Source of the DNA: Candidatus Latescibacterota bacterium | Lineage (GTDB): Bacteria; JAAXHH01 | DNA length: 64,000 nucleotides | Reading direction: 5' to 3' | NCBI GenBank assembly: GCA_022821085.1 | Contig: JAJEEG010000006.1 | Location: forward strand, 1,881,330 to 1,945,329 | Shown here: positions 1 through 64,000 of the stretch, in pieces | Layout of the letters: each line of letters starts with the position of its first letter | How positions within the stretch are numbered: position 1 is the stretch's first letter | Position numbers and translations under genes: made by a program | The notes under the pieces: generated by a model | What the model was told of the DNA's origin: nothing | The model's database searches: none | What the model saw: only the letters and a program-made list of their open reading frames with translations

Positions 1-177
1 GTGGATGTCAAATACACGACATCGCCCCGCGTCAGCAAAGCATTCAGAACCGCCATGGCCGATCTTGGGATTTCACGGGGATACATCGTGACTGCGGGAG
101 AAGCCTCATTTCCGCTCGACGGAAGCATTGAGGCGGTTCCCCTGCATCTCATCGCGGATCATATTGGATCGTGGTGA
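1..177 (+). CDS. C-terminal end of a DUF4143-type AAA ATPase (partial)
   Basis: The reading frame is open from base 1 and stops with TGA at 175-177, giving 58 residues of a protein whose start lies outside the window. It reads VDVKYTTSPRVSKAFRTAM and continues with an I-x-R-G-Y-I-V-T-A-G-E segment and an E-A-V-P-L ending. This is the usual C-terminal signature of the AAA+ ATP-binding proteins with a DUF4143 (PD-(D/E)xK-like) C-terminal domain, in which the V-K tract lies in the nuclease-like core. The function of that family is unknown. The call rests on the C-terminal pattern only, because the ATPase domain is not in view. Confidence 0.6.
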   Translation: MDVKYTTSPRVSKAFRTAMADLGISRGYIVTAGEASFPLDGSIEAVPLHLIADHIGSW

Positions 178-340
178 ACAAACCGGACGACCAACTCGGT
201 TTTCGTCTCTTCACCAAGCGCCAGCACGAACATGCCCGCCGCGGGAAGACGCGGAAGGCATGGAAGGAACCATATGAAACAAGAGATTACCTTCTGAACG
301 TTTGCTCGTCAACGCAATGGCGTTTATATTGTCCGCGCAA

Positions 341-1507
341 ATGGACATGTCACTCAAATACGGAATCAATCCCCATCAACATCCCGCCAGGGTGACCCTG
401 CCGCCCGAATCGCCGCTGCGCGTCCTGAACGGAACACCGGGCTACGTCAATATCATCGACGCCATGGGCGCATGGCAGTTGGCACGGGAATTGAAACAGG
501 CTACCGGGGCAGCCGGAGCGGCGTCCTTCAAGCACGCCAGTCCGGCCGGAGCGGCGATCGCCGCCGACCTCGGTGAAACATACCTGGCCTCGCAGTTCCT
601 GGCCGCGAAGTCGTACTCACCCGGCGCTGCCGCCTACATTCGTGCCCGCGGTGGCGACCGCATGTGCTCCTTCGGGGACGCGGCGGCCGTGAGCGAGGTG
701 GTGGACCGGTCCCTGGCCAACGTGCTCAGGCGGGAAGTGTCGGACCTGATCATCGCGCCGGGTTACGAACCTGACGCGCTGGATATCCTCAAAGCGAAGA
801 AGGGCGGCGGGTACCTCGTCCTGGAGATCGATCCGGACTTCGAACCGCCCGAGGTCGAGCAGAGAACAATGTTCGGCCTTCAGCTGGAACAACCCCGCAA
901 CGACGCTGCCATCACGCGGCAGACCTTTTCCAACATCGTCACGGACAAACGGGACGTACCGGATTCCGCGCTCGACACCCTCGTCGTGGCGACGATCGCC
1001 CTCAAGTACACCCAGTCCAATTCCGTCTGCGTGGCTTTTGACGGCCAGGTGATCGGCATGGGCGCCGGCCAGCAGTCCCGCATCCACTGCACCCGGCTGG
1101 CCTGCGACAAGGCCGACAAGTGGTTGCTGCAACAGCATCCCCGGACGCTCGACCTCCCGTTCCGCGAAGGGCTCAAGCGCACCGAGAAGACCAACATCGT
1201 CGACCAGTACTTCCTGTGGGATCAGCTCTCCAACACGGAAGAGGCCCGCATGCTGGGCGACCTCGAAGGACGCCCCGCATCGATCTCGCCGGAAGAACGG
1301 CGGGATTATATCGCCCGATTCGACGGGATCTGCCTTACTTCGGACGCCTACATCCCCTTCCGCGACAATATCGACCGGGCCGCCCGAAGCAACGTACGGT
1401 ACCTGGCACAGACGGGCGGGTCAACGGCGGACAAAGGCGTAACGGAAGCGGCCGACGAATACGGCATGGTCATGGCCCATACCGGCATTCGGTTGTTTCT
1501 ACACTAG
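341..1507 (+). CDS. Stand-alone AICAR formyltransferase (PurH C-terminal domain type)
   Basis: Predicted to transfer a formyl group from 10-formyl-THF to AICAR to give FAICAR, the penultimate step of purine synthesis, in the cytosol. The 388-residue protein starts with LKYGINPHQHPARV, the conserved start of the transformylase domain, and carries the catalytic K-H motif in SFKHASPAG (about residues 62-70), then Q-S-N-S-V and GMGAGQQSR, which line the folate/AICAR site. The IMP cyclohydrolase domain of bifunctional PurH (about 500 aa) is absent, as in other stand-alone versions, so another enzyme must close the ring. In-frame TTG (302) and ATG (317) codons lie upstream. I prefer ATG 341 or 347 because the conserved region begins right there, but no strong ribosome site decides it. 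It converges on the next gene with a 21-bp gap. Confidence 0.88.
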   Translation: MDMSLKYGINPHQHPARVTLPPESPLRVLNGTPGYVNIIDAMGAWQLARELKQATGAAGAASFKHASPAGAAIAADLGETYLASQFLAAKSYSPGAAAYIRARGGDRMCSFGDAAAVSEVVDRSLANVLRREVSDLIIAPGYEPDALDILKAKKGGGYLVLEIDPDFEPPEVEQRTMFGLQLEQPRNDAAITRQTFSNIVTDKRDVPDSALDTLVVATIALKYTQSNSVCVAFDGQVIGMGAGQQSRIHCTRLACDKADKWLLQQHPRTLDLPFREGLKRTEKTNIVDQYFLWDQLSNTEEARMLGDLEGRPASISPEERRDYIARFDGICLTSDAYIPFRDNIDRAARSNVRYLAQTGGSTADKGVTEAADEYGMVMAHTGIRLFLH

Positions 1508-1528
1508 CATGGTCGCCGATCGTTCCCG

Positions 1529-2254
1529 CTACACGGTTTCCGCGATTATCGCTTTCATCCGTTCCGGGTAGTTTGTCAGGATTCCGTCCACGCCCATCCC
1601 GATGTATGTCCGCATGTCTTCGGGAGTATCCGCGTAGAATACATGAACACCCAGTCCGGATCCGTGCGCCAGCTGAACAAAATCCGGCGTGGTCATGTCC
1701 CGTCCGGGCTGCGTCGTCCGAAGCCCCAATTCCTCTGATGACCGAATGTAATCCTCGGGGGAGCGGTTGTTCGGAAAGATCCGGCAAGCTATTCCAGGGT
1801 CGATCTCGGCGAATATCCCCACGCTGTCATCGTTGCAGGCCAGAATGGAATCGTCGATCATGCGGAACGCGCGCAGCGCTTTCACCACCTTGCGTTCATA
1901 TTCGCCATCGGGGTTTCCACCCTCTTTGAGGTGTACATTGAGCCTCACTTTACCCCGAACGAGATCCAGCGCTTCCTCCCAGGTCGGCACGCGTTCACCC
2001 CGAAACCTTTCGCCAAACACCCTTCCGGCGTCGAGCGCCTTGATCTCGTCGAACGTGAGCTCGCCAATCGCGCCCGTACCGTCGGTTGTTCGGTCTACGG
2101 TGGCATCGTGCATTACGACGAGATGCCCGTCCCTGGTAGAACGAAGATCGAGCTCAATCTCATCCACGCCGATATCCAGCGCCATCTGAAACGCGCGTAA
2201 CGTGTTTTCGGGGTTGTTTCCCGATGCGCCACGATGGGCGACAATGGCAACCAT
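1529..2254 (-). CDS. Glycerophosphodiester phosphodiesterase family protein
   Basis: A 241-residue GDPD-fold hydrolase expected to cleave glycerophosphodiesters to glycerol 3-phosphate and an alcohol. The family signature is complete: AHRGASGNNPENT at the N-terminus (catalytic His and metal Glu), then EIELDLRSTRDGHLVVMHD with the second metal ligands and catalytic His, and a C-terminal GVDGILTNYPERM strand that closes the TIM barrel. There is no signal peptide, so it is probably cytosolic like UgpQ. AAGGAAAACCAC precedes the ATG at 2254. It is transcribed divergently from the sulfatase across a 124-bp gap that must hold both promoters. The substrate cannot be told from sequence. Confidence 0.9.
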   Translation of the reverse strand: MVAIVAHRGASGNNPENTLRAFQMALDIGVDEIELDLRSTRDGHLVVMHDATVDRTTDGTGAIGELTFDEIKALDAGRVFGERFRGERVPTWEEALDLVRGKVRLNVHLKEGGNPDGEYERKVVKALRAFRMIDDSILACNDDSVGIFAEIDPGIACRIFPNNRSPEDYIRSSEELGLRTTQPGRDMTTPDFVQLAHGSGLGVHVFYADTPEDMRTYIGMGVDGILTNYPERMKAIIAETV

Positions 2255-2378
2255 GTGGTTTTCCTTAACCTATTGACGCAGGTGTTGTTAAATAGTAATG
2301 ATCAGGGAGCCCCGGTACATTAGTGATCAAATGCGTTTTTTCGCAACGTTTTCGTAACCCTGAGGAGTAGAATACAGG

Positions 2379-4133
2379 ATGACTACCCAAAGACCCAATG
2401 TCATCCTGGTCATCACGGACGACCAGGGCTACGGCGACCTGGGATGCACCGGACACCCGTGGCTGAAGACGCCCCGTATCGACGCCTTCCACGACGGCGC
2501 GGTCCGTCTCACCGACTTCCACGTGTCGCCCCTGTGCACTCCGACGCGCGGCGCCTTGATGACTGGCCGGCGTCCCGTGCGCAACGGCGCATGGGCGACC
2601 TGCTGGGGCCGGTCCATCCTGCGTAAGTCGGAGACGACGATGGCGGACGTATTCGGCGCGGCCGGCTACCGCTCCGCCATGTTCGGCAAGTGGCACCTGG
2701 GCGACAACTATCCCTATCGTCCCCAGGACCGGGGATTCCAGCACGTGGTGGCCCACAAGGGCGGTGGCGTGGGGCAGACCCCGGATTTCTGGGGAAACAA
2801 CTACTTCGACGACACCTATTTCCACAACGGTGCGCCCGTGGAGCACGCGGGCTACTGCACGGACGTCTGGTTCGACGAGGCGATCCGGTTTATCGAGGGG
2901 TGCGCGGACCGGCAGGCCGGAACGGACACCCCCTTCTTCGTCTATCTCGCCACCAACGCCCCGCACTCCCCCTATCTCGTCTCCGAGGAATACGCCCGGC
3001 CCTACCGCGGCAACCCCGACGTTCCTGAGCCCGAATTCTGCGGCATGATCGCGAACATCGACGAGAACTTCGGCCGCCTGCGAAGGACGCTTGCCGAACG
3101 GGACCTGGAAGAAAACACGATCCTGGTCTTCATGACCGACAACGGGAGTTCGGGGGGCAGCGAACTCGATGAGAACCAGTACGCGGTACGGGGTTACAAC
3201 GCGGGAATGCGGGGGAAGAAGGGATCCTATTACGACGGCGGTCACCGCGTTCCCTTCTTCCTCCGGTGGCCCGGCGGCGGTCTCGAGGGGGGACGGAACA
3301 TCGACGAAATGAGTCTCCATATCGACGTGCTGCCGACCTTCATCGACCTTTGCGGTCTCGATGCGCCGGACGTGGATTTCGATGGCCGGAGCATTGCACC
3401 GCTGCTGCATGGCGACCAGGTCGGCTTGCCCGGCGACAGGGTCCACTTCCTTCAGTATCGCCAGGATACCCTGCCGCCGGAGAAATGGACCAATGCCGTG
3501 ATGACGTGCCGCTGGCGGCTGGTGCGCGGCCAGGAACTGTACGACATCAAGTCCGATCCGGGACAGCGCAACGACGTGGCCGCCGACCATCCGGGCGAAG
3601 TGGAGCGGCTGCGCGGCGCCCATGACGCCTGGTGGGACGAGATCTCTCCCGTACTCGAAGCGTACTGTCCCATCACGCTCGGCGATCCCGCCGAGAATCC
3701 CGCGCGCCTTTGCGCCATGGACGTGCTCGGCGACGTGGCCTGGCACCAGACCCACATCACCCAGGCCAAGCGAAGTACCGGGACCTGGGCCGTCGAGATC
3801 GCGCGGCCGGGCCGCTACCGGTTCTCCCTGCGCCGCTGGCCCGCCGAGCGCGACCTGGCCATTGACGGAACGATCCCGCCCGAGGAGGCGGGGACCCTCA
3901 TCTATGCCTCGGTGGATGCCCGTTCCGAGGCGATCCGGGCCGTCGAAGCGCGCCTGTCGCTTTTCGACGAGGAACGGAGCGTACCCCTTGAGTCCGGCGA
4001 TAAAACCGCCGAGTTCACCCTCGAGATCCAGAGCACGGGAACGACGTTCCTGCATGCTTCTTTCATCGATGAGGAAGGCGAAATACAGGGGGCGTACTAC
4101 GTGGACGTGGAGCGGCTGGATGAGGCGGAATGA
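2379..4133 (+). CDS. Sulfatase (arylsulfatase family, formylglycine type)
   Basis: A 584-residue sulfatase of the alkaline phosphatase superfamily, hydrolysing an unidentified sulfate ester. Residues 6-20 give the metal-binding NVILVITDDQGYGD strand. C53 in the CTPTR motif is the residue oxidised to formylglycine by a maturase that is not in this window. MTDNG (about residue 250) supplies the second Asp/Asn metal ligands, followed by a GxKGSYYDGGHRVP tract. The C-terminal 150 residues resemble the accessory beta domain of arylsulfatases. The start is supported by GAGGAGTAG upstream of ATG 2379. No signal peptide is visible: the conserved sulfatase strand starts at residue 6. This is unusual, since most such enzymes are exported. 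It converges on the aldolase gene with 3 bp between stops. Confidence 0.93.
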   Translation: MTTQRPNVILVITDDQGYGDLGCTGHPWLKTPRIDAFHDGAVRLTDFHVSPLCTPTRGALMTGRRPVRNGAWATCWGRSILRKSETTMADVFGAAGYRSAMFGKWHLGDNYPYRPQDRGFQHVVAHKGGGVGQTPDFWGNNYFDDTYFHNGAPVEHAGYCTDVWFDEAIRFIEGCADRQAGTDTPFFVYLATNAPHSPYLVSEEYARPYRGNPDVPEPEFCGMIANIDENFGRLRRTLAERDLEENTILVFMTDNGSSGGSELDENQYAVRGYNAGMRGKKGSYYDGGHRVPFFLRWPGGGLEGGRNIDEMSLHIDVLPTFIDLCGLDAPDVDFDGRSIAPLLHGDQVGLPGDRVHFLQYRQDTLPPEKWTNAVMTCRWRLVRGQELYDIKSDPGQRNDVAADHPGEVERLRGAHDAWWDEISPVLEAYCPITLGDPAENPARLCAMDVLGDVAWHQTHITQAKRSTGTWAVEIARPGRYRFSLRRWPAERDLAIDGTIPPEEAGTLIYASVDARSEAIRAVEARLSLFDEERSVPLESGDKTAEFTLEIQSTGTTFLHASFIDEEGEIQGAYYVDVERLDEAE

Positions 4134-4136
4134 TGA

Positions 4137-5075
4137 TCAGGCCGGTACAGTCCGGCTGATTCCCAGGGCTACTCCGAAACGTTCGACCGATGTCTGCAGT
4201 CCATCGATCAGTCCCTCGTCGAAGGCGGTCAGCCTGGCGTCTGTTGAACGGCAGCGCGTCGTGATGGGCAGTCCGATGCGCTGAAGGTACCTTTTGCAGG
4301 TTACGAGGTACTTGTTGTTGACGACCGGCGCCAGGGACGTCATCATCCGCTGCACCTCCTCCGCTGCTTCCGGCTGGTCGTCATACTCGGAACACAACCA
4401 GGCAAACAGCTCCGGGAATACATTGCCGGCAACGGGAGATATCCCGGCGGCTCCGTAGCGAAGCCCCGCGAGACCCGTCTCGAAGTGGGCGTTGTAGACG
4501 CCCAGCGGGGTGTTGCGCACGGCGTCGATCTTCAGTTGGAGCAGATCGATGTCGCAGACGGTATCCTTGTGGTAGAGGAACCTGCCGGTAGCGCCGAGAT
4601 GACCGAAGAGTTCGGGCGATAGTTTCCGGTGATAGGGCGTAGGGCATTCGTAGAGACCCAGGGGAACGGGATCCGTCAACGCGAGCAGTCGCTCCATGTT
4701 CTGCTTCAGCACTTCCTCGTCCTCGCCACTTTCAGCCATCAGGCAAACGATGACGACCACCGCGTCCACTCCCATATCGGCCATTTGCCTGACAAACCCG
4801 GCCTGATCCTCTATGGGGCCACCGAAGGTCCCGGTGGCGACTACGGGCACGCTTCCGCCGGCCCGGCTAACGACGCGTCGCACTAAGGCCAGGCGCTCTA
4901 CGTCATCCAGGTGAAACATCTCACTGGAACCGCAGCAGGCGAAGAGACCCGCCGACCCCCTTTCGATGTACCAGTCGGTCAGGGCGTCTACCCCGGGCCA
5001 GTCGATGGATCCGTCCTCGTGAAAGGCGTTGAGCATCACCGGCCAGAGGCCGTGGGCCAGCGTTCGAGTTGACAT
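4137..5075 (-). CDS. DapA-family aldolase/dehydratase, probably 5-dehydro-4-deoxyglucarate dehydratase-like
   Basis: A 312-residue class I aldolase of the dihydrodipicolinate synthase family. The Schiff-base lysine is K170 in FLYHKDT and the proton-relay tyrosine is Y142 in GLYECPTP; G-S-S-E (about 49-52) replaces the G-T-T-G/E pyruvate-binding loop. The length and the Y-H-K-D motif fit 5-dehydro-4-deoxyglucarate dehydratase (KdgD) or a related sugar-acid lyase better than lysine biosynthesis. An upstream in-frame start at 5168 would add 31 residues with no family resemblance. ATG 5075 is chosen because AGGATGCGACGCC lies just before it and the homologous region begins there. The exact substrate is not determined; sugar-acid breakdown would fit the later fusion kinase and mannonate dehydratase. 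Confidence 0.82.
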   Translation of the reverse strand: MSTRTLAHGLWPVMLNAFHEDGSIDWPGVDALTDWYIERGSAGLFACCGSSEMFHLDDVERLALVRRVVSRAGGSVPVVATGTFGGPIEDQAGFVRQMADMGVDAVVVIVCLMAESGEDEEVLKQNMERLLALTDPVPLGLYECPTPYHRKLSPELFGHLGATGRFLYHKDTVCDIDLLQLKIDAVRNTPLGVYNAHFETGLAGLRYGAAGISPVAGNVFPELFAWLCSEYDDQPEAAEEVQRMMTSLAPVVNNKYLVTCKRYLQRIGLPITTRCRSTDARLTAFDEGLIDGLQTSVERFGVALGISRTVPA

Positions 5076-5370
5076 GGCGTCGCATCCTATGGAGTCAGGG
5101 CATGATAAGATGGGCTGACGCATGTTCCAGGTCGAGGGATCATAGCCCCGCATCCTCACCGGTGTCAAGGATATCCGGGTCGATTCCGAATCGTAACGGC
5201 CGGAGGCTCAAGCGTCGGCATGGACTGTCACGGTGCACTGCGTAGTCCTTTACACCCAACGTCACTCCGGATATATTTTCGAGTAGTAATCCCGGTCTCG
5301 CATAAGGCGATCCCAGCCCCTTTCACACGGTCCGGTCCGGCTCGTCCCAGCTTAACCCCAAAGGCAAACC

Positions 5371-6672
5371 ATGTCCGTTCTCGGCCTCACCTGTACTCGC
5401 TGCAACGCCCAGTATCCCCTGGAACCCATGTTCTTCGGCTGTCCCGCCTGCGCGGACGAGCCAGGGGGCGGCGCGGACGAGGCAGTGGGCGGCGCGGACG
5501 AGCCAGGGGGCGGCGCGGCGGCGTTGACCGTGGCATACGACTACCCTGCGATCGCGTCCGAACTGAACGTGGAGGAATGGGGCCGGTCCGGCCACGGTAT
5601 CTGGCGATTCGACGCCTTGCTGCCGCTGCGGGATCCGGCGGCGCAGATCTCCCTGGGCGAGGGGAACACGGCCCTCGTGCGGCCCCGTGCGTTGTGCGAG
5701 GCTACCGGTTTATCGAACCTGTACATCAAGAACGAGACGACCAATCCCACATGGGCCTTCAAGGACCGGTTCCACGCGTCTTCGGTTTCCATGGCGAGAT
5801 CCCTGGGCTACAGCCGGGTCACGGCCAGCACCACGGGTAATCACGGCGCTTCGGCCGCGGCCTATTGCGCCGCTGCGAAGATGGACTCCTGTATCATCCT
5901 CTGCCATCCCGAATCTTCCATGCTGCAGCGGGACATGATCGCCCTGTACGGCGGCCACGCTTTCGTGCTGGAAGACCGCTTTCAGTACCTGGACACGTTG
6001 ATCCGGGACCACGGCTATTACCCTTCGACCACCATGACGCCCATGCCCACGGGCACGCCCTTCGGCATCGAGGGCTACAAGACCATCGCCTTCGAGATCT
6101 TCGTGCAACTCGGCGGCCGGATCCCCGATCGGATGTTCTGCCCCATCGCCGCGGGCGACGCCCTGTTCGGTCCGTGGAAGGGATTCAACGAGATGCACAC
6201 GCTGGATCTCGTTGATCGGAACCCGGTCATGCATGGCGTACAGCCGGCCGGATGCAACCCTTACGTGCAGTCGTTCCAACAGGGACGCGGCGACGTGGTC
6301 GTCCATCCCGATCCGAGTTCCATCGCCCTGTCCATCCGTGACGACACCGGGGGTCCCGCGGCGTTGCAGGCGATCTACGATTCCGGCGGCGATGCCGCCG
6401 ACGTCACCGAGGACGAGATCATCGAGGCGGTGCGCCTGCTCGCGCGGAGCGGCTACCTGGTCGAGCCGTCATCGGCGGCGTCCGTTGCCGGGGCGATCAA
6501 GGCTGCCAGGGCAGGTCGGCTCGCATCTGATGAAACCGTCGTGTGCCTGGTCACCGGATCGGGCGCAAAGTGGCCGGAAGTCATGGCTGAGCTGGCAGAC
6601 CGCGACGCGCCGGTCGAGCCCACCTGGGTAGAGATCATGGCGCGGGCCGGCCTCGACGGGGATACGACCTGA
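5371..6672 (+). CDS. Threonine synthase-like PLP-dependent enzyme with N-terminal zinc ribbon
   Basis: A 433-residue fold-type II PLP enzyme. The N-terminus has a small zinc-ribbon-like motif, CTRC then CPAC (residues about 8-27), followed by an in-frame tandem repeat. The catalytic core starts at SLGEGNTALVRP, with the PLP lysine K131 in AFKDRF, the phosphate-binding loop STTGNHGAS, and the C-terminal EPSSAAS segment. Threonine synthase makes threonine from O-phosphohomoserine, but relatives of this type include cysteate synthase, diaminopropionate ammonia-lyase and threonine/threonate-related enzymes. It stands 10 bp upstream of the DUF1537-PdxA fusion, which hints at a catabolic role. The reaction is left open. 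Confidence 0.78.
   Translation: MSVLGLTCTRCNAQYPLEPMFFGCPACADEPGGGADEAVGGADEPGGGAAALTVAYDYPAIASELNVEEWGRSGHGIWRFDALLPLRDPAAQISLGEGNTALVRPRALCEATGLSNLYIKNETTNPTWAFKDRFHASSVSMARSLGYSRVTASTTGNHGASAAAYCAAAKMDSCIILCHPESSMLQRDMIALYGGHAFVLEDRFQYLDTLIRDHGYYPSTTMTPMPTGTPFGIEGYKTIAFEIFVQLGGRIPDRMFCPIAAGDALFGPWKGFNEMHTLDLVDRNPVMHGVQPAGCNPYVQSFQQGRGDVVVHPDPSSIALSIRDDTGGPAALQAIYDSGGDAADVTEDEIIEAVRLLARSGYLVEPSSAASVAGAIKAARAGRLASDETVVCLVTGSGAKWPEVMAELADRDAPVEPTWVEIMARAGLDGDTT
5452..5514 (+). repeat. In-frame minisatellite, 21-bp unit x3, inside the threonine synthase-like gene
   Basis: Three near-identical 21-bp units start at 5452, 5473 and 5494 and encode A-D-E-P-G-G-G-like heptapeptides between the zinc ribbon and the catalytic core. 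The unit length keeps the frame. Family members normally have a short linker here, so this is an expansion rather than a domain. Confidence 0.85.
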
Positions 6673-6682
6673 AGGTACCTTG

Positions 6683-9388
6683 ATGACTACGCCCATGTAC
6701 ATGCTCGCCGACGACCTCGCCGGCGCTCACGACGTGGCGGTCCCTTTCGCGAAACGGGGCTTCGCCGTAGCCGTGCCGACCTGTCCGGACCGGCTGGATC
6801 AATTCGATTCGGCGGACCTGGTCGTGCTGAACACGGACACCCGTTCCTGCAGCGAGACGAAAGCCGCCGATCACGTGGGGGCGGCCTGCGAAGCGATACG
6901 GGCCCGGTCGGGCGCGTTGATTTACAAGAAGATCGACTCGACGCTCAGGGGCCATGTAGGGTTCGAAATCGACCTCGTCAGCGACCTGATGGACTTCAGT
7001 CTGGTGGTTTGCGCTCCCGCATTTCCTGAACTGGGACGGACGACGGTGGGCGGATATCAGCTGCTAGGCGGCCTGCCCATCAGCGGTGCGGACATGGCGG
7101 GCCCCGACATCCCACCGCAACATGCCTTTATCCCGGATCTTCTGGGCAATGGTTCCGGCAGGGCCAGAGCCCGCATCGATTTAAAAACCGTCCATGGCGG
7201 TACGGCAGCAATCGGAGGGGCGCTTGACGAAATCAAGGCTGCGCCGGGGACCACGGTGGTGGTGGATATGGCGGATCCAATGAGATGGGAGGGGCTGCTG
7301 GACGCGGTTTCTGAGCACCTTGGAGCGTCCGGGGACAGGCGATCTTCAACGCCTGCGGCGGGTTCGGTACTGCTCTGCGGCTCCGGCGGAATGGCCGGCG
7401 CCCTCGCCGAATGGTTGGCGCTCACGTGGAAGCCGCGGGCCTCCTCAACCCGGACACAGCGGCCATCGTCCAGGAAGCCGATCGTTGCCGCACCCTCGCC
7501 ACCGCTGAAGAATGGTCCCGTGCTTGTCTTCGCGTGCAGTCTCCACGCCGCGACCTCCCGACAGGTCGAGCGGATTGGCGGCCGGAAATCGAACGCCGTC
7601 TGCCCCTTCGATCCGCTGTCGATCGTGGACGACCGGAAGCGGACAGGTGAGTTGGATCGACTGACTGCAAGCGCCGCGAAGGCCATGGAAAACGGGCGGA
7701 ACGCGGTCGTGACTCCCCTGCGCCCGGACCAAGCGGACCGTTCGGAGCGGCGTGTGTGGATCCATAAACTGGCCGAGAAGGCCGCCGGGCGCGATCCGGC
7801 ATCGGAGGTTATCGAAAACCTGGGCGAAGTCGCCCGCAGGCTGTTCACGAAGGCAAATCCGGGTGGCCTCGTGCTCACGGGCGGAGAAACCGCCGGCCGC
7901 GTCTTTCAGGAATTGCATGCCGATGGCGCCTGGATATGCGAGGAAATCGACGCGGGTATTGGCCGAGCGGTCGTCGCGGGGGGACCCCGTGACGGCATGG
8001 GCCTGGTCATCAAGCCCGGATCCTTCGGCAACGAACACACGCTGGCGAAGGCCGTGGAACGCCTCTCCCCGGGCGCCGGCGACACCGAGGCCGGCGACAC
8101 ACCTGACCGGAACGCCGGCGCCGGCGATCCCGAGACCGGCGACACACCTGCCCGGAACGCCGGGGCCGGCGACCCCAAGGCCGGGAACACTGAGGCCGAT
8201 GTCCCCGAGGCCGGGAAGACCGAGGCCGGCGACACCCCGCTTGGCATCACCGGTCCCGACGGTAAACGGGCAGCGGGCAACCGAAAAGGAACCGGTACAG
8301 ATGAACGCCCGGTCATCGGAATCACCATGGGCGATCCGAACGGCGTGGGGCCGGAGGTCATCGTAAAGATCCTGTCGCAGGAATGGGTCTACGAACGGTG
8401 CCGGCCGCTGGTCATCGGGCACGATGAAGTCATACGCCAGGCCCTGCCGCTGGCCCGGGCCGCCGCCGCCGAAGCCGAAGTCCAGGGCGGCCGAAGTCAG
8501 GACTCATGCCTGGACGTCCATCCGATCGACCATCCCGATGCTGGCCTGTTCCGCCACGGCGCGATCGACGTCATAAACACGGCGGAAGTTGAAATCGATA
8601 GACTGGTTCCGGGCCGTGTGCAGTCCGAAGCCGGGCGCCTTGCCGTGGAATCCGTGAAGCGGGCCGCCCGAATGGCGATGGCCGGCGATATCGCAGCCAT
8701 CGTCACTGCGCCGATCAACAAGGAAGCCATGGGCCATGCCGGATACGACTACGCCGGCCACACCGAATTGCTGGCCGAAATCACCGGAACGAAGCGTTTC
8801 CGGCTCGCGCTGGCTTTCGACGGGATCCTGGTCTCTCACGCGACGACCCACGTCTCCCTGCGAGACGCCATCGACCGGCTGTCCGAGGAAGAGATCCTCA
8901 TCACCATTGACCTGGTCGGCAACGCGCTGGCCGGCATGGGCGTGGCGGCGCCGCGGATCGCCGTCTGCGGACTGAATCCCCATGCGGGCGAGGGCGGTCT
9001 CTTTGGCGACGAGGAGATCCGTATCATCGCGCCTGCACTCGAAAATGTGCGTGAGAAAGTCGGCGCCCGGGGTTGGCGGATCACGGGTCCTCTGCCGCCG
9101 GACACCGTGTTCATGCGGGCCCGGAAGGGCGATTTCGACGGGATCATCGGCATGTATCACGACCAGGGACATATCCCGGTCAAGGCCATCGCCTTCGACC
9201 GCACCGTGAACGTGACCCTCGGCCTTCCGATCATCCGAACCTCCGTGGATCACGGTACGGCCTTCGATATTGCGGGCAGAGGCGCAGCCGACGCGGGCAA
9301 CCTGGGCGAGGCACTTCGTATGGCCGTGAAGCTTGTCGGCGAACAGTGGTCCATCGGAGACGGGCAAGGAACACGGAGCGCGTCATGA
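6683..9388 (+). CDS. DUF1537 four-carbon acid sugar kinase fused to PdxA2-type dehydrogenase
   Basis: A 901-residue two-domain protein. Residues 1 to about 450 are a DUF1537 (OtnK/DtnK-like) ATP-dependent kinase: LADDLAGAHDVAVPFAKRG at the start, KKIDSTLRGHVGFEID, and a C-terminal GLVLTGGETAGRVFQEL nucleotide-binding loop. Residues from about 543 are PdxA-like: ITMGDPNGVGPEV, then GHTELLAEITG, and YHDQGHIPVK with SVDHGTAFDIAG near the end, which hold the divalent-metal histidines. In separate-gene form DUF1537 kinases phosphorylate D-threonate or D-erythronate, and PdxA2 oxidises and decarboxylates the 4-phosphate to dihydroxyacetone phosphate, so the fusion would join consecutive steps. A 55-residue Ala/Gly/Asp/Pro repeat links the halves. 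ATG 6683 is used rather than TTG 6680. The stop overlaps the next start by 4 bp. Confidence 0.9.
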   Translation: MTTPMYMLADDLAGAHDVAVPFAKRGFAVAVPTCPDRLDQFDSADLVVLNTDTRSCSETKAADHVGAACEAIRARSGALIYKKIDSTLRGHVGFEIDLVSDLMDFSLVVCAPAFPELGRTTVGGYQLLGGLPISGADMAGPDIPPQHAFIPDLLGNGSGRARARIDLKTVHGGTAAIGGALDEIKAAPGTTVVVDMADPMRWEGLLDAVSEHLGASGDRRSSTPAAGSVLLCGSGGMAGALAEWLALTWKPRASSTRTQRPSSRKPIVAAPSPPLKNGPVLVFACSLHAATSRQVERIGGRKSNAVCPFDPLSIVDDRKRTGELDRLTASAAKAMENGRNAVVTPLRPDQADRSERRVWIHKLAEKAAGRDPASEVIENLGEVARRLFTKANPGGLVLTGGETAGRVFQELHADGAWICEEIDAGIGRAVVAGGPRDGMGLVIKPGSFGNEHTLAKAVERLSPGAGDTEAGDTPDRNAGAGDPETGDTPARNAGAGDPKAGNTEADVPEAGKTEAGDTPLGITGPDGKRAAGNRKGTGTDERPVIGITMGDPNGVGPEVIVKILSQEWVYERCRPLVIGHDEVIRQALPLARAAAAEAEVQGGRSQDSCLDVHPIDHPDAGLFRHGAIDVINTAEVEIDRLVPGRVQSEAGRLAVESVKRAARMAMAGDIAAIVTAPINKEAMGHAGYDYAGHTELLAEITGTKRFRLALAFDGILVSHATTHVSLRDAIDRLSEEEILITIDLVGNALAGMGVAAPRIAVCGLNPHAGEGGLFGDEEIRIIAPALENVREKVGARGWRITGPLPPDTVFMRARKGDFDGIIGMYHDQGHIPVKAIAFDRTVNVTLGLPIIRTSVDHGTAFDIAGRGAADAGNLGEALRMAVKLVGEQWSIGDGQGTRSAS
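8077..8245 (+). repeat. Degenerate in-frame repeat coding for the fusion linker
   Basis: Imperfect units built on GCCGG-GAC-AC blocks encode A-G-D-T/P-x-A/T-G-type peptides between the kinase and dehydrogenase domains. The sequence is low complexity, stays in frame, and forms a flexible acidic linker of about 55 residues. The copies differ enough that no exact unit count is given. Confidence 0.75.
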
Positions 9389-11145
9389 AATCGAAACTGC
9401 GGGTGGCGGGAGAATCGGCGGGAAGATCGGCAGAAGGATCGGCAGGAGGATCGGCAGAAGGATCGGCGGGGCGACGATATCCGGTCTTACTGGCAGCCAC
9501 GCTGTTGGTGTGCGCGGGCATGCTTCTGGCCGAAGCCGTCCCGCTGATCCCCCAGGACACCGACCCCGTCTTCAACGCCATCGGCAAGCGGATGCCGCCC
9601 GATGCGGCGCCCCTGGAATTCCAGACCTACCGGTTCATGCGGGACGAGCCCCGCAGTCTGGACGTCAGCGTCAATCTCTACGTGGGGCAGTGGAACGAGT
9701 TCCTCTTCGAGACCCTGGTCGCCAAGGACGAAAACGGCGACCTCATCCCGGCGGCGGCCGATCGCTGGGAAGTTTCTCCCGACGGCAAGACCTGGACCTT
9801 CTATCTGCGCAAAACGGGACGGTGGAGCGACGGCCGGCCCGTCACGGCCCACGACTTCGTCTATACGTTCCGCAGGTCCCTCTCCTACGAGACCGCCAAT
9901 CCATACGCAGCGTTCTACAGCGACATCGTGGGCGCGACGACCTACAGCCAGACCCCGAATGCCGATCCGGAACTGCTGGGCGTCAGGGCCGTCGACGACC
10001 ATACGCTGACCTTCGAAACCACCCATCCGGCGCCGTACCTGGGACTCATTCTGTCCGTCCCTACCTCCATGCCGGTGCCCCGGTGGCAGGTGGAGAAGCA
10101 CGGACCCCGGTGGACCGAGGAAGGGAACTGCGTGACCAATTCAAGCTACAGGCTGACGGAATGGAAGCACGGCAGTCACATGAACTTCGAGCTCGATCCC
10201 TATTACGACGGCCCCATCAAGGGATACGTGGAAAAGATCCACCGCGTCTTCCGCCATCCGTCCACGGCCAACCTGCTTCCCTACGAAAACGACGAGGTGG
10301 GATTCGCCGAGGTACAGGCCAACGAGTTGATCCGTGTGCGGCGCGACCCGGAGCTGAGCTCGGAACTTGTCTCCAATCCGACCGACGGCACGTGGTACAT
10401 CTTCTTCAATACACGGAATCCACCCTTTGACGACGCCCGGGTCCGGCGCGCCATCGCCCGGGCCATCGACCGGGAAACGATCTGCCGCGTAGTCCTGCAC
10501 GGCGCCGCCGTTCCCGCCTATTCCATGCTGCCGGTCACCTTCGACGCCCACGGCGACTACAAAGCCTACCAGGATTTCGATCCCGAAAAAGCGCGGCAGC
10601 TGCTGGCCGAGGCGGGGTATCCCGGCGGCCGGGGATTCCCGGTGATGGAGATGTGGCTGAGGCAACCGAGACCCGATATCCGGATGGTCGCGGAGGTGAT
10701 CCAGGGCATGCTGCGGGAACACCTGGGCATCGGCATCACGTTCCGCAGCGCCGATTACCCGGTATTTACCAACTACATGTTCAACTGGAACATCAACCTG
10801 GGGTTGGTACCCTTCTTCGGGGACTACCGGGATCCCAAGAACATGCTGGACATGATCTGGCGCCCCGGATCGCGCGGGCGCAGCCGCCACGATTTCGAAC
10901 ACGCGGAATTCGAGGCGTTGCTGGACGCGGCGGACCAGGAGCTGGATCCGGGAAGAAGGACGGAGATCATTCGCCGGGCCGAGCGCGTCCTGGTCGAGGA
11001 GGCGGGGGCCGCCTTCGTCTTCCATCCCATGGCGAACCATCTCTTCAAGCCATGGCTCAGGGGACTCAAGACCAACCGGTTCGGCGGCAAGACCGTGATC
11101 TTCACGGATCTCTATATCGGCGAGGATTTTCCCGGTGCGAGGTAG
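9385..11145 (+). CDS. Peptide/solute ABC transporter substrate-binding protein (OppA/DppA family, SBP_bac_5)
   Basis: A 586-residue family-5 solute-binding protein. After a repeat-rich N-terminal stretch (about residues 6-30) comes a hydrophobic segment, YPVLLAATLLVCAGMLLAEA, that serves as signal peptide or anchor. The mature part shows the family landmarks: a DVSVNLYVGQWNEFLFETLV start, DRWEVSPDGKTWTFYLRK, the W-S-D-G-x-P-V-T-A-H-D-F motif, and DPEKARQLLAEAGYPGG. It should capture an oligopeptide or other small solute in the periplasm, but the permease and ATPase genes are not adjacent. ATG 9385 overlaps the preceding stop (ATGA), indicating translational coupling to the kinase/dehydrogenase gene, so the solute may feed that pathway. 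The long n-region of the signal peptide is odd. Confidence 0.88.
   Translation: MKSKLRVAGESAGRSAEGSAGGSAEGSAGRRYPVLLAATLLVCAGMLLAEAVPLIPQDTDPVFNAIGKRMPPDAAPLEFQTYRFMRDEPRSLDVSVNLYVGQWNEFLFETLVAKDENGDLIPAAADRWEVSPDGKTWTFYLRKTGRWSDGRPVTAHDFVYTFRRSLSYETANPYAAFYSDIVGATTYSQTPNADPELLGVRAVDDHTLTFETTHPAPYLGLILSVPTSMPVPRWQVEKHGPRWTEEGNCVTNSSYRLTEWKHGSHMNFELDPYYDGPIKGYVEKIHRVFRHPSTANLLPYENDEVGFAEVQANELIRVRRDPELSSELVSNPTDGTWYIFFNTRNPPFDDARVRRAIARAIDRETICRVVLHGAAVPAYSMLPVTFDAHGDYKAYQDFDPEKARQLLAEAGYPGGRGFPVMEMWLRQPRPDIRMVAEVIQGMLREHLGIGITFRSADYPVFTNYMFNWNINLGLVPFFGDYRDPKNMLDMIWRPGSRGRSRHDFEHAEFEALLDAADQELDPGRRTEIIRRAERVLVEEAGAAFVFHPMANHLFKPWLRGLKTNRFGGKTVIFTDLYIGEDFPGAR
9409..9473 (+). repeat. In-frame 12-bp minisatellite at the N-terminus of the binding protein
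   Basis: About five units of GGAAGATCGGCA/GAAGGATCGGCA-type 12-mers encode a run of Gly-Ser-Ala-Glu/Gly tetrapeptides directly before the signal-anchor helix. The copies alternate between A-E-G-S and A-G-G-S, so the array looks recent. Confidence 0.85.
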
Positions 11146-11268
11146 GACTTCGGGGCGTGACGGCGCAAGACCTGCGAAGCGTCCAGAGGGGACACTCGTC
11201 CCAAGGGGACGCGCGCTGCCTTCAGGGGCCCTGAGGCCGCCGGGCCGCCGGACTGCCGGGCCGCCCGG

Positions 11269-11358
11269 TTACTTCTTCTTATGCCTGTCGGCCCGCAAGC
11301 GTTTCTTGCGCTTGTGGGTAGCGATCTTCGACCGCTTGCGCTTCTTACCACTCGGCAC
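11269..11358 (-). CDS. AURKAIP1/COX24-domain small basic protein
   Basis: A 29-residue protein reading VPSGKKRKRSKIATHKRKKR and ending LRADRHKKK; 18 of 29 residues are Lys, Arg or His. This matches the tiny AURKAIP1/COX24-domain proteins of Bacteroidota and relatives, whose mitochondrial relatives are ribosome-associated, so a small-subunit ribosomal role is likely by analogy. The GTG start at 11358 is preceded by CCAGGGAGACAGTC, with AGGGAG as a good ribosome site. The gene lies 15 bp downstream of the HU gene in the same direction and probably shares its transcript. It is below the length cut-off of usual gene callers and is easily missed. The extreme Lys/Arg content and motif order make chance unlikely. 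Confidence 0.85.
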   Translation of the reverse strand: MPSGKKRKRSKIATHKRKKRLRADRHKKK

Positions 11359-11373
11359 GACTGTCTCCCTGGG

Positions 11374-11655
11374 TTAGTTTTCCTTCTGTACTCGGTTTTT
11401 AAGATGATCTGACGGTTTGAAAACCGGCACCACGCACGGTGGAATCCGTATCCCCGTTCCGGTTTTCGGATTGCGGGCGACGCGCGCCTTCCTTTCCTTC
11501 ACCTTGAAAATGCCGAAGCCACGCAGTTCGATCTTCTCGCCCCTTCCCAGCGCGGATGAGATCGAATCCAGCAACGCGTTCAGCACTTCCGCGGTGTCCA
11601 CCTTGGTCATCCCGGTGGATTGTGCGATGCGAGCCACGATATCGGCCTTAGTCAT
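11374..11655 (-). CDS. HU/IHF-family DNA-binding protein
   Basis: A 93-residue histone-like protein that bends and compacts DNA as a dimer. It begins MTKADIVARIAQSTGMTK, contains the core GEKIELRGFGIFKVKERKAR, and has the DNA-intercalating arm ARNPKTGTGIRIP with the conserved proline and the C-terminal VPVFKPSDHLKNRV. All HU/IHF landmarks are present at the normal length. It follows sppA by 31 bp and precedes the COX24-like gene by 15 bp, so the three are likely co-transcribed. HU and IHF subunits cannot be separated with confidence by eye. Confidence 0.95.
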   Translation of the reverse strand: MTKADIVARIAQSTGMTKVDTAEVLNALLDSISSALGRGEKIELRGFGIFKVKERKARVARNPKTGTGIRIPPCVVPVFKPSDHLKNRVQKEN

Positions 11656-11686
11656 ACCAATCTCCTTGATCGTAGATGCTGCCGCT

Positions 11687-12565
11687 TTATCGATACCGGT
11701 ATTCGACGACGCCCGGTGAATACAGACCGGTCATCATCTCCATGTTATCCATCAACATCTCGAAAAACGTCTTGGGCCGCTGCCGGACCACGCTGGGTTT
11801 TTCCGGAAGGCCGGCCATCCTGCCGGCCAGGGCGATCGCGTCCTGGTAGGTACCCAGGCGGTCCACGAGACCGAGGGGCAGCGCCTGGTTTCCGGTGTAT
11901 ATCCGTCCGTCCGCCCGTTCGACCACCTCTTCGCGGGAAAGCGGCCTGTAGCTGGCTACCGCGCCGACAAACTGGTCGTACACGTCGTCGACCACGGACT
12001 GCACGATCCCCATCTCCTCGTCGGTCATGCTGCGGCTCAACGAACCAATGTCCTTGTGCCGGCCGCTTTTGACGACCTGCCAGTCGATGCCGATCCTTTC
12101 GAACAGGTCTTCCGCACTCGGCGCGACGGTGATTACGCCGATACTACCGGTTATGGTGCCCGGGTTGGCCACGATGGAATCGGCCGCGCAGGCGATGTAG
12201 TATCCGCCCGATGCCGCCACGCTGCCCATGGACGCTACGATGATCTTGCCCGCTTCCCGGGTCTTTCGCAGTTCGTCGAAGATCTCCTGCGTGGGGGCTA
12301 CGGCGCCGCCGGGGCTGTCGATGCGGAGCACGATGGCCCGCACGGAATCGTCCTCGCGGTACTTGACGATCTGCTTGACCGTGTCATCGGCCCGGGTGAT
12401 CGGACCCCGGACTTCGACCAGTGCGACCCGGCCGCCGCCCATGCCGGAAAGGGAACTTTCGCTGCTCAGCATGGGACCGGCGATAAGTAGCAACATGACG
12501 ATAACGATAACCAGTACCCCGCCACCGAGCAGGCCACCGATTATCCAGTCTGATTTCCGCGCCAT
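11687..12565 (-). CDS. sppA: Signal peptide peptidase SppA (single-domain type)
   Basis: A 292-residue membrane-anchored serine protease that degrades cleaved signal peptides. A single transmembrane helix (about residues 8-30, Gly/Val/Ile/Leu rich) follows an Arg-Lys start, so the catalytic domain is periplasmic. The ClpP-fold core shows LRIDSPGGAVAPTQEI, the nucleophile S119 in MGSVAASGGYY, and the general-base region VKSGRHKDIGS (K166 probable, K171 possible) of the Ser-Lys dyad. The length is that of the short SppA found in Gram-positives and many other phyla, not the duplicated 600-residue E. coli form. It lies upstream of HU in the same direction. Confidence 0.93.
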   Translation of the reverse strand: MARKSDWIIGGLLGGGVLVIVIVMLLLIAGPMLSSESSLSGMGGGRVALVEVRGPITRADDTVKQIVKYREDDSVRAIVLRIDSPGGAVAPTQEIFDELRKTREAGKIIVASMGSVAASGGYYIACAADSIVANPGTITGSIGVITVAPSAEDLFERIGIDWQVVKSGRHKDIGSLSRSMTDEEMGIVQSVVDDVYDQFVGAVASYRPLSREEVVERADGRIYTGNQALPLGLVDRLGTYQDAIALAGRMAGLPEKPSVVRQRPKTFFEMLMDNMEMMTGLYSPGVVEYRYR

Positions 12566-12679
12566 GACAACGCTCCGCTATCCCGCGTCACATTCGAATT
12601 CGGGTTCAATCCCGGACCGTCTCCGGACCGGAATATCCGTGACCAAAATATCACGTTAGTATAAGAATGTCAATGACTT

Positions 12680-14527
12680 TTAAGAGTCGGAAGGGTCGAT
12701 GCGGAGCCGGTCTCCGGGATGTATGGCGGTGCGCCTGCCCAAACCGTTCGTCCTGCGCAGTGCGCTCACGGTCACATTGTGGGCCCGTGCGATTTCCCAG
12801 AGGGTGTCGCCCGGTTTTACGGTGTAGATGATGGCGTCCGATGCCGCCGCTCCGCCCGCGCCGCGGTTCGGTCCGCTTCCCGTCCCGGGCGTTCCGGTCG
12901 GCGTCGAACCGCTGCCACCCGCGTTGCTGCTCGGGCGCGGTATATAGATGGTCAGGCTGCGGCCCGCGATGATGTCTCCCGGGTTGTTCAGCTTGTTCCA
13001 GTCCTGCAGGTTGGCCATCGAGACGCCGTATCTCCTGCTGATTCGAGCCAGCGTATCACCCCGGCGGATCCGGTAGGAGATGGCCTGATGGGTCGCGGGG
13101 TCGGGCGGCGGGACGTCTCGGGGCCGCCGATTGGCGATGGATGAATTCGACGAACGGATCGATGAGCCGAAAAGGGGTATGGCGAGCACCTGGCCGATCC
13201 GCAGCCGGTTCGGGCGGCGGATGTTGTTCTCCGTGATGATATCCCCCGTACGCACGCCGAACCGGCGGGAAATCCGTCCCAGCGTGTCTCCACGCCGGAC
13301 CCGGTAGAACGTCATCTCGGAAGGATCGGGGCCAGGCGGTTCGATGCCGGCCCACGCGGCGTAGGAACGCCTGGTGCCCAGCGGCACGTTGAGATCGAAC
13401 CCCGGCACGGCCTTCCAACGCCGCAATTCCGGATTCAGTTCACGCAGCTTTTCAACCTCGATCTTCATGCCCTCGGCCACTTCTTCCAGTACCATGGCGC
13501 GCTGCACCGGGACGGACTCGTGTATCACCGGAAGGCCGCCCACGGGTTCGAATCCGTATGCTTCGGGCGACTTGGAGATAATGGCCGATGCCATGACGAA
13601 GGCCACGAAGGGAATCGAACGGCCGGGCAACCTCATGTTCCAGAGACTCAGGCTCCCCGACCGCTGCATGGGCTCGGATCCGGCATGATGGGCCGCCAGG
13701 ACGAGGTCCCAGCTGCCTAGCTCCAGGTAGAGGTCCTTGAACCTCGCCGCCGCCGCACGGGTGGACTTCTCCGGATCGTAACGCTCGTCGACCTCATCGT
13801 TCCGGGTCAGGCCGTAGCGTTCCGCGTCCGCCGGAGAAAGTTGCCAAAGGCCCGCCCCGCCTTCCCGGGAGCGCGCCCTGGGATCGAAGCCGCTTTCGAC
13901 CATGGCGACGTAGACCAGGTCGCCGGGCAAACCGGATCTGGAGAGATTCGACTGGATCATGGCCCGGTAGCGGTTCGTCCGGTCCAGCCATCCGGCGAAA
14001 ATGCCGGAAGCGTCGCTCCGCAGAACGTGGATCGCCCTTTTCACCTGGTCGTTGTAACTGATGGGAATGTCGAACCGGCCGAAATCGGGCCACGGAGGAT
14101 CGGGCGCCTCGACGCGGTCGAATTCATCGAGGTAGGGGGCGAGCTGGGAAAAACCGGCGGGGCCGGACTGTTCTTCGAGGTAAGTGTCCGCCGCAGCAAC
14201 CGCGCCCGGGGCGGCGGAACCGGTTGCGAGACCATCATCCCCCGCTACCGTTTCCGCGGACATTCCCCGATCGCCTTCAGTGGTCGTGGCAGTGGCCGTG
14301 GTCGTGGTCGTGGCCGCGCTCGTATCCGGGAAATGGAACGGCGAAAATAGAAAAACCGACGCTGAAATGGAAGAAGCGTCGGTCGGTGTATCCTCGGCGT
14401 CAAGGGGGGCCGCCCGGAGCAATGCGGGAGACGCGAGCAGTAAAAACAGGCAGATCGTCAGCCGGCTCCGGGTGCGAAAACGGCTGGTCGGTATACTGCG
14501 ATTAACTGTGCAGATGGTGCTGAGCAT
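12680..14527 (-). CDS. Lytic transglycosylase with three LysM domains (MltD-like)
   Basis: A 615-residue cell-wall enzyme expected to cleave the glycan strands of peptidoglycan. A signal peptide (about residues 20-40, LTICLFLLLASPALLRA) is followed by a Thr/Ala-rich linker, then an SLT domain with the catalytic E211 in VAMVESGFDPRARS and GAGLWQLSPADAERYGL. Three LysM modules follow, each with Y-x-V/I-R/K-x-G-D-T-L and an N-x-I/L core; Gly/Ser/Pro linkers separate them. This is the MltD architecture. The frame stays open to 14659, but ATG 14527 places the signal peptide correctly, and the upstream extension encodes a repetitive S-L-V-S-L-A-S-L-A-S stretch from a 9-bp repeat. No strong ribosome site was seen. 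Confidence 0.9.
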   Translation of the reverse strand: MLSTICTVNRSIPTSRFRTRSRLTICLFLLLASPALLRAAPLDAEDTPTDASSISASVFLFSPFHFPDTSAATTTTTATATTTEGDRGMSAETVAGDDGLATGSAAPGAVAAADTYLEEQSGPAGFSQLAPYLDEFDRVEAPDPPWPDFGRFDIPISYNDQVKRAIHVLRSDASGIFAGWLDRTNRYRAMIQSNLSRSGLPGDLVYVAMVESGFDPRARSREGGAGLWQLSPADAERYGLTRNDEVDERYDPEKSTRAAAARFKDLYLELGSWDLVLAAHHAGSEPMQRSGSLSLWNMRLPGRSIPFVAFVMASAIISKSPEAYGFEPVGGLPVIHESVPVQRAMVLEEVAEGMKIEVEKLRELNPELRRWKAVPGFDLNVPLGTRRSYAAWAGIEPPGPDPSEMTFYRVRRGDTLGRISRRFGVRTGDIITENNIRRPNRLRIGQVLAIPLFGSSIRSSNSSIANRRPRDVPPPDPATHQAISYRIRRGDTLARISRRYGVSMANLQDWNKLNNPGDIIAGRSLTIYIPRPSSNAGGSGSTPTGTPGTGSGPNRGAGGAAASDAIIYTVKPGDTLWEIARAHNVTVSALRRTNGLGRRTAIHPGDRLRIDPSDS

Positions 14528-14688
14528 AGTGCGCGCTGTATACGAGTAATCGACTGTGTATGATGGATCACTGCAAATCGATGCGCTGGCCAGACTGGCC
14601 AAGCTGACCAGGCTGACCGAGCTGACCGCAACCTCGGTCAATCCACCAGGGACCGCCACTTAAGGATGAGGTCGCCACCATCGGGTAG

Positions 14689-14761
14689 TGGAGCTGAGCG
14701 GGATCGAACCGCTGACCTCATGAATGCCATTCATGCGCTCTCCCAGCTGAGCTACAGCCCC
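14689..14761 (-). tRNA. tRNA-Ala (anticodon GGC)
   Basis: The minus strand folds into a full cloverleaf of 73 nt: acceptor GGGGCTG paired with CAGCTCC (one G-U pair), D-arm GCTC/GAGC, anticodon stem CATGA/TCATG around the loop ATGGCAT with anticodon GGC, and T-arm AGCGG-TTCGATC-CCGCT. The discriminator is A73. CCA is not encoded: the genome continues C-T-A after A73. The G3-U70 wobble, the main alanine identity element, is present. Confidence 0.96.
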
Positions 14762-14828
14762 TGACGCCGCACAAAATAGGAACGGCGAGTGCGACTGTCA
14801 AGGGAAACGTTGCGCGGATGGTGCCGGG

Positions 14829-15009
14829 GCGCGGGTGGAAGTTGTGGGGCGTCGGTGCCGCCGTGGCGCGGGTGTCGTGTGCGGGACGCGGGTGTCGTGT
14901 GCGGGGCGCGGGTGTCGTGTGCGGGGCGCGGGTGGAAGTTGTGGGGCGTCGGTGCCGCCGTGGCGCGGGTGTCGTGTGCGGGGCACGGGTGTCGTGTGCG
15001 GGGCATGTG
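14829..15009. repeat. Nested GC-rich minisatellite (20-bp units inside a 97-bp duplication)
   Basis: The block GGTGTCGTGTGCGGGGCGCG recurs at 20-bp spacing (14871, 14891, 14911, and again 14968, 14988). A longer segment beginning GCGCGGGTGGAAGTTGTGGG at 14829 is repeated at 14926, exactly 97 bp on, including the same flanking 20-mers. The array fills most of the 449-bp gap between the tRNA and the phosphatase fusion gene. No supported gene lies in that gap. There are no unique spacers, so it is not a CRISPR array. Confidence 0.9.
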
Positions 15010-15210
15010 TGCCGCCGGGGCGCTTAGCCGCTGCCGTGGATGAATGCGTTTGCGGACATGATCGGAAACACGGATATTTCTTGCGGTCGAAGGTTTGCCG
15101 GGTTATCGTCTGGGCGTCGGGCATTGAGGCGATGGTGCGACGGGACGACGGGGCGGCGGGGCGACGATAAACGGCCGCCTACACGATGACTGCCGAAAGG
15201 AAAGCGGTTC

Positions 15211-16689
15211 ATGTCCAATGTAATAAAAACAAGCCGGACCCACCCGATCCGCGTCGACCCGGTACGTCCGAAGGAGGGCTACGGCCGCATCGGCGTCACC
15301 CTGTGCCCAGGCAAGAAGTATCCCTGGGGGCTTGCGGGGAACTGGGAACGCGACCTGGATCTGGACCTCGACCGGATCAGCAGGTGGGGCGCCACGGCGG
15401 TCGTCAGCCTGATCACCAGGGAGGAAATCCGGGACCTGGAGGTTCAGGACCTCTCCCGGGCGGTCGCGAACCGTCACATGGAGTGGTGGCACCTGCCGAT
15501 TCCGGACGGGCAGCCGCCAGGGCCGGAATTCGAAAAGGCCTGGGTACATGCGGGCGCGGCCATCCGGGACCGCCTGCGACTCGGCTTCGACGTGCTCGTT
15601 CATTGCAAGGGCGGCCTGGGCCGCGCGGGGACCGTCGCCGCGCGGTTGCTCGTGGAGTTCGGCGAACGACCGGACGTAGCGATTCGGAGAGTTCGAGAGG
15701 CCCGTTCCAAAAACGCCCTGGAAACGCGCGACCAGGAGCGCCACGTGCACCGGTGTGAAACGGCGGTCCCGGCGCTGCCTTCGACGACCGCGGAAAGCAT
15801 CCGGGACCGCGCGGTCGGCGCCTTCCTGGGGCTCGCGGTGGGGGACGCGGTCGGCACGACGCTCGAGTTCCGGCAACGCGACGCACAGGACCGGCTGGAA
15901 GACATGGTGGGCGGCGGTCCCTTCGATCTGGCGGCCGGCGCGTGGACCGACGACACCACGATGGCGCTGGCCCTGGCCGAAAGCCTCGCCGATTGTGGGG
16001 CACTCGACTGCCGGGACCTGATGGACCGGTTCGTCCGCTGGATGAGAAAAGGGGAATACTCCTGCACCGGCCATTGCTTCGACATCGGGAATACCACCCG
16101 CGCGGCCCTCACCCGGTATGAGCGTAACGGCGATCCGCTCGCCGGCTCCACGGACCCGCGCGCCGCGGGAAACGGCTCGCTGATGCGGCTTTCTCCCGTC
16201 GCCCTGCGCTACTGGGACGACCGCGCACTGCTCGACGCCACGGCGGCGGAACAGTCACGGACGACGCACGGGGCCGAAACCGCGGTGGACGCCTGCCGGG
16301 GTTTCGCTGCTCTGCTGGCGGATGCCATATCCGGTATGTCACGGGCGGAACTTCTCGCCCCACGACCCTTCGACGGAGCGCCGGAGATCTCCCGGATCCT
16401 GGCCGGAAGCTGGCGGGGAAAACCCCGGGAAGAGATCAGCTCGAGCGGCTACGTGGCAAGCACGATGGAAGCCGCCCTCTGGTCGGTGGCGCGCACCTCC
16501 GATTTCCGAAGTGCCGTTCTGCTCGCGGCCAACCTGGCCGACGACGCCGACACGGTCGCCGCGGTGGCGGGACAGCTCGCCGGAGCGCTATACGGCCTTG
16601 GCGGCATTCCCGACGACTGGCTCGGCCGGGTCGCCTGGAAGGATCGCCTGCTGGACGTGGCGGACCGGTTGACGAGCAGGACCGGGTGA
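15211..16689 (+). CDS. Dual-specificity phosphatase-like domain fused to ADP-ribosylglycohydrolase
   Basis: A 492-residue two-domain protein. Residues 1 to about 180 form a cyclin-dependent-kinase-inhibitor-3-like protein phosphatase with the Cx5R loop VHCKGGLGRAG (about residues 130-140) and an upstream LPIPDG general-acid loop. Residues from about 195 are a DraG-like ADP-ribosylglycohydrolase: VGAFLGLAVGDAVGTTLEF, the metal motif WTDDTTMALALAESL, GNGSLMRLSPVAL, and NLADDADTVAAVAGQLAGA, which supplies the C-terminal metal aspartates. It could remove both phosphate and ADP-ribose from targets, or the phosphatase fold may act on an ADP-ribose-derived phosphate. AAAGGAAAGCGGTTC precedes the ATG. 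There are no transmembrane segments. A 17-bp tandem repeat spans the stop codon. Confidence 0.88.
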   Translation: MSNVIKTSRTHPIRVDPVRPKEGYGRIGVTLCPGKKYPWGLAGNWERDLDLDLDRISRWGATAVVSLITREEIRDLEVQDLSRAVANRHMEWWHLPIPDGQPPGPEFEKAWVHAGAAIRDRLRLGFDVLVHCKGGLGRAGTVAARLLVEFGERPDVAIRRVREARSKNALETRDQERHVHRCETAVPALPSTTAESIRDRAVGAFLGLAVGDAVGTTLEFRQRDAQDRLEDMVGGGPFDLAAGAWTDDTTMALALAESLADCGALDCRDLMDRFVRWMRKGEYSCTGHCFDIGNTTRAALTRYERNGDPLAGSTDPRAAGNGSLMRLSPVALRYWDDRALLDATAAEQSRTTHGAETAVDACRGFAALLADAISGMSRAELLAPRPFDGAPEISRILAGSWRGKPREEISSSGYVASTMEAALWSVARTSDFRSAVLLAANLADDADTVAAVAGQLAGALYGLGGIPDDWLGRVAWKDRLLDVADRLTSRTG

Positions 16690-16711
16690 CGAGCAGGACC
16701 GGGTGACGAGC
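16671..16711 (+). repeat. 17-bp tandem repeat spanning a stop codon
   Basis: GACGAGCAGGACCGGGT occurs at 16671 and 16688 with a partial third copy (GACGAGC) at 16705. The first junction creates the TGA stop of the phosphatase/ADP-ribosylglycohydrolase gene. Confidence 0.9.
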
Positions 16712-16769
16712 CGCACAAATCGACCGCTGCCCACCCTGCGGTTCAGCCTCGAAAAGCGGTAAATTATAC

Positions 16770-16798
16770 TTGAACGGGGCGGCGTGCCGTGTTATAGT
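16770..16798 (+). promoter_or_regulatory. Sigma-70-like promoter for the PLP-enzyme cluster
   Basis: TTGAAC (16770-16775) and TATAGT (16793-16798) are separated by exactly 17 bp, each one mismatch from consensus, and lie 67 bp upstream of the DegT-family start at 16865. No other similar pair was noticed in the gap. This is a prediction from motif and spacing only. Confidence 0.55.
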
Positions 16799-16864
16799 CC
16801 TGCATCTCATTCCAAACCATACCCATTACTACAGCTTAAGCTCGATTGTTGAATCAGGACGACC

Positions 16865-18130
16865 ATGGCGGAATCCCTGGCAATCGACGGCGGAACACCG
16901 ATCCGCACGGAAAACTGGCCTCCGCTGATACCCGGTGGAGCGGTTTACGGGGAAGAAGAAAAACAGGCCGCCATCGAGGTCATCGAAGCCCGTTCGCCCT
17001 TCCGATACTACGGCATCGAGTCCCTGGGCAAGGTAGACCGGTTCGAAGCGGCCTATGCCCGGTACGTCGGCACCCGTTTCGCCCTTGCCACCCACAGCGG
17101 CAGCACGGCGCTTTCCGTGGCCCTGGCCGCTCTCGATGTAGGTCCTGGTACGGAAGTCATCATGCCGGCCTTCATGTGGATCGCCGACGTCAACGCGGTC
17201 GTGCATCTGCGCGCCGTGCCGGTCCTCGCCGACATCGACGAGACGCTGAACCTCGACCCTCGCGACATCGAACGTTGCATCACGCCCCGCACGCGGGTCA
17301 TCATCGCCGTACACATGGCCGGAACGGCCGCCGACATGCCCGCCATCCTTGAGGTGGTGGACCGGCATGGGATCCCCGTACTCGAGGACTGCTCCCAGGC
17401 CGCCGGCGCGCGCATAGGTGGGCGGCCCGTGGGGTCCATGGGCACGGCGGGTGCGACCAGCCTGCAGTACAACAAGAACTTCACCACCGGCGAAGGCGGG
17501 ATGATCACGACGGACGACGACGAGGTCTTCCGCCGGGCGGTGTGCTTCCACGACACGGGGTTCGAGCGGGATCTCGAAGGGGTGTCGACCGGGGAGGACT
17601 CGGCGTTCGAGACCTTCGGCATGGGCGTCCGCATGGACGAACTCCGCGGCGCGGTGGGCCTCGTGCAGCTGGAGAAACTGCCTTCCATCCTGCAGGGCAT
17701 GCAACGCCACCAGGTCAGGCTGCGGGAGACCCTCGGCAAGACACCGGGCATCCAGCTTCGCCGCATCGTGGATCCCGAGGGCGACAGCGGCGCGTATTTC
17801 TCCTGGATCCACGACTCGGCGGAAGCGGCGGCCAAGTTCACCGCGGCCATACGGGCGGAAGGCATCCCGGCCGGAGAGCCCCACGGGGGCATACACCAGT
17901 ACCGGTACATGTCCAACCTCTTGAACAAGGCGCCGGTGACGACCGCCGGCTGCCCCTGGACCTGCCCGTTCAATGCCGAAAGTCCGATGGAATACCGTGC
18001 CGGCATGCTGCCGCGCAGCGACGATCTGCTGGACCGGGCGCGTATCCTGCCGCTGCCCGCCCAGTTGACCGATGAAGATGTGGACGACGTGATCCGGGCG
18101 TTCCGGAAAGTCGCGCGGGCCGTCCTGTAA
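16865..18130 (+). CDS. DegT/DnrJ/EryC1/StrS-family PLP aminotransferase
   Basis: A 421-residue fold-type I PLP enzyme of the sugar aminotransferase/dehydratase family. It has the GTRFALATHSGSTALSVAL N-terminal substrate/PLP loop, PAFMWIADVNAVVHLRAVPV, VLEDCSQAAGARIGG with the Asp that contacts the PLP nitrogen, and the Schiff-base lysine K204 in LQYNKNFTTGEGG. Members transfer an amino group to nucleotide-linked keto-sugars or, in some catabolic clusters, to small keto compounds. No nucleotide-sugar genes are nearby, so the second is more likely here. AGGACGACC precedes the ATG at 16865. It leads a same-strand run of six genes up to 23130. Confidence 0.88.
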   Translation: MAESLAIDGGTPIRTENWPPLIPGGAVYGEEEKQAAIEVIEARSPFRYYGIESLGKVDRFEAAYARYVGTRFALATHSGSTALSVALAALDVGPGTEVIMPAFMWIADVNAVVHLRAVPVLADIDETLNLDPRDIERCITPRTRVIIAVHMAGTAADMPAILEVVDRHGIPVLEDCSQAAGARIGGRPVGSMGTAGATSLQYNKNFTTGEGGMITTDDDEVFRRAVCFHDTGFERDLEGVSTGEDSAFETFGMGVRMDELRGAVGLVQLEKLPSILQGMQRHQVRLRETLGKTPGIQLRRIVDPEGDSGAYFSWIHDSAEAAAKFTAAIRAEGIPAGEPHGGIHQYRYMSNLLNKAPVTTAGCPWTCPFNAESPMEYRAGMLPRSDDLLDRARILPLPAQLTDEDVDDVIRAFRKVARAVL

Positions 18131-18211
18131 GTTGATGCGGCCGGGCCGATTCGTCGCGCGGGCCGTCCTTTTTGTTTTCCTTGTACCAGTAATTGCCACG
18201 GGAGAACCCGC

Positions 18212-19399
18212 ATGAGCGAAGCTTCGACTCCGGCCGTAACCAATACGGTTCCCGCCCCGGACGACGCCTTCTGGAAGGCGATCAGACGCGACCAGTTCTA
18301 TCTCGACCGTGACGTGGCCTTTCTCCAGGGCGGCTCGGTCGGTCCGTCGCCCAAGCCGGTCGTGGACCGGGTGACCGAGGCCATCCGGGCCTTCGACAGC
18401 GATCCGCTGAAACACCAGCCGCAGTACTGGCCGATCGTCGAAGAATCAAGAGAAAAGCTGGCGAGATTCGTGGGCACGCGGCCGGAGCGTATCGCGCTGG
18501 TCCAGAACACCACCATGGCGCTCAGCGTCTTCGCCCAGGGCGTGACCTGGAAGGTGGGCGGCGAAATCCTGATGACGGACCAGGAGTACGGGGCGGTCAA
18601 CGCCTGCTTCGACTACGTGGCCGAGCGGCACGGCATGACCGTTCGCAGGGTGCATCTCCCCATGGAGATCACCGATCAGCAGCAGATCATCGACGTGTTC
18701 AAAAGCGGTCTGAACGAAAAAACGGCGGCCATGATCTTCGGCCACGTGTACTGGTCCACGGGGCTGGTGACCCCCGTGAAGGAACTGACCGAGATCGGCC
18801 GGGATCGCGGAATCTGGGTGGTCGTGGACGGCGCCCACGCCGTGAGCATGGTGCCCCTGCGTCTGGACGAATGGAATCCCCATTTCTACGCGTCGAGCCT
18901 CCACAAGTGGACGCTGTCTCCCAAGGGCACGGGCATGCTCTTCGTATCGGACGACGCCCACGACCGGGTGGAGCCGCTCATACTGGGTTCCAGCGCCCAT
19001 CCGAACCCGAATGCCAGCCGTTTCGACATGATGGGCACCCGGGACCAGACGCCCTTCATCGGCCTGGGCACGGCACTGGATTTCCAGCAGGAGATCGGCT
19101 GGGACCACATCCGGACCTACTGCCGCGGCCTGGTCGACTACATGCGGGAACGCCTCGGCCGCATCCGGGGCGTGCGCTTCCTGACGCCGCGGGATCCGGA
19201 GATGTCAGGGTTCATCACGACCTTCACCATAGAAGGCGCCGATCTCCAGAAGATCCGGCAGGAACTGTGGGACGACGAGAAGATCGAGACCGTGGCCTTT
19301 CACATCAATGACGTGCCCGTGTTCCGTATTTCCACCCACTTCTACAACAGCCGGGAGGAAATCGACCGCATGGTCCGGGCCATCGAGCAGCGACTCTAG
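18212..19399 (+). CDS. Class V aminotransferase-fold PLP enzyme (isopenicillin N epimerase-like)
   Basis: A 395-residue PLP enzyme of the aminotransferase class V group. ERIALVQNTTMALSVFAQGV is the PLP phosphate loop, VVVDGAHAVSMVPLRLDEWN holds the Asp/His pair that stacks on the cofactor, and K232 in ASSLHKWTLSPKGTGML is the Schiff-base lysine. The group includes isopenicillin N epimerase, cysteine desulfurase-like and kynureninase-like enzymes; this sequence lacks the extra active-site Cys loop of desulfurases. GGGAGAACCCGC lies before the ATG. It is 81 bp downstream of the DegT-family gene and 38 bp upstream of the next PLP gene, so it is probably in the same operon. The substrate is unknown. 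Confidence 0.85.
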   Translation: MSEASTPAVTNTVPAPDDAFWKAIRRDQFYLDRDVAFLQGGSVGPSPKPVVDRVTEAIRAFDSDPLKHQPQYWPIVEESREKLARFVGTRPERIALVQNTTMALSVFAQGVTWKVGGEILMTDQEYGAVNACFDYVAERHGMTVRRVHLPMEITDQQQIIDVFKSGLNEKTAAMIFGHVYWSTGLVTPVKELTEIGRDRGIWVVVDGAHAVSMVPLRLDEWNPHFYASSLHKWTLSPKGTGMLFVSDDAHDRVEPLILGSSAHPNPNASRFDMMGTRDQTPFIGLGTALDFQQEIGWDHIRTYCRGLVDYMRERLGRIRGVRFLTPRDPEMSGFITTFTIEGADLQKIRQELWDDEKIETVAFHINDVPVFRISTHFYNSREEIDRMVRAIEQRL

Positions 19400-19437
19400 G
19401 CGGCCACGAACTGTCCCCGACGAAAAGGACGAACGAA

Positions 19438-20493
19438 ATGAACGACGACCAGGGGTTTATTACGCGCTCCATCCACGCGGGCGAGGCGGAGAACACGTCG
19501 GCAACGCCGATCTACCAGTCAACCACGGTGGACGGCGCCTACCTCCGGGGAAGCAATCCCACCTTCACTGCTTTCGAGGAGAAGATGTGCGCCCTCGAAG
19601 GCGGAGGTCGCAGCATCGCCACGGCCTGCGGCATGGCGTCGGTCACCCAGGCCGTGATGACCCTCATCAGTGCGGGCTCCAGGATCGTCAGCCACCAGAC
19701 GACCTATGTCTGGACCCGGCGCTTCATGTCCGAAGAGTTGACACGCCTCGGGTTCGATGTCGAGATCATCGACATGCGCGATCCGAAACAGTTCGACGCG
19801 GCCCTCGAGAAACCTGCCGACGTCGTCTACTTCGAGCCGCTGGCCAATCCCACCCTGGACATCATCGACACGCCCACGGTCATCCGCAAAGCCCACGCGG
19901 CCGGCGCGAAGGTCGTGATCGACAATACCTTCCTTTCTCCCCATCTGTTCCGGCCGATGGACCACGGCGCCGACGTCGTGCTGCACAGCGCCACGAAGTA
20001 CCTCTGCGGTCACGGCGACGCCCTGGCCGGGATCATCACGACCCGCGACCCCGCGTTAGGCGAAGAAATCGTGCGCACGCGGAACACCTACGGCGGCATC
20101 CTCAGCCCGTTGAACGCCTTCCTCCTGCTCAGGGGGATCAAGACGCTGTCCATCCGGATGGACCGGCACGTCGAGAATGCCGGGGCCGTTGCGGACTTCC
20201 TGGAGTCCCACCCCCGGGTAAGGCGGACTTACTATCCAGGCCTGCCCTCCACGCCCGGTCACGAGATCGCGCGGTCGCAGTGGGCGGGATACGGCGGCAT
20301 GGTGAGCTTCGAGATCGCCGAGGGAACGATCGATCGTTTCTTAGGCCGCGTGCGCCTGTGCCGGCCCTGGGTCAGCCTTGGCGACGTGGGCTCTCTCGTC
20401 ACCGGAGATCGCGAAGGCCAGCGCGTCCGGATGTCCGTGGGACTCGAGGATACGGACGACATCATCCGGGATCTGGAACAGGCACTGGAGTAA
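19438..20493 (+). CDS. Cys/Met metabolism PLP enzyme (cystathionine gamma-synthase/methionine gamma-lyase family)
   Basis: A 351-residue trans-sulfuration enzyme. It starts with GFITRSIHAGEAENTSATPIYQST, carries the NPTFTAFEEKMCALEGG PLP loop, YFEPLANPTL, VVIDNTFLSP and the PLP lysine K187 in LHSATKYLCGHGD, and ends in a VRMSVGLED segment. At 351 residues it is shorter than the usual 380-400, mainly in the middle and C-terminal domain. Possible reactions are gamma-replacement on activated homoserine or gamma-elimination of methionine. AAAAGGACGAACGAA gives a good ribosome site. Its position between the class V enzyme and a creatininase-family amidohydrolase suggests an amino-acid salvage cluster. 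Confidence 0.88.
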   Translation: MNDDQGFITRSIHAGEAENTSATPIYQSTTVDGAYLRGSNPTFTAFEEKMCALEGGGRSIATACGMASVTQAVMTLISAGSRIVSHQTTYVWTRRFMSEELTRLGFDVEIIDMRDPKQFDAALEKPADVVYFEPLANPTLDIIDTPTVIRKAHAAGAKVVIDNTFLSPHLFRPMDHGADVVLHSATKYLCGHGDALAGIITTRDPALGEEIVRTRNTYGGILSPLNAFLLLRGIKTLSIRMDRHVENAGAVADFLESHPRVRRTYYPGLPSTPGHEIARSQWAGYGGMVSFEIAEGTIDRFLGRVRLCRPWVSLGDVGSLVTGDREGQRVRMSVGLEDTDDIIRDLEQALE

Positions 20494-20523
20494 ACTACGA
20501 ACGTACCCAACAGGAGCCGTTTC

Positions 20524-21288
20524 ATGGTGAGAAAGCGTGTTTTCATAGGAGACCTGACCCGCAAGGAGTTCAGGGAAGGAATCGAAGGCGGCACCATCCG
20601 GGCGGCCATCGTACCCACGGCCGCGACGGAGCAGCACCTGGAACACCTGGAGATGATCCACGACACGGCCAGCGTCGCCTACATGGCGGAAAACGCAGCG
20701 CTGAAGCTCTATCCCCAGGTCGTGGTCGCGTCGCCCATCGCCATCGGTGTATCGGAACACTGGATGGAGCACAAGGGCACATTGACCGTTCGCGCGGAGG
20801 TCTTCACCGAGTACGTCTACGACGTGTGCGACGCCCTCAAGCGGGGCGGCGTGACCAACATCCTCATACTGAACGGACACGGTGGCAACGTCGTCCCCAT
20901 GATGAACCGGATCGAAGAATATCGGGAACGGCTCGGCGTCAACGTGCGTTTCAATTCCTACTGGGACACCTACCAGGCCGACGTCGTCCACCAGTACATG
21001 GAAGAGAAGCGGCTACCCGGCCACGCGGACGAATACGAAACCTCCATGGCCATGGCCCTTTTTCCTCACCGGGTGCACGCCGAGGACATGGAAATGGAGA
21101 GTTCCGCGAAACTCGGGACGAAGGAAAAAGGCGAAGCGCTCGCACCCGTGGCGGTGGACGGCGTGGCTAAACTGCTCCGGAAGATGATCGCCGGGGAGGA
21201 GATCGACCTGGAACCACGCACGTTCCGGCCGGCAGGGGCCATTTCGATGCTGCGGGATCATGTGATCGAGGAGAAGTCAAATGGTTAG
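20524..21288 (+). CDS. Creatininase-family amidohydrolase
   Basis: A 254-residue metal-dependent hydrolase of the creatininase/MftE/FAPy-deformylase family. TAATEQHLEHLEMIHDT gives the first Glu/His/Asp metal ligands, PIAIGVSEHWMEHKGTLTV the second-shell His, and ILNGHGGNVVPM the family's most conserved loop. The distal Glu lies in GHADEYETSMAMAL. Family reactions open a cyclic amide or remove a formyl or amide group. AGGAGCCGTTTC precedes ATG 20524. It overlaps the following lipoprotein gene by 8 bp, showing tight coupling. Confidence 0.9.
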   Translation: MVRKRVFIGDLTRKEFREGIEGGTIRAAIVPTAATEQHLEHLEMIHDTASVAYMAENAALKLYPQVVVASPIAIGVSEHWMEHKGTLTVRAEVFTEYVYDVCDALKRGGVTNILILNGHGGNVVPMMNRIEEYRERLGVNVRFNSYWDTYQADVVHQYMEEKRLPGHADEYETSMAMALFPHRVHAEDMEMESSAKLGTKEKGEALAPVAVDGVAKLLRKMIAGEEIDLEPRTFRPAGAISMLRDHVIEEKSNG

Positions 21289-21988
21289 CGTTAGATCACG
21301 TAAGTCGACTTTGACACCCGGACCTGGTTCAATCACCCTCCCGCTGATCGCCTTTGCCACGGCGATCGGGTTGGCTGCGATGATCGGCCTGGGCGCACTG
21401 GCCGGATGCGCAGGCGACCGGGGTGAAGACCAAATGGTGACCGGTGAATCGCAAACGGAGCACGGCGGGGCCGAAAACACCGAATCAGGGTCGGACGACG
21501 GGGAAGAATCGGGAGAATCTCTGGCCCTGGACGGGACCTACGATTTCGTTCGTAAAGGTGCCCGGCTCATCCTGCGTTACGACGCCGAAAACAATGCGTT
21601 CATGGGTACCGTGCGGAATACCACGGAAAGCGCACTTAATAGCGTCAGGGTCGAAGTACATCTGTCGAACGGCACGGAACTCGGTCCCACGACGCCGGTC
21701 GATCTCGCTCCAGGCCAGTTAGTTGAGGTCTCATTGGCCGCAACGGAAGAACCGTTCACCGGCTGGACGCCTCACGCCGAAGTTGGAACAGGCGAGCACG
21801 GGAGCGGTACCGGAGGCGGTGAGGGTAGTGGAGAGCGCGGCGGTAGTGGAGAAGGTGAAGGCGAGCACGAAGGCGGTGAAGGCGGCGGCGAGCACGGCGA
21901 GAGTAGTGAAGTTGGTGAGGGAGGAGGAGAGCACGGTGGTGGAGGCGAAGGCGGTGAGAGAGGCAGTGAACATGGTTCGAGAGAATGA
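21281..21988 (+). CDS. Predicted lipoprotein with His/Glu/Gly-rich C-terminal repeat
   Basis: A 235-residue exported protein. A hydrophobic segment ends in LGALAGC, a plausible lipobox with Cys at about residue 45 and a rather long n-region. Residues 80-165 form a small beta domain of the FxLYD type (MGTVRNTTESALNSVRVEVH, then PVDLAPGQLVEVSL), known from extracytoplasmic proteins. The last 70 residues are almost only Gly, Glu, His and Ser, built from imperfect G-E-G-G-G-E-H-G units, and could bind metal ions. GAGGAGAAGTCAA lies before the ATG inside the creatininase gene. The 3' end overlaps the PhyH start by 4 bp. No specific function is assigned. Confidence 0.75.
   Translation: MVSVRSRKSTLTPGPGSITLPLIAFATAIGLAAMIGLGALAGCAGDRGEDQMVTGESQTEHGGAENTESGSDDGEESGESLALDGTYDFVRKGARLILRYDAENNAFMGTVRNTTESALNSVRVEVHLSNGTELGPTTPVDLAPGQLVEVSLAATEEPFTGWTPHAEVGTGEHGSGTGGGEGSGERGGSGEGEGEHEGGEGGGEHGESSEVGEGGGEHGGGGEGGERGSEHGSRE
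21790..21980 (+). repeat. Imperfect GGCGAG/GAGCACGG repeat coding for the His/Glu/Gly tail
   Basis: Repeating GGCGGTGAG, GGCGAGCACGG and GGAGAG blocks encode the C-terminal tail of the lipoprotein. Units vary in length (9-21 bp), always keeping frame, with His codons at irregular intervals. Confidence 0.8.
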
Positions 21989-23130
21989 CGGAAGTAGAGG
22001 GAGGTAACAGCCCAATGCAACCGGCACCAACCACTCCAGGCGTGAAGCAAGTCCCGCTCCTGACCACGGACCAGATCGCCCGGTTCAAGCGCGACGGCTT
22101 CCTCGTGCTGCCCGCCGTGCTCGACCCCGAACTGTGCCGCCAGGCCAGGGAAGCGCTGTGGGCCGCGGTGGACACACACTATCCCGCCATGAAGCGCGGC
22201 GATCCTTCCACCTGGGGGCAGTTCAACGATGAAGAGACCGGCCATCTGAACGCGAAGCGGCCCGAGATCGGCGGCGACCCCTATTTCTTTACCGAAGGCC
22301 ACCGCTTCTACGTCCGAAACGGTACCGAACCCTTCATGCTCGATCTGGCCCCCAGGGCCCTGTGGCGGGTCGCCGAGCAATTGCTTGGCAAGGGCACAGT
22401 GGTCTGGCCCGCCGGAGCGGATGACTCCGGCATGACGACCGGACCGTGCTTCATGGCCGATGACGTGGTGGGCGGGCTGGCCACCCACGGGATCAAAGAA
22501 ACCGCGCAATGGCCGGAGAAGGGATCCTTCTCCACGGAAGAGGCGCTGCGCCTGCCCAGAACGGGTCCGGTGTGGTCGACCGGGCAAGGGACGCGCGGCC
22601 TGTACTGCACCCTGCCCGGCAGCCCTTCGCCCGGTTCCGAATACCGCGGCGCCCATACGGACGGCGCATGCTACGGACGCGTCCGGTTTCAGGTCACCGC
22701 CTATATCGACGACCTGCCTCCCGGTTCCGGCGGCTTTACGGTATGGCCGGGCAGCCACCGCCGGATCTGGCGCGCGCAGTGGCAGGCCTTTCTCGAAGGC
22801 GCAAAGCATATGGACGAACACCTGGCGGGACGCAAACCCGGCTACAACGATCCGGTAATCCAGCGCATCAAGCGCGACACCCAACCCGTCGATTGCCACG
22901 GTCCCGCGGGCACGGCGGTCCTTTGGCACACCAAGATCCTGCATATCGCAGGACAGAACAGGTCGGCCGACATCATACGCCAGGCGACCATCTACGGGTT
23001 TCTCAAAACGCCGGAGTCCCTGCCGGACCCGCTCATGACGGACCCCACCAACATCGACATCTGGCGTGACTGGTCCGATGAGGTGCGGGGCGTTGATGAG
23101 CGCCGAACCATGGACGGACACGAAACATAG
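21985..23130 (+). CDS. Phytanoyl-CoA dioxygenase (PhyH)-family protein
   Basis: A 381-residue Fe(II)/2-oxoglutarate-dependent dioxygenase candidate. After the GFLVLPAVLDPELCRQAREAL N-terminal helix typical of PhyH, the facial-triad H-x-D is in RGAHTDGACYGRVRF, followed by DLPPGSGGFTVWPGSHRR and the distal His region TAVLWHTKILHIAGQN. PhyH enzymes hydroxylate lipids, halogenated compounds or small metabolites; nothing here fixes the substrate. The ATG overlaps the lipoprotein stop (ATGA), and it closes the PLP-enzyme cluster. There is no signal peptide. After its stop the sequence turns AT-rich toward the AbiE operon. Confidence 0.9.
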   Translation: MTEVEGGNSPMQPAPTTPGVKQVPLLTTDQIARFKRDGFLVLPAVLDPELCRQAREALWAAVDTHYPAMKRGDPSTWGQFNDEETGHLNAKRPEIGGDPYFFTEGHRFYVRNGTEPFMLDLAPRALWRVAEQLLGKGTVVWPAGADDSGMTTGPCFMADDVVGGLATHGIKETAQWPEKGSFSTEEALRLPRTGPVWSTGQGTRGLYCTLPGSPSPGSEYRGAHTDGACYGRVRFQVTAYIDDLPPGSGGFTVWPGSHRRIWRAQWQAFLEGAKHMDEHLAGRKPGYNDPVIQRIKRDTQPVDCHGPAGTAVLWHTKILHIAGQNRSADIIRQATIYGFLKTPESLPDPLMTDPTNIDIWRDWSDEVRGVDERRTMDGHET

Positions 23131-23319
23131 GGCGTTGTACCTGCCCTGATCCGCTGTAATCCCCAGGTCGGATCTCGCGCTTCATACCCCGATAATCCAC
23201 ACTCAGCTGCCGTCACCAGCACGCGTTTTACGATTAGCACACGCGACAGTTGGTTCGGGCACTACCTTGTTTTCATTTGAATAAGTCCTAAATAACCGAC
23301 CGGGTTTATTTCAATTGCT

Positions 23320-23353
23320 ATTTGTCAGATTATTATATATATTTCTGACAAAT
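23320..23353 (+). promoter_or_regulatory. Inverted repeat at the abiE promoter (probable AbiEi operator)
   Basis: ATTTGTCAGA (23320-23329) and TCTGACAAAT (23344-23353) are perfect 10-bp inverted arms around a 14-bp A/T-only spacer, 36 bp before the antitoxin ATG. A possible promoter, TTGCTA (23315) and TATATT (23338) with a 17-bp gap, places the -10 inside the palindrome. AbiEi-type antitoxins are known to repress their operon by binding inverted repeats, so this is the likely site. Confidence 0.6.
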
Positions 23354-23389
23354 TTTCAGTAAGAGATTACCGAAAAAGAGGGTTTAACA

Positions 23390-23986
23390 ATGCGTAGTCT
23401 TCCAAAACTCATCATGGAATACGCCTCTGAAACACCCGAAGGCGCGTTGTTGTGCCCGAACGCCCTGCTTCACCTGGGAACCCGTTCAGCCGTGGACCAG
23501 GCGTTGTCGCGCCTGGCGCGAAACGGCCGCTTGATGCGCATCTGCCAGGGCATATACGCACACCCTGTCGAAACGCGCTTCGGCATTCGTCCGCCAACTA
23601 TCGAAAAGGTGGTCTCGTCCCTATCGGTGCTGACCGGTGAGACGATCGTACCCAGCGGCGGCGCCTCGGCAAACGTCCTGGGACTTACCACTCAGGTACC
23701 CGTACGGACGGTCTACCTGACATCCGGGCCGGACCGGTATCTGAAGCTGGGTGAACTGCGGGTGGAATTGCGCCACGCGCCGAGTTGGCAACTGGTTGCT
23801 CCCCGCCGTAAAGGCGGCGACACTATTCGTGCCCTGGCCTGGCTGGGATCCCGGGAGATCGACGTGCACGTCGGGATGATCAGGCGCAGTCTCACGGACG
23901 ACGAACTCCGGGAACTGGCGGAATTGCGCGCCTCAATGCCGACCTGGATGGCCGAACCCGTAAGTAGGATGATTGCCGATGAATGA
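23390..23986 (+). CDS. abiEi: AbiEi-like antitoxin (DUF6088 family)
   Basis: A 198-residue antitoxin and autorepressor of a type IV AbiE toxin-antitoxin system. The N-terminal winged helix shows the layout typical of the family, S-A-V-D-Q-A-L-S-R-L-A-R-N-G-R-L then ICQGIYAHP. The C-terminal part contains ETIVPSGGASANVLGLTTQVP and YLTSGPDRYLKLG, matching the DUF6088/AbiEi antitoxin domain. It overlaps the toxin gene by 8 bp, the usual coupled arrangement. AbiE systems abort phage infection or stabilise DNA. The gene sits at the left edge of the defence island behind an AT-rich promoter with a palindrome. Confidence 0.88.
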   Translation: MRSLPKLIMEYASETPEGALLCPNALLHLGTRSAVDQALSRLARNGRLMRICQGIYAHPVETRFGIRPPTIEKVVSSLSVLTGETIVPSGGASANVLGLTTQVPVRTVYLTSGPDRYLKLGELRVELRHAPSWQLVAPRRKGGDTIRALAWLGSREIDVHVGMIRRSLTDDELRELAELRASMPTWMAEPVSRMIADE

Positions 23987-25001
23987 CGTGGTCTTTAACG
24001 AGCTTTCGGCCAAAGAGAAACGGGATGCCCTTCGAATTGCCGCGAGTCGCAGTGGACGCCGCGCCCACCTGCTGGAAAAGGACATTTGGGTGGTATGGAC
24101 GTTAAGTGCATTATTCGAAGGCCCTTTTGGCGAGAGCCTGACTTTCAAGGGCGGTACTTCATTGTCCAAAGCATACCGAGCCATCCGCCGCTTCTCCGAA
24201 GATCTCGACATCACCTATGACATACGCCGTATGGCACCAGACCTGGTGGCCGGAAGCGATGATGAAGCCATTCCCGGGAACCGGAGTCAGGAAAACAGCT
24301 GGACCCGGGAAATCAGGAAGCGATTGCCGCTTTGGGTGAAGGATCATGCGATGCCCGTCTTGGAATCAAATCTGGACGAAACTGGGGTTTCGGCGCACAT
24401 CCGGGTAGAAGGAGAAAGCTTATATGTTTCCTATGACCCTTTGTTCGATGAATATGGCTTTGTGAAACCTGAAGTGATGGTGGAATTCGGCGCCCGATCG
24501 ACCGGCGAACCACGAGAAGAACACGTCATCGAATGCGACGCAGCCGACTATCTGACCGAGGTGACGTTTCCTTCGTGCCACACATTCGTTATGCTGGCCG
24601 AACGCACTTTCTGGGAAAAGGCCACTGCCGTACACGTTTTTTGTCGAAGGCAGAGAAGCCGGGGGGAGCGTCTCTCCCGACACTGGTACGACCTCGTTCG
24701 ACTGGACGATGCCGGATTCGCTGAGAAGGCATTGGCAGACCGGGATCTTGCGATAATGGTCGCCCGTCACAAATCGCTATTCTTCCGCGAGAAGGACAAA
24801 ACAGGAAACTGGATCGATTACCATCAGGCGGTCTCGGGACAGTTGCAACTCACGCCTCAGGGTGAAATGTACCAGGTGATAGCCGATGATTACGCCAGCA
24901 TGGCCGACGATGGCATGATTCCGGACGGCGAGGAAGGATTCGACCAACTTATGGAACGGTGCGCCGACATCGCGAACAGGGCTAACAAAACTGAATGCTG
25001 A
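23979..25001 (+). CDS. abiEii: AbiEii/AbiGii-family nucleotidyltransferase toxin
   Basis: A 340-residue toxin with a DNA polymerase beta-like nucleotidyltransferase fold. The signature LTFKGGTSLSKAYRAIRRFS leads directly into the metal-binding S-E-D-L-D-I strand (around residue 68), with a third acidic residue probably supplied by VMVEFGAR. Further on, WEKATAVHVFCRRQ and RHWYDL fit the family C-terminal helices. AbiEii is thought to transfer nucleotides to an RNA target and stop growth. I use ATG 23979 rather than TTG 23973. All key motifs are present, so the toxin looks intact and the pair should be functional. Confidence 0.9.
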   Translation: MNDVVFNELSAKEKRDALRIAASRSGRRAHLLEKDIWVVWTLSALFEGPFGESLTFKGGTSLSKAYRAIRRFSEDLDITYDIRRMAPDLVAGSDDEAIPGNRSQENSWTREIRKRLPLWVKDHAMPVLESNLDETGVSAHIRVEGESLYVSYDPLFDEYGFVKPEVMVEFGARSTGEPREEHVIECDAADYLTEVTFPSCHTFVMLAERTFWEKATAVHVFCRRQRSRGERLSRHWYDLVRLDDAGFAEKALADRDLAIMVARHKSLFFREKDKTGNWIDYHQAVSGQLQLTPQGEMYQVIADDYASMADDGMIPDGEEGFDQLMERCADIANRANKTEC

Positions 25002-25111
25002 AGCTCGGGTATTTATAGTACATATTTGAGGGTGAAATCCTAAAACAGTTGAAGATTGCCAGATATCCAGTTTGCCAAATATTGTCTGTAAAACTTAAAC
25101 TACGATTTTTA

Positions 25112-25140
25112 TTGACACTATAATGAGTTTTGTGTATACT
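25112..25140 (+). promoter_or_regulatory. Sigma-70-like promoter of the type I restriction-modification operon
   Basis: TTGACA (25112-25117), a 17-bp spacer and TATACT (25135-25140) form a near-consensus promoter in the AT-rich gap after abiEii. A second TATAAT lies at 25119-25124. The predicted transcription start (about 25147) is within 2-3 bases of the ATG at 25149, so the first gene would have an almost leaderless message. The motif match is strong; activity is inferred. Confidence 0.65.
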
Positions 25141-25148
25141 CTGTATAT

Positions 25149-25787
25149 ATGAAACTGCAATTCTCAAATGTGCGCATCGAAGAAGTCTGCACGATCCAAA
25201 CGGGGTACACGGCCCGTGGCCGCCTCCAGTCCGCAACCCGCGGCGGTCTATTGGCAATTCAGTTGGGTGACTTTCCCCTGGACGGCCATATTGCGCCCGA
25301 TAGATTGACCCGCGTGGACTTCGACGGGAAACCGGAGAAGTTCCTCGTCGGTCCGGGGGACGTTCTGTTCCGCTCCAGGGGCGAGAAGAACATAGCTGTT
25401 GCGCTCGATGACCGTTTCATCGAACGGGCGGTGGCCGTGTTACCAATCTTCATACTGCGCCCACGGACGGACGTCATCCATCCCGAATACCTCGCGTGGG
25501 CCATCAACCAGGCTTCAGCTCAGCGATACTTCGACCGCGTCGCCTTGACCACGACCATCCGCATGGTGCCGCGTTCCAGTCTCGAAACATTGGAAATCCA
25601 GATACCATCGCTGGAATCGCAGTGCATGATTACCGCATTGGACGATCTGGCCGAATGCGAACGCGCATTGACCATCCACGCCGCGGACAGGCGAAGGTAC
25701 CTCTACCGGCTACTTCTCGAAAGTCTTATCAGAGATCAGACAACAAGCGACGAATCGGACGCTTCGGAGGAAAGGAACGCGAAATGA
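25149..25787 (+). CDS. Half-size type I specificity subunit-like protein (single target-recognition domain)
   Basis: A 212-residue HsdS-like protein, about half the length of a normal specificity subunit. It has one target-recognition domain: VRIEEVCTIQTGYTARGRL at the start, FLVGPGDVLFRSRG, then YLAWAINQASAQRYF and the SLETLEIQIPSLESQ segment before a C-terminal helix. Full HsdS has two such domains; half-size forms can dimerise with themselves or a second HsdS. It overlaps hsdM by 4 bp, and a complete hsdS follows hsdM, so two S-like proteins are available to one M subunit. Whether it is a functional half, a modulator or a leftover copy is open. The start abuts the predicted transcription start. 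Confidence 0.75.
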   Translation: MKLQFSNVRIEEVCTIQTGYTARGRLQSATRGGLLAIQLGDFPLDGHIAPDRLTRVDFDGKPEKFLVGPGDVLFRSRGEKNIAVALDDRFIERAVAVLPIFILRPRTDVIHPEYLAWAINQASAQRYFDRVALTTTIRMVPRSSLETLEIQIPSLESQCMITALDDLAECERALTIHAADRRRYLYRLLLESLIRDQTTSDESDASEERNAK

Positions 25788-27301
25788 CCGACCAGACCAC
25801 TCAGCAGCAGGTCAACCAGACCGCATGGGCCGCCTGCGACACCTTCCGGGGTGTCGTGGACGCCGGTCAATACAAGGACTACATCCTCGTGATGTTGTTC
25901 CTCAAGTACATCTCCGATCTCTGGGACGACCACGTGGAGAAGTATCGAGAGCAATATCGTGAAGATGCCGTCCGGATCCGCCGAAGGCTCGAACGCGAGC
26001 GCTTCATTCTGCCCGAAGGGGCGAGTTTCAACGACCTCTACCGTCAACGCAACGAAGCGAACATCGGTGAACTGATCAACCAGGCGCTCGAGCAAATCGA
26101 AGACAGGAACCGCGCGAAGCTCGAAGGGGTGTTCCGCAATATCGACTTCAATTCGGAATCCAACCTGGGGCGGACCAGGGACCGAAACCGTCGGCTGAAG
26201 AACCTGTTGGAGGATTTCGCCGGTCCCGCGCTCGACCTGCGGCCTTCCAGGGTGTCCGAAGACGTCATTGGCGAGTGCTATCTCTATCTGATCTCGCGCT
26301 TTGCGTCGGATGCCGGCAAGAAGGCCGGTGAGTTCTACACCCCCGCGTCGGTATCCCGGCTGCTGGCCGGCTTGGCCGCGCCGAAACCCGGCAATACCAT
26401 CTGCGATCCGGCCTGCGGGTCGGGCTCACTGCTGATACGGGCGGCTAACGAAGTCGGGTCGGACGATTTTGCTCTCTATGGGCAGGAATCTAACGGCGCG
26501 ACCTGGGCCCTGGCCCGGATGAACATGTTCCTGCACGCGAAGGACGCGGCGCGCATCGAATGGTGTGACACCCTCAACAGCCCGGCGCTCGTGGAAGGGG
26601 ATCATTTGATGAAGTTCGACGTGGTGGTCGCGAATCCTCCGTTCTCCCTGGACAAGTGGGGGGCGGAAAACGCGATGAACGATCCGTACGGCCGGTACTG
26701 GCGCGGCGTACCGCCGAAATCGAAGGCCGACTATGGCTTCATCACCCACATGATCGAGATCGCGATCCGCGGCAGCGGACGCGTCGCGGTCATCGTACCG
26801 CACGGCGTGCTCTTCCGGGGCGGCGCCGAAGGCCGGATCAGGAAGGCGCTGATTGAGGAGAACCTGCTAGACGCCGTGGTCGGCCTGCCCGCGAACCTCT
26901 TCACCACGACGGGCATACCCGTGGCCATCCTGGTCTTTGACCGTTCTCGCGAGGAATGTGGAAAGAATGAAGATCGCCGGAACGTACTGTTCATAGATGC
27001 AAGCAAGGAATTCACACCGGGCAAGGCGCAGAACGTCATGGAAACGGGACACATCGACCGGGTCCTGAAGGCGTACAAATTCCGAACCGATATAGACAAG
27101 TACGCCCACGTCGCAGGCCCGGAGGAGATCGCCGAGAACGACTTCAATCTCAACATCCCGCGGTACGTCGACACCTTCGAACCGGAAGAAGAGATCGATG
27201 TTGCGGCCGTTCAGCAGGAAATCGACCAGATTGAGGCCGAACTGGTCGAAGTGCGCAAGAAGATGCGAGGGTACCTAAAGGAGCTTGGCGTAGATGTCTG
27301 A
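25784..27301 (+). CDS. hsdM: Type I restriction-modification DNA methyltransferase subunit M
   Basis: A 505-residue N6-adenine methyltransferase subunit. The N-terminal HsdM_N helical region (ACDTFRGVVDAGQYKDYILVMLFLKYISDLW) is followed by the SAM-binding motif I in CDPACGSGSLLIRAA and the catalytic N-P-P-F motif IV in DVVVANPPFSLDKWG. The C-terminus, with repeated acidic coiled-coil turns after PRYVDTFEPEEEID, contacts HsdS. GGAGGAAAGG lies just before ATG 25784; an open frame reaching 25496 overlaps the previous gene and is not used. HsdM with HsdS methylates the recognition site and with HsdR forms the restriction complex. Confidence 0.96.
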   Translation: MTDQTTQQQVNQTAWAACDTFRGVVDAGQYKDYILVMLFLKYISDLWDDHVEKYREQYREDAVRIRRRLERERFILPEGASFNDLYRQRNEANIGELINQALEQIEDRNRAKLEGVFRNIDFNSESNLGRTRDRNRRLKNLLEDFAGPALDLRPSRVSEDVIGECYLYLISRFASDAGKKAGEFYTPASVSRLLAGLAAPKPGNTICDPACGSGSLLIRAANEVGSDDFALYGQESNGATWALARMNMFLHAKDAARIEWCDTLNSPALVEGDHLMKFDVVVANPPFSLDKWGAENAMNDPYGRYWRGVPPKSKADYGFITHMIEIAIRGSGRVAVIVPHGVLFRGGAEGRIRKALIEENLLDAVVGLPANLFTTTGIPVAILVFDRSREECGKNEDRRNVLFIDASKEFTPGKAQNVMETGHIDRVLKAYKFRTDIDKYAHVAGPEEIAENDFNLNIPRYVDTFEPEEEIDVAAVQQEIDQIEAELVEVRKKMRGYLKELGVDV

Positions 27302-27397
27302 AGGCGAGTCGAGCGAACGGGCAACCTGTAAGCGTTTTTTACGAGTTCGTACTGAGGGCAACCGTCAAGTCGAGAGATATTGGAAGGAACGCGAGCA

Positions 27398-28585
27398 GTG
27401 GACAAAGTAATGATTAAGGGATGGCGAAATACAACAGTCGGCGAACTGGGGCTTGTCATTACTGGAAAGACACCACCAACTTCGACAAATGGATTCTTCG
27501 GAGGTGACATTCCATTCGTTACACCTGGTGATTTAGGAAATTCTGCGGTTGTGTTTGATGCGGAAAGGACTCTGACTCTGGCTGGATTAGAGCAAGCGAA
27601 ACCTATACCTCCGGGTGCAGTTCTCTTCACCTGTATCGGGACCATTGGTAAATCGGCGATTGCAGGGAGGCAACTTGCTACCAATCAACAGATAAACTCC
27701 GTAATCTGCGATCCTGAGAAAGTCGAGAACAAGTTCCTTTACTACCTACTGAAGTTTCATAGCGACAGGATCCAACGTCTTGCCGGTTCTCAAGCGGTCC
27801 CGATTGTCAACAAGTCCACGTTTGAGAATGTAGCCGCTATCATACCTCCGCTTGAAGAGCAAAGAAAGATTGTTGAAGTTCTACGAACTTGGGACGAGGC
27901 TATCGAAGGCGTAGCCAACCTGATCAAATTGCTTAGATCTCGGCGAGAGGCAATGAGATATGTGCTGTTTTCTGAACGTCAATATGCTGTAAAGACAGCT
28001 TCATTCGGTGACTTTCTCAAGGAAAGTCGCCTACTTGGTTCCGAAGGTAAAGTGGGTAGGAAAATCACGGTCAAACTCTATGGAAAAGGAGCTGTGCCGA
28101 AAGTTGAAACACGACCCGGTAGTCCGAGGACACGATACTATCGTCGCACCGCCGGCCAGTTAATCTATAGTAAGCTGGACTTTCTTAATGGAGCGTTTGC
28201 CATTGTACCTGAGTCGCTTAACGAATTCCAATCGAGCTTGGATTTACCAGCTTTTGATATCAGCGAACATGTAAATTCAAAATGGTTGCTCGAATACCTT
28301 ATCCGTCCTTCCTATTACTCGCGCCAACTCCATCTTGCACGTGGCCAGCGCAAGGCACGTCGAATTGCACCAGCGGATTTTCTGACATCACCGATAAAAC
28401 TTCCCGATCGAAGGGTACAAGACCATATCGCCAGTACGTTAGCCTCCACTGACGATGAAATCGCGTCACAATGTAGTTTACTCGAAATGTACAATCGTCA
28501 AAAAAAAGGCTTGATGCAAAAGTTCCTTACCGGAATCTGGCGGGTAGATACTACCGGCCCTCGACTTACCAGACCAAAGGACTAA
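27398..28585 (+). CDS. hsdS: Type I restriction-modification specificity subunit S
   Basis: A 395-residue specificity subunit with two target-recognition domains. The first begins GWRNTTVGELGLVITGKTPPTS and ends in IIPPLEEQRKIVEVLRTWDEAIE, the conserved helix repeat. The second runs to FLTSPIKLPDRRVQDHIASTL and a closing helix, LLEMYNRQKKGLMQKFLTGIWRV, typical of HsdS C-termini. It determines the bipartite DNA site. GTG 27398 is preferred because GGAAGGAAC sits 7 bases before it; ATG 27410 is an alternative. The sequence is clearly more AT-rich than hsdM, as usual for exchangeable specificity genes, and marks the left edge of the foreign cassette. Confidence 0.93.
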   Translation: MDKVMIKGWRNTTVGELGLVITGKTPPTSTNGFFGGDIPFVTPGDLGNSAVVFDAERTLTLAGLEQAKPIPPGAVLFTCIGTIGKSAIAGRQLATNQQINSVICDPEKVENKFLYYLLKFHSDRIQRLAGSQAVPIVNKSTFENVAAIIPPLEEQRKIVEVLRTWDEAIEGVANLIKLLRSRREAMRYVLFSERQYAVKTASFGDFLKESRLLGSEGKVGRKITVKLYGKGAVPKVETRPGSPRTRYYRRTAGQLIYSKLDFLNGAFAIVPESLNEFQSSLDLPAFDISEHVNSKWLLEYLIRPSYYSRQLHLARGQRKARRIAPADFLTSPIKLPDRRVQDHIASTLASTDDEIASQCSLLEMYNRQKKGLMQKFLTGIWRVDTTGPRLTRPKD

Positions 28586-28592
28586 CTTAGCG

Positions 28593-31500
28593 ATGCCACT
28601 CCCTGGTGGACCAGCTGGCAAATACGGGCCCCGGTACGAAAAATGGTGGACGGTCTCTCAGCTCATTCGAATCATCGTGGGCCAAGCAGACAGCCTCCGT
28701 ATTGAGGATCCTGACTACCCCAAAGCTGAGTTTGTACTTTCGGCAGGAAACTGTCGTGAGTTTCACCAGACAAAGCGTAGCAATCCAAATGGCAAGTGGA
28801 GTCTGAGCGGACTTCAAGGTGACAATCTGTTGCAAGCGATTTTTGAGTATCTTTCCCACGACCACAACACACAGTTCGTTTTCGTATCTGGTAGCGATGC
28901 ACCGGAATTGAGGGAATTGACGGAAAGAGCAAACCAAGCTGAGTCCTTGGAGGAGTACGAGTCAGATTTTCTAAGTTCTACGACTCACAGACAGAATCTA
29001 TCAAAACTCGAATCACTGTGGGGTAACCCGGACAAATCCCTTGTATACAATGTACTTCAGCGAATCGAAGTCCGTACCATTGATGAAAGAGGGATCGAAG
29101 AGCAAGTACGGCGGTCACTGTCGCTACTTTTCCTCAGTAACCCGAGTGAGGTTTGCGATGCGATACGAGCCTTAGTCGAGGACTCGATTCACATAGTCAT
29201 TGATCACAACTTTCTTGATTCCACCCTCAAAGAAAAAGGATTCATTTCAAGACGCCTTTCTAATCCGAAGAACGCCCCAGTGCTTGCCAACGAGGTTACC
29301 AATAACTATCTGAACGGGATAAGACGTCAGTTGATCAACAAGACACTCATACCGCGGTCCAATTTCCAGAATCTACTTACGGCACTAAAGGAAAACGAGA
29401 CTAGTACAGATTGCATTGTCACCGGAAATGCCGGAGGCGGAAAAACCGCGAGCATACTCGAACTCGTAAACTTACTCCGACAAAACGATGCACCACCTGC
29501 TGTACTTGCCTTTCGTCTGGATGGAATGGAACCTGTCCCATCGACGAAGACATTAGGGGAACGTCTCGGACTGGAAGAGTCGCCCGCGTTAGTCCTGAAA
29601 GCTGCGGCGGAAGTTCAATCCGGCGAAGCGGTGCTCATTATCGATCAACTCGATGCTGTCAGTAAAACCTCCGGACGCAGATCGGATTTCTTTGACGTGA
29701 TTGAAGCTCTTTTGGAGGAGGTGAATGCATGCCGTAACGCCGTCAAGTTCCATATTGTATTGGTCTGCAGAAAGTTCGATTGGGAGAACGACCATCGGTT
29801 TCATCAGTCTCTGGCAAAGGAACCAGTACCCATCTCTGTCTCGGATTTCTCTCAGGAGGAAGTCAGAACCATACTCCTCGACCACGGATTTAATCCCGAC
29901 TCGATCCGAAAACAAAACCTAAAGTTGCTTGGATTACCTCAGAACCTGGCGATGTTCCTCGAAATTAAAAAGGATGCAGGCATACAGTCTACCTTCACTT
30001 CTGCCATAGATCTATATGATGAGTACTGGGATGTCAAAAGACGGTCAGTCAAAAGGCGTGCCGATTCCGGTGATCACTGGATCGATGTAATCCAACAATT
30101 GTGCGATGAGATGTCAGCTTCGCAACAGCTTTCAGTCCCGAAAGAAGTACTTGACCGCTTCCCTGTCGAATACGTCAAGAGCATGACCTCAGAGGGTGTC
30201 CTGTCTTACTATGGAAGGCGTTACAGATTCAGTCACGAGTCTTTTTTCGATTACTGCTTCGCTCGTGACTACTTCCTTAAGAGTATATCTCTGACCGACT
30301 TCCTCAAGGCGTCGGAACAACATTTGTTTCGAAGAGCGCAGGTCCGGCAGATACTCGAGTATCTTCATGATGCAGACTTGGAACGCTACTGTAGCGAACT
30401 GAATGAGTTATTGAGAGATGATAAGATCCGCTATCACCTGAAAGACCTGGCCATCGCGCTGGCTGTCAGGTTTTCCGATCCAAGTGAAAGCGAATGGAAC
30501 GTACTTGATCCTTGGATCAGTTCAGAATTAGAAGCTATCGAATGCGGCCGAAAGAACGAAGAGGACATCGCCTCTACGGTATGGAACTACTTTTTCTATT
30601 CTGAGTCCTGGTTTCCGTTGGCAGACAGAATAGGTTTGATAACGAGTTGGCTCGAATCGGAGAATGATCGTCTTATCGATAAAGGCGTGGAATATGTAGA
30701 ATTCCATCAAAGTCACTCAGGCGACAGGGTGGCAGATCTTTTGGAACCATTCATCGACAAGGGGGATGAGTGGCATAAGCGACTTTATCGTGTAATGCGA
30801 GGGCGCGAACATGGAAACAGCCGGCCGTTCTTCGATCTGTTTCTGAAGTCAATCGACAATGGAGTTTTGGATAGTGCCGGCAACAGGGTTTTGGATTCAA
30901 TGGGATATAGGGCTAGAGAACAATCTTCATGGATTGCTGAAATCGTCGCTCATTGGCTAAACAGACGAATCACTCTAGTAATAGAAACCAGTGATGAATC
31001 GGATTGGCACAACTGGCTTGGTTTAATCGGGTCGGATAGTTCTGGCTCGGATGAGGTTACATCTTCCGCCTCTATTGCTCCCAAAGCATACATACGACAT
31101 GTGCTACCTGTCGTGCTGAAGATCTCCGATGCAGCCGTTCTTAGTCATAAAGTTATACCACCGATCCAGGATGCAGTATGGACAATTTTAACAAATTACG
31201 AGTACTCTCGTCTTGACGAGGCTATTCGGGAAGCTGTTGCTACGGCGGTCGAAAAAGTCACGGAGACCAATTCAAAAGAATTAGACGAAATCCTGAATGC
31301 ACTCAGGAGTCGAGAAACTCTTATAGCGAACCATTTTCTCCTTCGAGCCTACACCGCTGGTGCTGAACATCTTGCGGACGACGCGGTAACCGAGCTATGC
31401 AGGAATCCGTGGCGCTTCGATTGTGAGTATTCTGGTACAAAGTATTGGCTGGCGTATAAGTTGATAGAAGCCACTTCCCCTCATTGTTCAGATAAAAACC

Positions 31501-33140
31501 GAATAAAACTTGAACAGACAATTTTGAACTATGTTCCCGATTATGAACGTAGTCCTGAGGGATGTAATTCTAGGGGATATACTTCTTACTTCCTGCTATC
31601 CGGAATACCCGTGAGAATGCGTAGCGAAGATACGAGGCGGCGTTTCGAAGAGCTTGCAAATGAGTTCGGTCCTTTGACCATCTCCCCGCCAAAGCCGATC
31701 GGAGCTGGCTTCGCGGAGTGCCCAATTGAAGAAGCGGAGATAGAGAAGATGACCGATGAACATTGGCTCAGCGAAATTGGAAAATACGTATCTGAAAATA
31801 CTCCATATGACAACACAAAACCGTTCAGAGGCGGAGCCACACAACTTGCTCAGAGGATGGAAGCGTGTGTCAAAAAAGAACCGGAACGATTCGCGCGTCT
31901 GAGTCTAAGACTTCCTGCCGAAACGAATCCGGTTTATTTGGATCATGTGCTCAGGGGTCTTAAGGAAACAGATGTTTCTGCCGAACTGAAACTGGAAGTT
32001 TGCCGAAAAGCATATAAAGAATCCCGTGATTACTGCGATAGATCTATTGCGGATATACTGGGTTCGCTAGAAGAAAGGCTACCCGATGATGCGGTAAAGA
32101 TGCTCGACTGGCTGGCTACGGAAAGTACTCGGTTTGATGTGGGACTCTGGTTGGGCAGCCCCGATGGAAACGCTGAACAAACGGATCTGCTTACGAAAGG
32201 AGTCAACTCTACCCGAGGACGCTCCGCCATAGTGATAGGTGACCTTATCCGAAGGGACGCCATGTACGTTGAGCGATTTGCATCCACCATCGAGAAACTG
32301 GTCAGAGACGGGTCTTCAGCCGTTCGAGCATGTGCGGCTAGTATACTTGTCGATATATCGTTTCATGATAAGGAATACGCGTTGTGCCTGTTTCAAAAGG
32401 TGGTTGAACCGTGTGATAACGATGTAGACGCCGACAGTTTGCTGGCAACGCGGGACGTAGAGGGGTTTATCAACTACTGTCTGAGAGACGATTTCGAACT
32501 ACTTCGGCCCGTTATCGTTCGGATGCTGGAATCGAGCAAGTCTGATGTAAGACAGGTAGGAGCTCGACTCGCAGGACTGGCTGTTCTCTATCGTCACAAT
32601 GCAGCCGATAGCATAGTTGAAGAAGCACTTCGAGGTGACTCGTTCCAGAGGCTTGGATTGGCGGAGGTGGCCGCCAGGAACATCGGCCACAAAGAATGCA
32701 GGGACTGGTCTGTACGGTATCTGATACGGTTTTTCAATGACACCGCTCAGGAAGTCCGTCGTGAAGCGTCGAGTTGCTTCAGCAGCCTCGAGAATGAACC
32801 ACTGGAACAGTACGAAGACCTGATCAACAGATTCTGCGAAAGCGACGCGTTTGAAGAATCCTCGTGGTACCTGGTCACAGCTGTAGAGAAATCTTCACAT
32901 CGTCTTCCCCGTATGACGTATGTCGTATGTGCAAAGTTACTCGACTTGCCCGACGATGGGGGGCGCGACCGAAGTGTACGTCAATCAACCGATCTCTCCA
33001 CCGTATCAACGTTGATTCTTCGTGTATATCACCAGCATCAACAGGACCAATGGACTGTAAAATGTCTTGATTTGATAGACCTGATGTACCGCAAGAGAAT
33101 CCGTGAAATAAGATGGCACATGAAGGAATTCGAAAGATAA
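28593..33140 (+). CDS. Large STAND/NACHT-type NTPase with predicted N-terminal PD-(D/E)xK-like domain and HEAT-like C-terminus
   Basis: A 1515-residue protein of signal-sensing STAND architecture. Residues 1-110 resemble DUF4297/Cap4-type nuclease folds: YGPRYEKWW, then acidic E38 and E46 and the H-Q-T-K core at 58-61, a layout like E...Q-x-K. The NTPase has Walker A GNAGGGKTA (278-286) and Walker B VLIIDQLDAV with D351, followed by FSHESFFDYCFARDYF, a winged-helix-like STAND feature. From about residue 600 to the end lie long helical repeats, HEAT-like around 1300-1480 (VRACAASILVDISF, VRQVGARLAGLAVLY, VRREASSCFSSLE). By analogy to Avs-type proteins the repeats would sense a phage component and trigger the nuclease. 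Composition is AT-rich. It starts 8 bp after hsdS. Confidence 0.78.
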   Translation: MPLPGGPAGKYGPRYEKWWTVSQLIRIIVGQADSLRIEDPDYPKAEFVLSAGNCREFHQTKRSNPNGKWSLSGLQGDNLLQAIFEYLSHDHNTQFVFVSGSDAPELRELTERANQAESLEEYESDFLSSTTHRQNLSKLESLWGNPDKSLVYNVLQRIEVRTIDERGIEEQVRRSLSLLFLSNPSEVCDAIRALVEDSIHIVIDHNFLDSTLKEKGFISRRLSNPKNAPVLANEVTNNYLNGIRRQLINKTLIPRSNFQNLLTALKENETSTDCIVTGNAGGGKTASILELVNLLRQNDAPPAVLAFRLDGMEPVPSTKTLGERLGLEESPALVLKAAAEVQSGEAVLIIDQLDAVSKTSGRRSDFFDVIEALLEEVNACRNAVKFHIVLVCRKFDWENDHRFHQSLAKEPVPISVSDFSQEEVRTILLDHGFNPDSIRKQNLKLLGLPQNLAMFLEIKKDAGIQSTFTSAIDLYDEYWDVKRRSVKRRADSGDHWIDVIQQLCDEMSASQQLSVPKEVLDRFPVEYVKSMTSEGVLSYYGRRYRFSHESFFDYCFARDYFLKSISLTDFLKASEQHLFRRAQVRQILEYLHDADLERYCSELNELLRDDKIRYHLKDLAIALAVRFSDPSESEWNVLDPWISSELEAIECGRKNEEDIASTVWNYFFYSESWFPLADRIGLITSWLESENDRLIDKGVEYVEFHQSHSGDRVADLLEPFIDKGDEWHKRLYRVMRGREHGNSRPFFDLFLKSIDNGVLDSAGNRVLDSMGYRAREQSSWIAEIVAHWLNRRITLVIETSDESDWHNWLGLIGSDSSGSDEVTSSASIAPKAYIRHVLPVVLKISDAAVLSHKVIPPIQDAVWTILTNYEYSRLDEAIREAVATAVEKVTETNSKELDEILNALRSRETLIANHFLLRAYTAGAEHLADDAVTELCRNPWRFDCEYSGTKYWLAYKLIEATSPHCSDKNRIKLEQTILNYVPDYERSPEGCNSRGYTSYFLLSGIPVRMRSEDTRRRFEELANEFGPLTISPPKPIGAGFAECPIEEAEIEKMTDEHWLSEIGKYVSENTPYDNTKPFRGGATQLAQRMEACVKKEPERFARLSLRLPAETNPVYLDHVLRGLKETDVSAELKLEVCRKAYKESRDYCDRSIADILGSLEERLPDDAVKMLDWLATESTRFDVGLWLGSPDGNAEQTDLLTKGVNSTRGRSAIVIGDLIRRDAMYVERFASTIEKLVRDGSSAVRACAASILVDISFHDKEYALCLFQKVVEPCDNDVDADSLLATRDVEGFINYCLRDDFELLRPVIVRMLESSKSDVRQVGARLAGLAVLYRHNAADSIVEEALRGDSFQRLGLAEVAARNIGHKECRDWSVRYLIRFFNDTAQEVRREASSCFSSLENEPLEQYEDLINRFCESDAFEESSWYLVTAVEKSSHRLPRMTYVVCAKLLDLPDDGGRDRSVRQSTDLSTVSTLILRVYHQHQQDQWTVKCLDLIDLMYRKRIREIRWHMKEFER

Positions 33141-33271
33141 AGATTGAACTTGGTTGTCTGTTCAAATCAGTCGGTAAAATTCAAGTTCTTTCGTCGAATG
33201 AACAATCAATTCCTTTAAAAAACGTTAATGCCGCAATATCAAAGACGACGAGGAAATTCGGACTAGGGTAA
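33113..33271 (+). CDS. Possible small ORF (52 aa) between the STAND and reverse transcriptase genes
   Basis: ATG 33113 opens a 52-codon frame overlapping the end of the STAND gene by 28 bp and stopping at 33271. The peptide (start MAHEGIRKIKIELGCLFKSV) has an ordinary amino-acid mix with a K-N-V-N-A-A-I-S-K-T-T-R-K-F-G-L-G end. The ribosome site is weak. It may be a real small component of the cassette, the N-terminal remnant of a longer gene, or chance. The rest of the gap up to 33358 shows nothing recognisable. Confidence 0.3.
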   Translation: MAHEGIRKIKIELGCLFKSVGKIQVLSSNEQSIPLKNVNAAISKTTRKFGLG

Positions 33272-33358
33272 GACAACTAAACACACCGTAGGACCTACAA
33301 AATCGTACATTCAGACTTCACGTACCTGGTCGCGATGTTTCCATGAAAGCATGACTAC

Positions 33359-33889
33359 ATGCAACAGACTTTAAGACCAACTCTTCAGGACCTCCGCATG
33401 GAATGTGTCCTGATGCAGGCCTGGAAGAAAACATCTTCCTATCTCCGGTCTCATAGCTGGTACGCCGATACCCTTGGGATCGATATGCAATCATTGCGCG
33501 TATCCTCGTTCTTGGGTGAATTACAGGCTCGTTTGCAGAATCCAGACCAATGGGAGCCGCAGCCTTTGAGGTTCGTTCCCGCTCCGAAGAACCAGCGATG
33601 GGAGATCGACGAGAACGGAAGATGGGGACCAGAGAAGCAGAAGAAGAAAAGGTCGAAATCAAAACCTATGAAACATAAGGACCAGAAGAAAAAGGACCGC
33701 ATCCGTCCACTCGCGCACGTTGATCTGGGAGATCAAGTTGTGGCGACTGCGATTTTGCTCTGTCTGGCGGATCGAGTTGAATCCAAGCTTGGCGACCCCC
33801 GTTTGGATGTGAAAAAGGGTAATCAGCGAAAGGAGGTCCTCGCGTACGGCCACAGGCTATTCTGCGATAAAGCCGGGAATCCGGCCTGA
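33359..33889 (+). CDS. N-terminal fragment of an RT-nitrilase protein (frameshifted from the next entry)
   Basis: A 176-residue frame carrying the N-terminal part of a UG/DRT-type reverse transcriptase: AWKKTSSYLRSHSWYADTLG, PLRFVPAPKNQRW, a Lys-rich insert (KKKRSKSKPMKHKDQKKKD), then IRPLAHVDLGDQVVATAILL and VLAYGHRLFCD. It ends at TGA 33887-33889. In the -1 frame translation continues as LRHRWGSSKLYRGYFQDYKK, which joins this part smoothly to the polymerase core in the next entry. The two frames are both open only between 33871 and 33889, so the shift must lie there. No classical X-XXY-YYZ slippery heptamer is seen, so a one-base deletion (true or assembly) is more likely than programmed frameshifting. 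Confidence 0.8.
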   Translation: MQQTLRPTLQDLRMECVLMQAWKKTSSYLRSHSWYADTLGIDMQSLRVSSFLGELQARLQNPDQWEPQPLRFVPAPKNQRWEIDENGRWGPEKQKKKRSKSKPMKHKDQKKKDRIRPLAHVDLGDQVVATAILLCLADRVESKLGDPRLDVKKGNQRKEVLAYGHRLFCDKAGNPA

Positions 33890-33912
33890 GGCATCGCTGG
33901 GGAAGCTCTAAA

Positions 33913-36900
33913 TTGTATCGTGGCTATTTCCAGGACTATAAGAAGTTTCTGAAGCGACCAAGGCGCGTAAAGAATGAATTGATGTCGCTTGAAAAAAAGG
34001 ACTTGGACGTCGCCGTAGTTCAATCCGATTTATCGAAATTCTATGATCGGGTGCGTCCCTCGATGTTGCACGAAAAACTACGGGAGTTCCAGAGATCATC
34101 AGATGAGATACCTTTCTTCGATCTCGCTGAACGTGTTTTGAATTGGCGCTGGCACTTCTCAGATAGAGACAGGGCTCTACGGTATGCCGACGCGAATGAT
34201 ATCGATGATGAATTTAGGGAGGTGGCTCTTCCACAGGGACTTGTGGCCAGTGGATTCTTCGCGAATATCGCACTTGTCGACTTTGATAAGGAACTTAAGA
34301 CAAGAATCGGTAACGAATTTGGGACAGATGAAGTGATTCTTGAAGACATCTGTTACTACGTGGACGATTTTCGTCTGACGTTGAGTTTTTCAAAGGATTT
34401 GTCGATAGATGAGAAGAACATAGAGGAATTTGTAATCAGGACATTAAAAGATCTCCTTTCTTCTTGCGCCCCAGGCCTCGAACTTTCTTGCGAAAAGACC
34501 AATGCCGCGATTGAAACCAGAGATAATCGTTTGCATGTGAAACAGTCGCAAGAAGCTACGCGGATTCAGAAACGGGCTTCCGGTGTATTTGACGCAACCC
34601 TCGGTACCGAATTGATCGGTGCCATAGAAAGCTTCTTCTACAGACAGCGGCACTACGCTACTTCGGAAATAGGGAAATTCGATGAGACTCTGGACGGGGT
34701 TCCCGACATGCCGGATGAAACGGTAGCACGCTTCGCCGCCGGGAGGATGAGACGCACATTTCGTTCCTTGCGGCCGCTTTTGCCTAATGCGGAAATTCCT
34801 GAATCCATGGACGAAGATCAGGATATCACGGAATCAGTTCCAACCTTTGCACTTACGAAATCTCAATTGGATGAAAGGGGGAGAGCTTTTTCATCATTAC
34901 TCATTGGTGAGTGGATCAGGAATCCAGGGCATGTGCGCTTGCTTCGTATTGCTCTTGATTTCTATCCCAGCCACCAGTTCCTGGATAGAGTATTACAATT
35001 GTTACGAAAAAGCTGGGAATCGACAGGGACTCGGGGGTCGAGACGGGAGATCATGCTATACTGCCTTGCGGAACTCTTTCGGGCGGGAGCGACAGAAACG
35101 GGTATGGTGCCCGACATTGAATCGGAATCGTTGCCAAATGGTATATCTGTTGAAAATGAAAAATACCATGACAGCCTCGCTAAGGAGGCCCTGGCAATTG
35201 TCTCCGCTTACATTTCGAAACGCAGATCTGTTGCGCGATTCCCCTGGTATTTAATGCAGCAGGTGTTACTCTACCTCGCCATACGGAATCAGATTCCAGA
35301 GACCGTGCTCACCACGAGTATCCGAAAAGGGGGAGATTTACTGGGCGACTACTGGAGATTTCTCAAGTTCCTTCGAGGTCGCGTTCCCGACGACCTTGAG
35401 AAGCGTTCGATATTCCTGGTAGAGACTATCACAGCATTTGGAATCCCGGAGCCAGGAAAACTTGCCTCTACCAAACGGATTTCTCGTAATTTCCTGTTAA
35501 GAGTGAATTCAATTTCACCCTTAGTCGCGAAGAAGCTTTGGACAACGGCCAGCTATGGATCAGGGAAGGATGTTAAACGACTGGCCATTCGCCTTGGGCT
35601 CGAACCGTCTGGAAACAACGGTCAGTCTATAATACCACTTGATGAGGAATCTTCAAAGAAGCAGACGTTATCCGACCTCACCCCCGATGCTGTAAATCCC
35701 TTTCATGAGGAGGAGAATCTCCTGCTACTGGCGGAATACCTACTCAGTCAAGACTCGACAGTTTTCACTGAGCCAATAGTTCCTGCCGGTATTCGGTTCT
35801 CTCTGAAGCTTCCAAGACCAAAAGGCTTTGAATTCGGTAAGATCGAAGATGATTCGATTGAACATGAGTCGATTGAGGACTATACGACTCCGTTCTTCAA
35901 TTCACCCGATTGGTGTGAAAACACAGAAGATCGCCAACGAATCAATACAGGACTTCTGCTTCGGTACGCTCTCCGAGGTTCGAACGATTTTCTATCCAAT
36001 ATTTCTATAAGTCGCAACAGGAGCTATCCGAGATATACCAAGCCAGTCTCGCACTGGGAACAGCAAAGATATGCCGGCTATCAAGGACGAGATGCGTTTG
36101 GTCCAGATTGGCTGCCAATCTCGCAGTTCACGGAAAATCTACTCTTCGATCTATTGCGCTGGCCAGGGGCGGGGGCGGGACGAGACATCGTCCCGGTCCA
36201 CGATCTACTTAGTACCGTGTCATCCCAACTGGAACACATCAGGAAGAAGAGGGGCCAGTATACATCCACAACATTTCTGGAACAGTCAGCACCATTGCAA
36301 CACCGCTCTCAAGAGGATAGACGCGATCGCGCCCTCCGCATTGGGATAGTTCAATCTGTGGTTCCCAGTTTCGAGCATTACAAAAAGCACCGTAAAGATC
36401 CAAAGCTTTGTAAGGATGAGATAAGGTCCAAATGCCGGGAACATCTGTCCGCGATAATGGCAGGAGTCTTCCAACAGTTACGTGTACGCGAGTCACATAT
36501 GAGCAGCCCTAATGAAAGTGGTATCAACCTTCTTGTATTCCCTGAACTTGCCATTCATCCTCAAGACATAGATACGTATCTACTGCCCTTTGTGCAGCAG
36601 TACCGGTGTATTGTGTTGTTAGGACAAGTTTATCACCCCAGAGACCTTCATCCAGATTCTCCGATAGTAAACAGCGCTCTCTGGATAATTCCTGACAAGA
36701 GTAGTTCAGATGGACTCCAAATCAAGCGAATCGAACAAGGGAAAGCCCATATTGCGGAGACTGAACGTAGCCTTTGCCCCACACCAATAGGATTTCGGCC
36801 TGCGCAATGGCTGATTAACTACCAATGGAGCAAAGACCCTGAGGCAGAGCGCCCACTACGTCTGACAGCCTCAATCTGCTACGACGCAACCGACTTGGCG

Positions 36901-37278
36901 CTTGCCGCGGATCTCAGTACGAGAAGCGATCTCTTTATCATCTGCGCGCTGAACAAGGATGTTGGCACGTTCGACCGAATGGCTGAAGCGATTCATTACC
37001 ATATGTTCCAGGGAGTTATCTTGGTAAACAACGGGCAGTTTGGCGGAAGCAGTTTCTTCATGCCTTTTAAGAAACCCTATGAGCGAGAAGTGTTCCACCT
37101 GCACGGACAACCACAGGCTTCGATAGCATTTGCCGAAATCGATCCCTTAAAACTGATAAAGCGTCCAAGCCAAGAATTTCGCGACAAGCCACCCAAGGGT
37201 AAATGGAAAACACCGCCTGCGGGACTCTATGGTTGCGACCGCCCGGACAGTTCTGCTAACGATCTCTACGAGGGATAG
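33913..37278 (+). CDS. UG/DRT-type reverse transcriptase core fused to C-terminal nitrilase (C-N hydrolase) domain
   Basis: A 1121-residue frame, which with the preceding fragment restores a protein of about 1306 residues. Polymerase motif A is QSDLSKFYDRV (catalytic D39), motif B ALPQGLVASGFFANIAL (105-121), and motif C YVDD (149-152, bases 34357-34368). A long helical middle follows. From about residue 806 a nitrilase domain begins (RIGIVQSVVPS), with the Glu-Lys-Cys triad apparently intact: E878 in LLVFPELAIHP, K944 probable, and C989 in ASICYDATD. An RT joined to a nitrilase is the layout of antiphage DRT type 1 (UG1), or the related UG5 group. The frame is open upstream to 33871; TTG 33913 is only a formal start. 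It lies in the hsdS-hsdR gap and is AT-rich. Confidence 0.85.
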   Translation: MYRGYFQDYKKFLKRPRRVKNELMSLEKKDLDVAVVQSDLSKFYDRVRPSMLHEKLREFQRSSDEIPFFDLAERVLNWRWHFSDRDRALRYADANDIDDEFREVALPQGLVASGFFANIALVDFDKELKTRIGNEFGTDEVILEDICYYVDDFRLTLSFSKDLSIDEKNIEEFVIRTLKDLLSSCAPGLELSCEKTNAAIETRDNRLHVKQSQEATRIQKRASGVFDATLGTELIGAIESFFYRQRHYATSEIGKFDETLDGVPDMPDETVARFAAGRMRRTFRSLRPLLPNAEIPESMDEDQDITESVPTFALTKSQLDERGRAFSSLLIGEWIRNPGHVRLLRIALDFYPSHQFLDRVLQLLRKSWESTGTRGSRREIMLYCLAELFRAGATETGMVPDIESESLPNGISVENEKYHDSLAKEALAIVSAYISKRRSVARFPWYLMQQVLLYLAIRNQIPETVLTTSIRKGGDLLGDYWRFLKFLRGRVPDDLEKRSIFLVETITAFGIPEPGKLASTKRISRNFLLRVNSISPLVAKKLWTTASYGSGKDVKRLAIRLGLEPSGNNGQSIIPLDEESSKKQTLSDLTPDAVNPFHEEENLLLLAEYLLSQDSTVFTEPIVPAGIRFSLKLPRPKGFEFGKIEDDSIEHESIEDYTTPFFNSPDWCENTEDRQRINTGLLLRYALRGSNDFLSNISISRNRSYPRYTKPVSHWEQQRYAGYQGRDAFGPDWLPISQFTENLLFDLLRWPGAGAGRDIVPVHDLLSTVSSQLEHIRKKRGQYTSTTFLEQSAPLQHRSQEDRRDRALRIGIVQSVVPSFEHYKKHRKDPKLCKDEIRSKCREHLSAIMAGVFQQLRVRESHMSSPNESGINLLVFPELAIHPQDIDTYLLPFVQQYRCIVLLGQVYHPRDLHPDSPIVNSALWIIPDKSSSDGLQIKRIEQGKAHIAETERSLCPTPIGFRPAQWLINYQWSKDPEAERPLRLTASICYDATDLALAADLSTRSDLFIICALNKDVGTFDRMAEAIHYHMFQGVILVNNGQFGGSSFFMPFKKPYEREVFHLHGQPQASIAFAEIDPLKLIKRPSQEFRDKPPKGKWKTPPAGLYGCDRPDSSANDLYEG

Positions 37279-37282
37279 TGGA

Positions 37283-37483
37283 ATGGTGGTATATCTGCCA
37301 GTAGACCCCGAGCTACTCGAACAGGCGCAACGTGTCGGAGGCGAGAAGACGAAGCAGGCCACGGTCGAAAGGGCCTTGCGGGAATTCATCGCACGGCGAG
37401 AGCAGAAACGGATTCTCGATCTGTTCGGCACACTCGAATGGGACGAGGGATACGACTACAAACGTGGTCGTGAACGCCGGTGA
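37283..37483 (+). CDS. VapB-type antitoxin, orphan
   Basis: A 66-residue protein of the VapB ribbon-helix-helix antitoxin group. The first strand is VVYLPVDPELLEQAQRVGG, followed by EKTKQATVERALREFIARREQKR, the standard helix with E-R-A-L-R-E-F, and an L-F-G-T-L-E-W-D-E-G-Y-D-Y tail that normally wraps the toxin. ATG 37283 comes 2 bp after the RT stop. No PIN-domain VapC toxin follows; the next 274 bp hold no gene. GC content is back to the host level, so it may belong to the original type I locus and mark the right edge of the cassette. It could act on a VapC elsewhere. Confidence 0.75.
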   Translation: MVVYLPVDPELLEQAQRVGGEKTKQATVERALREFIARREQKRILDLFGTLEWDEGYDYKRGRERR

Positions 37484-37617
37484 AGTTGTAGGCTGGCGCC
37501 CCGATGCGGGATAGCTTCAATTGGGGGCTTCTGAACTGCTTACTGATCCGAAATGACGCGAAAAATTCTATAAACTGATCGAAATCTTGAAGCGGAGTTT
37601 CACCGATTCTACGTTGC

Positions 37618-37654
37618 ACAAAAAACAAAAGGGGCCCTGAAAACTCAGGACCCC
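37618..37654 (-). terminator. Rho-independent terminator-like hairpin reading leftward
   Basis: On the minus strand GGGGTCCTGA and TCAGGGCCCC form a 10-bp stem (one mismatch) around GTTT, followed by TTTTGTTTTTT. On the plus strand there is no U-tract. It lies in the 274-bp gap before hsdR, yet no minus-strand gene ends here, so its purpose is unclear. Confidence 0.45.
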
Positions 37655-37757
37655 AGATGTCGACCGGGAAATGCCCAATCCTTGATGAAAACATATCCTA
37701 AAACATGAACGAAGTCAAGTCTTGATTTGGTGTCGAGACTTGCCAATTTTTGACCAG

Positions 37758-40700
37758 ATGATCCCACACATCCCCATGACTTTCGACGTTTCCGAGAAGC
37801 ACCAATCCCAGATACCGGCGCTTCAGCTCCTGGTCGCGATGGGTTATAAGCCTCTCTCCCAGGCCAGGGCTCTGATGCTTCGTGGCGACCGGCGGCGCAA
37901 CGTCATCCTCGACGACGTACTGACGGATCGGCTGTTAAGGATCAATCGCTTCACCCATCGCGGCCAGGAGTATCCCTTCGACCTCGAAGACGCCCACGAG
38001 GCGGCTAGACATCTAAAGCCATCGCCGGATCGGATCAGGGGATTGCGGGGGACCAACCAGGACCTGTACGACTTGCTGGTGCTCGGGACGACGATCACCA
38101 AGACCCTGGACGGTGATTCGAAGTCCTATTCCTTCCGGTATATCGATTGGGAGAATCCGCATAACAACGCTTGGCACGTGACCGCCGAAATGCCGGTGGA
38201 ACGCACTAGCAGCACGCAAACGCGCCGTTGCGACATCGTCGCCTTCGTCAACGGCATTCCCTTCGTAGTCATAGAGTGCAAGCGCCCGACGGAAGACCTG
38301 AAGAAGGCCGCCAGCCAACTGATCAGCTATCAATCCGAAGACAATATCCCGCAGCTGTTCCATTTGGCCCAGATCCTGCTTTCCACGAACCGGCAGACAG
38401 CGCGTTATGCGACGGTCGGTACGCAGAGAAGGTTCTGGCAGACCTGGCGGGAGGAGGCTGAGGCAGTCGAGATGGGATTGCCTTTCGACCAGGTGGAATC
38501 TTCCGACGCCGAGTCGGTTCAAGTGGAGGATAACGTAGAACCCAATGAGCAGGACAACCATCTTGATGAGCTGGACGTTGAGATCGAAGAAGAGGTGTTT
38601 TATTCGACAGATCTACCACTTCGGGACTTGGTGGACCGCCCCCTCGCGGTAGCCGAATCCGAGGCTGTGTACTCCGGGGACCTTGCCTCCGCGCGAGATC
38701 ACTTCGAAACGCGGGAAGTCCAGGAAGGTAGAGCTATCACGGCGCAGGATGAGGCGCTGTACGCCCTGTGCCGGCGCGACCGCCTACTGGATCTTGTGCG
38801 GCGGTTCACCGTGTTCGATAACGGCATCAGGAAAGTTGCGCGCCACCAGCAGTATTTCGCCGTGATCCGGGCCATGGAACGGGTCAGGCAGTTCGACCCG
38901 CAGGGGGTGCGAAAGGGCGGCGTGATCTGGCATACGCCGGGAACGGGTAAGTCGCTGACCATGGTCATGCTGGCCAAGGCGCTGGCCCTGGATCGGACGA
39001 TCCCTAATCCGCGGATCCTCATCGTCACCGATCGGGTAGATCTCGACCGACAGATCAAGGACACCTTCAAGTCCTGCGAGATGGAACCGGTCCGCGCCAC
39101 GACCGGGGCGCACCTGGTCTCGCTGATCCGCGAAAAGACGCCGCTTATCACCACCATCATCAACAAGTTCGAAAGGGCGGCGCGCATCCGGGACGCGATG
39201 GATGCAGACTCAAACGTCTTCGTGCTCGTGGACGAAAGTCACCGCACCCAGACGGGTCAATACGGAGGGTACGGGCAGTTGGCGGCCCAGATGAGGCGCA
39301 TGCTCGGTAAGGCCTGCTATCTCGGTTTTACGGGTACGCCGCTCCTGCGGCGGGAGAAGAACACCCTCGCCACCTTCGGTGGACTCATACACCAGTACGC
39401 CATCGACCAGGCGGTCAGCGACGAGGCCGTCGTGTCCCTGCTCTACGAAGGCCGGATCGTCGAACAGCAGATCACGCCCGAAACCATAGATCGCTGGTTC
39501 GAAAAGCTCAGCGAGGGCCTGAGTCCACAGCAGCAAGCGGACCTGAAGCAAAAGTATTCCCGCATGGATGCGCTGGCAAAGACCAGCCAGGTGATACGCG
39601 CCAAGGCGTTCGACATTTCGGAACACTTCCGGCGGCACTGGCGGGGCAGCGGCTTCAAGGCGCAGCTCGTCGCCCCGTCCAAGGCGGCCGCCTGCCGGTT
39701 CAAGGAGGTCCTCGACGAGATCGGCCACGTGACCAGCGAAATCATCATCTCCCCGCCCGACGACCACGAGGGGACCGAAGAGACTGATGGAGCGTCCCAG
39801 GACGTCGTGCGCGCGTTCTGGCACCGCATGATGGAGCGGTACGGCTCGGAGGGCGAGTACAACCGCCAGATCATCAAAGCGTTCAAGCAGTCGGAGAAAC
39901 CGGAAATCCTTATCGTCGTCTCCAAGCTCCTCACCGGATTCGACGCGCCCAGGAACACGGTGCTCTACGTATGCAAGTCCCTGCGCGAGCACAACCTCCT
40001 GCAGGCCATCATGCGGGTGAACCGGCTTTACGAAGAAGAAGACGGGACCGGGAAAGAGGGCGCGACCAAGAAGTTCGGATTCATCATCGATTACGAGGGT
40101 TTACTGGGCGAGCTGGACGGTGCGATGACCGCGTACAGCGCACTCGAGGGGTTCGATCCATCGGACCTTACGGGCACGATAAGCCACGTCAAGGAGGAGA
40201 TCCGTAGGCTCCAGCATCTGCACGACCGCCTCTGGGACTTGTTCAGGCCGATCAGGAACAAATCTGACATGGAAGCATTCGAGCAGTTCCTGGCAGAAGA
40301 ATCCAGGCGCCAGGACTTCTACGAACGGCTGCGCGAATTTGTTCGGTGTCTGCGAGTCTCGTTGTCGTCCGACAAGATCCACGACGTCTACGAAGAAGAC
40401 AAGATCGAAGACTTTAAACGCGACGGAGCGCGATTCCTGGAACTCCGTCGCTCGGTCCGGGTCCGCTACCAGGAGTCGGTGGACATCAGTGATTACGAAC
40501 CGGGGATACGCAGGCTACTCGACGATCACGTGGCCGCGACGCCCGCCAGGACCATCGTCGAGCCCGTCAACATCAACGACCCCGATGCCCTGAAGGCCAT
40601 TGTCGAGGAAACGACCGTTACAGACGCCTCCAAGGCCGACCGCATCGCCAGCGCCACGCGCCGGACCATCACGGAGAAGATGGAGGAGGACCCGACGTTC

Positions 40701-41156
40701 TACCTCCGATTCTCGGAACTGCTGGAAGAGACGATCAGAAATTACCGGGCAATGCGAATATCAGAGCGGGAATACCTGAACAGCATAATCTATCTGGCAG
40801 GGAAGGTGTCCCGAAAGGAAGACCAGGACGTCGAGGTACCGGAACCCGTCCGGGGCAATGACGACGGCAAGGCCTTCTACGGCGTGCTCCAGGAAGTGCT
40901 GTCGAATTCGAACGGCCAGGCAATCGATCCACTGACGATCGCCCAGGCAGCCCTGGATATCCTCGAAATTATAAGGGAAAACCTCATCGTAGACGTTTGG
41001 TCCAACGAGGTCGCGCAGAACAACATGTATAACGCCATCGACGACTACGTCTTCGACGTCCTCCGCGACCAGCAAGGCATCGTCCTCTCCGACGAACAAA
41101 TGAATGACCTTGAGCGCAGGATCATGAATCTGGCAAAGGCCCGGTTTCCCGGGTGA
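37758..41156 (+). CDS. hsdR: Type I restriction endonuclease subunit R
   Basis: A 1132-residue restriction and translocation subunit. The N-terminal nuclease has the D...E-x-K core in FVNGIPFVVIECKRP, followed by the QxxxY motif in SQLISYQ. The SF2 motor has Walker A HTPGTGKSLTMVM, DESHRTQTGQYG (motif II as D-E-S-H), FTGTPLL (motif III) and LLTGFDAP...MRVNRLY (motifs V-VI). It cleaves DNA far from the HsdS site after ATP-driven translocation. I prefer ATG 37758; 37776 is possible. Base composition matches hsdM, not hsdS or the inserted genes, which supports one ancestral operon interrupted by a cassette. The large separation from hsdM (10.4 kb) suggests it needs its own promoter. Confidence 0.96.
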   Translation: MIPHIPMTFDVSEKHQSQIPALQLLVAMGYKPLSQARALMLRGDRRRNVILDDVLTDRLLRINRFTHRGQEYPFDLEDAHEAARHLKPSPDRIRGLRGTNQDLYDLLVLGTTITKTLDGDSKSYSFRYIDWENPHNNAWHVTAEMPVERTSSTQTRRCDIVAFVNGIPFVVIECKRPTEDLKKAASQLISYQSEDNIPQLFHLAQILLSTNRQTARYATVGTQRRFWQTWREEAEAVEMGLPFDQVESSDAESVQVEDNVEPNEQDNHLDELDVEIEEEVFYSTDLPLRDLVDRPLAVAESEAVYSGDLASARDHFETREVQEGRAITAQDEALYALCRRDRLLDLVRRFTVFDNGIRKVARHQQYFAVIRAMERVRQFDPQGVRKGGVIWHTPGTGKSLTMVMLAKALALDRTIPNPRILIVTDRVDLDRQIKDTFKSCEMEPVRATTGAHLVSLIREKTPLITTIINKFERAARIRDAMDADSNVFVLVDESHRTQTGQYGGYGQLAAQMRRMLGKACYLGFTGTPLLRREKNTLATFGGLIHQYAIDQAVSDEAVVSLLYEGRIVEQQITPETIDRWFEKLSEGLSPQQQADLKQKYSRMDALAKTSQVIRAKAFDISEHFRRHWRGSGFKAQLVAPSKAAACRFKEVLDEIGHVTSEIIISPPDDHEGTEETDGASQDVVRAFWHRMMERYGSEGEYNRQIIKAFKQSEKPEILIVVSKLLTGFDAPRNTVLYVCKSLREHNLLQAIMRVNRLYEEEDGTGKEGATKKFGFIIDYEGLLGELDGAMTAYSALEGFDPSDLTGTISHVKEEIRRLQHLHDRLWDLFRPIRNKSDMEAFEQFLAEESRRQDFYERLREFVRCLRVSLSSDKIHDVYEEDKIEDFKRDGARFLELRRSVRVRYQESVDISDYEPGIRRLLDDHVAATPARTIVEPVNINDPDALKAIVEETTVTDASKADRIASATRRTITEKMEEDPTFYLRFSELLEETIRNYRAMRISEREYLNSIIYLAGKVSRKEDQDVEVPEPVRGNDDGKAFYGVLQEVLSNSNGQAIDPLTIAQAALDILEIIRENLIVDVWSNEVAQNNMYNAIDDYVFDVLRDQQGIVLSDEQMNDLERRIMNLAKARFPG

Positions 41157-41232
41157 CGGGCTGACGTGCGAGTATCAGGCGCGGCACCGCGACAATAATC
41201 CCTGCACAATTGGTAAATCCTGGGGTTCCTTC

Positions 41233-42000
41233 ATGACGCCCGAATGCCACAGGATTCAATGCGGCGAACACCGGATTGAATTCACCGTCGTGCGCCGCGA
41301 CCGGAAGACGCTGGAGATCGGTGTCGAACCGGATACGTCCGTCGTCGTCGCCGCTCCACGCGACGCGTCATTACAGGACATATTCAATAGAGTCCGAAAG
41401 CGGGCTTCGTGGATACGCCGTCAACAGCGTTTCTTCTCCCAGTTCCTGCCCAGAATCCCCGAACGTCAATTCATCGCCGGAGAAACCCACCACTATCTGG
41501 GAAGGCAGTACCGGCTCAAGGTGACGACTGTCGACCGGCCGAGGGCTGCTGCCGACCGATCGAGGACGGCCGACGACCAGCCGAGCGTCAAGATGATACG
41601 GGGTTTCATCGTGGTCCGCAGTCGGGATCCCGGGAGGAGCGATCTGACTCGCAGTCTCGTCGAAAGCTGGTACCGTGTGCGTGCTCGCACCAAACTAACG
41701 GAACGGCTCGAAGCGAACTTGGTCAGGTTCCCGGACCCGAATTCATACCGGCCGCGTGGATTGATCGTCCGGAAGATGCGCAGGCGATGGGGATCCCTTT
41801 CGGCGTCTTCGCGGCTCGTGCTCAATCGCCGGTTGATCGAAGCGCCGGTCGACGGCATTGACTACGTAATCACGCATGAACTCTGTCACTTGACTGAACC
41901 CCACCATGGCAGGGACTTCTACGAACTGCTGACTACTGCTATGCCGGATTGGGAGAAGCGTAAAGAGCGATTAGAGCGAAGTGTTGGTGGGCGGATATGA
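41233..42000 (+). CDS. YgjP-like metallopeptidase domain protein (M48/DUF45)
   Basis: A 255-residue zinc-peptidase-like protein. The C-terminal half has the full active site VITHELCHLTEPHHGRDFYELL (HExxH with the downstream His), preceded by RRRWGSLSASSRLVLNRRLI, the family's W-G-S-C/L signature. The N-terminal half is the usual DUF45 beta region. Such genes are frequent directly downstream of hsdR, as here (76 bp), and are commonly treated as part of the type I locus, though their role in it is not established. No signal peptide. Confidence 0.9.
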   Translation: MTPECHRIQCGEHRIEFTVVRRDRKTLEIGVEPDTSVVVAAPRDASLQDIFNRVRKRASWIRRQQRFFSQFLPRIPERQFIAGETHHYLGRQYRLKVTTVDRPRAAADRSRTADDQPSVKMIRGFIVVRSRDPGRSDLTRSLVESWYRVRARTKLTERLEANLVRFPDPNSYRPRGLIVRKMRRRWGSLSASSRLVLNRRLIEAPVDGIDYVITHELCHLTEPHHGRDFYELLTTAMPDWEKRKERLERSVGGRI

Positions 42001-42080
42001 GGTCAGGAAGTCGAAATGTTCAAACGCGATGAATCGGGGATCGGGCCGGCCCGTCGAATCATGCGACAGGGAGACTGCTG

Positions 42081-42334
42081 GTGAGAATGCAGATTAACTG
42101 GAACGCCGTGACGGCCGTAAATGCGTTTGCCGTGGCATTACTCACGGCCAGCGGAGGTTGACCGACAGATTAAGTGAGGATATCAGGGATCTGCGCCTGG
42201 AGATGCGCGAGGGGTTCGCCGAGACGCGCGTGGAGATCGAGGCGCTGCAACAGGATGTGGCTTTCATAAAAGGCCAGACTCAGGCGGATCAGACGACGAG
42301 TGGTAATACGAAGCGTCCAGATTCTGGGAAATAG
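42081..42334 (+). pseudogene. Frameshifted small membrane-anchored coiled-coil protein
   Basis: GTG 42081 (after AGGGAG) opens INWNAVTAVNAFAVALLTASGG, a short hydrophobic segment, then stops at 42159-42161. In the -1 frame from TTG 42158 the sequence continues as LTDRLSEDIRDLRLEMREGF and VEIEALQQDVAFIKGQT up to TAG 42332-42334. Joined, they make the familiar small protein layout of one N-terminal helix plus a charged coiled coil. The break suggests a decayed gene, though the second half could start at TTG 42158 behind GGAGG. Function unknown. Confidence 0.5.
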
Positions 42335-42471
42335 CCTTTAGTAAATTCCACATCGGACTCGGGAATGCCGTAGGAGGACAGACTATCGGGCAAAATGGAC
42401 ACTCCGAAGAGGTATTCGACGTGACTCTGGGAGTCACGCGGGTGCTCATCACTCAGAATTCCTTCCAGCAT
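42289..42471 (-). CDS. Possible small ORF downstream of the coiled-coil gene
   Basis: ATG 42471 lies inside the end of the 89-residue coiled-coil gene and opens about 60 codons (MLEGILSDEH...GYFPESGRFVLPLVV) on the same strand. The overlap and ordinary composition make it a candidate second gene of a small operon, but there is no recognised family and only a weak ribosome site. It also overlaps, on the opposite strand, the tail of the decayed coiled-coil gene. Uncertain. Confidence 0.25.
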   Translation of the reverse strand: MLEGILSDEHPRDSQSHVEYLFGVSILPDSLSSYGIPESDVEFTKGYFPESGRFVLPLVV

Positions 42472-42718
42472 TTTCAATCCGTTTCTGAATGTTATTCAAG
42501 CGTTGATCTGCTTCCTTCAGCTGCCTGTCTATATCCGCCATTCGTTGAGACTCTGCGACCATTTCTCTTTTTATGGCGTCAGCCTCTGATTCCAGTGACT
42601 TGATTCTCTCATTCATATCAACTCTCTTCCTCAAGATGCGATTCTTGGCCTTTAGTAATTCACGCCTATTTTCTAACAGTTCTTCGTAATACTCACGGAG
42701 TTCAATAAGGTAATCCAT
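42449..42718 (-). CDS. Small coiled-coil protein, unrecognised
   Basis: An 89-residue, highly charged protein predicted to be almost one continuous helix: IELREYYEELLENRRELLKA, then SLESEADAIKREM and DIDRQLKEADQRLNNIQKRI with heptad spacing of Leu/Ile. AAAGGAACCCC directly before ATG 42718 is a good ribosome site, which supports a real gene. It lies 279 bp downstream of the two-ATPase operon on the same strand, with TATACT-like sequence in between, so it may have its own promoter. No family recognised; a small adaptor or antitoxin-like partner is possible but unproven. Confidence 0.55.
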   Translation of the reverse strand: MDYLIELREYYEELLENRRELLKAKNRILRKRVDMNERIKSLESEADAIKREMVAESQRMADIDRQLKEADQRLNNIQKRIENAGRNSE

Positions 42719-42997
42719 GGGGTTCCTTTCATAATATCTAAGAATGAATAGTATACATATCTATGCCCTCCCTTATGAGCCCCTTCTTGGTGTTAGAGTC
42801 GGCAGATTACTAAAAATGACCTCCTGTAAGTCTATTGGTAGTCCCTGTAGGCATTACATTAGGCACTACATCATGTATATTAACAACATGTTGGCATTCT
42901 GACAACAACCCAGTGTCAACAATGTTACCTTCGACGTAGATTCTAATCAGTTGAAAGTGCGGAAAGCCATTCCGGTGCTTTGGTACCGGAACTATCC

Positions 42998-45900
42998 CTA
43001 GCCATTATCGATAGCACGCAAGATATCATCGGCAACTTCATTCACCTCAGCCGTTGCACGTACGTCCAACCCTGTTCGTTTTTGCAGTGCTACTACGAGA
43101 GGGCTAAGAACCTCAGCCTTCCTATCGTCGCTTAACAGGATATCAAGGACATCACTCTCTGAAGCTCCTGTCGTGATAATGAAAACTACACTCCCGATCA
43201 TCTCCTGCAAAATAGCTTGGTCATCAAGATCGGCGGAAGCATACACGGAACGGAACAAATCCATAGCGGCGGTGTGGTCCTTCTGAATCAGTAAAACCCT
43301 AATCCTGATCCAATGCAGTTGGCGTCTTGTATCGTTGGCCTGTTCTGCTTCTAAATTACCCACCATTTCTTGAATCGTATCGCAAGTTCGCTGTGCTTCT
43401 GACAGCCGACCGATTTTAATCTGGTTGTCGGCTTTGCTGACCCATGCGCCGGCGACCGCTCCTTGGAACCATGGGTTATTGCTTGCACTTGCACGGTCAA
43501 TTAATTCGTCATAAGTCGCTATACTTTCCTCGTATTTTCCTAGTTGACTTTGGACAAGAGCTTTGTTGTCCATCGCCATCACCACGACCTGCTGCAACCC
43601 TTCTGAATTGCTGTCAACGAAACATTCTACAACCAGATCATAAGTTTCGATGGACCCTTCATTGTCACCGAGGTTTCCCAGCGCGACACCTTTATTGATC
43701 AAAGTCCTGGCAATCCATAACTGAACCATGGAATCGGTACTATCTCCAAAGCGGTCAATCACTTCATCGTACGTTGCGATCTCTGCTTCGGAACGCCCAA
43801 GTTGCCCTTGCATCATTCCCTTGTTTAGAAACGACTTTGCGACAATTGCTTGGATTTCGGTCGATTCACTGGTTCCAAATCGCTCTATTACCTGATCGTA
43901 ACTCGAGATAGCCTCCGATAGGTTACCGAGATTCCATTGAGCAACTCCCCGATTTATCATCGCCGTGGCGACTAGAATGTGACGGTTCAATCTGTGGTCA
44001 TCGTCGACCCAGGCAATTAACTCATCGTAGGATTTAACCGAGGACTCAACATCGCCTAGTTCGAACTGCGTCTCTGCTTTGTTAAATAACGCCTCGGCTA
44101 CTAATCCCTTTAATGGCAATTCTTCAAAAGCACCGAAGCGTTTTAAGATCTCATCGTAGGCCCCGATAGCTGCCAATGAATTACCTAGCTCAACTTGTAC
44201 AGTCGCTTTAAGCATTAGCGCGTCAGCGACTTTTTTCTGAATCTGAGGCTTGTCAGAGTCTGCAAACCGTTCACTAATAGACTCTAAGGTAGCATTCGCG
44301 TCGCTGAGTTGGCCAAGTTCTTTCTGTACAAAACCTTTATTTACCATTGACTCGGCCAGTAACGACTCGAACTGAGGTATTCTGCTTGCATGAAATCGCT
44401 CTTCGACCGATGTGAAATCCTTATACGCCTCAGATAGCCTACCCATCCCGCAAAGAACCATACCCTTAAGAAGCTGAGCTTTAGCAACCATAAACTGGAT
44501 TCTCGGTGACTCTTGATCTGAAAACCGTTCAACGACCGAATCGAAGATCTCGATGGCCGCTTCAGGTTCTCTGCTTTGGACTTTTTCATCTGCTTTACTA
44601 ATCAAGTCTTCGGCGACCTTCACTACTTGACTAAGTTCAGCTTCTTTCTGGTCAGAACATATAAACTCGCGGTTGACTGTTACCGGTTCCAAACCTGAAT
44701 CAGAAATCTGACTGAACAACTGTTCAATCTGTGGTACATCCGCCCTCGCTCGCTTGAACCCTTCACGAATCGATTGGAACCGCGTCGCCTCCGCTCTGAA
44801 CATTTCCGACATCGCAGTCAGTTCGTCCTTACTGTAGAACACCGCCATAAACCGGATTAAATTGTGCACGACTGCCGCCTCATCCCGTTCACGTCTCATT
44901 TTATAGTAGATGCTGTACAGCCGTTCCGCCGCGGCATACTCCCGTTTCCTTGGACTTCCGTCGTAGGTAACGGCTCCACGATCAACTAATCTGCCAAGAA
45001 GGCTGGACACGCTTCGGACATCCATTCGCGCCCTTGCGGCGATCTCGCCGGTGGTCGAAGGTTGCCAGAGGTCGATTACCGCGAGATAGACACGACGCTC
45101 CGTTGGTGCCAAGGCCTCCAAATGGCCGCGGAAATACTCGGTATGGTCGTCTACGAGCGTCACCAGTTCTTCTATCAACTGGCGTAACGACCGGTGCTGC
45201 GCGAATTCCGCGACGATAACCAGTAGGCGGGGACTGCCGCCAGTGAGTATCTGCAGTGGTCTTATGCGGCGATCAGTAACTTCATCGCCGCTGACCACCT
45301 GCCACAACCGCCCGCATGCCTCGGTGTCCAATGGTTCGAGATTGATGGTTCGGAACAATTCGAAGAAGGGTTCTTGTGCTTCGTCCAGACCTTTGAAACG
45401 GCTTGTAGCGGTACCGATCAGTATGACCTGGGGCTCGGTCTGCAACGTCCTCCGCAACTGCCATCCGAAATCGTCATCCACGTCGGCGCACAGCGTCTGC
45501 AGGTTTTCGACCATGAGCACGAGCTTCCGGCCCAACCGATCGGAAGCGTCCAAGACCACAGCCCTGGCCCGCTCCGCCAGAGAATCCCCCCGCCATCGGG
45601 TTGTCAGATCGGTATGGGTATCCTGAAGTTCCCGTCCGAAATCCGGATCGGAACCCGCGACCTCCTTCGACAGATAGAAGAGCGTCTCAAGCCAGAAGTC
45701 GGCGATATCGAGTATCTCGTGGCTTTCTTCCATGAATCGCACAGGCACCAGACACCGAGAAAGTTTATGATCAGTGCGCAGCTCCGACGCTACGCGGGCC
45801 AGCAGCATTGTCTTCCCCATACCCCTTCGCGCGACCAGCAGGATGTGTTGGCACGAAGGAGTTTCAACGTTGTCCCGCAGCACGTTCAGTACGATTTCCA

Positions 45901-46006
45901 GTTCGTGTTCCCGTACCACGAATTGCCGGATCACTTCTTCATTAGACTGGAACGTGCCAGGATTGAACTTACGGATCGTGGAGGTCTTGGCTCTGGGCGA
46001 ATCCAT
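42998..46006 (-). CDS. AAA/STAND-like ATPase with winged helix and long TPR-like repeat region
   Basis: A 1002-residue protein. Residues 25-330 form an Orc/STAND-like ATPase: Walker A LLVARRGMGKT (56-66), a Walker B-position strand LVLMVENLQTL in which the acidic pair is V-E-N (166-168), and sensor-like ILIGTATSR. A winged-helix segment follows (TTGEIAARARMDVRSVSSLLGRL, about 345-370). From residue 470 to 930 run repeated 40-residue helical units of the type A-x-Y-D-E-(L/I)-I-x-R-F, TPR-like, about ten copies. Such repeats bind protein partners. It follows the smaller ATPase by 10 bp with GAGGAGACACCC before the ATG, so they are one operon. Its place in the defence island suggests immunity, but no described system is matched with certainty. 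Confidence 0.75.
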   Translation of the reverse strand: MDSPRAKTSTIRKFNPGTFQSNEEVIRQFVVREHELEIVLNVLRDNVETPSCQHILLVARRGMGKTMLLARVASELRTDHKLSRCLVPVRFMEESHEILDIADFWLETLFYLSKEVAGSDPDFGRELQDTHTDLTTRWRGDSLAERARAVVLDASDRLGRKLVLMVENLQTLCADVDDDFGWQLRRTLQTEPQVILIGTATSRFKGLDEAQEPFFELFRTINLEPLDTEACGRLWQVVSGDEVTDRRIRPLQILTGGSPRLLVIVAEFAQHRSLRQLIEELVTLVDDHTEYFRGHLEALAPTERRVYLAVIDLWQPSTTGEIAARARMDVRSVSSLLGRLVDRGAVTYDGSPRKREYAAAERLYSIYYKMRRERDEAAVVHNLIRFMAVFYSKDELTAMSEMFRAEATRFQSIREGFKRARADVPQIEQLFSQISDSGLEPVTVNREFICSDQKEAELSQVVKVAEDLISKADEKVQSREPEAAIEIFDSVVERFSDQESPRIQFMVAKAQLLKGMVLCGMGRLSEAYKDFTSVEERFHASRIPQFESLLAESMVNKGFVQKELGQLSDANATLESISERFADSDKPQIQKKVADALMLKATVQVELGNSLAAIGAYDEILKRFGAFEELPLKGLVAEALFNKAETQFELGDVESSVKSYDELIAWVDDDHRLNRHILVATAMINRGVAQWNLGNLSEAISSYDQVIERFGTSESTEIQAIVAKSFLNKGMMQGQLGRSEAEIATYDEVIDRFGDSTDSMVQLWIARTLINKGVALGNLGDNEGSIETYDLVVECFVDSNSEGLQQVVVMAMDNKALVQSQLGKYEESIATYDELIDRASASNNPWFQGAVAGAWVSKADNQIKIGRLSEAQRTCDTIQEMVGNLEAEQANDTRRQLHWIRIRVLLIQKDHTAAMDLFRSVYASADLDDQAILQEMIGSVVFIITTGASESDVLDILLSDDRKAEVLSPLVVALQKRTGLDVRATAEVNEVADDILRAIDNG

Positions 46007-46016
46007 GGGTGTCTCC

Positions 46017-47288
46017 TCAATCGTTCTGGACCGCGAAACCGAAACTTTGTTCGTTTCGGACTGGACAGCGCTGTTCGATTGGTATGTAATGGTTACCGAA
46101 CCGCGCGGCCCACCAGTCTTTCAGCAGATTCGAAGGAAACCGGTATCCGGCGTCGCATGTTTCGAGGTAGCCGTCATGTCCAAGCACGTCGAGCACCTCT
46201 GCAATGCGCTCGGCGGCATCGCTGACTCTAGCAACGTACAACTGCTCCAGGCCTCGTCGCGCGACGAAGCCGAATACGTCCTGCGTGGCGGCCTCTGCCA
46301 GGATCTCCATGGCAATGGTGTAATCCAGTTCGTCTCCCAATCCGTCTTTGAGTCGCGTCTCGTAATGGACAAGATCGTTCTGTCCCGCCGGGCCCAGTAG
46401 AACGGTGCGGTATACTTCATCCACGTCTGAAACAGCCACCCGTTGCCTACCCTGCATGAGCGCGTGATCTGTAAGGCGGGCGAAAAAGGACTGCACGTGA
46501 TGCGGAATGCCCATGCCAAGCTTGTCATACACCGCCTGGCCAACTCCGCCTTCGATCTGGAAGTCAGAACTTCTGGCAAGTCGATCGAAGCACTCGATGC
46601 AGGTTCCACGGTCCCAGGGTCCGAGTCGAAAGTTATACAGGTAGTTGATCCGGTCAATAATCCTCAGCCTTCGAACCAGCGGTTCAAGTCCGATGCTCCC
46701 GGATATGATGACGGCCGGGGAACCATCGCCGAGTTGTTGAAGCGTACCACGCAGCCAACTCAGAAACTCGTCGACCTTTTCGTATCCCTCGTCGTCACGG
46801 AGCATCCGTTTCAGGAAGATCGGCAGTTCATCAATGACAAGCAGGACAGGTTGATCGTGTTCGGCACAGTCACGAATCAGCTTTTCACCAAATCGTCGCC
46901 AGTTGCCCTGATCCAGCGCCGCTCGGAAACTCACTCGAAATTGCCGGGGACCTATGTCCTTGATTCTGTGAGATAATCGATTGAACAGGCTTAAAGTCCC
47001 TGTGGTAATCCGAGACATCAGGGGACGGACTGAATGCGCCGCTTCCGCGATACCCGCAATCACGTCTTCCGGACAGGTTGAACCTTCGACGTCTGCAAAC
47101 AGAAACACCCATCCGTCCTCCTCAAGTCGATGTCCTAATTCCCGCGCAATACTTGTCTTGCCCATACGACGCTGGCCTGAAAGCAACACATGATTGCCAT
47201 CACGCACCCGCTGTTCCAGCACCTGTAATTCGTTTTCTCGATTAAAAAAGTCTTCACCGGTTACCCAACGCCCTGTGGCTGATTTCAT
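46017..47288 (-). CDS. Archaeal-type AAA ATPase (COG1672-like), first gene of a two-ATPase operon
   Basis: A 423-residue ATP-binding protein. FFNRENELQVLEQRV is the N-terminal box of this family, followed by Walker A LLSGQRRMGKTS (36-46), Walker B VLLVIDELPIFL (148-159) and GSIGLEPLVRRL, the sensor I region. The C-terminal part looks like a winged helix and ends in LLKDWWAARFGNHYIPIEQR. The open frame extends to 47564, but ATG 47288, 7 bases after AAGGA, gives the normal family start; the region upstream is promoter-like. It is translationally close to the 1002-residue ATPase and shares its N-terminal plan, suggesting they work together, perhaps as mixed oligomers. Confidence 0.78.
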   Translation of the reverse strand: MKSATGRWVTGEDFFNRENELQVLEQRVRDGNHVLLSGQRRMGKTSIARELGHRLEEDGWVFLFADVEGSTCPEDVIAGIAEAAHSVRPLMSRITTGTLSLFNRLSHRIKDIGPRQFRVSFRAALDQGNWRRFGEKLIRDCAEHDQPVLLVIDELPIFLKRMLRDDEGYEKVDEFLSWLRGTLQQLGDGSPAVIISGSIGLEPLVRRLRIIDRINYLYNFRLGPWDRGTCIECFDRLARSSDFQIEGGVGQAVYDKLGMGIPHHVQSFFARLTDHALMQGRQRVAVSDVDEVYRTVLLGPAGQNDLVHYETRLKDGLGDELDYTIAMEILAEAATQDVFGFVARRGLEQLYVARVSDAAERIAEVLDVLGHDGYLETCDAGYRFPSNLLKDWWAARFGNHYIPIEQRCPVRNEQSFGFAVQND

Positions 47289-47357
47289 TTGAATATCCTT
47301 CTTGGAAACAGGTCTAAAATGACATTGAGACTGATTGCTTACGCTACCATGATAATA

Positions 47358-47388
47358 GTCAACAGTTTTGTTGTCAACAGTTTTGTTG
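47358..47388 (-). promoter_or_regulatory. Tandem palindromic repeat upstream of the two-ATPase operon (probable operator)
   Basis: The 15-mer GTCAACAGTTTTGTT occurs twice in direct succession (47358-47372, 47373-47387). Each copy contains the palindrome CAACA-GTTT-TGTTG (47360-47373 and 47375-47388). The array lies 70 bp upstream of the ATPase start in an AT-rich stretch, an arrangement typical of a repressor operator. The regulator is not identified. Apart from this, the gap 47289-47615 holds no supported gene. Confidence 0.5.
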
Positions 47389-47615
47389 AATAAAAGGATA
47401 TTGTAAGACAGGCGCGGCGCATCGTCAGCAGGACATACACAGGGCGTCCTCAGCGGGAGAGACGTCGGTGTGTCTGTCATACCGTATTTCGATCGTCTGC
47501 AGAGCCGCATCTTGAAGAAGGCATTTGAGGATTCGACCTTGACAATCGCTCTGAAATCGGGCATCGCTAAGCATCATCGCACAACAATGCCAGACGTTGC
47601 CGAAGTAGGTGCTTC

Positions 47616-47789
47616 ATGGTCGAACTTAAAGTCCGCAGATTCGGCAACTCGCTCGGTGTCGTCCTGCCCAAAGAAGTCGTCAGTCGGCTGAGCACGAAGG
47701 ATGGGGATTTTCTGTACCTGATCGAAGGATCGGACGGCAGTTACACAATTACGACCTACGATCCGGCTTTTGTAAAGAAGATGGTATAA
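47616..47789 (+). pseudogene. AbrB/MazE-like antitoxin with a premature stop
   Basis: ATG 47616 encodes 57 residues: MVELKVRRFGNSLGVVLPKE, the SpoVT-AbrB swapped-hairpin signature, then LSTKDGDFLYLIEG and YDPAFVKKMV before TAA 47787-47789. In the same frame the sequence continues as A-E-E-V-I-D-R-Y-R-N-T-L-N-V-L-A-K to TGA 47841-47843, matching the normal C-terminal tail of these antitoxins. So one codon has become a stop within a 75-codon gene. The DNA-binding part is intact, while the toxin-contacting tail is lost. No toxin gene follows. It may still repress DNA, or be a relic. Confidence 0.7.
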
Positions 47790-47953
47790 GCCGAAGAGGT
47801 CATCGACCGCTATCGAAACACACTCAACGTCCTGGCCAAGTGAAGGACCCGGCCTGGCTAGTGCGAGGAGTAATGATATCGCATCGGCATAGCCCATCCG
47901 CGGTGACAGCGGGCCTTATGCCAGATCCTTAGTCCGGAGAATTGGAGTACAAA

Positions 47954-48889
47954 ATGTCGACCAAAACCGATCCGGCCAACGAGGCCGCCGACGCATCCGC
48001 GACCGCGTCCTCCGCCACAACCACATCCACTTCAGCCGTAACCGCCGCCGCTCCCGTCCCCATGACCGAAGAGCAGAAGTTCTTCTTCGACCTGAAGGGC
48101 TGGATCCTCGTGCCCTCCGTGCTGTCGGAGACCGAGATCGAGGAAATGAAGGCCGAGGTGTACGCCGCGGTTGAGCCGGACAACAAGGGCAAGAACAGCG
48201 GTTTTAAAAGGGGTTTCCAGGGCAAGCTGGCCAACCTGCTCGATCACCCGGTCGTCGTGGGCATTCTCAACGAGATCCTGACCGAGCCGCCCTTCGTGGG
48301 GGACGACTTCTACGGTTTCCGTTGTGAGAACTCCTTCCTCATGGTGAGGGAATCCGGATGGGAATCGACCGTCAAGGGCACCGGGCTGCCCCATGTCGTG
48401 CGTCCTCCCCAGCAGGCCAACGCCATGCGCTACCAGGTACAGGGCGGCAAGATCTTCGCGGGACTCACCCGGGTGGTCTGGGAACTGGAGGAGGTCCGGG
48501 CGGGATACGGCGGTACCTCCTTCCTGAGCGGTTCGCACAAGGCCCATTTCAACTACGGAGGCCCGGACCGGTACCGCCCCAACATCAGCGAATCTCCCTG
48601 GGAAGAGAGTCTCTACGCCGCCATGGAGGATTACAGTTGTCCGCCGGGATCGATGCTGGTCTTCACCGAAAGCCTCATCCACGCGGCGAACGACTGGACC
48701 AATCCGGACAACCGGCGCTGCGCCGTGTTCAACTGCTACAACTCGATCTGGGCGCAGTGGCACCGGCTGAACCTGGATCACGAGATCATCGAGAAGATGC
48801 CGCCGAATCGGCAGTCGCTCTTCCGAGGCACATGGCAACTGGGCGGTGACGGAAACCGTTCGTATTCGGCGGACAACCGGTCGGTGTAG
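47954..48889 (+). CDS. Phytanoyl-CoA dioxygenase-family protein, atypical metal motif
   Basis: A 311-residue PhyH-fold protein. An Ala/Thr/Ser-rich N-terminus leads into FFDLKGWILVPSVLSETEIEEMKAEV, the family helix. The jelly-roll core has VRVVWELEEVRAGYGGTSFLSGSHKAHF-like strands (seen from TRVVWELEEV onward) and the late FTESLIHAANDWTN region with the distal His. The usual H-x-D iron motif is not clear: where it is expected the sequence is GLPHVVRPPQ. ATG 47954 follows GGAGTACAAA. It is 18 bp upstream of the enolase-superfamily gene and probably co-transcribed with it and a second PhyH gene. Confidence 0.82.
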   Translation: MSTKTDPANEAADASATASSATTTSTSAVTAAAPVPMTEEQKFFFDLKGWILVPSVLSETEIEEMKAEVYAAVEPDNKGKNSGFKRGFQGKLANLLDHPVVVGILNEILTEPPFVGDDFYGFRCENSFLMVRESGWESTVKGTGLPHVVRPPQQANAMRYQVQGGKIFAGLTRVVWELEEVRAGYGGTSFLSGSHKAHFNYGGPDRYRPNISESPWEESLYAAMEDYSCPPGSMLVFTESLIHAANDWTNPDNRRCAVFNCYNSIWAQWHRLNLDHEIIEKMPPNRQSLFRGTWQLGGDGNRSYSADNRSV

Positions 48890-48907
48890 CACGACGAGGA
48901 CATACAG

Positions 48908-50191
48908 ATGACCGAAATCCCCGGAGGTCTGGACGCCGTCCCGCCTCACCCCCCTTCCGTCCCGCAAAGTTCCGCCCTGAAGATCACGGCCGTGGAAACC
49001 CTCATCCCCGACGACATCATGCCCGGGTTGATCCTGCTTCGGATCCACACGGACGCCGACATCGTCGGCCACGGGGAGTCCTACTACGTCCCCCAGGCGG
49101 TGGCCGCCGTCATTCATGACTGGCTGGCCCGCCGGCTGCTGGGCAGCGACCCCCTGTCCATCGAGCACCACTGGCGGTTCTTCTACGAAAGGTTCAGTGC
49201 ATTCGGATCGCGGGGCGCGGAGATGCGGGCCCTCAGCGCCGTCGACCTGACCCTGTGGGACATTCTGGGCCAGGCGTGCGGCCGGCCCGTGTGGCAACTA
49301 CTGGGCGGCAAGGCCCGCGACACCGTCCGGGTCTACAACAGCTGCGGCGGTCCCACCTATGGACGCCGCCCGCCGGAAGCGCCTGCCGAACAGGGCTGGC
49401 CCGGCCACGGCGACATCGGCAAACCCGGTCCACTGGAAGACAACTGGGCCGCCCACCACGCCGCGGGCGACCTGGCGGAGGAACTGGTGGCGGAAGGGTA
49501 CACGGGCATGAAGTTCTGGACCTTCGACCGCGCCTACCGCGCCCATGGCGGGAGCTATCTCCCCATGTCCACGGTCAGGGCATGCGTGAAGCCCCTGGAG
49601 GAAGTGCGCAAGCGGGTGGGCGACCGCATCGAGATCCTCCTGGACGGGCATGGATTCTTCCAGCTTCCCGCCGCCCTGCGCATCGCAGAGGCCGTGCGCG
49701 ACCTGAACCCGATGTGGCTCGAGGACGTGATGCGGCTCGACAACGTGGACACGCTCCGGGATTTTCGCGACAAGGCGGGCGTGCCCCTGGCCGTGAGTGA
49801 GATGTACATCAGCCGGGAGGACTACCGCCACGTGCTGGAGAAGAACGCCGCCGACTACCTCATGGTCGATCCCACCTGGGTGGGCGGCATCAGCGAGACG
49901 CAGCGGCTGGCCGAGATGGCCCAGGGTTACAACATTCCGGCGGCGATGCACGACTGCACGGGTCCGCTTACGCTGTTTGCCGGCATCCACGTCGCCACGG
50001 CCGTGCCCAATGTCGTCATCCAGGAGTCGGTCCGTGCCCACATCCGAACCTTCTACGACCTGCTCATCGAGCCCAATATTGTCATTGACAGCGGATTTGC
50101 CCGGCCGCCGGAGGGACCGGGCCTGGGTACCCGCCTGCGGCCGGAACTCTTCGACCCGGAACACCCGGGGTACCGGATCAGCAAGGCGTAG
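48908..50191 (+). CDS. Mandelate racemase/muconate lactonizing enzyme-family dehydratase
   Basis: A 427-residue enolase-superfamily enzyme, probably an acid-sugar dehydratase. The N-terminal cap (ITAVETLIPDDIMPGLILLRI) and RALSAVDLTLWDILGQACGRPVWQLLGG precede the barrel. Metal ligands are read as D in RIEILLDGHGFFQ, E in NPMWLEDVMR and E in PLAVSEMYISRED; a catalytic His/Asp may lie in AAMHDCTGPLTLFAGIHVA. D-galactonate or related sugar-acid dehydratases are close in layout. GAGGACATACAG precedes ATG 48908. Flanked by two PhyH genes on the same strand, it suggests a pathway in which an oxygenated acid is processed. Confidence 0.88.
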   Translation: MTEIPGGLDAVPPHPPSVPQSSALKITAVETLIPDDIMPGLILLRIHTDADIVGHGESYYVPQAVAAVIHDWLARRLLGSDPLSIEHHWRFFYERFSAFGSRGAEMRALSAVDLTLWDILGQACGRPVWQLLGGKARDTVRVYNSCGGPTYGRRPPEAPAEQGWPGHGDIGKPGPLEDNWAAHHAAGDLAEELVAEGYTGMKFWTFDRAYRAHGGSYLPMSTVRACVKPLEEVRKRVGDRIEILLDGHGFFQLPAALRIAEAVRDLNPMWLEDVMRLDNVDTLRDFRDKAGVPLAVSEMYISREDYRHVLEKNAADYLMVDPTWVGGISETQRLAEMAQGYNIPAAMHDCTGPLTLFAGIHVATAVPNVVIQESVRAHIRTFYDLLIEPNIVIDSGFARPPEGPGLGTRLRPELFDPEHPGYRISKA

Positions 50192-50249
50192 GCGGACTGG
50201 CTGGGCCTGCCTGGACTGGCCACGACACACTCCTTTTTATGGCGGAATC

Positions 50250-51026
50250 ATGTTAAAAGTCGACCTGCTTGAAGCGAACGAGATCGAGCGTGCCGCCGCG
50301 ATTTTCCACCGGGACGGCTTCGTCTGCGTGGCGAATCCCCTGGACGAGGCGCAATTCGCCCTCAACCGGTCGGGGGCCGAGCGCGTGATGGCGGAGCAGG
50401 AAGCCGAGTTCGGGCGCGACAATATGAACCGGGGTTTCGCGCGCCACTCCTTCGGCAGTCAGTTGCACAACTGGGAATGGTGCGTCCTGATCGACCTGCC
50501 CACGATCCTGCCGATCATAGACGCGATCTGGGGGAGCGACGATTACACCTGCACGGGCGCGGGCGGCGACTACTCCCTGCCCGGTGCGAAGATCCAGCAC
50601 CTGCACTCCGATCGCAACGCCGACCTCTTCAACGATCCCCTGGGCCGGGTAACCCACCACGATGTCCCGGCACCCTTCATCGTCATCAACTTCACTATGG
50701 TGGAATTCACCGTGGAGAACGGCGCCATCCGGTTCATTCCGGGCACCCACCGCTCCCGCGCGCCGATCCCCTCGCTGGAGGACGAACCGGAATGGATGCG
50801 CACGAACCATCTCTGCGCGCCGGCGAATACGGCCATCATCCGCGACGTGCGCTGCTGGCACGGAGGCACGGCGAATCACTCCAACATGAAGCGGCCTATG
50901 ACGAGCGTGGGCTACCATGCGCCGTGGCACAGGGCCGTCGAAGAGAAGTCTCTGCCGCGGAAGCACTACGACCGGCTGTCCGCGCGGGGCCAGCGGCTGT
51001 GCAGGCATATCGTGGCGACGGAGTAG
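50250..51026 (+). CDS. Phytanoyl-CoA dioxygenase-family protein
   Basis: A 258-residue PhyH-family oxygenase. ANEIERAAAIFHRDGFVCVANPLDEAQ is the family N-terminal helix. The iron-binding H-x-D is H-S-D in KIQHLHSDRNADLF, followed by VEFTVENGAIRFIPGTHRSRAP; the distal His is in VRCWHGGTANHS, and the 2-oxoglutarate-binding Arg in KRPMTSVGYHAPW. All catalytic residues are present, in contrast to the other PhyH gene 1.4 kb upstream. ATG 50250 follows GGCGGAATC; the frame is open far upstream but overlaps the preceding gene. It is 58 bp downstream of the dehydratase. Confidence 0.9.
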   Translation: MLKVDLLEANEIERAAAIFHRDGFVCVANPLDEAQFALNRSGAERVMAEQEAEFGRDNMNRGFARHSFGSQLHNWEWCVLIDLPTILPIIDAIWGSDDYTCTGAGGDYSLPGAKIQHLHSDRNADLFNDPLGRVTHHDVPAPFIVINFTMVEFTVENGAIRFIPGTHRSRAPIPSLEDEPEWMRTNHLCAPANTAIIRDVRCWHGGTANHSNMKRPMTSVGYHAPWHRAVEEKSLPRKHYDRLSARGQRLCRHIVATE

Positions 51027-51111
51027 AACCCCGATCACTTCGGCAAAGAAACGCCGGATTTCAATCAAAGCATACTTGACGATACGTCCTTCGACGCCTG
51101 CGAATCACCCT

Positions 51112-54100
51112 ATGAATCACCCGATGAAACTCCCGGCACGCCGTCCGCTCCTTCATCTCGCCCCCCTCCTTCATCTCGTCCCCCTCCTTCTCCTCCTCCC
51201 CTTGCTCCTTTCGCCAGGCTGCGGCGACGAGTCCAAACCGACCCGACCCGCCGATCCCATACCCGTCCGAATCGTGATTTCACCGTCGTCCGGACTACTC
51301 ACCGGCACCGGCCAGATCTTGAGGTTGAGCGCCACCCTGTATGACGCGGCCGGGAATACGCTGACCGGTATAGGTATCACCTGGAGCAGCAGCAACGCTT
51401 CGGTGGCGTCCGTAAGTGGTGACGGCGTGGTCGTTGCCCGCTCCGCAGGCACTACGCAGATCACCGTAGCCGCAGGTGGGTTACGGACCAGCATCACGGT
51501 AACGGTGGCGCGCACTCCGAGCCGGATCGTCGTGACGCCGGTATCGGCACGTCTAACGAAAGAGGGGGAAACGCTGAGGCTCGTAGCGGTTGTCCTGGAC
51601 GCCGACGGCGGCGAGATAACCGACGCACCGCGGAGTTGGCGCAGCGAGCATCCGATGGTGGCCTCGGTGGACGATCAGGGCGTGGTAACGGCGCACATGA
51701 AAGGTGAAACACGGATCACGGTAGCCTCGGGGAACCTGTCGGCCAGCGTATCGGTGACCGTCGCCATTGAAACCCCGACGAACCGCCTCGTCGTCTACCC
51801 GGATTCCGTGAACATGGTGTCCATTGGAGAAACCGCGGAACTCACCGCCAGGGTCCTTGACCCCAACGACCAGGAGATAACGGGCCTGGATCTCAATTGG
51901 GCCAGCGAGGATGAAGCCGTGGCCACGGTGGATGGCCAGGGCGTGGTGACGGCGCACATGAACGGACAAACGCTCGTAACGGTAACCTGGGAGGAACTGT
52001 CGGCCAGCGCGATGGTGAAGGTTGCGCAGGCGGCCGACCGCATGGTGATTACACCGGACGTCGTACGCCTGACTTCGATCGGAGAGATGATCGAGCTCAC
52101 CGCGTCGGTACGCGATGCCAACGACGTGGAAATCACTGGCGCCCAACCGACCTGGACCAGCGAGGATCCGGCCGTGGCCTCGGTGGATGGCCAGGGCGTG
52201 GTGACGGCCCATATGCCCGGAACAACGCGCGTAACCGCTACCTTCGGCATGGTCGCGTCGAGTGTATCCGTCTCGGTCAGCGAAACCGATACGGATCGTG
52301 AACTGCTCATCGACTTTTACCACGCGACCGACGGTCCGAACTGGACGGACAATACCAACTGGCTTACCGACGAACCCCTGGAGGAATGGCACGGTATTGA
52401 AGTCGATTCGACGGGGCGTGTATCGACAATCTGGCTCGTCGACAATAGTCTGCGAGGGGGAATACCGGCTTCCCTGGGTGAACTGTCCAACCTGACCATT
52501 CTCGCGCTTGCGTACAATCATCTGAGCGGTGAAATCCCCGAGGAACTGGCTCAACTCAAGAAACTGAGCGGACTGTCATTCGGGATCAACAACCTGACCG
52601 GCCGGATACCTTCGTGGCTTGGCGAACTCCCGGAACTCACATGGCTTGAACTAAATGATAACGATCTGCACGGTGAGATCCCGCCTAGCCTGGGAAGTCC
52701 CATAAAGCTTACGTTGCTTTTTCTTCAGCACAACGAATTGAGCGGTCCCATTCCAACTACATTCGGCAATCTCGCCAAGCTCGAGAAGCTGAGATTGGAA
52801 GGGAACAGGCTTCAAGGCGAGATTCCATCCGAGTTCGGCGGGCTTGCCAGCATGAAAGAGTTGTACATGAATGACAACAACCTGAGTGGAACGATACCGG
52901 AGGAACTGGGCCTGCTCAAAGCGCTAATAGTGTTGAATCTGGAGAACAATACTGAACTCCGAGGAACCCTACCGCGAACTTTTCTCCACCTTAACCTGTT
53001 ATCTCTGCGGATGTTCGGCACCCAGGTCTGTTTACCCAGGGATCTGGCGTTCCGGGAGTGGCGACTTTCGTTTCACAGCATTTACATACTGGACTGCGAG
53101 CCAGGACCCGACCTGATCGCCCTGGAAAGGCTGTACTATGACGTGGGAGGTCAAAACTGGACGAATAACGACCATTGGTTGAGCGCAAAGCCGATGGACC
53201 AATGGTTCGGCGTCTCGGTCGACACCACCGGAGGGGTCGTCGCCATCGAGCTGCCTGGAAATGGGCTGATCGGGGCAATTCCCCCGGCCCTGGGGGGACT
53301 ATCCCACCTGGAACGTCTCGATCTGGGCGTCAACAACCTGTCGGGCAGCATACCCGGTGAACTGGGCACCGCTGAAAACCTGAACGAGTTGCGCCTGCAC
53401 GACAATCCCAATCTGGCCGGAACACTGCCCGGCAGCCTCGTAGACCTCGATCTGTCCGTTTTATGGCTGCAGGGTACCATGGTCTGCGCGCCGGCTGACC
53501 CGGCCATTCGGACATGGTTGCAGCGCATCTCCGATCGGCAGGTGTCCGACTGTGCGCCACCTCCGGGCGACCCAGGCGGTCCGGGCGACCCAGGCGGTCC
53601 GGGCGACCCAGGCGGTCCGGGCGGTCCGGGCGGTCCGTCAGACTCCGGTGACCGGGAAGTGCTGGTTGCGCTGTATAACGCGACAGACGGCCCGAACTGG
53701 CGGCGCCGGAACAACTGGCTGAGCGACCTTCCCCTTTCTGATTGGGAGGGTGTCACCACCAATTCAGCCGGGCGGGTTACTAGCCTGGACCTTTACATAA
53801 ACGGTCTGGACGGAAACATCCCGGCTTCACTCGGCAGGCTCGCCAGCCTGGAGAGACTGGAGCTGGAGAACAACGAACTCAGCGGCAGCATTCCATCTGC
53901 GATCGGCGATCTGTCTCGCCTTCAGTTGCTGAGCCTCGGTGACAACGACCTGACCGGTTCGATACCCGTTTCGCTGGGAAACCTGACGAACCTCAAGTGG
54001 ATGTACATTTACGGAAATGATATGGATGGCGGCATACCGTCTTCGATCGGCCGCCTGTCGAACCTGCAGAGGCTGGCCTTGAGCGACAATGGTCTCGACG

Positions 54101-55218
54101 GCGGCATACCGTCCAGTCTGGGCGACCTGACCGAGCTGACCTGGCTAAATCTCCAGGACAACAGTTTCACGGGCGGAATCCCATCGTCCATCGGGGACAT
54201 GTCCAGTCTCGAGGAACTGAACCTGAGCAGAAACGATCTGTCGGGTGGCGTTCCGTCGTCGCTCGGCAATTTGTCCGCCTTGAAAATCCTGAATCTTGCA
54301 AACAACGAACTGGAAGGCGGCCTGCCTTCGACTTTAGGCAACCTTTCGAAACTGGAGACATTGCTTTTGGGGAACAACTCCGGCCTTAGCGGACCGCTGC
54401 CCCGTTCATTGATGAACACCAATCTCAAGGTACTGAATGCAGACGGCACAAACCTGTGTGCGCCCCAGGACGCTCAGTTCAAATCCTGGTTGGCCGGCCT
54501 GAGCCGCCGATCTGTCGGTTTCTGTCAGCTCTCGAGCAATGACCGAGTAACGCTGGTGGCTTTTTACAACGCCACGGACGGGCCAAACTGGAGATTTCAG
54601 GCAAACTGGTTGAGCAGCCGGCCCATAAACGAATGGTCCGGTGTCGGTGTGGACGGTGAGGGCCGCGTCAACAGCCTCAACTTGCGCACCCAGGGCTTGA
54701 GCGGCGATTTACCGTCTTTGCTGGCAGACCTGTCGAATCTCCAGAACCTGTATCTCGCCAATAATGAACTTACCGGCAGTATTCCGGCAGTGCTCGGGAA
54801 TCTGACCGGCCTGCGCGATTTGTATCTCCACCGAAACGAAATCAGCGGCAGCATTCCATCGTCGCTGGGCCGACTCGAAAACCTGGTCGGCTTGAGTCTG
54901 AACGACAATGCGCTGACCGGGAGTATCCCTACGTCGCTCGGCGACCTCGACAACCTCGAGTGGATATGGCTCGAAAACAACAAGCTGAGCGGCGGCATAC
55001 CCGCTTCGCTGGGCAACCTGACCGCCCTGAAAGGGCTATACCTTCAGAACAACGAGGCGATGTCCGGACCTCTCCCCAGCGCGCTCACCGGCCTGACCGG
55101 CCTCGATTACCTGAGGCTGGACGGTACCGGACTGTGCGTGCCGCGGACCGATGCGTTCCAGACCTGGCTGGATGGTATTGATAACAAGGAGTTCAGCTAC
55201 TGCGAGTCGGGAAACTAA
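51112..55218 (+). CDS. Large surface lipoprotein with bacterial Ig-like (BIG2) domains and plant-type leucine-rich repeats
   Basis: A 1368-residue exported protein. A Leu-rich signal peptide ends in LLSPGC, a usable lipobox, so the protein is probably anchored in the outer membrane. Residues about 45-400 hold four Ig-like repeats of about 85 residues (V-x-V-x-P, L-T-A-x-V/L-x-D, V-A-S/T-V-D-G-Q-G-V-V-T-A-H-M). Then come four leucine-rich modules, each starting Y-N/H-A-T-D-G-P-N-W and running as N-N-x-L-x-G-x-I-P-x-x-L-G-x-L-x-x-L repeats, with a Gly-Pro-Asp linker in the middle. Plant-type LRRs of this sort mediate adhesion or protein binding. ATG 51124 is an equally good start. Several modules look recently duplicated. 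Confidence 0.88.
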   Translation: MNHPMKLPARRPLLHLAPLLHLVPLLLLLPLLLSPGCGDESKPTRPADPIPVRIVISPSSGLLTGTGQILRLSATLYDAAGNTLTGIGITWSSSNASVASVSGDGVVVARSAGTTQITVAAGGLRTSITVTVARTPSRIVVTPVSARLTKEGETLRLVAVVLDADGGEITDAPRSWRSEHPMVASVDDQGVVTAHMKGETRITVASGNLSASVSVTVAIETPTNRLVVYPDSVNMVSIGETAELTARVLDPNDQEITGLDLNWASEDEAVATVDGQGVVTAHMNGQTLVTVTWEELSASAMVKVAQAADRMVITPDVVRLTSIGEMIELTASVRDANDVEITGAQPTWTSEDPAVASVDGQGVVTAHMPGTTRVTATFGMVASSVSVSVSETDTDRELLIDFYHATDGPNWTDNTNWLTDEPLEEWHGIEVDSTGRVSTIWLVDNSLRGGIPASLGELSNLTILALAYNHLSGEIPEELAQLKKLSGLSFGINNLTGRIPSWLGELPELTWLELNDNDLHGEIPPSLGSPIKLTLLFLQHNELSGPIPTTFGNLAKLEKLRLEGNRLQGEIPSEFGGLASMKELYMNDNNLSGTIPEELGLLKALIVLNLENNTELRGTLPRTFLHLNLLSLRMFGTQVCLPRDLAFREWRLSFHSIYILDCEPGPDLIALERLYYDVGGQNWTNNDHWLSAKPMDQWFGVSVDTTGGVVAIELPGNGLIGAIPPALGGLSHLERLDLGVNNLSGSIPGELGTAENLNELRLHDNPNLAGTLPGSLVDLDLSVLWLQGTMVCAPADPAIRTWLQRISDRQVSDCAPPPGDPGGPGDPGGPGDPGGPGGPGGPSDSGDREVLVALYNATDGPNWRRRNNWLSDLPLSDWEGVTTNSAGRVTSLDLYINGLDGNIPASLGRLASLERLELENNELSGSIPSAIGDLSRLQLLSLGDNDLTGSIPVSLGNLTNLKWMYIYGNDMDGGIPSSIGRLSNLQRLALSDNGLDGGIPSSLGDLTELTWLNLQDNSFTGGIPSSIGDMSSLEELNLSRNDLSGGVPSSLGNLSALKILNLANNELEGGLPSTLGNLSKLETLLLGNNSGLSGPLPRSLMNTNLKVLNADGTNLCAPQDAQFKSWLAGLSRRSVGFCQLSSNDRVTLVAFYNATDGPNWRFQANWLSSRPINEWSGVGVDGEGRVNSLNLRTQGLSGDLPSLLADLSNLQNLYLANNELTGSIPAVLGNLTGLRDLYLHRNEISGSIPSSLGRLENLVGLSLNDNALTGSIPTSLGDLDNLEWIWLENNKLSGGIPASLGNLTALKGLYLQNNEAMSGPLPSALTGLTGLDYLRLDGTGLCVPRTDAFQTWLDGIDNKEFSYCESGN
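53563..53637 (+). repeat. In-frame 18-bp minisatellite coding for a Gly-Asp-Pro-Gly-Gly-Pro linker
   Basis: About four copies of CCGGGCGACCCAGGCGGT, the last ones shortened to GGCGGTCCG, encode a collagen-like flexible linker between leucine-rich modules two and three. Confidence 0.9.
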
Positions 55219-55595
55219 AGGATCTGAACACATTCCAGTATATCGACAAGTTGCAGGAATCGCATCACCTCAGTTCAGCATATCCCCGATACCGACGCGT
55301 GCGAATACCTGTCCGATGCACTCATTCGGCACCCGGCAACCTATCCGTAAATACTAAATTAGTCTTTGTTAGTAGTAAATTAGTAGTTTGCTACACAATT
55401 GAAGACACCTCAGGCGGTTATTCCAAAATCGGCATTCCAAAAAAACGATGGTAGCTACAAAACAGGATACTCTACGTTGCGGTGCCGCCTGCGGCCGTTA
55501 TATTACGCTGTCGACAGCATCACGTCGTCGACAGCATCACGTCGTCGTCGATTTAGTAATGACCTCATGGTAAAGTACCTCAGGAAAAACAAAAG
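55219..55595. other. Intergenic stretch with short AT-rich and 17-bp repeats, no gene
   Basis: No supported coding frame. AAATTAGT-type words recur at 55356-55394, and a 17-bp unit containing GTCGACAGCATCAC is repeated at 55510 and 55527. AGGAAAAACAAAAG at the end is the ribosome site for the next gene. A promoter for that gene should be here, but no clear -35/-10 pair stands out. Confidence 0.6.
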
Positions 55596-57866
55596 ATGAC
55601 AAAGACCCTGTTGATGGCCACTGCGGCAGCGTGGTGGGTCATGGTCGCAGGTGCCGTTCATGCTCCGCCAACCGCTAACACCCAGATCGACGCCCAGGTT
55701 ACCGAGCACCAGTTAACCCTATTCCATACCAACGATCTGCGGGGAAATATCTACTCCGAGGAAGGTTTAGACGATGTGGATCAGGATGAGGATCAGGGTC
55801 CGGAAAACACGGCGGACCAAGCCGGCCTGGCGGCGCTCGTGTCGATGATCCGTGCCCATGACGGCGCTGGCGGCGATTCGACCCTGGTCCTGGACGGCGG
55901 GAACGCGATGGGGGCGACGCCCGCCTGCGACGTGGATGGCTGCCGCACGCTGTTTCAACTCATGGACATGATGGGATATGACGCCATGACGGTGGGCGAG
56001 CACGAGTTCACGTACGGACCCGACACGCTCGCTTCTCGCGCAGGCCAGGTGGATTTCCCGGTGTTGGGCGCCAACCTTGGATCCGGCGACGCGGTCGATG
56101 AGGTCGGCGACGCGGTCGATGAGGCCGGCGACGCGGTCGATTACGCCATTGCTCCGTTCCTGCTGACTGAAAGAAGCGGATTGCAGATCGCCGTCATGGG
56201 GCTCGTCTCGTCCCGAACGACCGACGACCTTACGTCAGTGGACCCGGCGGCCCTGGATATCCGCGATCCGCGCAAGACGCTCGAATCGCTCCTGGCCGGT
56301 CCCGCGGGCCGCGCGGACGTACGCATCGCGCTGGTCAATATGAGCATGGACGAGGCAAGGGACCTCGCACTGGCCTTCCCCCAGGTACAGCTGTTCATCG
56401 CGGGTGGCACGCAGGCTGGTCCCGAACCGCGCCCGGCGGAGCATGTGGTCCGGTTCGTCGACGGCAGATACCTGGTTACCACACCGGGACGGGGTACCCA
56501 TCTGGGCAGGCTTGAAATCACCTTTCGCCGGGAAGGCGGCAATACGGCCGTTACCGGTCTGCGTCCCTTCCTGGTACCTGCCGGTTCGACCGCGCCGCTG
56601 GATTCCGCGGTATCGGCTGTCGTCGCCTGGCACAGGGAAACCGTGCGCAGGATCTATGACGTCAGGATTGGGAGGACCCGGGTACCGATCGAAGATACCG
56701 GGGCCTGGATCGCGGACCTGGCGCGCACGAAACTGGAGGCCGACGTCGCCGCGGTCGACCGGCATGCCCTGCGGCCCATGCGTCTGGACGGAGAGGTCCG
56801 CCTGCGTACGGTTACGCGGCTGGTCCGCGACAACGACGTACTCGTCCGCGTAACCGTGTCGGGACGGCAATTGCGGGCATGGGCCGGCAGGCTGCAGCGG
56901 GAACACGACGTGGTCTTCGCGGGGTACGATGCGGAATCGCGGACAGTTGACGGCCGGCCGCTGAATCAGGGCAGGACGTACGTGGTGGCCGTCCCATTGA
57001 TCCTGGCGGACCAGGCGCTGATCCGGGAGGCCAGGAGTTTCCGCATATTGCGCGATACCGGTATCCGTATCGGACTGAGGGAACTGGTGACGGCCCATGT
57101 TCGGGGTAACGATACTCTTGACCGGTGGGAGGGCATCCGGCGCGGACCGCGAAGTGTGATGGAGGGCGGCACGCGGTTCAACGGCTCCCTGTCGCAGACA
57201 ACACTTGAAGGACCAGCCGACCAGTACAGCCGGGATCCGTTCTTGAGCGGCGAGGAGTCACTGGCCTGGCTCGTTCGCGTCGAGCACCATTCAACCCGGT
57301 ACACCCCGGTGGGATCGTTTTCTGGCCAGTTGAGGACGGGCTACGGCAGATTGAACAACAACGGAAGCCAACGGGAGGCCGTGGACCGGATCGACGGCGA
57401 ACTGCTCTATTCGCTGCCGTCCTCGCCACTATCCCAGTTCCTGGGGCTGGACGTCAACACGGTATGGACAGGTGGCGAAGGACAGAAACACCCTGTCGTG
57501 CTTCGGTTCAAGGGAGGTCTCCAGACGGAACTGGGTTCCCAGGCGATCGTGCGTGTCGGCCTGGCCCTGGAAAGAGACCGGATCACCGCGATAAACGTCG
57601 TGGGCGTCGAGGTGGCGCCCGAGTTTCGGACCACCCTGCTGGAAGGCAATACACTGTCGTCGCAGGCCCGCGTATTCTGGGGTACCGGACAGCGCCAGAC
57701 GATGTCCGTACAGCACTACAACCACCTGCGTTTCCGCCTGCTGGACGATCTTGCCGCCACGCTCGACGCGAACGTTTTCCTACACCGGGACAGCGAAGTC
57801 GACCGGGCCGCCGTCAAGTTCGAACTGCAGGTCGGCCTGGGATACGACTGGCGTTACTACCGGTGA
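55596..57866 (+). CDS. 5'-nucleotidase/UshA-like protein with lost metal ligands and C-terminal beta-barrel-like region
   Basis: A 756-residue exported protein (signal peptide 1-22, ending A-V-H-A). Residues 38-480 follow the UshA layout: LTLFHTNDLRGNIY, VLDGGNAMGATP, MTVGEHEFTYG and a C-terminal nucleotide-binding-like domain. But the metal sites are changed: HTND-x-H is HTND-L-R, the usual D-G-G-D is DGGN, G-N-H-E-F is G-E-H-E-F, and the S-H and G-H-x-H histidines are missing (LVNMSMDEA, IAGGTQAG). Catalysis by the usual two-metal mechanism is therefore unlikely. Residues about 560-756 are alternating strands ending in the aromatic W-R-Y-Y-R, as in outer-membrane beta-barrels. It may be a surface receptor built on a dead enzyme. 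Confidence 0.72.
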   Translation: MTKTLLMATAAAWWVMVAGAVHAPPTANTQIDAQVTEHQLTLFHTNDLRGNIYSEEGLDDVDQDEDQGPENTADQAGLAALVSMIRAHDGAGGDSTLVLDGGNAMGATPACDVDGCRTLFQLMDMMGYDAMTVGEHEFTYGPDTLASRAGQVDFPVLGANLGSGDAVDEVGDAVDEAGDAVDYAIAPFLLTERSGLQIAVMGLVSSRTTDDLTSVDPAALDIRDPRKTLESLLAGPAGRADVRIALVNMSMDEARDLALAFPQVQLFIAGGTQAGPEPRPAEHVVRFVDGRYLVTTPGRGTHLGRLEITFRREGGNTAVTGLRPFLVPAGSTAPLDSAVSAVVAWHRETVRRIYDVRIGRTRVPIEDTGAWIADLARTKLEADVAAVDRHALRPMRLDGEVRLRTVTRLVRDNDVLVRVTVSGRQLRAWAGRLQREHDVVFAGYDAESRTVDGRPLNQGRTYVVAVPLILADQALIREARSFRILRDTGIRIGLRELVTAHVRGNDTLDRWEGIRRGPRSVMEGGTRFNGSLSQTTLEGPADQYSRDPFLSGEESLAWLVRVEHHSTRYTPVGSFSGQLRTGYGRLNNNGSQREAVDRIDGELLYSLPSSPLSQFLGLDVNTVWTGGEGQKHPVVLRFKGGLQTELGSQAIVRVGLALERDRITAINVVGVEVAPEFRTTLLEGNTLSSQARVFWGTGQRQTMSVQHYNHLRFRLLDDLAATLDANVFLHRDSEVDRAAVKFELQVGLGYDWRYYR
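56085..56144 (+). repeat. In-frame 21-bp repeat x3 inside the nucleotidase-like gene
   Basis: Units starting GGCGACGCGGTCGATGAG at 56085, 56106 and 56127 encode G-D-A-V-D-E-x heptapeptides, an insertion in a loop of the phosphoesterase domain. Confidence 0.88.
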
Positions 57867-57892
57867 GTGTGGAACACCCGCGCTGAACCCCC

Positions 57893-58738
57893 CTACCGCT
57901 CCCACGTCCGCTTCTTATCATCCGCACAAGTGATCGTCAACGCCGGTCCCAGCTTGTCGATGCTCAAGCGCAGACTGTCGCCGTCCTGCACGGGACTCAG
58001 GGCATAGTGGTGCGTGCCCGTGGAGACGACGTCGCCGGGTTCGAGCGTGACCACGGCGGTCACTTCGGCCAGGAGCTCGGGGATGTGCCGGGCCATCTCG
58101 CCGGTGGAGAAGTCGTGCTTGAGGTTTCCGTTGATCCACATCTTCGCGGGCAGGTCGTTGGCGTCACCCACCTCGTCGGCCGTGACCAGTGCCGGACCCA
58201 TCGGACCGAAGGTGTGCCAGCTCTTGCCGAGGAAGAAGCCGCCGGGCAGGCCGCGGGCCGAGACGTCGATGAAATGTGTGTAACCGAAGATGTGATCCAG
58301 GGCCTCGTCCGCGCTGAGCTTGCTGGCCCGCTTGCCGATGACGAGGGCGAGTTCGGGCTCGAAGTGGAAGACCGAGGCATCCGTGTCGGGCAGTTCCACG
58401 ACCGCGTCCTGTCCCATGACGGAAGTGTTGGATTTCAGGAAGGCGTTGAAGGTCTCCTTGGTGGGATGATCGGGTTCGATATAGTTCCCCGCGAGGCAGA
58501 GCAATTGTCCCGGTCGCGGTAACGGCGCCCGCAGGATGACCGCGGATAGGGGCGTTCCGGCCTTACTCCGCGCGGCCTCGGCGATTCGGGCGCCATAGGT
58601 GTCCCAACCACTGATGACTGCTTCTATCTGCCCCTGGGGACTGGACGACCCTGCATCTGTAACGGCGGCCGAAACGTCGGTGATCGTGTCGTTCTCGATA
58701 ACGCCCAGGGTGTAGTCGTTGTAGTATGCCAGCTTCAC
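57893..58738 (-). CDS. Fumarylacetoacetate hydrolase-family protein
   Basis: A 281-residue member of the FAH/5-carboxymethyl-2-hydroxymuconate isomerase family. The metal-binding E-x-E is in VFHFEPELALVIGK, with the distal Asp expected in the following GYTHFIDVSARGLPGGFFLGKSW stretch. LLCLAGNYIEPD and DVVSTGTHHYALSP are further family landmarks. Enzymes of the group cleave or decarboxylate 2-oxo or 2,4-diketo acids, including dehydrated sugar acids, which would suit the nearby dehydratases. The start is GTG 58738, five bases after the near-perfect ribosome site AGGAGG. It converges on the nucleotidase-like gene with a 26-bp gap. Confidence 0.9.
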   Translation of the reverse strand: MKLAYYNDYTLGVIENDTITDVSAAVTDAGSSSPQGQIEAVISGWDTYGARIAEAARSKAGTPLSAVILRAPLPRPGQLLCLAGNYIEPDHPTKETFNAFLKSNTSVMGQDAVVELPDTDASVFHFEPELALVIGKRASKLSADEALDHIFGYTHFIDVSARGLPGGFFLGKSWHTFGPMGPALVTADEVGDANDLPAKMWINGNLKHDFSTGEMARHIPELLAEVTAVVTLEPGDVVSTGTHHYALSPVQDGDSLRLSIDKLGPALTITCADDKKRTWER

Positions 58739-59050
58739 GTTATCCTCCTGTCTGCGGATGAAATATGATAATCGGTGGAGACCTGAATATCGTTAGTTGT
58801 TACAAATAGTGCATTTCATGATAAGTGGGTCGAATCAAGCCGAGATTTGGGTTTGTGTCAACTCTTATGTATGTATAGGTAACTCCAATGTGGTTTTGAT
58901 AGTTGCTCGACTGTGTTTCGTCGAAAATAAAAAAGCAATCCATCCGTAATTACTACTATATTAGAAAAGAATCCATAATCACGTCGTGTTAGTACAATCC
59001 CGTACCGTTCACTTAGTCGATTTCGAGTTGACGATAGTAGACTCTAAGAC
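58739..59050. other. AT-rich divergent intergenic region
   Basis: A 312-bp gap between the FAH-family gene (leftward) and the DUF6338 gene (rightward). It is markedly more AT-rich than its surroundings and holds no supported gene. Promoters for both genes should lie here, but no single convincing pair was picked. The shift in composition begins at this point and continues through the next two genes. Confidence 0.6.
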
Positions 59051-59635
59051 ATGAAAATAGTACCCGATCTGGACACTTGGATACTGTTCCTTGTACTAAT
59101 CGTACCTGGACTAATTTCGATGCATGTGTATCGAATCCTGTTTGCAGCTTCAAAAATCGAGTGGAAAGTCGGTCTGGTTCAAGGGCTATTTTACAGCAGT
59201 CTCAACCTGGTTGCGTGTTTCCCGATTCTTATCCCAATTCACCAAGCTGGATTCTGGGAGGCTCATCCATACCTCTACACCGCTGGCTTGATGACCGTCC
59301 TTCTAGTACTTCCGGTAGCATGGCCCTTCTTTTACAGGTGGCTTATCAAATGGAATTGGCTGGCTTCAAAGATCCAGTTGCCATATGACACAGCATGGGA
59401 TTTTTTCTTTGAGCGTAGAATCCCTGTATTTGTTCTATTTCAACTAAAAAACGGGTCCAAAATCGGTGGGTATTATGGACCAAGATCCTATGCAACCTCA
59501 TTTCCGACCGAAGGTGATATCTACGTCGAAACGGTTTACCGCGTAGATGAAGAAGGGATATTTAAAGAACCCATAAGTGACACTGATGGAGCGATCATTC
59601 GTAAAGACCAATACGATTTGATCGAGTTTTTTTAA
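59051..59635 (+). CDS. DUF6338-family membrane protein
   Basis: A 194-residue protein with three hydrophobic helices (about residues 9-30, 43-65 and 75-95; the first is WILFLVLIVPGLISMHVYRI), followed by a cytosolic domain: DFFFERRIPVFVLFQLKNGS, IGGYYGPRSYATSFPTEGDIYVETVY and a final DGAIIRKDQYDLIEFF. The G-G-Y-Y-G...S...P-x-x-x-D-I-Y-x-E pattern is that of DUF6338, a family of unknown function common on mobile and accessory DNA. It is AT-rich compared with the flanking TonB receptor and FAH genes, suggesting transfer. A small Gly-Tyr-Gln-Pro peptide gene follows 26 bp later and is probably its partner. Confidence 0.72.
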   Translation: MKIVPDLDTWILFLVLIVPGLISMHVYRILFAASKIEWKVGLVQGLFYSSLNLVACFPILIPIHQAGFWEAHPYLYTAGLMTVLLVLPVAWPFFYRWLIKWNWLASKIQLPYDTAWDFFFERRIPVFVLFQLKNGSKIGGYYGPRSYATSFPTEGDIYVETVYRVDEEGIFKEPISDTDGAIIRKDQYDLIEFF

Positions 59636-59661
59636 GATTCCGCAGCAGGAGGATTAGTACA

Positions 59662-59880
59662 ATGGCACAGAATAAAGAACCGAACGGAATCGTTCACAGA
59701 CCGGCTCAGCCATTTACTGAGGATAGGGGCGGATATCAACCCCACCAGAAAGGTTATCAGCCTCTTTCTACTACACCATCGGAACAAAGTCCAACGTCCG
59801 AGTCGAGTCCTCCAAAACCACCTGTTGGAGGAACGGGCCAGTCATCTTCATCGAACAATACTACAAGTCACGGCAAGTAG
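59662..59880 (+). CDS. Small disordered protein with Gly-Tyr-Gln-Pro motifs, partner of DUF6338 gene
   Basis: A 72-residue protein, predicted disordered, with two GYQP boxes (GGYQPHQKGYQPL) followed by a Ser/Thr/Pro-rich tail ending in P-P-V-G-G-T-G-Q-S-S-S-S. GGAGGATTAGTACA before ATG 59662 is an excellent ribosome site, which supports a real gene. It is co-directional with and 26 bp after the DUF6338 gene. Function unknown; the short repeated motif suggests docking to a partner, possibly the membrane protein's cytosolic domain. Confidence 0.65.
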   Translation: MAQNKEPNGIVHRPAQPFTEDRGGYQPHQKGYQPLSTTPSEQSPTSESSPPKPPVGGTGQSSSSNNTTSHGK

Positions 59881-59890
59881 TAAGTTCCTC

Positions 59891-62800
59891 CTAAAACGTA
59901 TACCGGACCCCGGCCTGCACCTGCCAACGGGACGAGAGGTTGGTGGTCTGGAACACGTCCTCGCGGTCGACTTTCCCGTCTTCGTTGGCGTCCCGGACCC
60001 GTAGGTCAAGGTCCGGCCTGCCCTGTTCGTCGTATCCGTCAAAATTGAACAGGCCGGCGGCGTCGAACCGCACGTAGCGGCTCTGACCCCAGTCGCTGTT
60101 TATCAGATTGGCCAGGTTCAGCACGTCCAGCGTCAATTCGAAGTGCTGGTTCCGTACGGAGGGAAGTTGCTGGATCAGGCGCAGGTCCAGGCGGTTCCGC
60201 CACGGCGAACGGCTCGCGTTGCGCCGGACGATGCCGCCCCGGGCCGCGCTTAGCGCGGGATCGGAATCGATGAAGGCGTCGATCGCCCGCCACTCGTCGC
60301 CGGTGACCTCCGCGCTCACGTCGCTCCTGCTCGCCGGGACGTAGGCGAGATCGTTGCCCCGGATGCCGTCGCCATTCACGTCGTCGGCATACATGTAGCT
60401 GTACGGATCTCCCGCGCTGCCTTCGTAGAAGACGGAGACCGTCGTTGCGAGCCCCTGTCCGACCTCGAACTTCCAGGACCCGCTGGCCAGGACCCGGTGC
60501 CGGACCTCGAAATCGGAGGTGGCGGTCGTCTCGCCGTTGGGGTCGTCGGTCTCGTTGTACTGCCAGTTGGAGATGGCGCGGCTCGACCGTCCGCTGTTGA
60601 TGTCCTCCGCGTCCTGGAACACGTACGCCACGCTGCCGAAGAGTCCGGGAAGGAAAGGCGTGTTCTGCCCCTTGCGCAGCCGCAGCGTCAGGTTGAACTG
60701 GCGGCCCCTGTCCGTGTTCTCCAGGAGGATGACGTTGGTGAAGTCCCCGCTCACCTTCCTGCCGCCGTAGTCGGGACGCCCGTCCGGGGTCGTGCCTGTC
60801 GGCCTGCCGGCGTTTCCGATGTTGAGGTTGCGGAACCGGACGTCGTCGAGGTTCCGGGCCAGCAGGACTTCCACGGTACCGACGAGGTCCAGGGGCAGCC
60901 GGCGGTCGAGGGCGAGATTCGTGCGGAAGACCCGGGGCAGCCGAAACGCCGGATCGATGACGTTGACCTCCGTGGTCTGCGGCGCTGAGAGACCTGCGCC
61001 CAGCGGCAGCGGTTGCGCGAAGGGGTCGGCCACGAACGCCGGGACGTCCTGGTCCCGGAAGGTCGCGAGATCGATGCGGGTGAAGTCCACCCCGGTATTG
61101 CTGTAGGCGTTGGAGAGCCAGACGGCCGGCGGCAGCCCCGCGAAGACGCCGGCGCCGCCGCGGATCTGCGTCCCGCGGTCTCCTCCGGCGTCGAGATTGA
61201 ACCCGAAGCGGGGAGACCAGAGCACCTGCCCGCCCGGGGTCCGGTCCGTCCGGTGGCCGTCGAACTGGCGTGCGAAACGGTCGTTGGCCAGGGGTTCGGT
61301 CGGAAGGACCGGCACGTCGGCCCGCAGTCCGAAGTTCAGGCTGAGCCGCGGACTGACCCTCCAGGCGTCCTGGGCGTAGAACCCCAGTTGCATGTAGTCC
61401 CACGCGGCGCGGGGTTGTTCGACGCCGGGTACGCTGGACCGGCTCAGGAGGTAGCGGGTGGGGGTGCCCCGTTCGAAAGCCTCGATGCTGTCGAACTCGT
61501 AGGCCCCGTAGTAGTCCTGGATGAACAGGTTGTCGAAGGAGACGAATTCGTTGTGCGTGCCGATCGTTATGGTGTGGTCCGCCCGGAAAAGATGGAGATC
61601 GTTGGTGAACTCGAAGGTGTCCTGGTCCAGCGAGTTGGCCTGGGAAAACCGTTCCACGCCGAGCCGGACCTCGCCGAGGAACGCGCCGCCCGGTTCCTCG
61701 AGATCGATCTGGACCTGGGGAAAGGAAGCGGACAGCGGCGACCGCTTGTCCCGCACGCGGCTGTAGGATATCCGCGCTTCATTGGCCAGGCTGCCGGAGA
61801 AGGTGCTGTTGAGCTGCACGACCGACGACTGGGTGACGTTGTCGCGCTTGAACTGGTTGCTGGTAAGCGTGAATAAGGTGCGTCCCCGGCTCAGCCCGTC
61901 GTCCAGGTCGCCGTTCACCAGGTTGTGGCGCAGGGTGAGCCGGTGCCCGGGCGACAGGTTGACGTCCAGCCGCGCGAAGATCTTTTCGTTCCGCGTATCC
62001 GTTGAGAAAGGATCGTATCCGCCGGCGTCGTACCCGTATCTGTCGCGGGCGATGTCCACGATCCGCTGCAGGTCGGCCGAACCCGCCCCGAAGCGGATGG
62101 GCTGGTCCGAATCCGACGGTCCCGCGCTCGACGGGCTCGAGCGGCGCCGCAGCTCCCCGTTGACGAAGAAGAACGCCCGGTTCCTGGCCACGGGGCCGCC
62201 GAGCCGGAATCCGAGCTGGTAGTCGGTGAAATCCCCGAATTCGTCGCCGTCCAGGTCGCCCACCAGGGATTCGTTCCGGCCGAACCAGTAGAGGGACCCG
62301 CGGAAGCGGTTCGTGCCGCTGCGCGTCACCGCGTTGATGAGCCCGCCCGCGAAACCGCCGGAGCGCACGTCGAAGGGCGCCACCTGCACCTGGAATTCCT
62401 CGATAGCGTCCAGGCTGATCGGCTGGGCGTCCACCTGGCCGGTGGGCAGCCCCTCGCCCGTCAGCCCGAAGGCGTCGTTCAGCACCGCGCCGTCCACCTG
62501 GAAGTTGTTCAGGCGGTTGTTCTTGCCCGCGATACTCTGTCCGCCCGCCTTCGACGCCGCCTCGGGCGCCAGCCTCGTGTAGTCCTGGATGCTCCGCGCG
62601 ATCGAGGGCAGCCGGGCGATCTCGATCGCCGAAACGTGGGTCTCGGTACCGGTGTTCGACGCGCTTAACACCTCGTCCCGGTGGGCCGTAACGGTGATTT
62701 CCCCCGCCTCGATGACCTCCCTGTTCAGCCGGAAATCCGCACGCAGGCTCTGGCCCATGGTCAGGGTGATGTCCCGGAGGACGGAGGGCCGATATCCAAT

Positions 62801-63088
62801 ATAGCTGACCCGGATCTCGTACGGGCCGCCGGTCCTCAAGCCCGCGATGTTGTAACGCCCGTCGTCACGGGAGAACACGCCGGAGGAGACGCCCGTGGGC
62901 CCATGCAGGGCGACCACGGTGGCGGCGGGAAGCGGTGCACCGGTGTCATCCAGAATCCTGCCATAGAGCACCGCGGTCGTAATACCCTGTGCGTAAGCCG
63001 GGACCGGCTGGATCAGGACAAAGATCGGGGCGACGATCAAGACGAGGAATGGGGCGAGGATTGGGACCGTCCGGCTCAGGTTGCACAT
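59891..63088 (-). CDS. TonB-dependent receptor with N-terminal carboxypeptidase-regulatory-like domain
   Basis: A 1065-residue outer-membrane receptor. The signal peptide (about 1-33, ending Y-A-Q) is followed by a CarboxypepD_reg-like domain (AVLYGRILDDTGAPLPAATVVAL to TLTMGQSLRADFRL) and the plug (SIAGKNNRLNNFQVDGAVLNDAFG, DAIEEFQVQVAPFDVRSGGFAGG with N-A-V-T-R-S-G-T-N-R-F-R-G-S). The rest is a 22-strand barrel ending SSRWQVQAGVRYTF with C-terminal Phe, the BAM signal. This is the Oar/SusC-like type without an SusD partner here. Its substrate is unknown. GGAGACTGCGGTCC precedes the ATG. It is divergent from mannonate dehydratase, and shared regulation with sugar-acid use is possible. Confidence 0.93.
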   Translation of the reverse strand: MCNLSRTVPILAPFLVLIVAPIFVLIQPVPAYAQGITTAVLYGRILDDTGAPLPAATVVALHGPTGVSSGVFSRDDGRYNIAGLRTGGPYEIRVSYIGYRPSVLRDITLTMGQSLRADFRLNREVIEAGEITVTAHRDEVLSASNTGTETHVSAIEIARLPSIARSIQDYTRLAPEAASKAGGQSIAGKNNRLNNFQVDGAVLNDAFGLTGEGLPTGQVDAQPISLDAIEEFQVQVAPFDVRSGGFAGGLINAVTRSGTNRFRGSLYWFGRNESLVGDLDGDEFGDFTDYQLGFRLGGPVARNRAFFFVNGELRRRSSPSSAGPSDSDQPIRFGAGSADLQRIVDIARDRYGYDAGGYDPFSTDTRNEKIFARLDVNLSPGHRLTLRHNLVNGDLDDGLSRGRTLFTLTSNQFKRDNVTQSSVVQLNSTFSGSLANEARISYSRVRDKRSPLSASFPQVQIDLEEPGGAFLGEVRLGVERFSQANSLDQDTFEFTNDLHLFRADHTITIGTHNEFVSFDNLFIQDYYGAYEFDSIEAFERGTPTRYLLSRSSVPGVEQPRAAWDYMQLGFYAQDAWRVSPRLSLNFGLRADVPVLPTEPLANDRFARQFDGHRTDRTPGGQVLWSPRFGFNLDAGGDRGTQIRGGAGVFAGLPPAVWLSNAYSNTGVDFTRIDLATFRDQDVPAFVADPFAQPLPLGAGLSAPQTTEVNVIDPAFRLPRVFRTNLALDRRLPLDLVGTVEVLLARNLDDVRFRNLNIGNAGRPTGTTPDGRPDYGGRKVSGDFTNVILLENTDRGRQFNLTLRLRKGQNTPFLPGLFGSVAYVFQDAEDINSGRSSRAISNWQYNETDDPNGETTATSDFEVRHRVLASGSWKFEVGQGLATTVSVFYEGSAGDPYSYMYADDVNGDGIRGNDLAYVPASRSDVSAEVTGDEWRAIDAFIDSDPALSAARGGIVRRNASRSPWRNRLDLRLIQQLPSVRNQHFELTLDVLNLANLINSDWGQSRYVRFDAAGLFNFDGYDEQGRPDLDLRVRDANEDGKVDREDVFQTTNLSSRWQVQAGVRYTF

Positions 63089-63196
63089 GGACCGCAGTCT
63101 CCTTTTCGATAAATCGTTTCACAATTCCGGGGACGTCGAATATAATACCCCACAAGTCCAAATACGAAACACAAACTTTCATTACAGGAGCCTGCC

Positions 63197-64000
63197 ATGG
63201 CGCTCATGGAAGTAGAACCCGGTCTCAAGATCGCGGGACAGATGTCTCCCGAACCCACGCAGGAGGACCTGCAGTTCGCCCGGCAACTGGGTATTGAATA
63301 CGTCTGTCTCTGGACGGACGGCGAACACGCCAACTACGACTATTTCATGAGCCGCCGGGAGATCTACGAGGAAGCCGGCATCAAGATCTACGGATTCGGG
63401 AACAGCGACGTGCACAACCAGGACGCCATCGTGCTCAACCTGCCGAACCGGGACGCGAAGGTGGAACAGTACAAGCGCTACATTCGCGACCTCGGCAGGG
63501 CGGGCATTCCCTATACGACCTATGCCCACATGGGGAACGGGATCTGGAGCACGGAGCGGGAGACGACCCGCGGCGGCGCGCCGGCCCGGGGATTCGACCT
63601 GGCGAAAGCCGAGGAAGGCCACTGGGGCGGACGGCTGTTCCAGATGCCGCTGACCCACGGACGGGAGTACAGCGAGGACGAGATCTGGGACAATTTCGCC
63701 CATTTCATCGGGGAAGTCGCGCCGGTCGCGGAGGAAGCGGGCGTCCGGATCGGCATCCATCCGGACGATCCTCCCCAGCCCGAGCTCGGCGGCATCCCCC
63801 GTTGTATCTTCAGCAGTTTCGACGGATACTACCGGGCCATGGAAATCGCCGACAGCCCGAACGTGGGGCTCTGCTTCTGCATCGGTTGCTGGCTCGAGGG
63901 CGGATCGCTGATGGGCAAGGGCGTGGAGGACGCGCTGCGCCATTTCGGCGAACAGGGCAAGGTCTTCAAGGTCCACTACCGGAACGTGGACCAGCCCCTG
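63197..64000 (+). CDS. uxuA: Mannonate dehydratase (partial, runs off the window)
   Basis: 268 codons are visible, without a stop. The enzyme converts D-mannonate to 2-keto-3-deoxygluconate in glucuronate breakdown. Family marks are VRIGIHPDDPPQPELGGIPR with metal-binding His/Asp, GLCFCIGCWLEGG, and KVFKVHYRNVDQP near the window end. The catalytic domain begins with a TIM-barrel start, EDLQFARQLGIEYVCLW. ATG 63197 comes six bases after AGGAG. The start is 108 bp from the divergent TonB receptor start. About 100 residues should be missing at the C-terminus judging by the family's usual 350-400. Confidence 0.9.
   Translation, partial: MALMEVEPGLKIAGQMSPEPTQEDLQFARQLGIEYVCLWTDGEHANYDYFMSRREIYEEAGIKIYGFGNSDVHNQDAIVLNLPNRDAKVEQYKRYIRDLGRAGIPYTTYAHMGNGIWSTERETTRGGAPARGFDLAKAEEGHWGGRLFQMPLTHGREYSEDEIWDNFAHFIGEVAPVAEEAGVRIGIHPDDPPQPELGGIPRCIFSSFDGYYRAMEIADSPNVGLCFCIGCWLEGGSLMGKGVEDALRHFGEQGKVFKVHYRNVDQPL

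Follow-up and report, generated by a model that had tools for sequence, protein, structure and literature searches.

What does a gene of 1515 codons, set in the middle of a type I restriction-modification (RM) operon, do for its host? It lies in a window of 64,000 nucleotides (the whole stretch of DNA that was analysed) from a Candidatus Latescibacterota bacterium, and an earlier note, drawn from the sequence alone, had described its product as a STAND NTPase and possibly a new relative of the phage-sensing Avs proteins.

The gene and its operon

The reading frame runs from its ATG through 1515 codons without interruption on the forward strand, and the antisense strand in the same register is packed with stops. 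We regard it as a real gene because whole-length relatives exist at 58% identity in a sister species, at 52% in Candidatus Binatia, and, across many phyla, at values falling to about 21%. The product (P0001, hereafter the STAND protein) is very probably a bacterial relative of the human NLR immune sensors, equipped with a domain that cuts DNA and with an extended arm of HEAT repeats; its three domains are supported by confident AlphaFold models, by comparison of structures, and by motif residues that stay invariant in about 40 full-length homologs. The block of genes around it reads, in order:

25,112–25,140, forward: sigma-70-like site (TTGACA-17-TATACT) upstream of the operon, a consensus match only (11/12)
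25,149–25,787, forward: half-length HsdS-like protein, 212 aa (weak Pfam Methylase_S; 61% in the sister genome)
25,784–27,301, forward: hsdM, type I methyltransferase, 505 aa (Pfam N6_Mtase, 2e-98; 86% in the sister genome)
27,380–28,585, forward: hsdS, specificity subunit (Pfam Methylase_S, 6e-28)
28,593–33,140, forward: STAND (NACHT-type) nuclease protein, 1515 aa (open reading frame call, homologs)
28,593–29,252, forward: its PD-(D/E)xK nuclease domain, Cap4/HamA/DUF4297-like, residues ~1–220 (AlphaFold2 model, structure matches, conservation)
29,253–30,512, forward: its NACHT-type STAND NTPase with HD/WHD, residues ~221–640 (NLRP3 fold match, invariant columns)
30,513–33,137, forward: its HEAT-like alpha-solenoid, the putative sensor, residues ~641–1515 (AlphaFold2 model, PP2A-A/importin matches)
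33,359–33,889, forward: Drt1a (UG1) reverse transcriptase, N-terminal part, frameshifted at its end (PADLOC Drt1a, 3e-58, profile 5–155)
33,913–37,278, forward: remainder of the Drt1a reverse transcriptase-nitrilase, in another frame (PADLOC Drt1a, 1e-253, profile 167–1176)
37,229–37,483, forward: small putative VapB-like protein, named by sequence resemblance (68% over 66 aa in the sister genome; true start probably near 37,283)
37,722–41,156, forward: hsdR, type I restriction subunit (Pfam SWI2_SNF2, HSDR_N)
41,233–42,000, forward: YgjP-like metallopeptidase, final gene of the block (Pfam YgjP-like, 1e-49; 76% in the sister genome)

The half-length HsdS-like gene overlaps the start of hsdM by 4 bp, and the STAND ATG follows the hsdS stop by 7 bp; the STAND gene is probably co-transcribed with hsdS and translationally coupled to it. 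The sigma-70-like site counts as weak evidence only, since promoter and terminator totals are no higher than in shuffled sequence. The surroundings are defensive in kind, with type I RM, Drt1a, and AbiE identified by Pfam and PADLOC. The earlier note did not mention this operon context.

A widespread family

Scanning a single genome for each species, we collected 45 further loci with identities from 52% to about 21%, and about 50 homologs of the STAND protein are now known to us across many phyla, including Omnitrophota, Thermodesulfobacteriota, Pseudomonadota, Chlorobiota, Nitrospinota, Cyanobacteriota, Planctomycetota, Acidobacteriota, Bdellovibrionota, Spirochaetota, and others. Order- and phylum-wide searches for STAND copies covered the same 16 genomes. 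The homolog tree is mixed, which points to horizontal spread, and no relative of the STAND protein turned up among viral contigs or phage records, so that these collections give no sign of phage carriage.

The family also has a solved relative. Its profile matches PDB 9n00 at an E-value of 1.8e-75 in two collinear stretches (profile 12–649 and 997–1509), which makes that entry a relative of solved structure. The protein of 9n00, 9n01, and 9yix (1523 aa) is nearly the length of the STAND protein, collinear with it across nuclease, NTPase, and C-terminus, and keeps the QxK motif; it differs in its Walker B region (DSLD versus DQLD) and sits on a very long branch, far from the STAND protein on the tree. 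The three entries carry no label beyond 'AAA family ATPase', and a literature search for 9N00 and 9N01 returned no paper that names the protein. PDB 9n00 is absent among the Foldseek matches listed, possibly because it is too recent for that library, and the likeness was seen by profile comparison. The STAND protein is a member of a large, horizontally spread nuclease-NACHT-HEAT family and not an orphan, and the suggestion that it might be something new of its own is not supported.

Architecture of the STAND protein

AlphaFold2, run on residues 1–650 with 34 sequences as input, gave a model with a pLDDT of 88.9, in which the nuclease core is predicted to comprise a helix (14–28), three strands (34–37, 47–51, and 54–61), a second helix (79–89), and a fourth strand (93–99). 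This alpha-beta-beta-beta-alpha-beta core occupies residues 14–99, has the PD-(D/E)xK fold with E16 on its first helix and QxK on its third strand, and is followed by helical elements up to residue ~220 that also align with Cap4 and HamA. By VIA-align, residues ~7–220 superpose on Cap4 (Z 14.4, 205 aligned, 3.5 A), Hachiman HamA (Z 14.8, 189 aligned, 3.3 A), and HerA-DUF4297 (Z 14.2, 175 aligned, 3.3 A). The order of the modelled core, these superpositions, and Foldseek matches to Avs3 and Avs4 are the reasons why we consider the N-terminal nuclease reading right. The earlier note had recognised a Cap4/DUF4297-like N-terminus from an E...E...H-Q-T-K spacing, and both the fold and the motif proved genuine; the extent it gave, residues 1–110, was too short, as the domain is twice that length. 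In an alignment of 42 near-full-length members, E38 and K61 are present in 39/39 sequences covering those positions, E16 and Q59 in 38/39, while position 46 holds either E or D. The core fold and the E, D/E, and QxK catalytic residues of Cap4/DUF4297 nucleases are all in place. Pfam Cap4_nuclease (PF14130) found no match in this genome, nor in the control genomes. Cap4 (CBASS) is controlled by a SAVED domain, HamA (Hachiman) by a helicase, and DUF4297 (HerA-DUF4297) by a HerA partner, whereas the STAND protein has a NACHT domain fused to the nuclease instead.

The second domain carries a Walker A motif (G278-xxGxGK284-T), a Walker B motif (D351-Q-x-D354), a C392-R-x-F-D396 motif, and an F-x-H-E-S-F-F-D-Y motif containing H548; G281, G283, K284, D351, D354, and H548 are invariant in the homolog alignment. 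The best fold matches of the P-loop domain are NLRP3, NLRP9, NLRC4, and NOD2, and residues 226–646 superpose on the NLRP3 NACHT domain with a Z of 22.3 (378 aligned, 4.1 A). By analogy, H548 would correspond to the winged-helix histidine of NACHT proteins, the usual ADP contact of NLRs. The STAND P-loop domain previously proposed is therefore a STAND NTPase, as stated, and can be narrowed to the NACHT type by these fold matches, the Walker A motif, the D-x-x-D Walker B motif, and the putative winged-helix histidine. The Pfam NACHT model (PF05729) scored 16.8 bits, below its gathering score of 26.7; that sequence model is too distant, although the NACHT fold and motifs are present. We take the NLR matches to reflect common architecture and not function.

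The C-terminal part of the protein (residues 560–1515, modelled by AlphaFold2 with 36 sequences, pLDDT 88.6) is all-alpha and forms a solenoid of HEAT-like helical pairs. Foldseek and VIA-align matched this model to the HEAT/ARM solenoids CAND1, karyopherins, and PP2A-A, with a Z of ~17.5 for PP2A-A/importin-type matches over residues ~1040–1515 (402–419 aligned, 4.9–5.3 A). As this value is only slightly above the chance level for helical repeats, we speak of a HEAT-like solenoid and claim no kinship to CAND1, karyopherins, or PP2A-A. Pfam HEAT fell just short of its cut-off (22.3 versus 23.5 bits), and the match to Cnd1 was also weak; together with the helical model and the fold matches, these agree with the earlier description of a HEAT-like rather than TPR-like sensor. 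Conservation is lowest at residues 641–900, at 14% in distant members versus 31% for the NTPase.

Relation to Avs and other defence proteins

Foldseek searches with the N-terminal model returned, as the four best matches, Avs3 with terminase and Avs4 with portal. Avs3 and Avs4 (AVAST types 3 and 4) have an N-terminal nuclease, a STAND NTPase, and a long C-terminal repeat sensor, and the STAND protein has its effector, NTPase, and repeat sensor in the same layout, as first noticed from the sequence. Avs3 and Avs4 sensors are described as TPR-like, whereas that of the STAND protein is HEAT-like by fold. None of the curated Avs1–Avs5 models matched at its cut-off: among NCBIfam models only Avs4 registered (11.6 bits versus 1500), and the PADLOC Avs4 match (16 bits) was restricted to residues 234–632. 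Since no Avs1–5 model passed, the protein matches no described Avs subtype at family cut-offs, a point on which the original description holds. The earlier note would have been overturned by a missing PD-(D/E)xK core or by a clear place in a known Avs clade, and neither was seen. We suggest, by analogy, that it works like an Avs without being classed as one. The best PADLOC match was the candidate PDC-M54A (2e-18), a related protein matching mainly within the NTPase region (150–561) and found in all six family members scanned (6/6); a literature search for PDC-M54 gave no definition or function. The STAND protein is a clear further example of a nuclease-NACHT-HEAT defence protein that falls outside Avs1–5.

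Might the arm respond to something other than a phage protein? The nuclease could be triggered by DNA ends, RNA, or host stress, making the protein a sensor of DNA damage or plasmids. HEAT/ARM solenoids take many kinds of ligand, and HEAT arrays can bind nucleic acid. HamA is among the closest nuclease folds, and Hachiman is reported to sense damaged DNA (PMC12278908). Hachiman's sensor, however, is a helicase, which is missing from the STAND protein, and the layout here is that of the protein-sensing Avs proteins; we consider such a cue improbable.

Proposed mechanism

Our preferred reading, to which we assign a probability of about 0.72, is that the STAND protein is an intracellular NACHT/STAND phage sensor-effector with a DNA-cutting domain, which would act through abortive infection as a second layer behind restriction. 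Directly established are the domains, the invariance of the residues for catalysis and nucleotide binding, and the layout of the operon in both species. In the resting state, the HEAT solenoid, together with the winged-helix domain and its H548, would keep the NACHT domain closed. Binding of a phage product to the HEAT arm would then allow the NTPase to swap its nucleotide and oligomerise on ATP, bringing together the Cap4-like PD-(D/E)xK domains, which would cut double-stranded DNA. Cleavage would probably hit phage and host DNA alike, leading to abortive infection, and the STAND gene, absorbed into the type I RM operon, would serve as the second layer. Autoinhibition, ligand binding by the arm, oligomerisation, DNA cleavage, and cell death are modelled here on Avs3/Avs4 and NLRs. 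Avs1–4 cleave phage and host DNA once terminase, portal, or Ksap1 is bound (PMC12931631).

Recurrent linkage to type I restriction

The unusual feature of this family member is its position within an RM operon. The sister genome has the same operon at the same chromosomal site; there, 10 bp separate hsdS from the STAND gene, which is immediately followed by the VapB-like gene. Between the two species, the flanking housekeeping genes are 88–91% identical, hsdM 86%, hsdR 71–77%, the STAND protein 58%, and hsdS 30%, so the STAND protein outpaces every compared neighbour but hsdS. Rapid divergence, along with the lowest conservation within the sensor, is as expected of a phage-facing protein; it could also reflect relaxed constraint.

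Elsewhere in the family, a homolog in Spirochaetia (L032) follows hsdS directly, with zero gap, and a proteobacterial one (L028) lies 17 bp downstream of hsdM; the homolog tree requires at least three independent origins of this linkage. There is a precedent for an extra effector gene within a type I RM operon: the anticodon nuclease PrrC, a tRNA nuclease of another family, stands beside EcoprrI and is activated once a phage anti-restriction protein disables the RM complex. The STAND protein might likewise be a guard that rests on or monitors HsdMS/HsdR and is triggered by a phage anti-restriction protein, and the tight spacing in both species, the independent members beside hsdS and hsdM, and the repeated origins all speak for this. 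Against it, hsdM is missing from the 10 kb around most of the roughly 45 other loci. The nearest relative from beyond the genus (L010, 52%) is one of these, so the RM enzyme cannot be what the family senses in general. The RM-linked members are no more clustered on the tree than shuffled labels, and hsdS itself is poorly conserved between the two species. Linkage to hsdMSR is confined to a minority of the family, and no conserved partner gene was found beside the homologs, whose neighbours differ among loci.

The guard model is attractive for the RM-linked copies and weakened by the many unlinked homologs; for the STAND protein we hold it to be unlikely. That the HEAT arm turned into a guard of the type I complex in the RM-linked members, more than once, with anti-restriction proteins triggering a genome-degrading NLR, seems to us likewise unlikely; if true, one immune system would here stand guard over another. 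Type I RM linkage is recurrent and not a family trait, which shows that nuclease-NACHT-HEAT proteins entered type I restriction operons on several independent occasions. This repeated building-in raises a testable question, whether NLR-like sensors back up or guard restriction enzymes. Under the preferred phage-sensing reading, which draws on Avs proteins and NLRs, the STAND gene would be a competent, not a singular, defence gene, whose operon setting allows a clear experiment.

Decay may have set in at parts of the locus, because the reverse transcriptase is frameshifted near positions 33,866–33,893 and the first HsdS is of half length; the sister genome has no reverse transcriptase at this site. 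The same two defects could suggest that the STAND protein is itself decaying defence cargo, no longer functional in this genome. We find this highly improbable, given that all 1515 codons are open, every motif residue is kept, and the sister-species copy is intact.

Components of the operon in the two sister species

The type I RM operons of the two sister species differ in hsdS (window 27380-28585; 8998-10230 in L008, a sister-genome locus), which is just 30% identical between them, whereas hsdM is 86% identical; the system's DNA specificity has been replaced. Besides the full hsdS, a half-length HsdS-like gene (window 25149-25787) overlaps the start of hsdM by 4 bp and is kept in the sister genome at 61% identity.

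Within the cargo, a single frameshift lying somewhere in ~33866-33893 splits the Drt1a (UG1) reverse transcriptase-nitrilase gene (window 33359-37278) and may represent decay, an assembly error or a programmed shift. Drt1a is missing from the sister genome's operon, which otherwise matches that of the window. In both genomes, a small VapB-like gene (window 37229-37483) lies between the cargo and hsdR, with no toxin partner evident in either. The sister genome's hsdR consists of two overlapping frames of 845 and 309 aa (3244-6590 in L009, also from that genome), unlike hsdM and the STAND gene, which are intact; therefore, restriction may have been lost there, or the split may be an assembly error.

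Genes flanking the operon

Upstream lies an AbiE-type pair, and downstream, two further genes:

Window 23390-25001: AbiEi/DUF6088 gene, then AbiEii
Sister genome, L008 3935-5924: AbiEi, then an unrelated ORF
Window 42998-47564, minus strand: two genes, putative P-loop ATPases by eye

AbiEi is 81% identical between the two genomes but is followed by different partners, so the toxin slot behind it appears to have been exchanged; the sister-genome ORF looks HipA-like by eye. One of the two apparent P-loop ATPases seems to carry TPR-like repeats, likewise by eye, and no counterpart of the pair was seen in the sister genome's ORF list from YgjP to the next shared gene.

Surroundings of other STAND homologs

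Three loci around homologs contain the following neighbours:

L012 7977-9578: DUF4062/RecG-C/HTH protein
L023 2255-3130: TIR protein
L004 6857-8878: multiubiquitin/ThiF (ubiquitin-like) gene set

The surroundings of these homologs are of defence type and vary from locus to locus.

Follow-up and report, generated by a model that had tools for sequence, protein, structure and literature searches.

In DRT1, a defence-associated reverse transcriptase (RT) of which a structure has been solved (PDB 9YFD), DNA synthesis is self-primed, the protein is kept dormant in filaments, and the nitrilase kills the cell upon infection (PMC13275509). For defence by the solved protein, S402, D324/D325, C1116, K1219 and A1223 matter, the last two being essential lid residues, and an RT-dead mutant is monomeric, harmless and non-protective; the phage trigger and the nitrilase substrate are unsolved (PMC13275509). 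A suicidal effector of another kind is known from a type I restriction locus: the anticodon nuclease PrrC is silenced by the EcoprrI complex, which is encoded in the same operon, and is released when T4 blocks EcoprrI (PMC2610378, PMC3874165).

In this study we analysed a stretch of 64,000 nucleotides of Candidatus Latescibacterota DNA (the window), which carries a gene of a known anti-phage kind, a DRT1 with the RT joined to a nitrilase. The gene shares with 9YFD the order of RT, helical repeat and nitrilase, the YVDD motif, the priming serine, the Glu/Lys/Cys triad, the lysine and the alanine of the C-terminal lid and a similar total length. However, its identity to the 9YFD-like branch is about 26%, its frame is broken, a Lys-rich insert precedes the RPLAH/DQVV box, and it lies between hsdS and hsdR instead of standing alone or with drt1b. 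The UG5-nitrilase RT (DRT5-type) likewise consists of an RT plus a nitrilase, but the match of the window gene to it is far weaker (103 vs 863 bits). With PrrC of the EcoprrI (prr) operon and with restriction-linked ORFs such as RloC (PMC2610378, PMC3874165) the window gene has in common that a suicidal effector gene is embedded in an hsd operon, whereas the PrrC protein and its chemistry are unrelated to DRT1. The broken frame itself is ordinary, since loss is a frequent fate of defence genes. More can be gained from the setting than from the break: the recurrent hsdS-hsdR placement on divergent backbones leads to a concrete, inexpensive hypothesis on how DRT1 is restrained and how it is set free.

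One DRT1 gene in two reading frames

The window gene is distributed over two frames of the plus strand (Table 1). ORF1 corresponded to positions 5-155 of the Drt1a profile PDLC03745 (195 bits, 3e-58) and ORF2 to positions 155-1176 (863 bits, 7e-260), so that the full profile was covered; as both parts meet at profile position 155, they are two pieces of one DRT1 protein. When compared with PDB 9YFD, ORF1 matched residues 11-160 (2.6e-18) and ORF2 residues 165-1224 (9.6e-86). The ORF2 frame is bounded by a TAA at 33868-33870, runs to the stop codon at 37276-37278 and has its first start-type codon in the TTG at 33913. In 500 shuffles of the length and composition of ORF2, the longest open run had a mean of 108 and a maximum of 225 codons, and the observed run of 1135 codons is therefore far beyond chance.

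Table 1. Features of the window discussed in the text.
Feature	Position	Strand	Remarks
Island	23103..48058	.	Absent at the matching site in congeners
AbiEi/AbiEii toxin-antitoxin pair	23390-25001		Left end of island
Half-size (one-domain) hsdS-like gene	25149-25787		Upstream of hsdM, extra to full hsdS
hsdM, type I methyltransferase	25496..27301	+	HsdM_N, N6_Mtase; GC 0.59
hsdS, specificity subunit	27380..28585	+	Methylase_S; GC 0.47
Large NTPase, 1515 aa, HEAT-like repeats	28593..33140	+	Candidate defence protein; GC 0.48
DRT1 N-terminal part (ORF1)	33359..33889	+	ATG start, 176 aa; RT fingers region
ORF1 boxes AWKKT, RPLAH..DQVV, YGHRLFCD	within 33359..33889	+	Invariant residues in alignment
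DRT1 remainder (ORF2 frame)	33871..37278	+	1135 codons; RT palm, alpha-helical repeat region, nitrilase, C-terminal lid
Break zone	33871..33889	+	Sense overlap 33871-33886, then ORF1 stop TGA 33887-33889
RT catalytic YVDD	34357..34368	+	Invariant in A1 and A2
Conserved serine S237 (P0002), in KRASGVFD	34579..34581	+	Invariant in A2; matches DNA-priming S402
Nitrilase SICYDATD with catalytic Cys (C1116 in 9YFD)	36871..36894	+	Alignment
C-terminal lid KTPPAG (K1219, A1223 in 9YFD)	37207..37224	+	Alignment
VapB antitoxin-like ORF	37286..37483	+	Pfam VapB_antitoxin
hsdR, type I restriction subunit	37722..41156	+	HSDR_N, SWI2_SNF2; GC 0.59
YgjP-type metallopeptidase	41233-42000		After hsdR

The break follows the RT fingers region and precedes motif A of DRT1. 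Frame translation confirmed the extents of the two ORFs and their different plus-strand frames as given in the first-pass annotation, together with its narrow shift point, sense codons being shared by both frames only in the first part of the break zone. A slippery heptamer had not been noticed there, and our scan of 33840-33894 for X-XXY-YYZ-like sequences also revealed none. The loop at the break differs in length among the relatives, and thus both the loss of one base and the gain of two would fit.

By its sequence, the gene can firmly be assigned to DRT1 (UG1, a class 3 defence-associated reverse transcriptase) by descent. It had originally been described as UG1/UG5-like; the similarity to UG RTs is present and extends over the full Drt1a profile, and the UG1/DRT1 part of that call stands, whereas UG5 membership was rejected on the bit scores given above. 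DRT1 is characteristically encoded by a single open reading frame, and the presence of two frames in the window counts against a working DRT1 but not against descent from DRT1.

The alignments A1, A2 and A3 contained 12 full-length relatives, with the 9YFD-like P0012 included in A2. Compared with these relatives, the window has kept AWKK, the RPLAH/DQ boxes, YVDD, the priming-site serine, the nitrilase E/K/C and the K..PAG lid. The nitrilase triad E892, K958 and C1003 (P0002 numbering, A1/A2) and the lid residues K1113 and A1117 (P0002; K1219 and A1223 of 9YFD) are invariant. Thus, the motifs reported at first (SDLSKFYD, LPQGL, YVDD and the nitrilase Glu, Lys and Cys) were all recovered and, with the active-site, priming and lid residues in place, the gene is indeed intact apart from the break. 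The Lys-rich insert before the RPLAH/DQVV box was found as well; its length and its proportion of Lys are lower in the congener, and in the other relatives it is largely absent. The quality of the structure model of ORF2 was intermediate (pLDDT 67, pTM 0.48), sufficient for the nitrilase fold only. The C-terminal part of the model matched cysteine amidases in the PDB, with a predicted nitrilase/amidase fold (E 5.7e-06), and the model also gave a weak match to a retron RT.

Cause of the frame break

We compared the reading frame in 16 relatives (L002-L004, L006, L011, L013-L015, L028, L029/L118, L031-L033, G019, G478 and the Sphingopyxis copy L012). In 12 of the 16 the gene is a single undamaged frame that begins with a usable start, the intact single ORFs being those of G010, which belongs to the same genus, and of L002, L003, L004, L011, L013-L015, L028 and L031-L033. 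The DRT1 of G010 is a single ORF of 1276 codons with 60-67% identity to the window gene. The L118 gene is open throughout and located at the contig start, whereas the frame is broken at profile positions ~668-688 in G019 and at ~490 in G478. The two-ORF split of the window, named beforehand as the pattern that would point to a two-gene system, was thus absent from the homologues examined, and a conserved two-gene architecture was rejected, as the relatives have single ORFs and the breaks lie at unrelated places. By locus, DRT1 genes with frameshifts at places other than that of the window lie in L022 (7793-11465) and L024 (G019; 10373-14049).

With moderate confidence, we attribute the break to a small recent indel that inactivated the DRT1 gene, in which case a functional DRT1 is probably not produced. 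Evidence for the break comes from a single assembly of one genome, and the preservation of all functional residues besides the break would be expected after a sequence error no less than after recent decay. A sequencing or assembly error, with an intact DRT1 as the true gene, is therefore a serious, though less probable, alternative. The remaining codons are intact across 3.9 kb, the genome is a draft (7 contigs, 96% complete), and private frame breaks occur in every congener examined and in this genome too; however, no run of identical bases inside the frame overlap is longer than three, and a related DRT1 is really truncated, namely the Sphingopyxis plasmid copy, which stops at residue 800 and has an IS256 element nearby. 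Because this plasmid is finished, its truncation is no simple read slip and demonstrates that the DRT1 family does decay.

The background frequency of frame breaks was assessed in stretches of 400-464 kb of G000, G007 and G003, 180 kb of G005 and 100 kb of G011, so that 464 kb of this genome were set against stretches of four congeners. The pairwise break rates of 2-11% were, in our judgement, due largely to the way in which simple ORF calling sets gene boundaries, and counts were restricted to breaks backed by at least two relatives. There were 3 such well-backed gene breaks in 464 kb of this genome, a low number that speaks against an error, and the numbers were similar in three congeners. 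The genome section compared is not unusually indel-ridden, an outcome that does not decide for or against an error at the DRT1 break.

The gene was probably brought in as cargo of the type I restriction operon, as part of a block of hsdS, the NTPase and DRT1 that lies between hsdM and hsdR. Judging from 9YFD and the conserved residues, the intact ancestor would have primed DNA synthesis on its own serine and, like the solved relative, would have formed tetramers and dormant filaments, from which phage infection would have released the nitrilase to kill the cell. In the broken copy the RT fingers would be unjoined to the palm, and neither synthesis, nor a tetramer, nor defence would be expected; these predictions are drawn from the phenotype of the RT-dead mutant (PMC13275509), which the broken copy should resemble.

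Functional readings of the split appear improbable even when taken jointly. Gene fission, in which ORF2 would restart at TTG 33913 and the two chains would pair into a working split enzyme, is in our estimate very unlikely. All the invariant residues are kept in both parts and GGGGAAG is located 7 bases before this TTG, but the SD-like sequence is expected anyway, since it is the coding sequence for the invariant WG within the conserved HRWG box; moreover, a restart at the TTG would drop this box, and the same split occurs in no relative. Programmed -1 ribosomal frameshifting that joins the frames and controls the DRT1 dose is hardly credible: the direction and the short overlap are formally compatible with it and a self-killing effector such as DRT1 could profit from dose control, but the slippery heptamer is absent, the 12 relatives with a single intact frame include a congener and the break site is not conserved, and the earlier suggestion of real regulation is therefore not supported.

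The defence island and the restriction operon

The first-pass annotation had missed that the gene is located in a type I restriction operon, and that the surrounding island is absent from congeners. The island flanks are less than 80 bases apart in G010 (C28 3422/3500) and G002 (C42 11783/11860) and close together in G003 and G007. Since the flanking genes lie this close in G010 and G002, the site of the 25-kb defence island is a hot spot or a clean insertion site. The island carries, in this order, AbiEi/AbiEii, the half-size hsdS, hsdM, hsdS, the NTPase, DRT1, the VapB ORF, hsdR, the YgjP-type metallopeptidase and, beyond it on the opposite strand, two further NTPase genes. The GC content of hsdS, the NTPase and DRT1 is 0.47-0.49 vs 0.59 in hsdM and hsdR, and third-position GC differs more strongly. 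Given this contrast in composition, the hsdS-NTPase-DRT1 segment seems to have been inserted as a unit between hsdM and hsdR. The VapB ORF is probably a remnant, as no vapC followed it in a six-frame reading of 37271-37760, upstream of hsdR. The 1515-aa NTPase is weakly similar to PDC-M54A and Avs4, and at its N-terminus there is a QTKR box, possibly a nuclease motif.

A DRT1 clade associated with type I restriction loci

In the tree of DRT1 proteins, the window, G010, L002 (Syntrophaceae), L003 (Smithella), L004 (Nitrospirales) and L024 (G019) formed one clade with full support, and in five of these six members DRT1 is located in a type I restriction locus. The gene is embedded in the hsd operon in the window, L002, L003 and L004, in the order hsdM-hsdS-DRT1-...-hsdR in the latter three, whereas in the window the NTPase separates DRT1 from hsdS, and it adjoins hsdR in L024 (DRT1-hsdR), where the contig ends upstream. 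The DRT1 of the sixth member, G010, is found near an SNF2/HKD helicase and a type IIG restriction enzyme. An overlap of 4 bases between the hsdS stop codon and the start of DRT1 was seen in L002-L004. Outside the clade, a restriction link was seen in one of the 10 loci with visible context (viral contig L032); these counts (6 clade members, 10 outside loci) are small, and restriction genes are common in defence islands.

The HsdR proteins fall into three groups (window; L002/L003; L004/L024) that are 28-31% identical to each other, whereas DRT1 is 52-60% identical across the same groups; within groups, HsdR is more conserved than DRT1 (83 vs 72% and 75 vs 69%). The far higher divergence of HsdR between groups points to repeated joining to different backbones. 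Thus, to judge from these identities, DRT1 was probably recruited to distinct restriction backbones on more than one occasion, always in a position downstream of hsdS.

This association suggests that the DRT1 clade may work together with the restriction enzyme. More speculatively, and in our opinion with a rather low probability, the clade could represent a built-in second line of defence, which would be translated with hsdS, kept dormant by or alongside HsdMSR and freed when a phage blocks restriction, on the model of PrrC in the prr operon. No description of DRT1 inside type I restriction operons was found in the literature searched, to which key subscription papers did not belong, and priority is uncertain.

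Two further observations concern the neighbouring genes. A YgjP-type metallopeptidase follows hsdR in three DRT1-bearing restriction loci (L027 929-1621, L002 12991-13674 and the window), and AbiE genes are also present within the L003/L027 (Smithella) restriction locus.

DRT1 copies in other surroundings

When the window protein alone was used as the query, no match was obtained in viral contigs; alignment queries detected three distant DRT1 copies there, and the phage records gave no DRT1 match. In L118 (G978; 25-15358) the DRT1 gene has a type III (Cmr) CRISPR locus with Cas6 as its neighbour. In Photobacterium toruni (L014), DRT1 adjoins a type I-F CRISPR-transposon region (TniQ, Csy2, Csy3, Cas6f) and is possibly its cargo.
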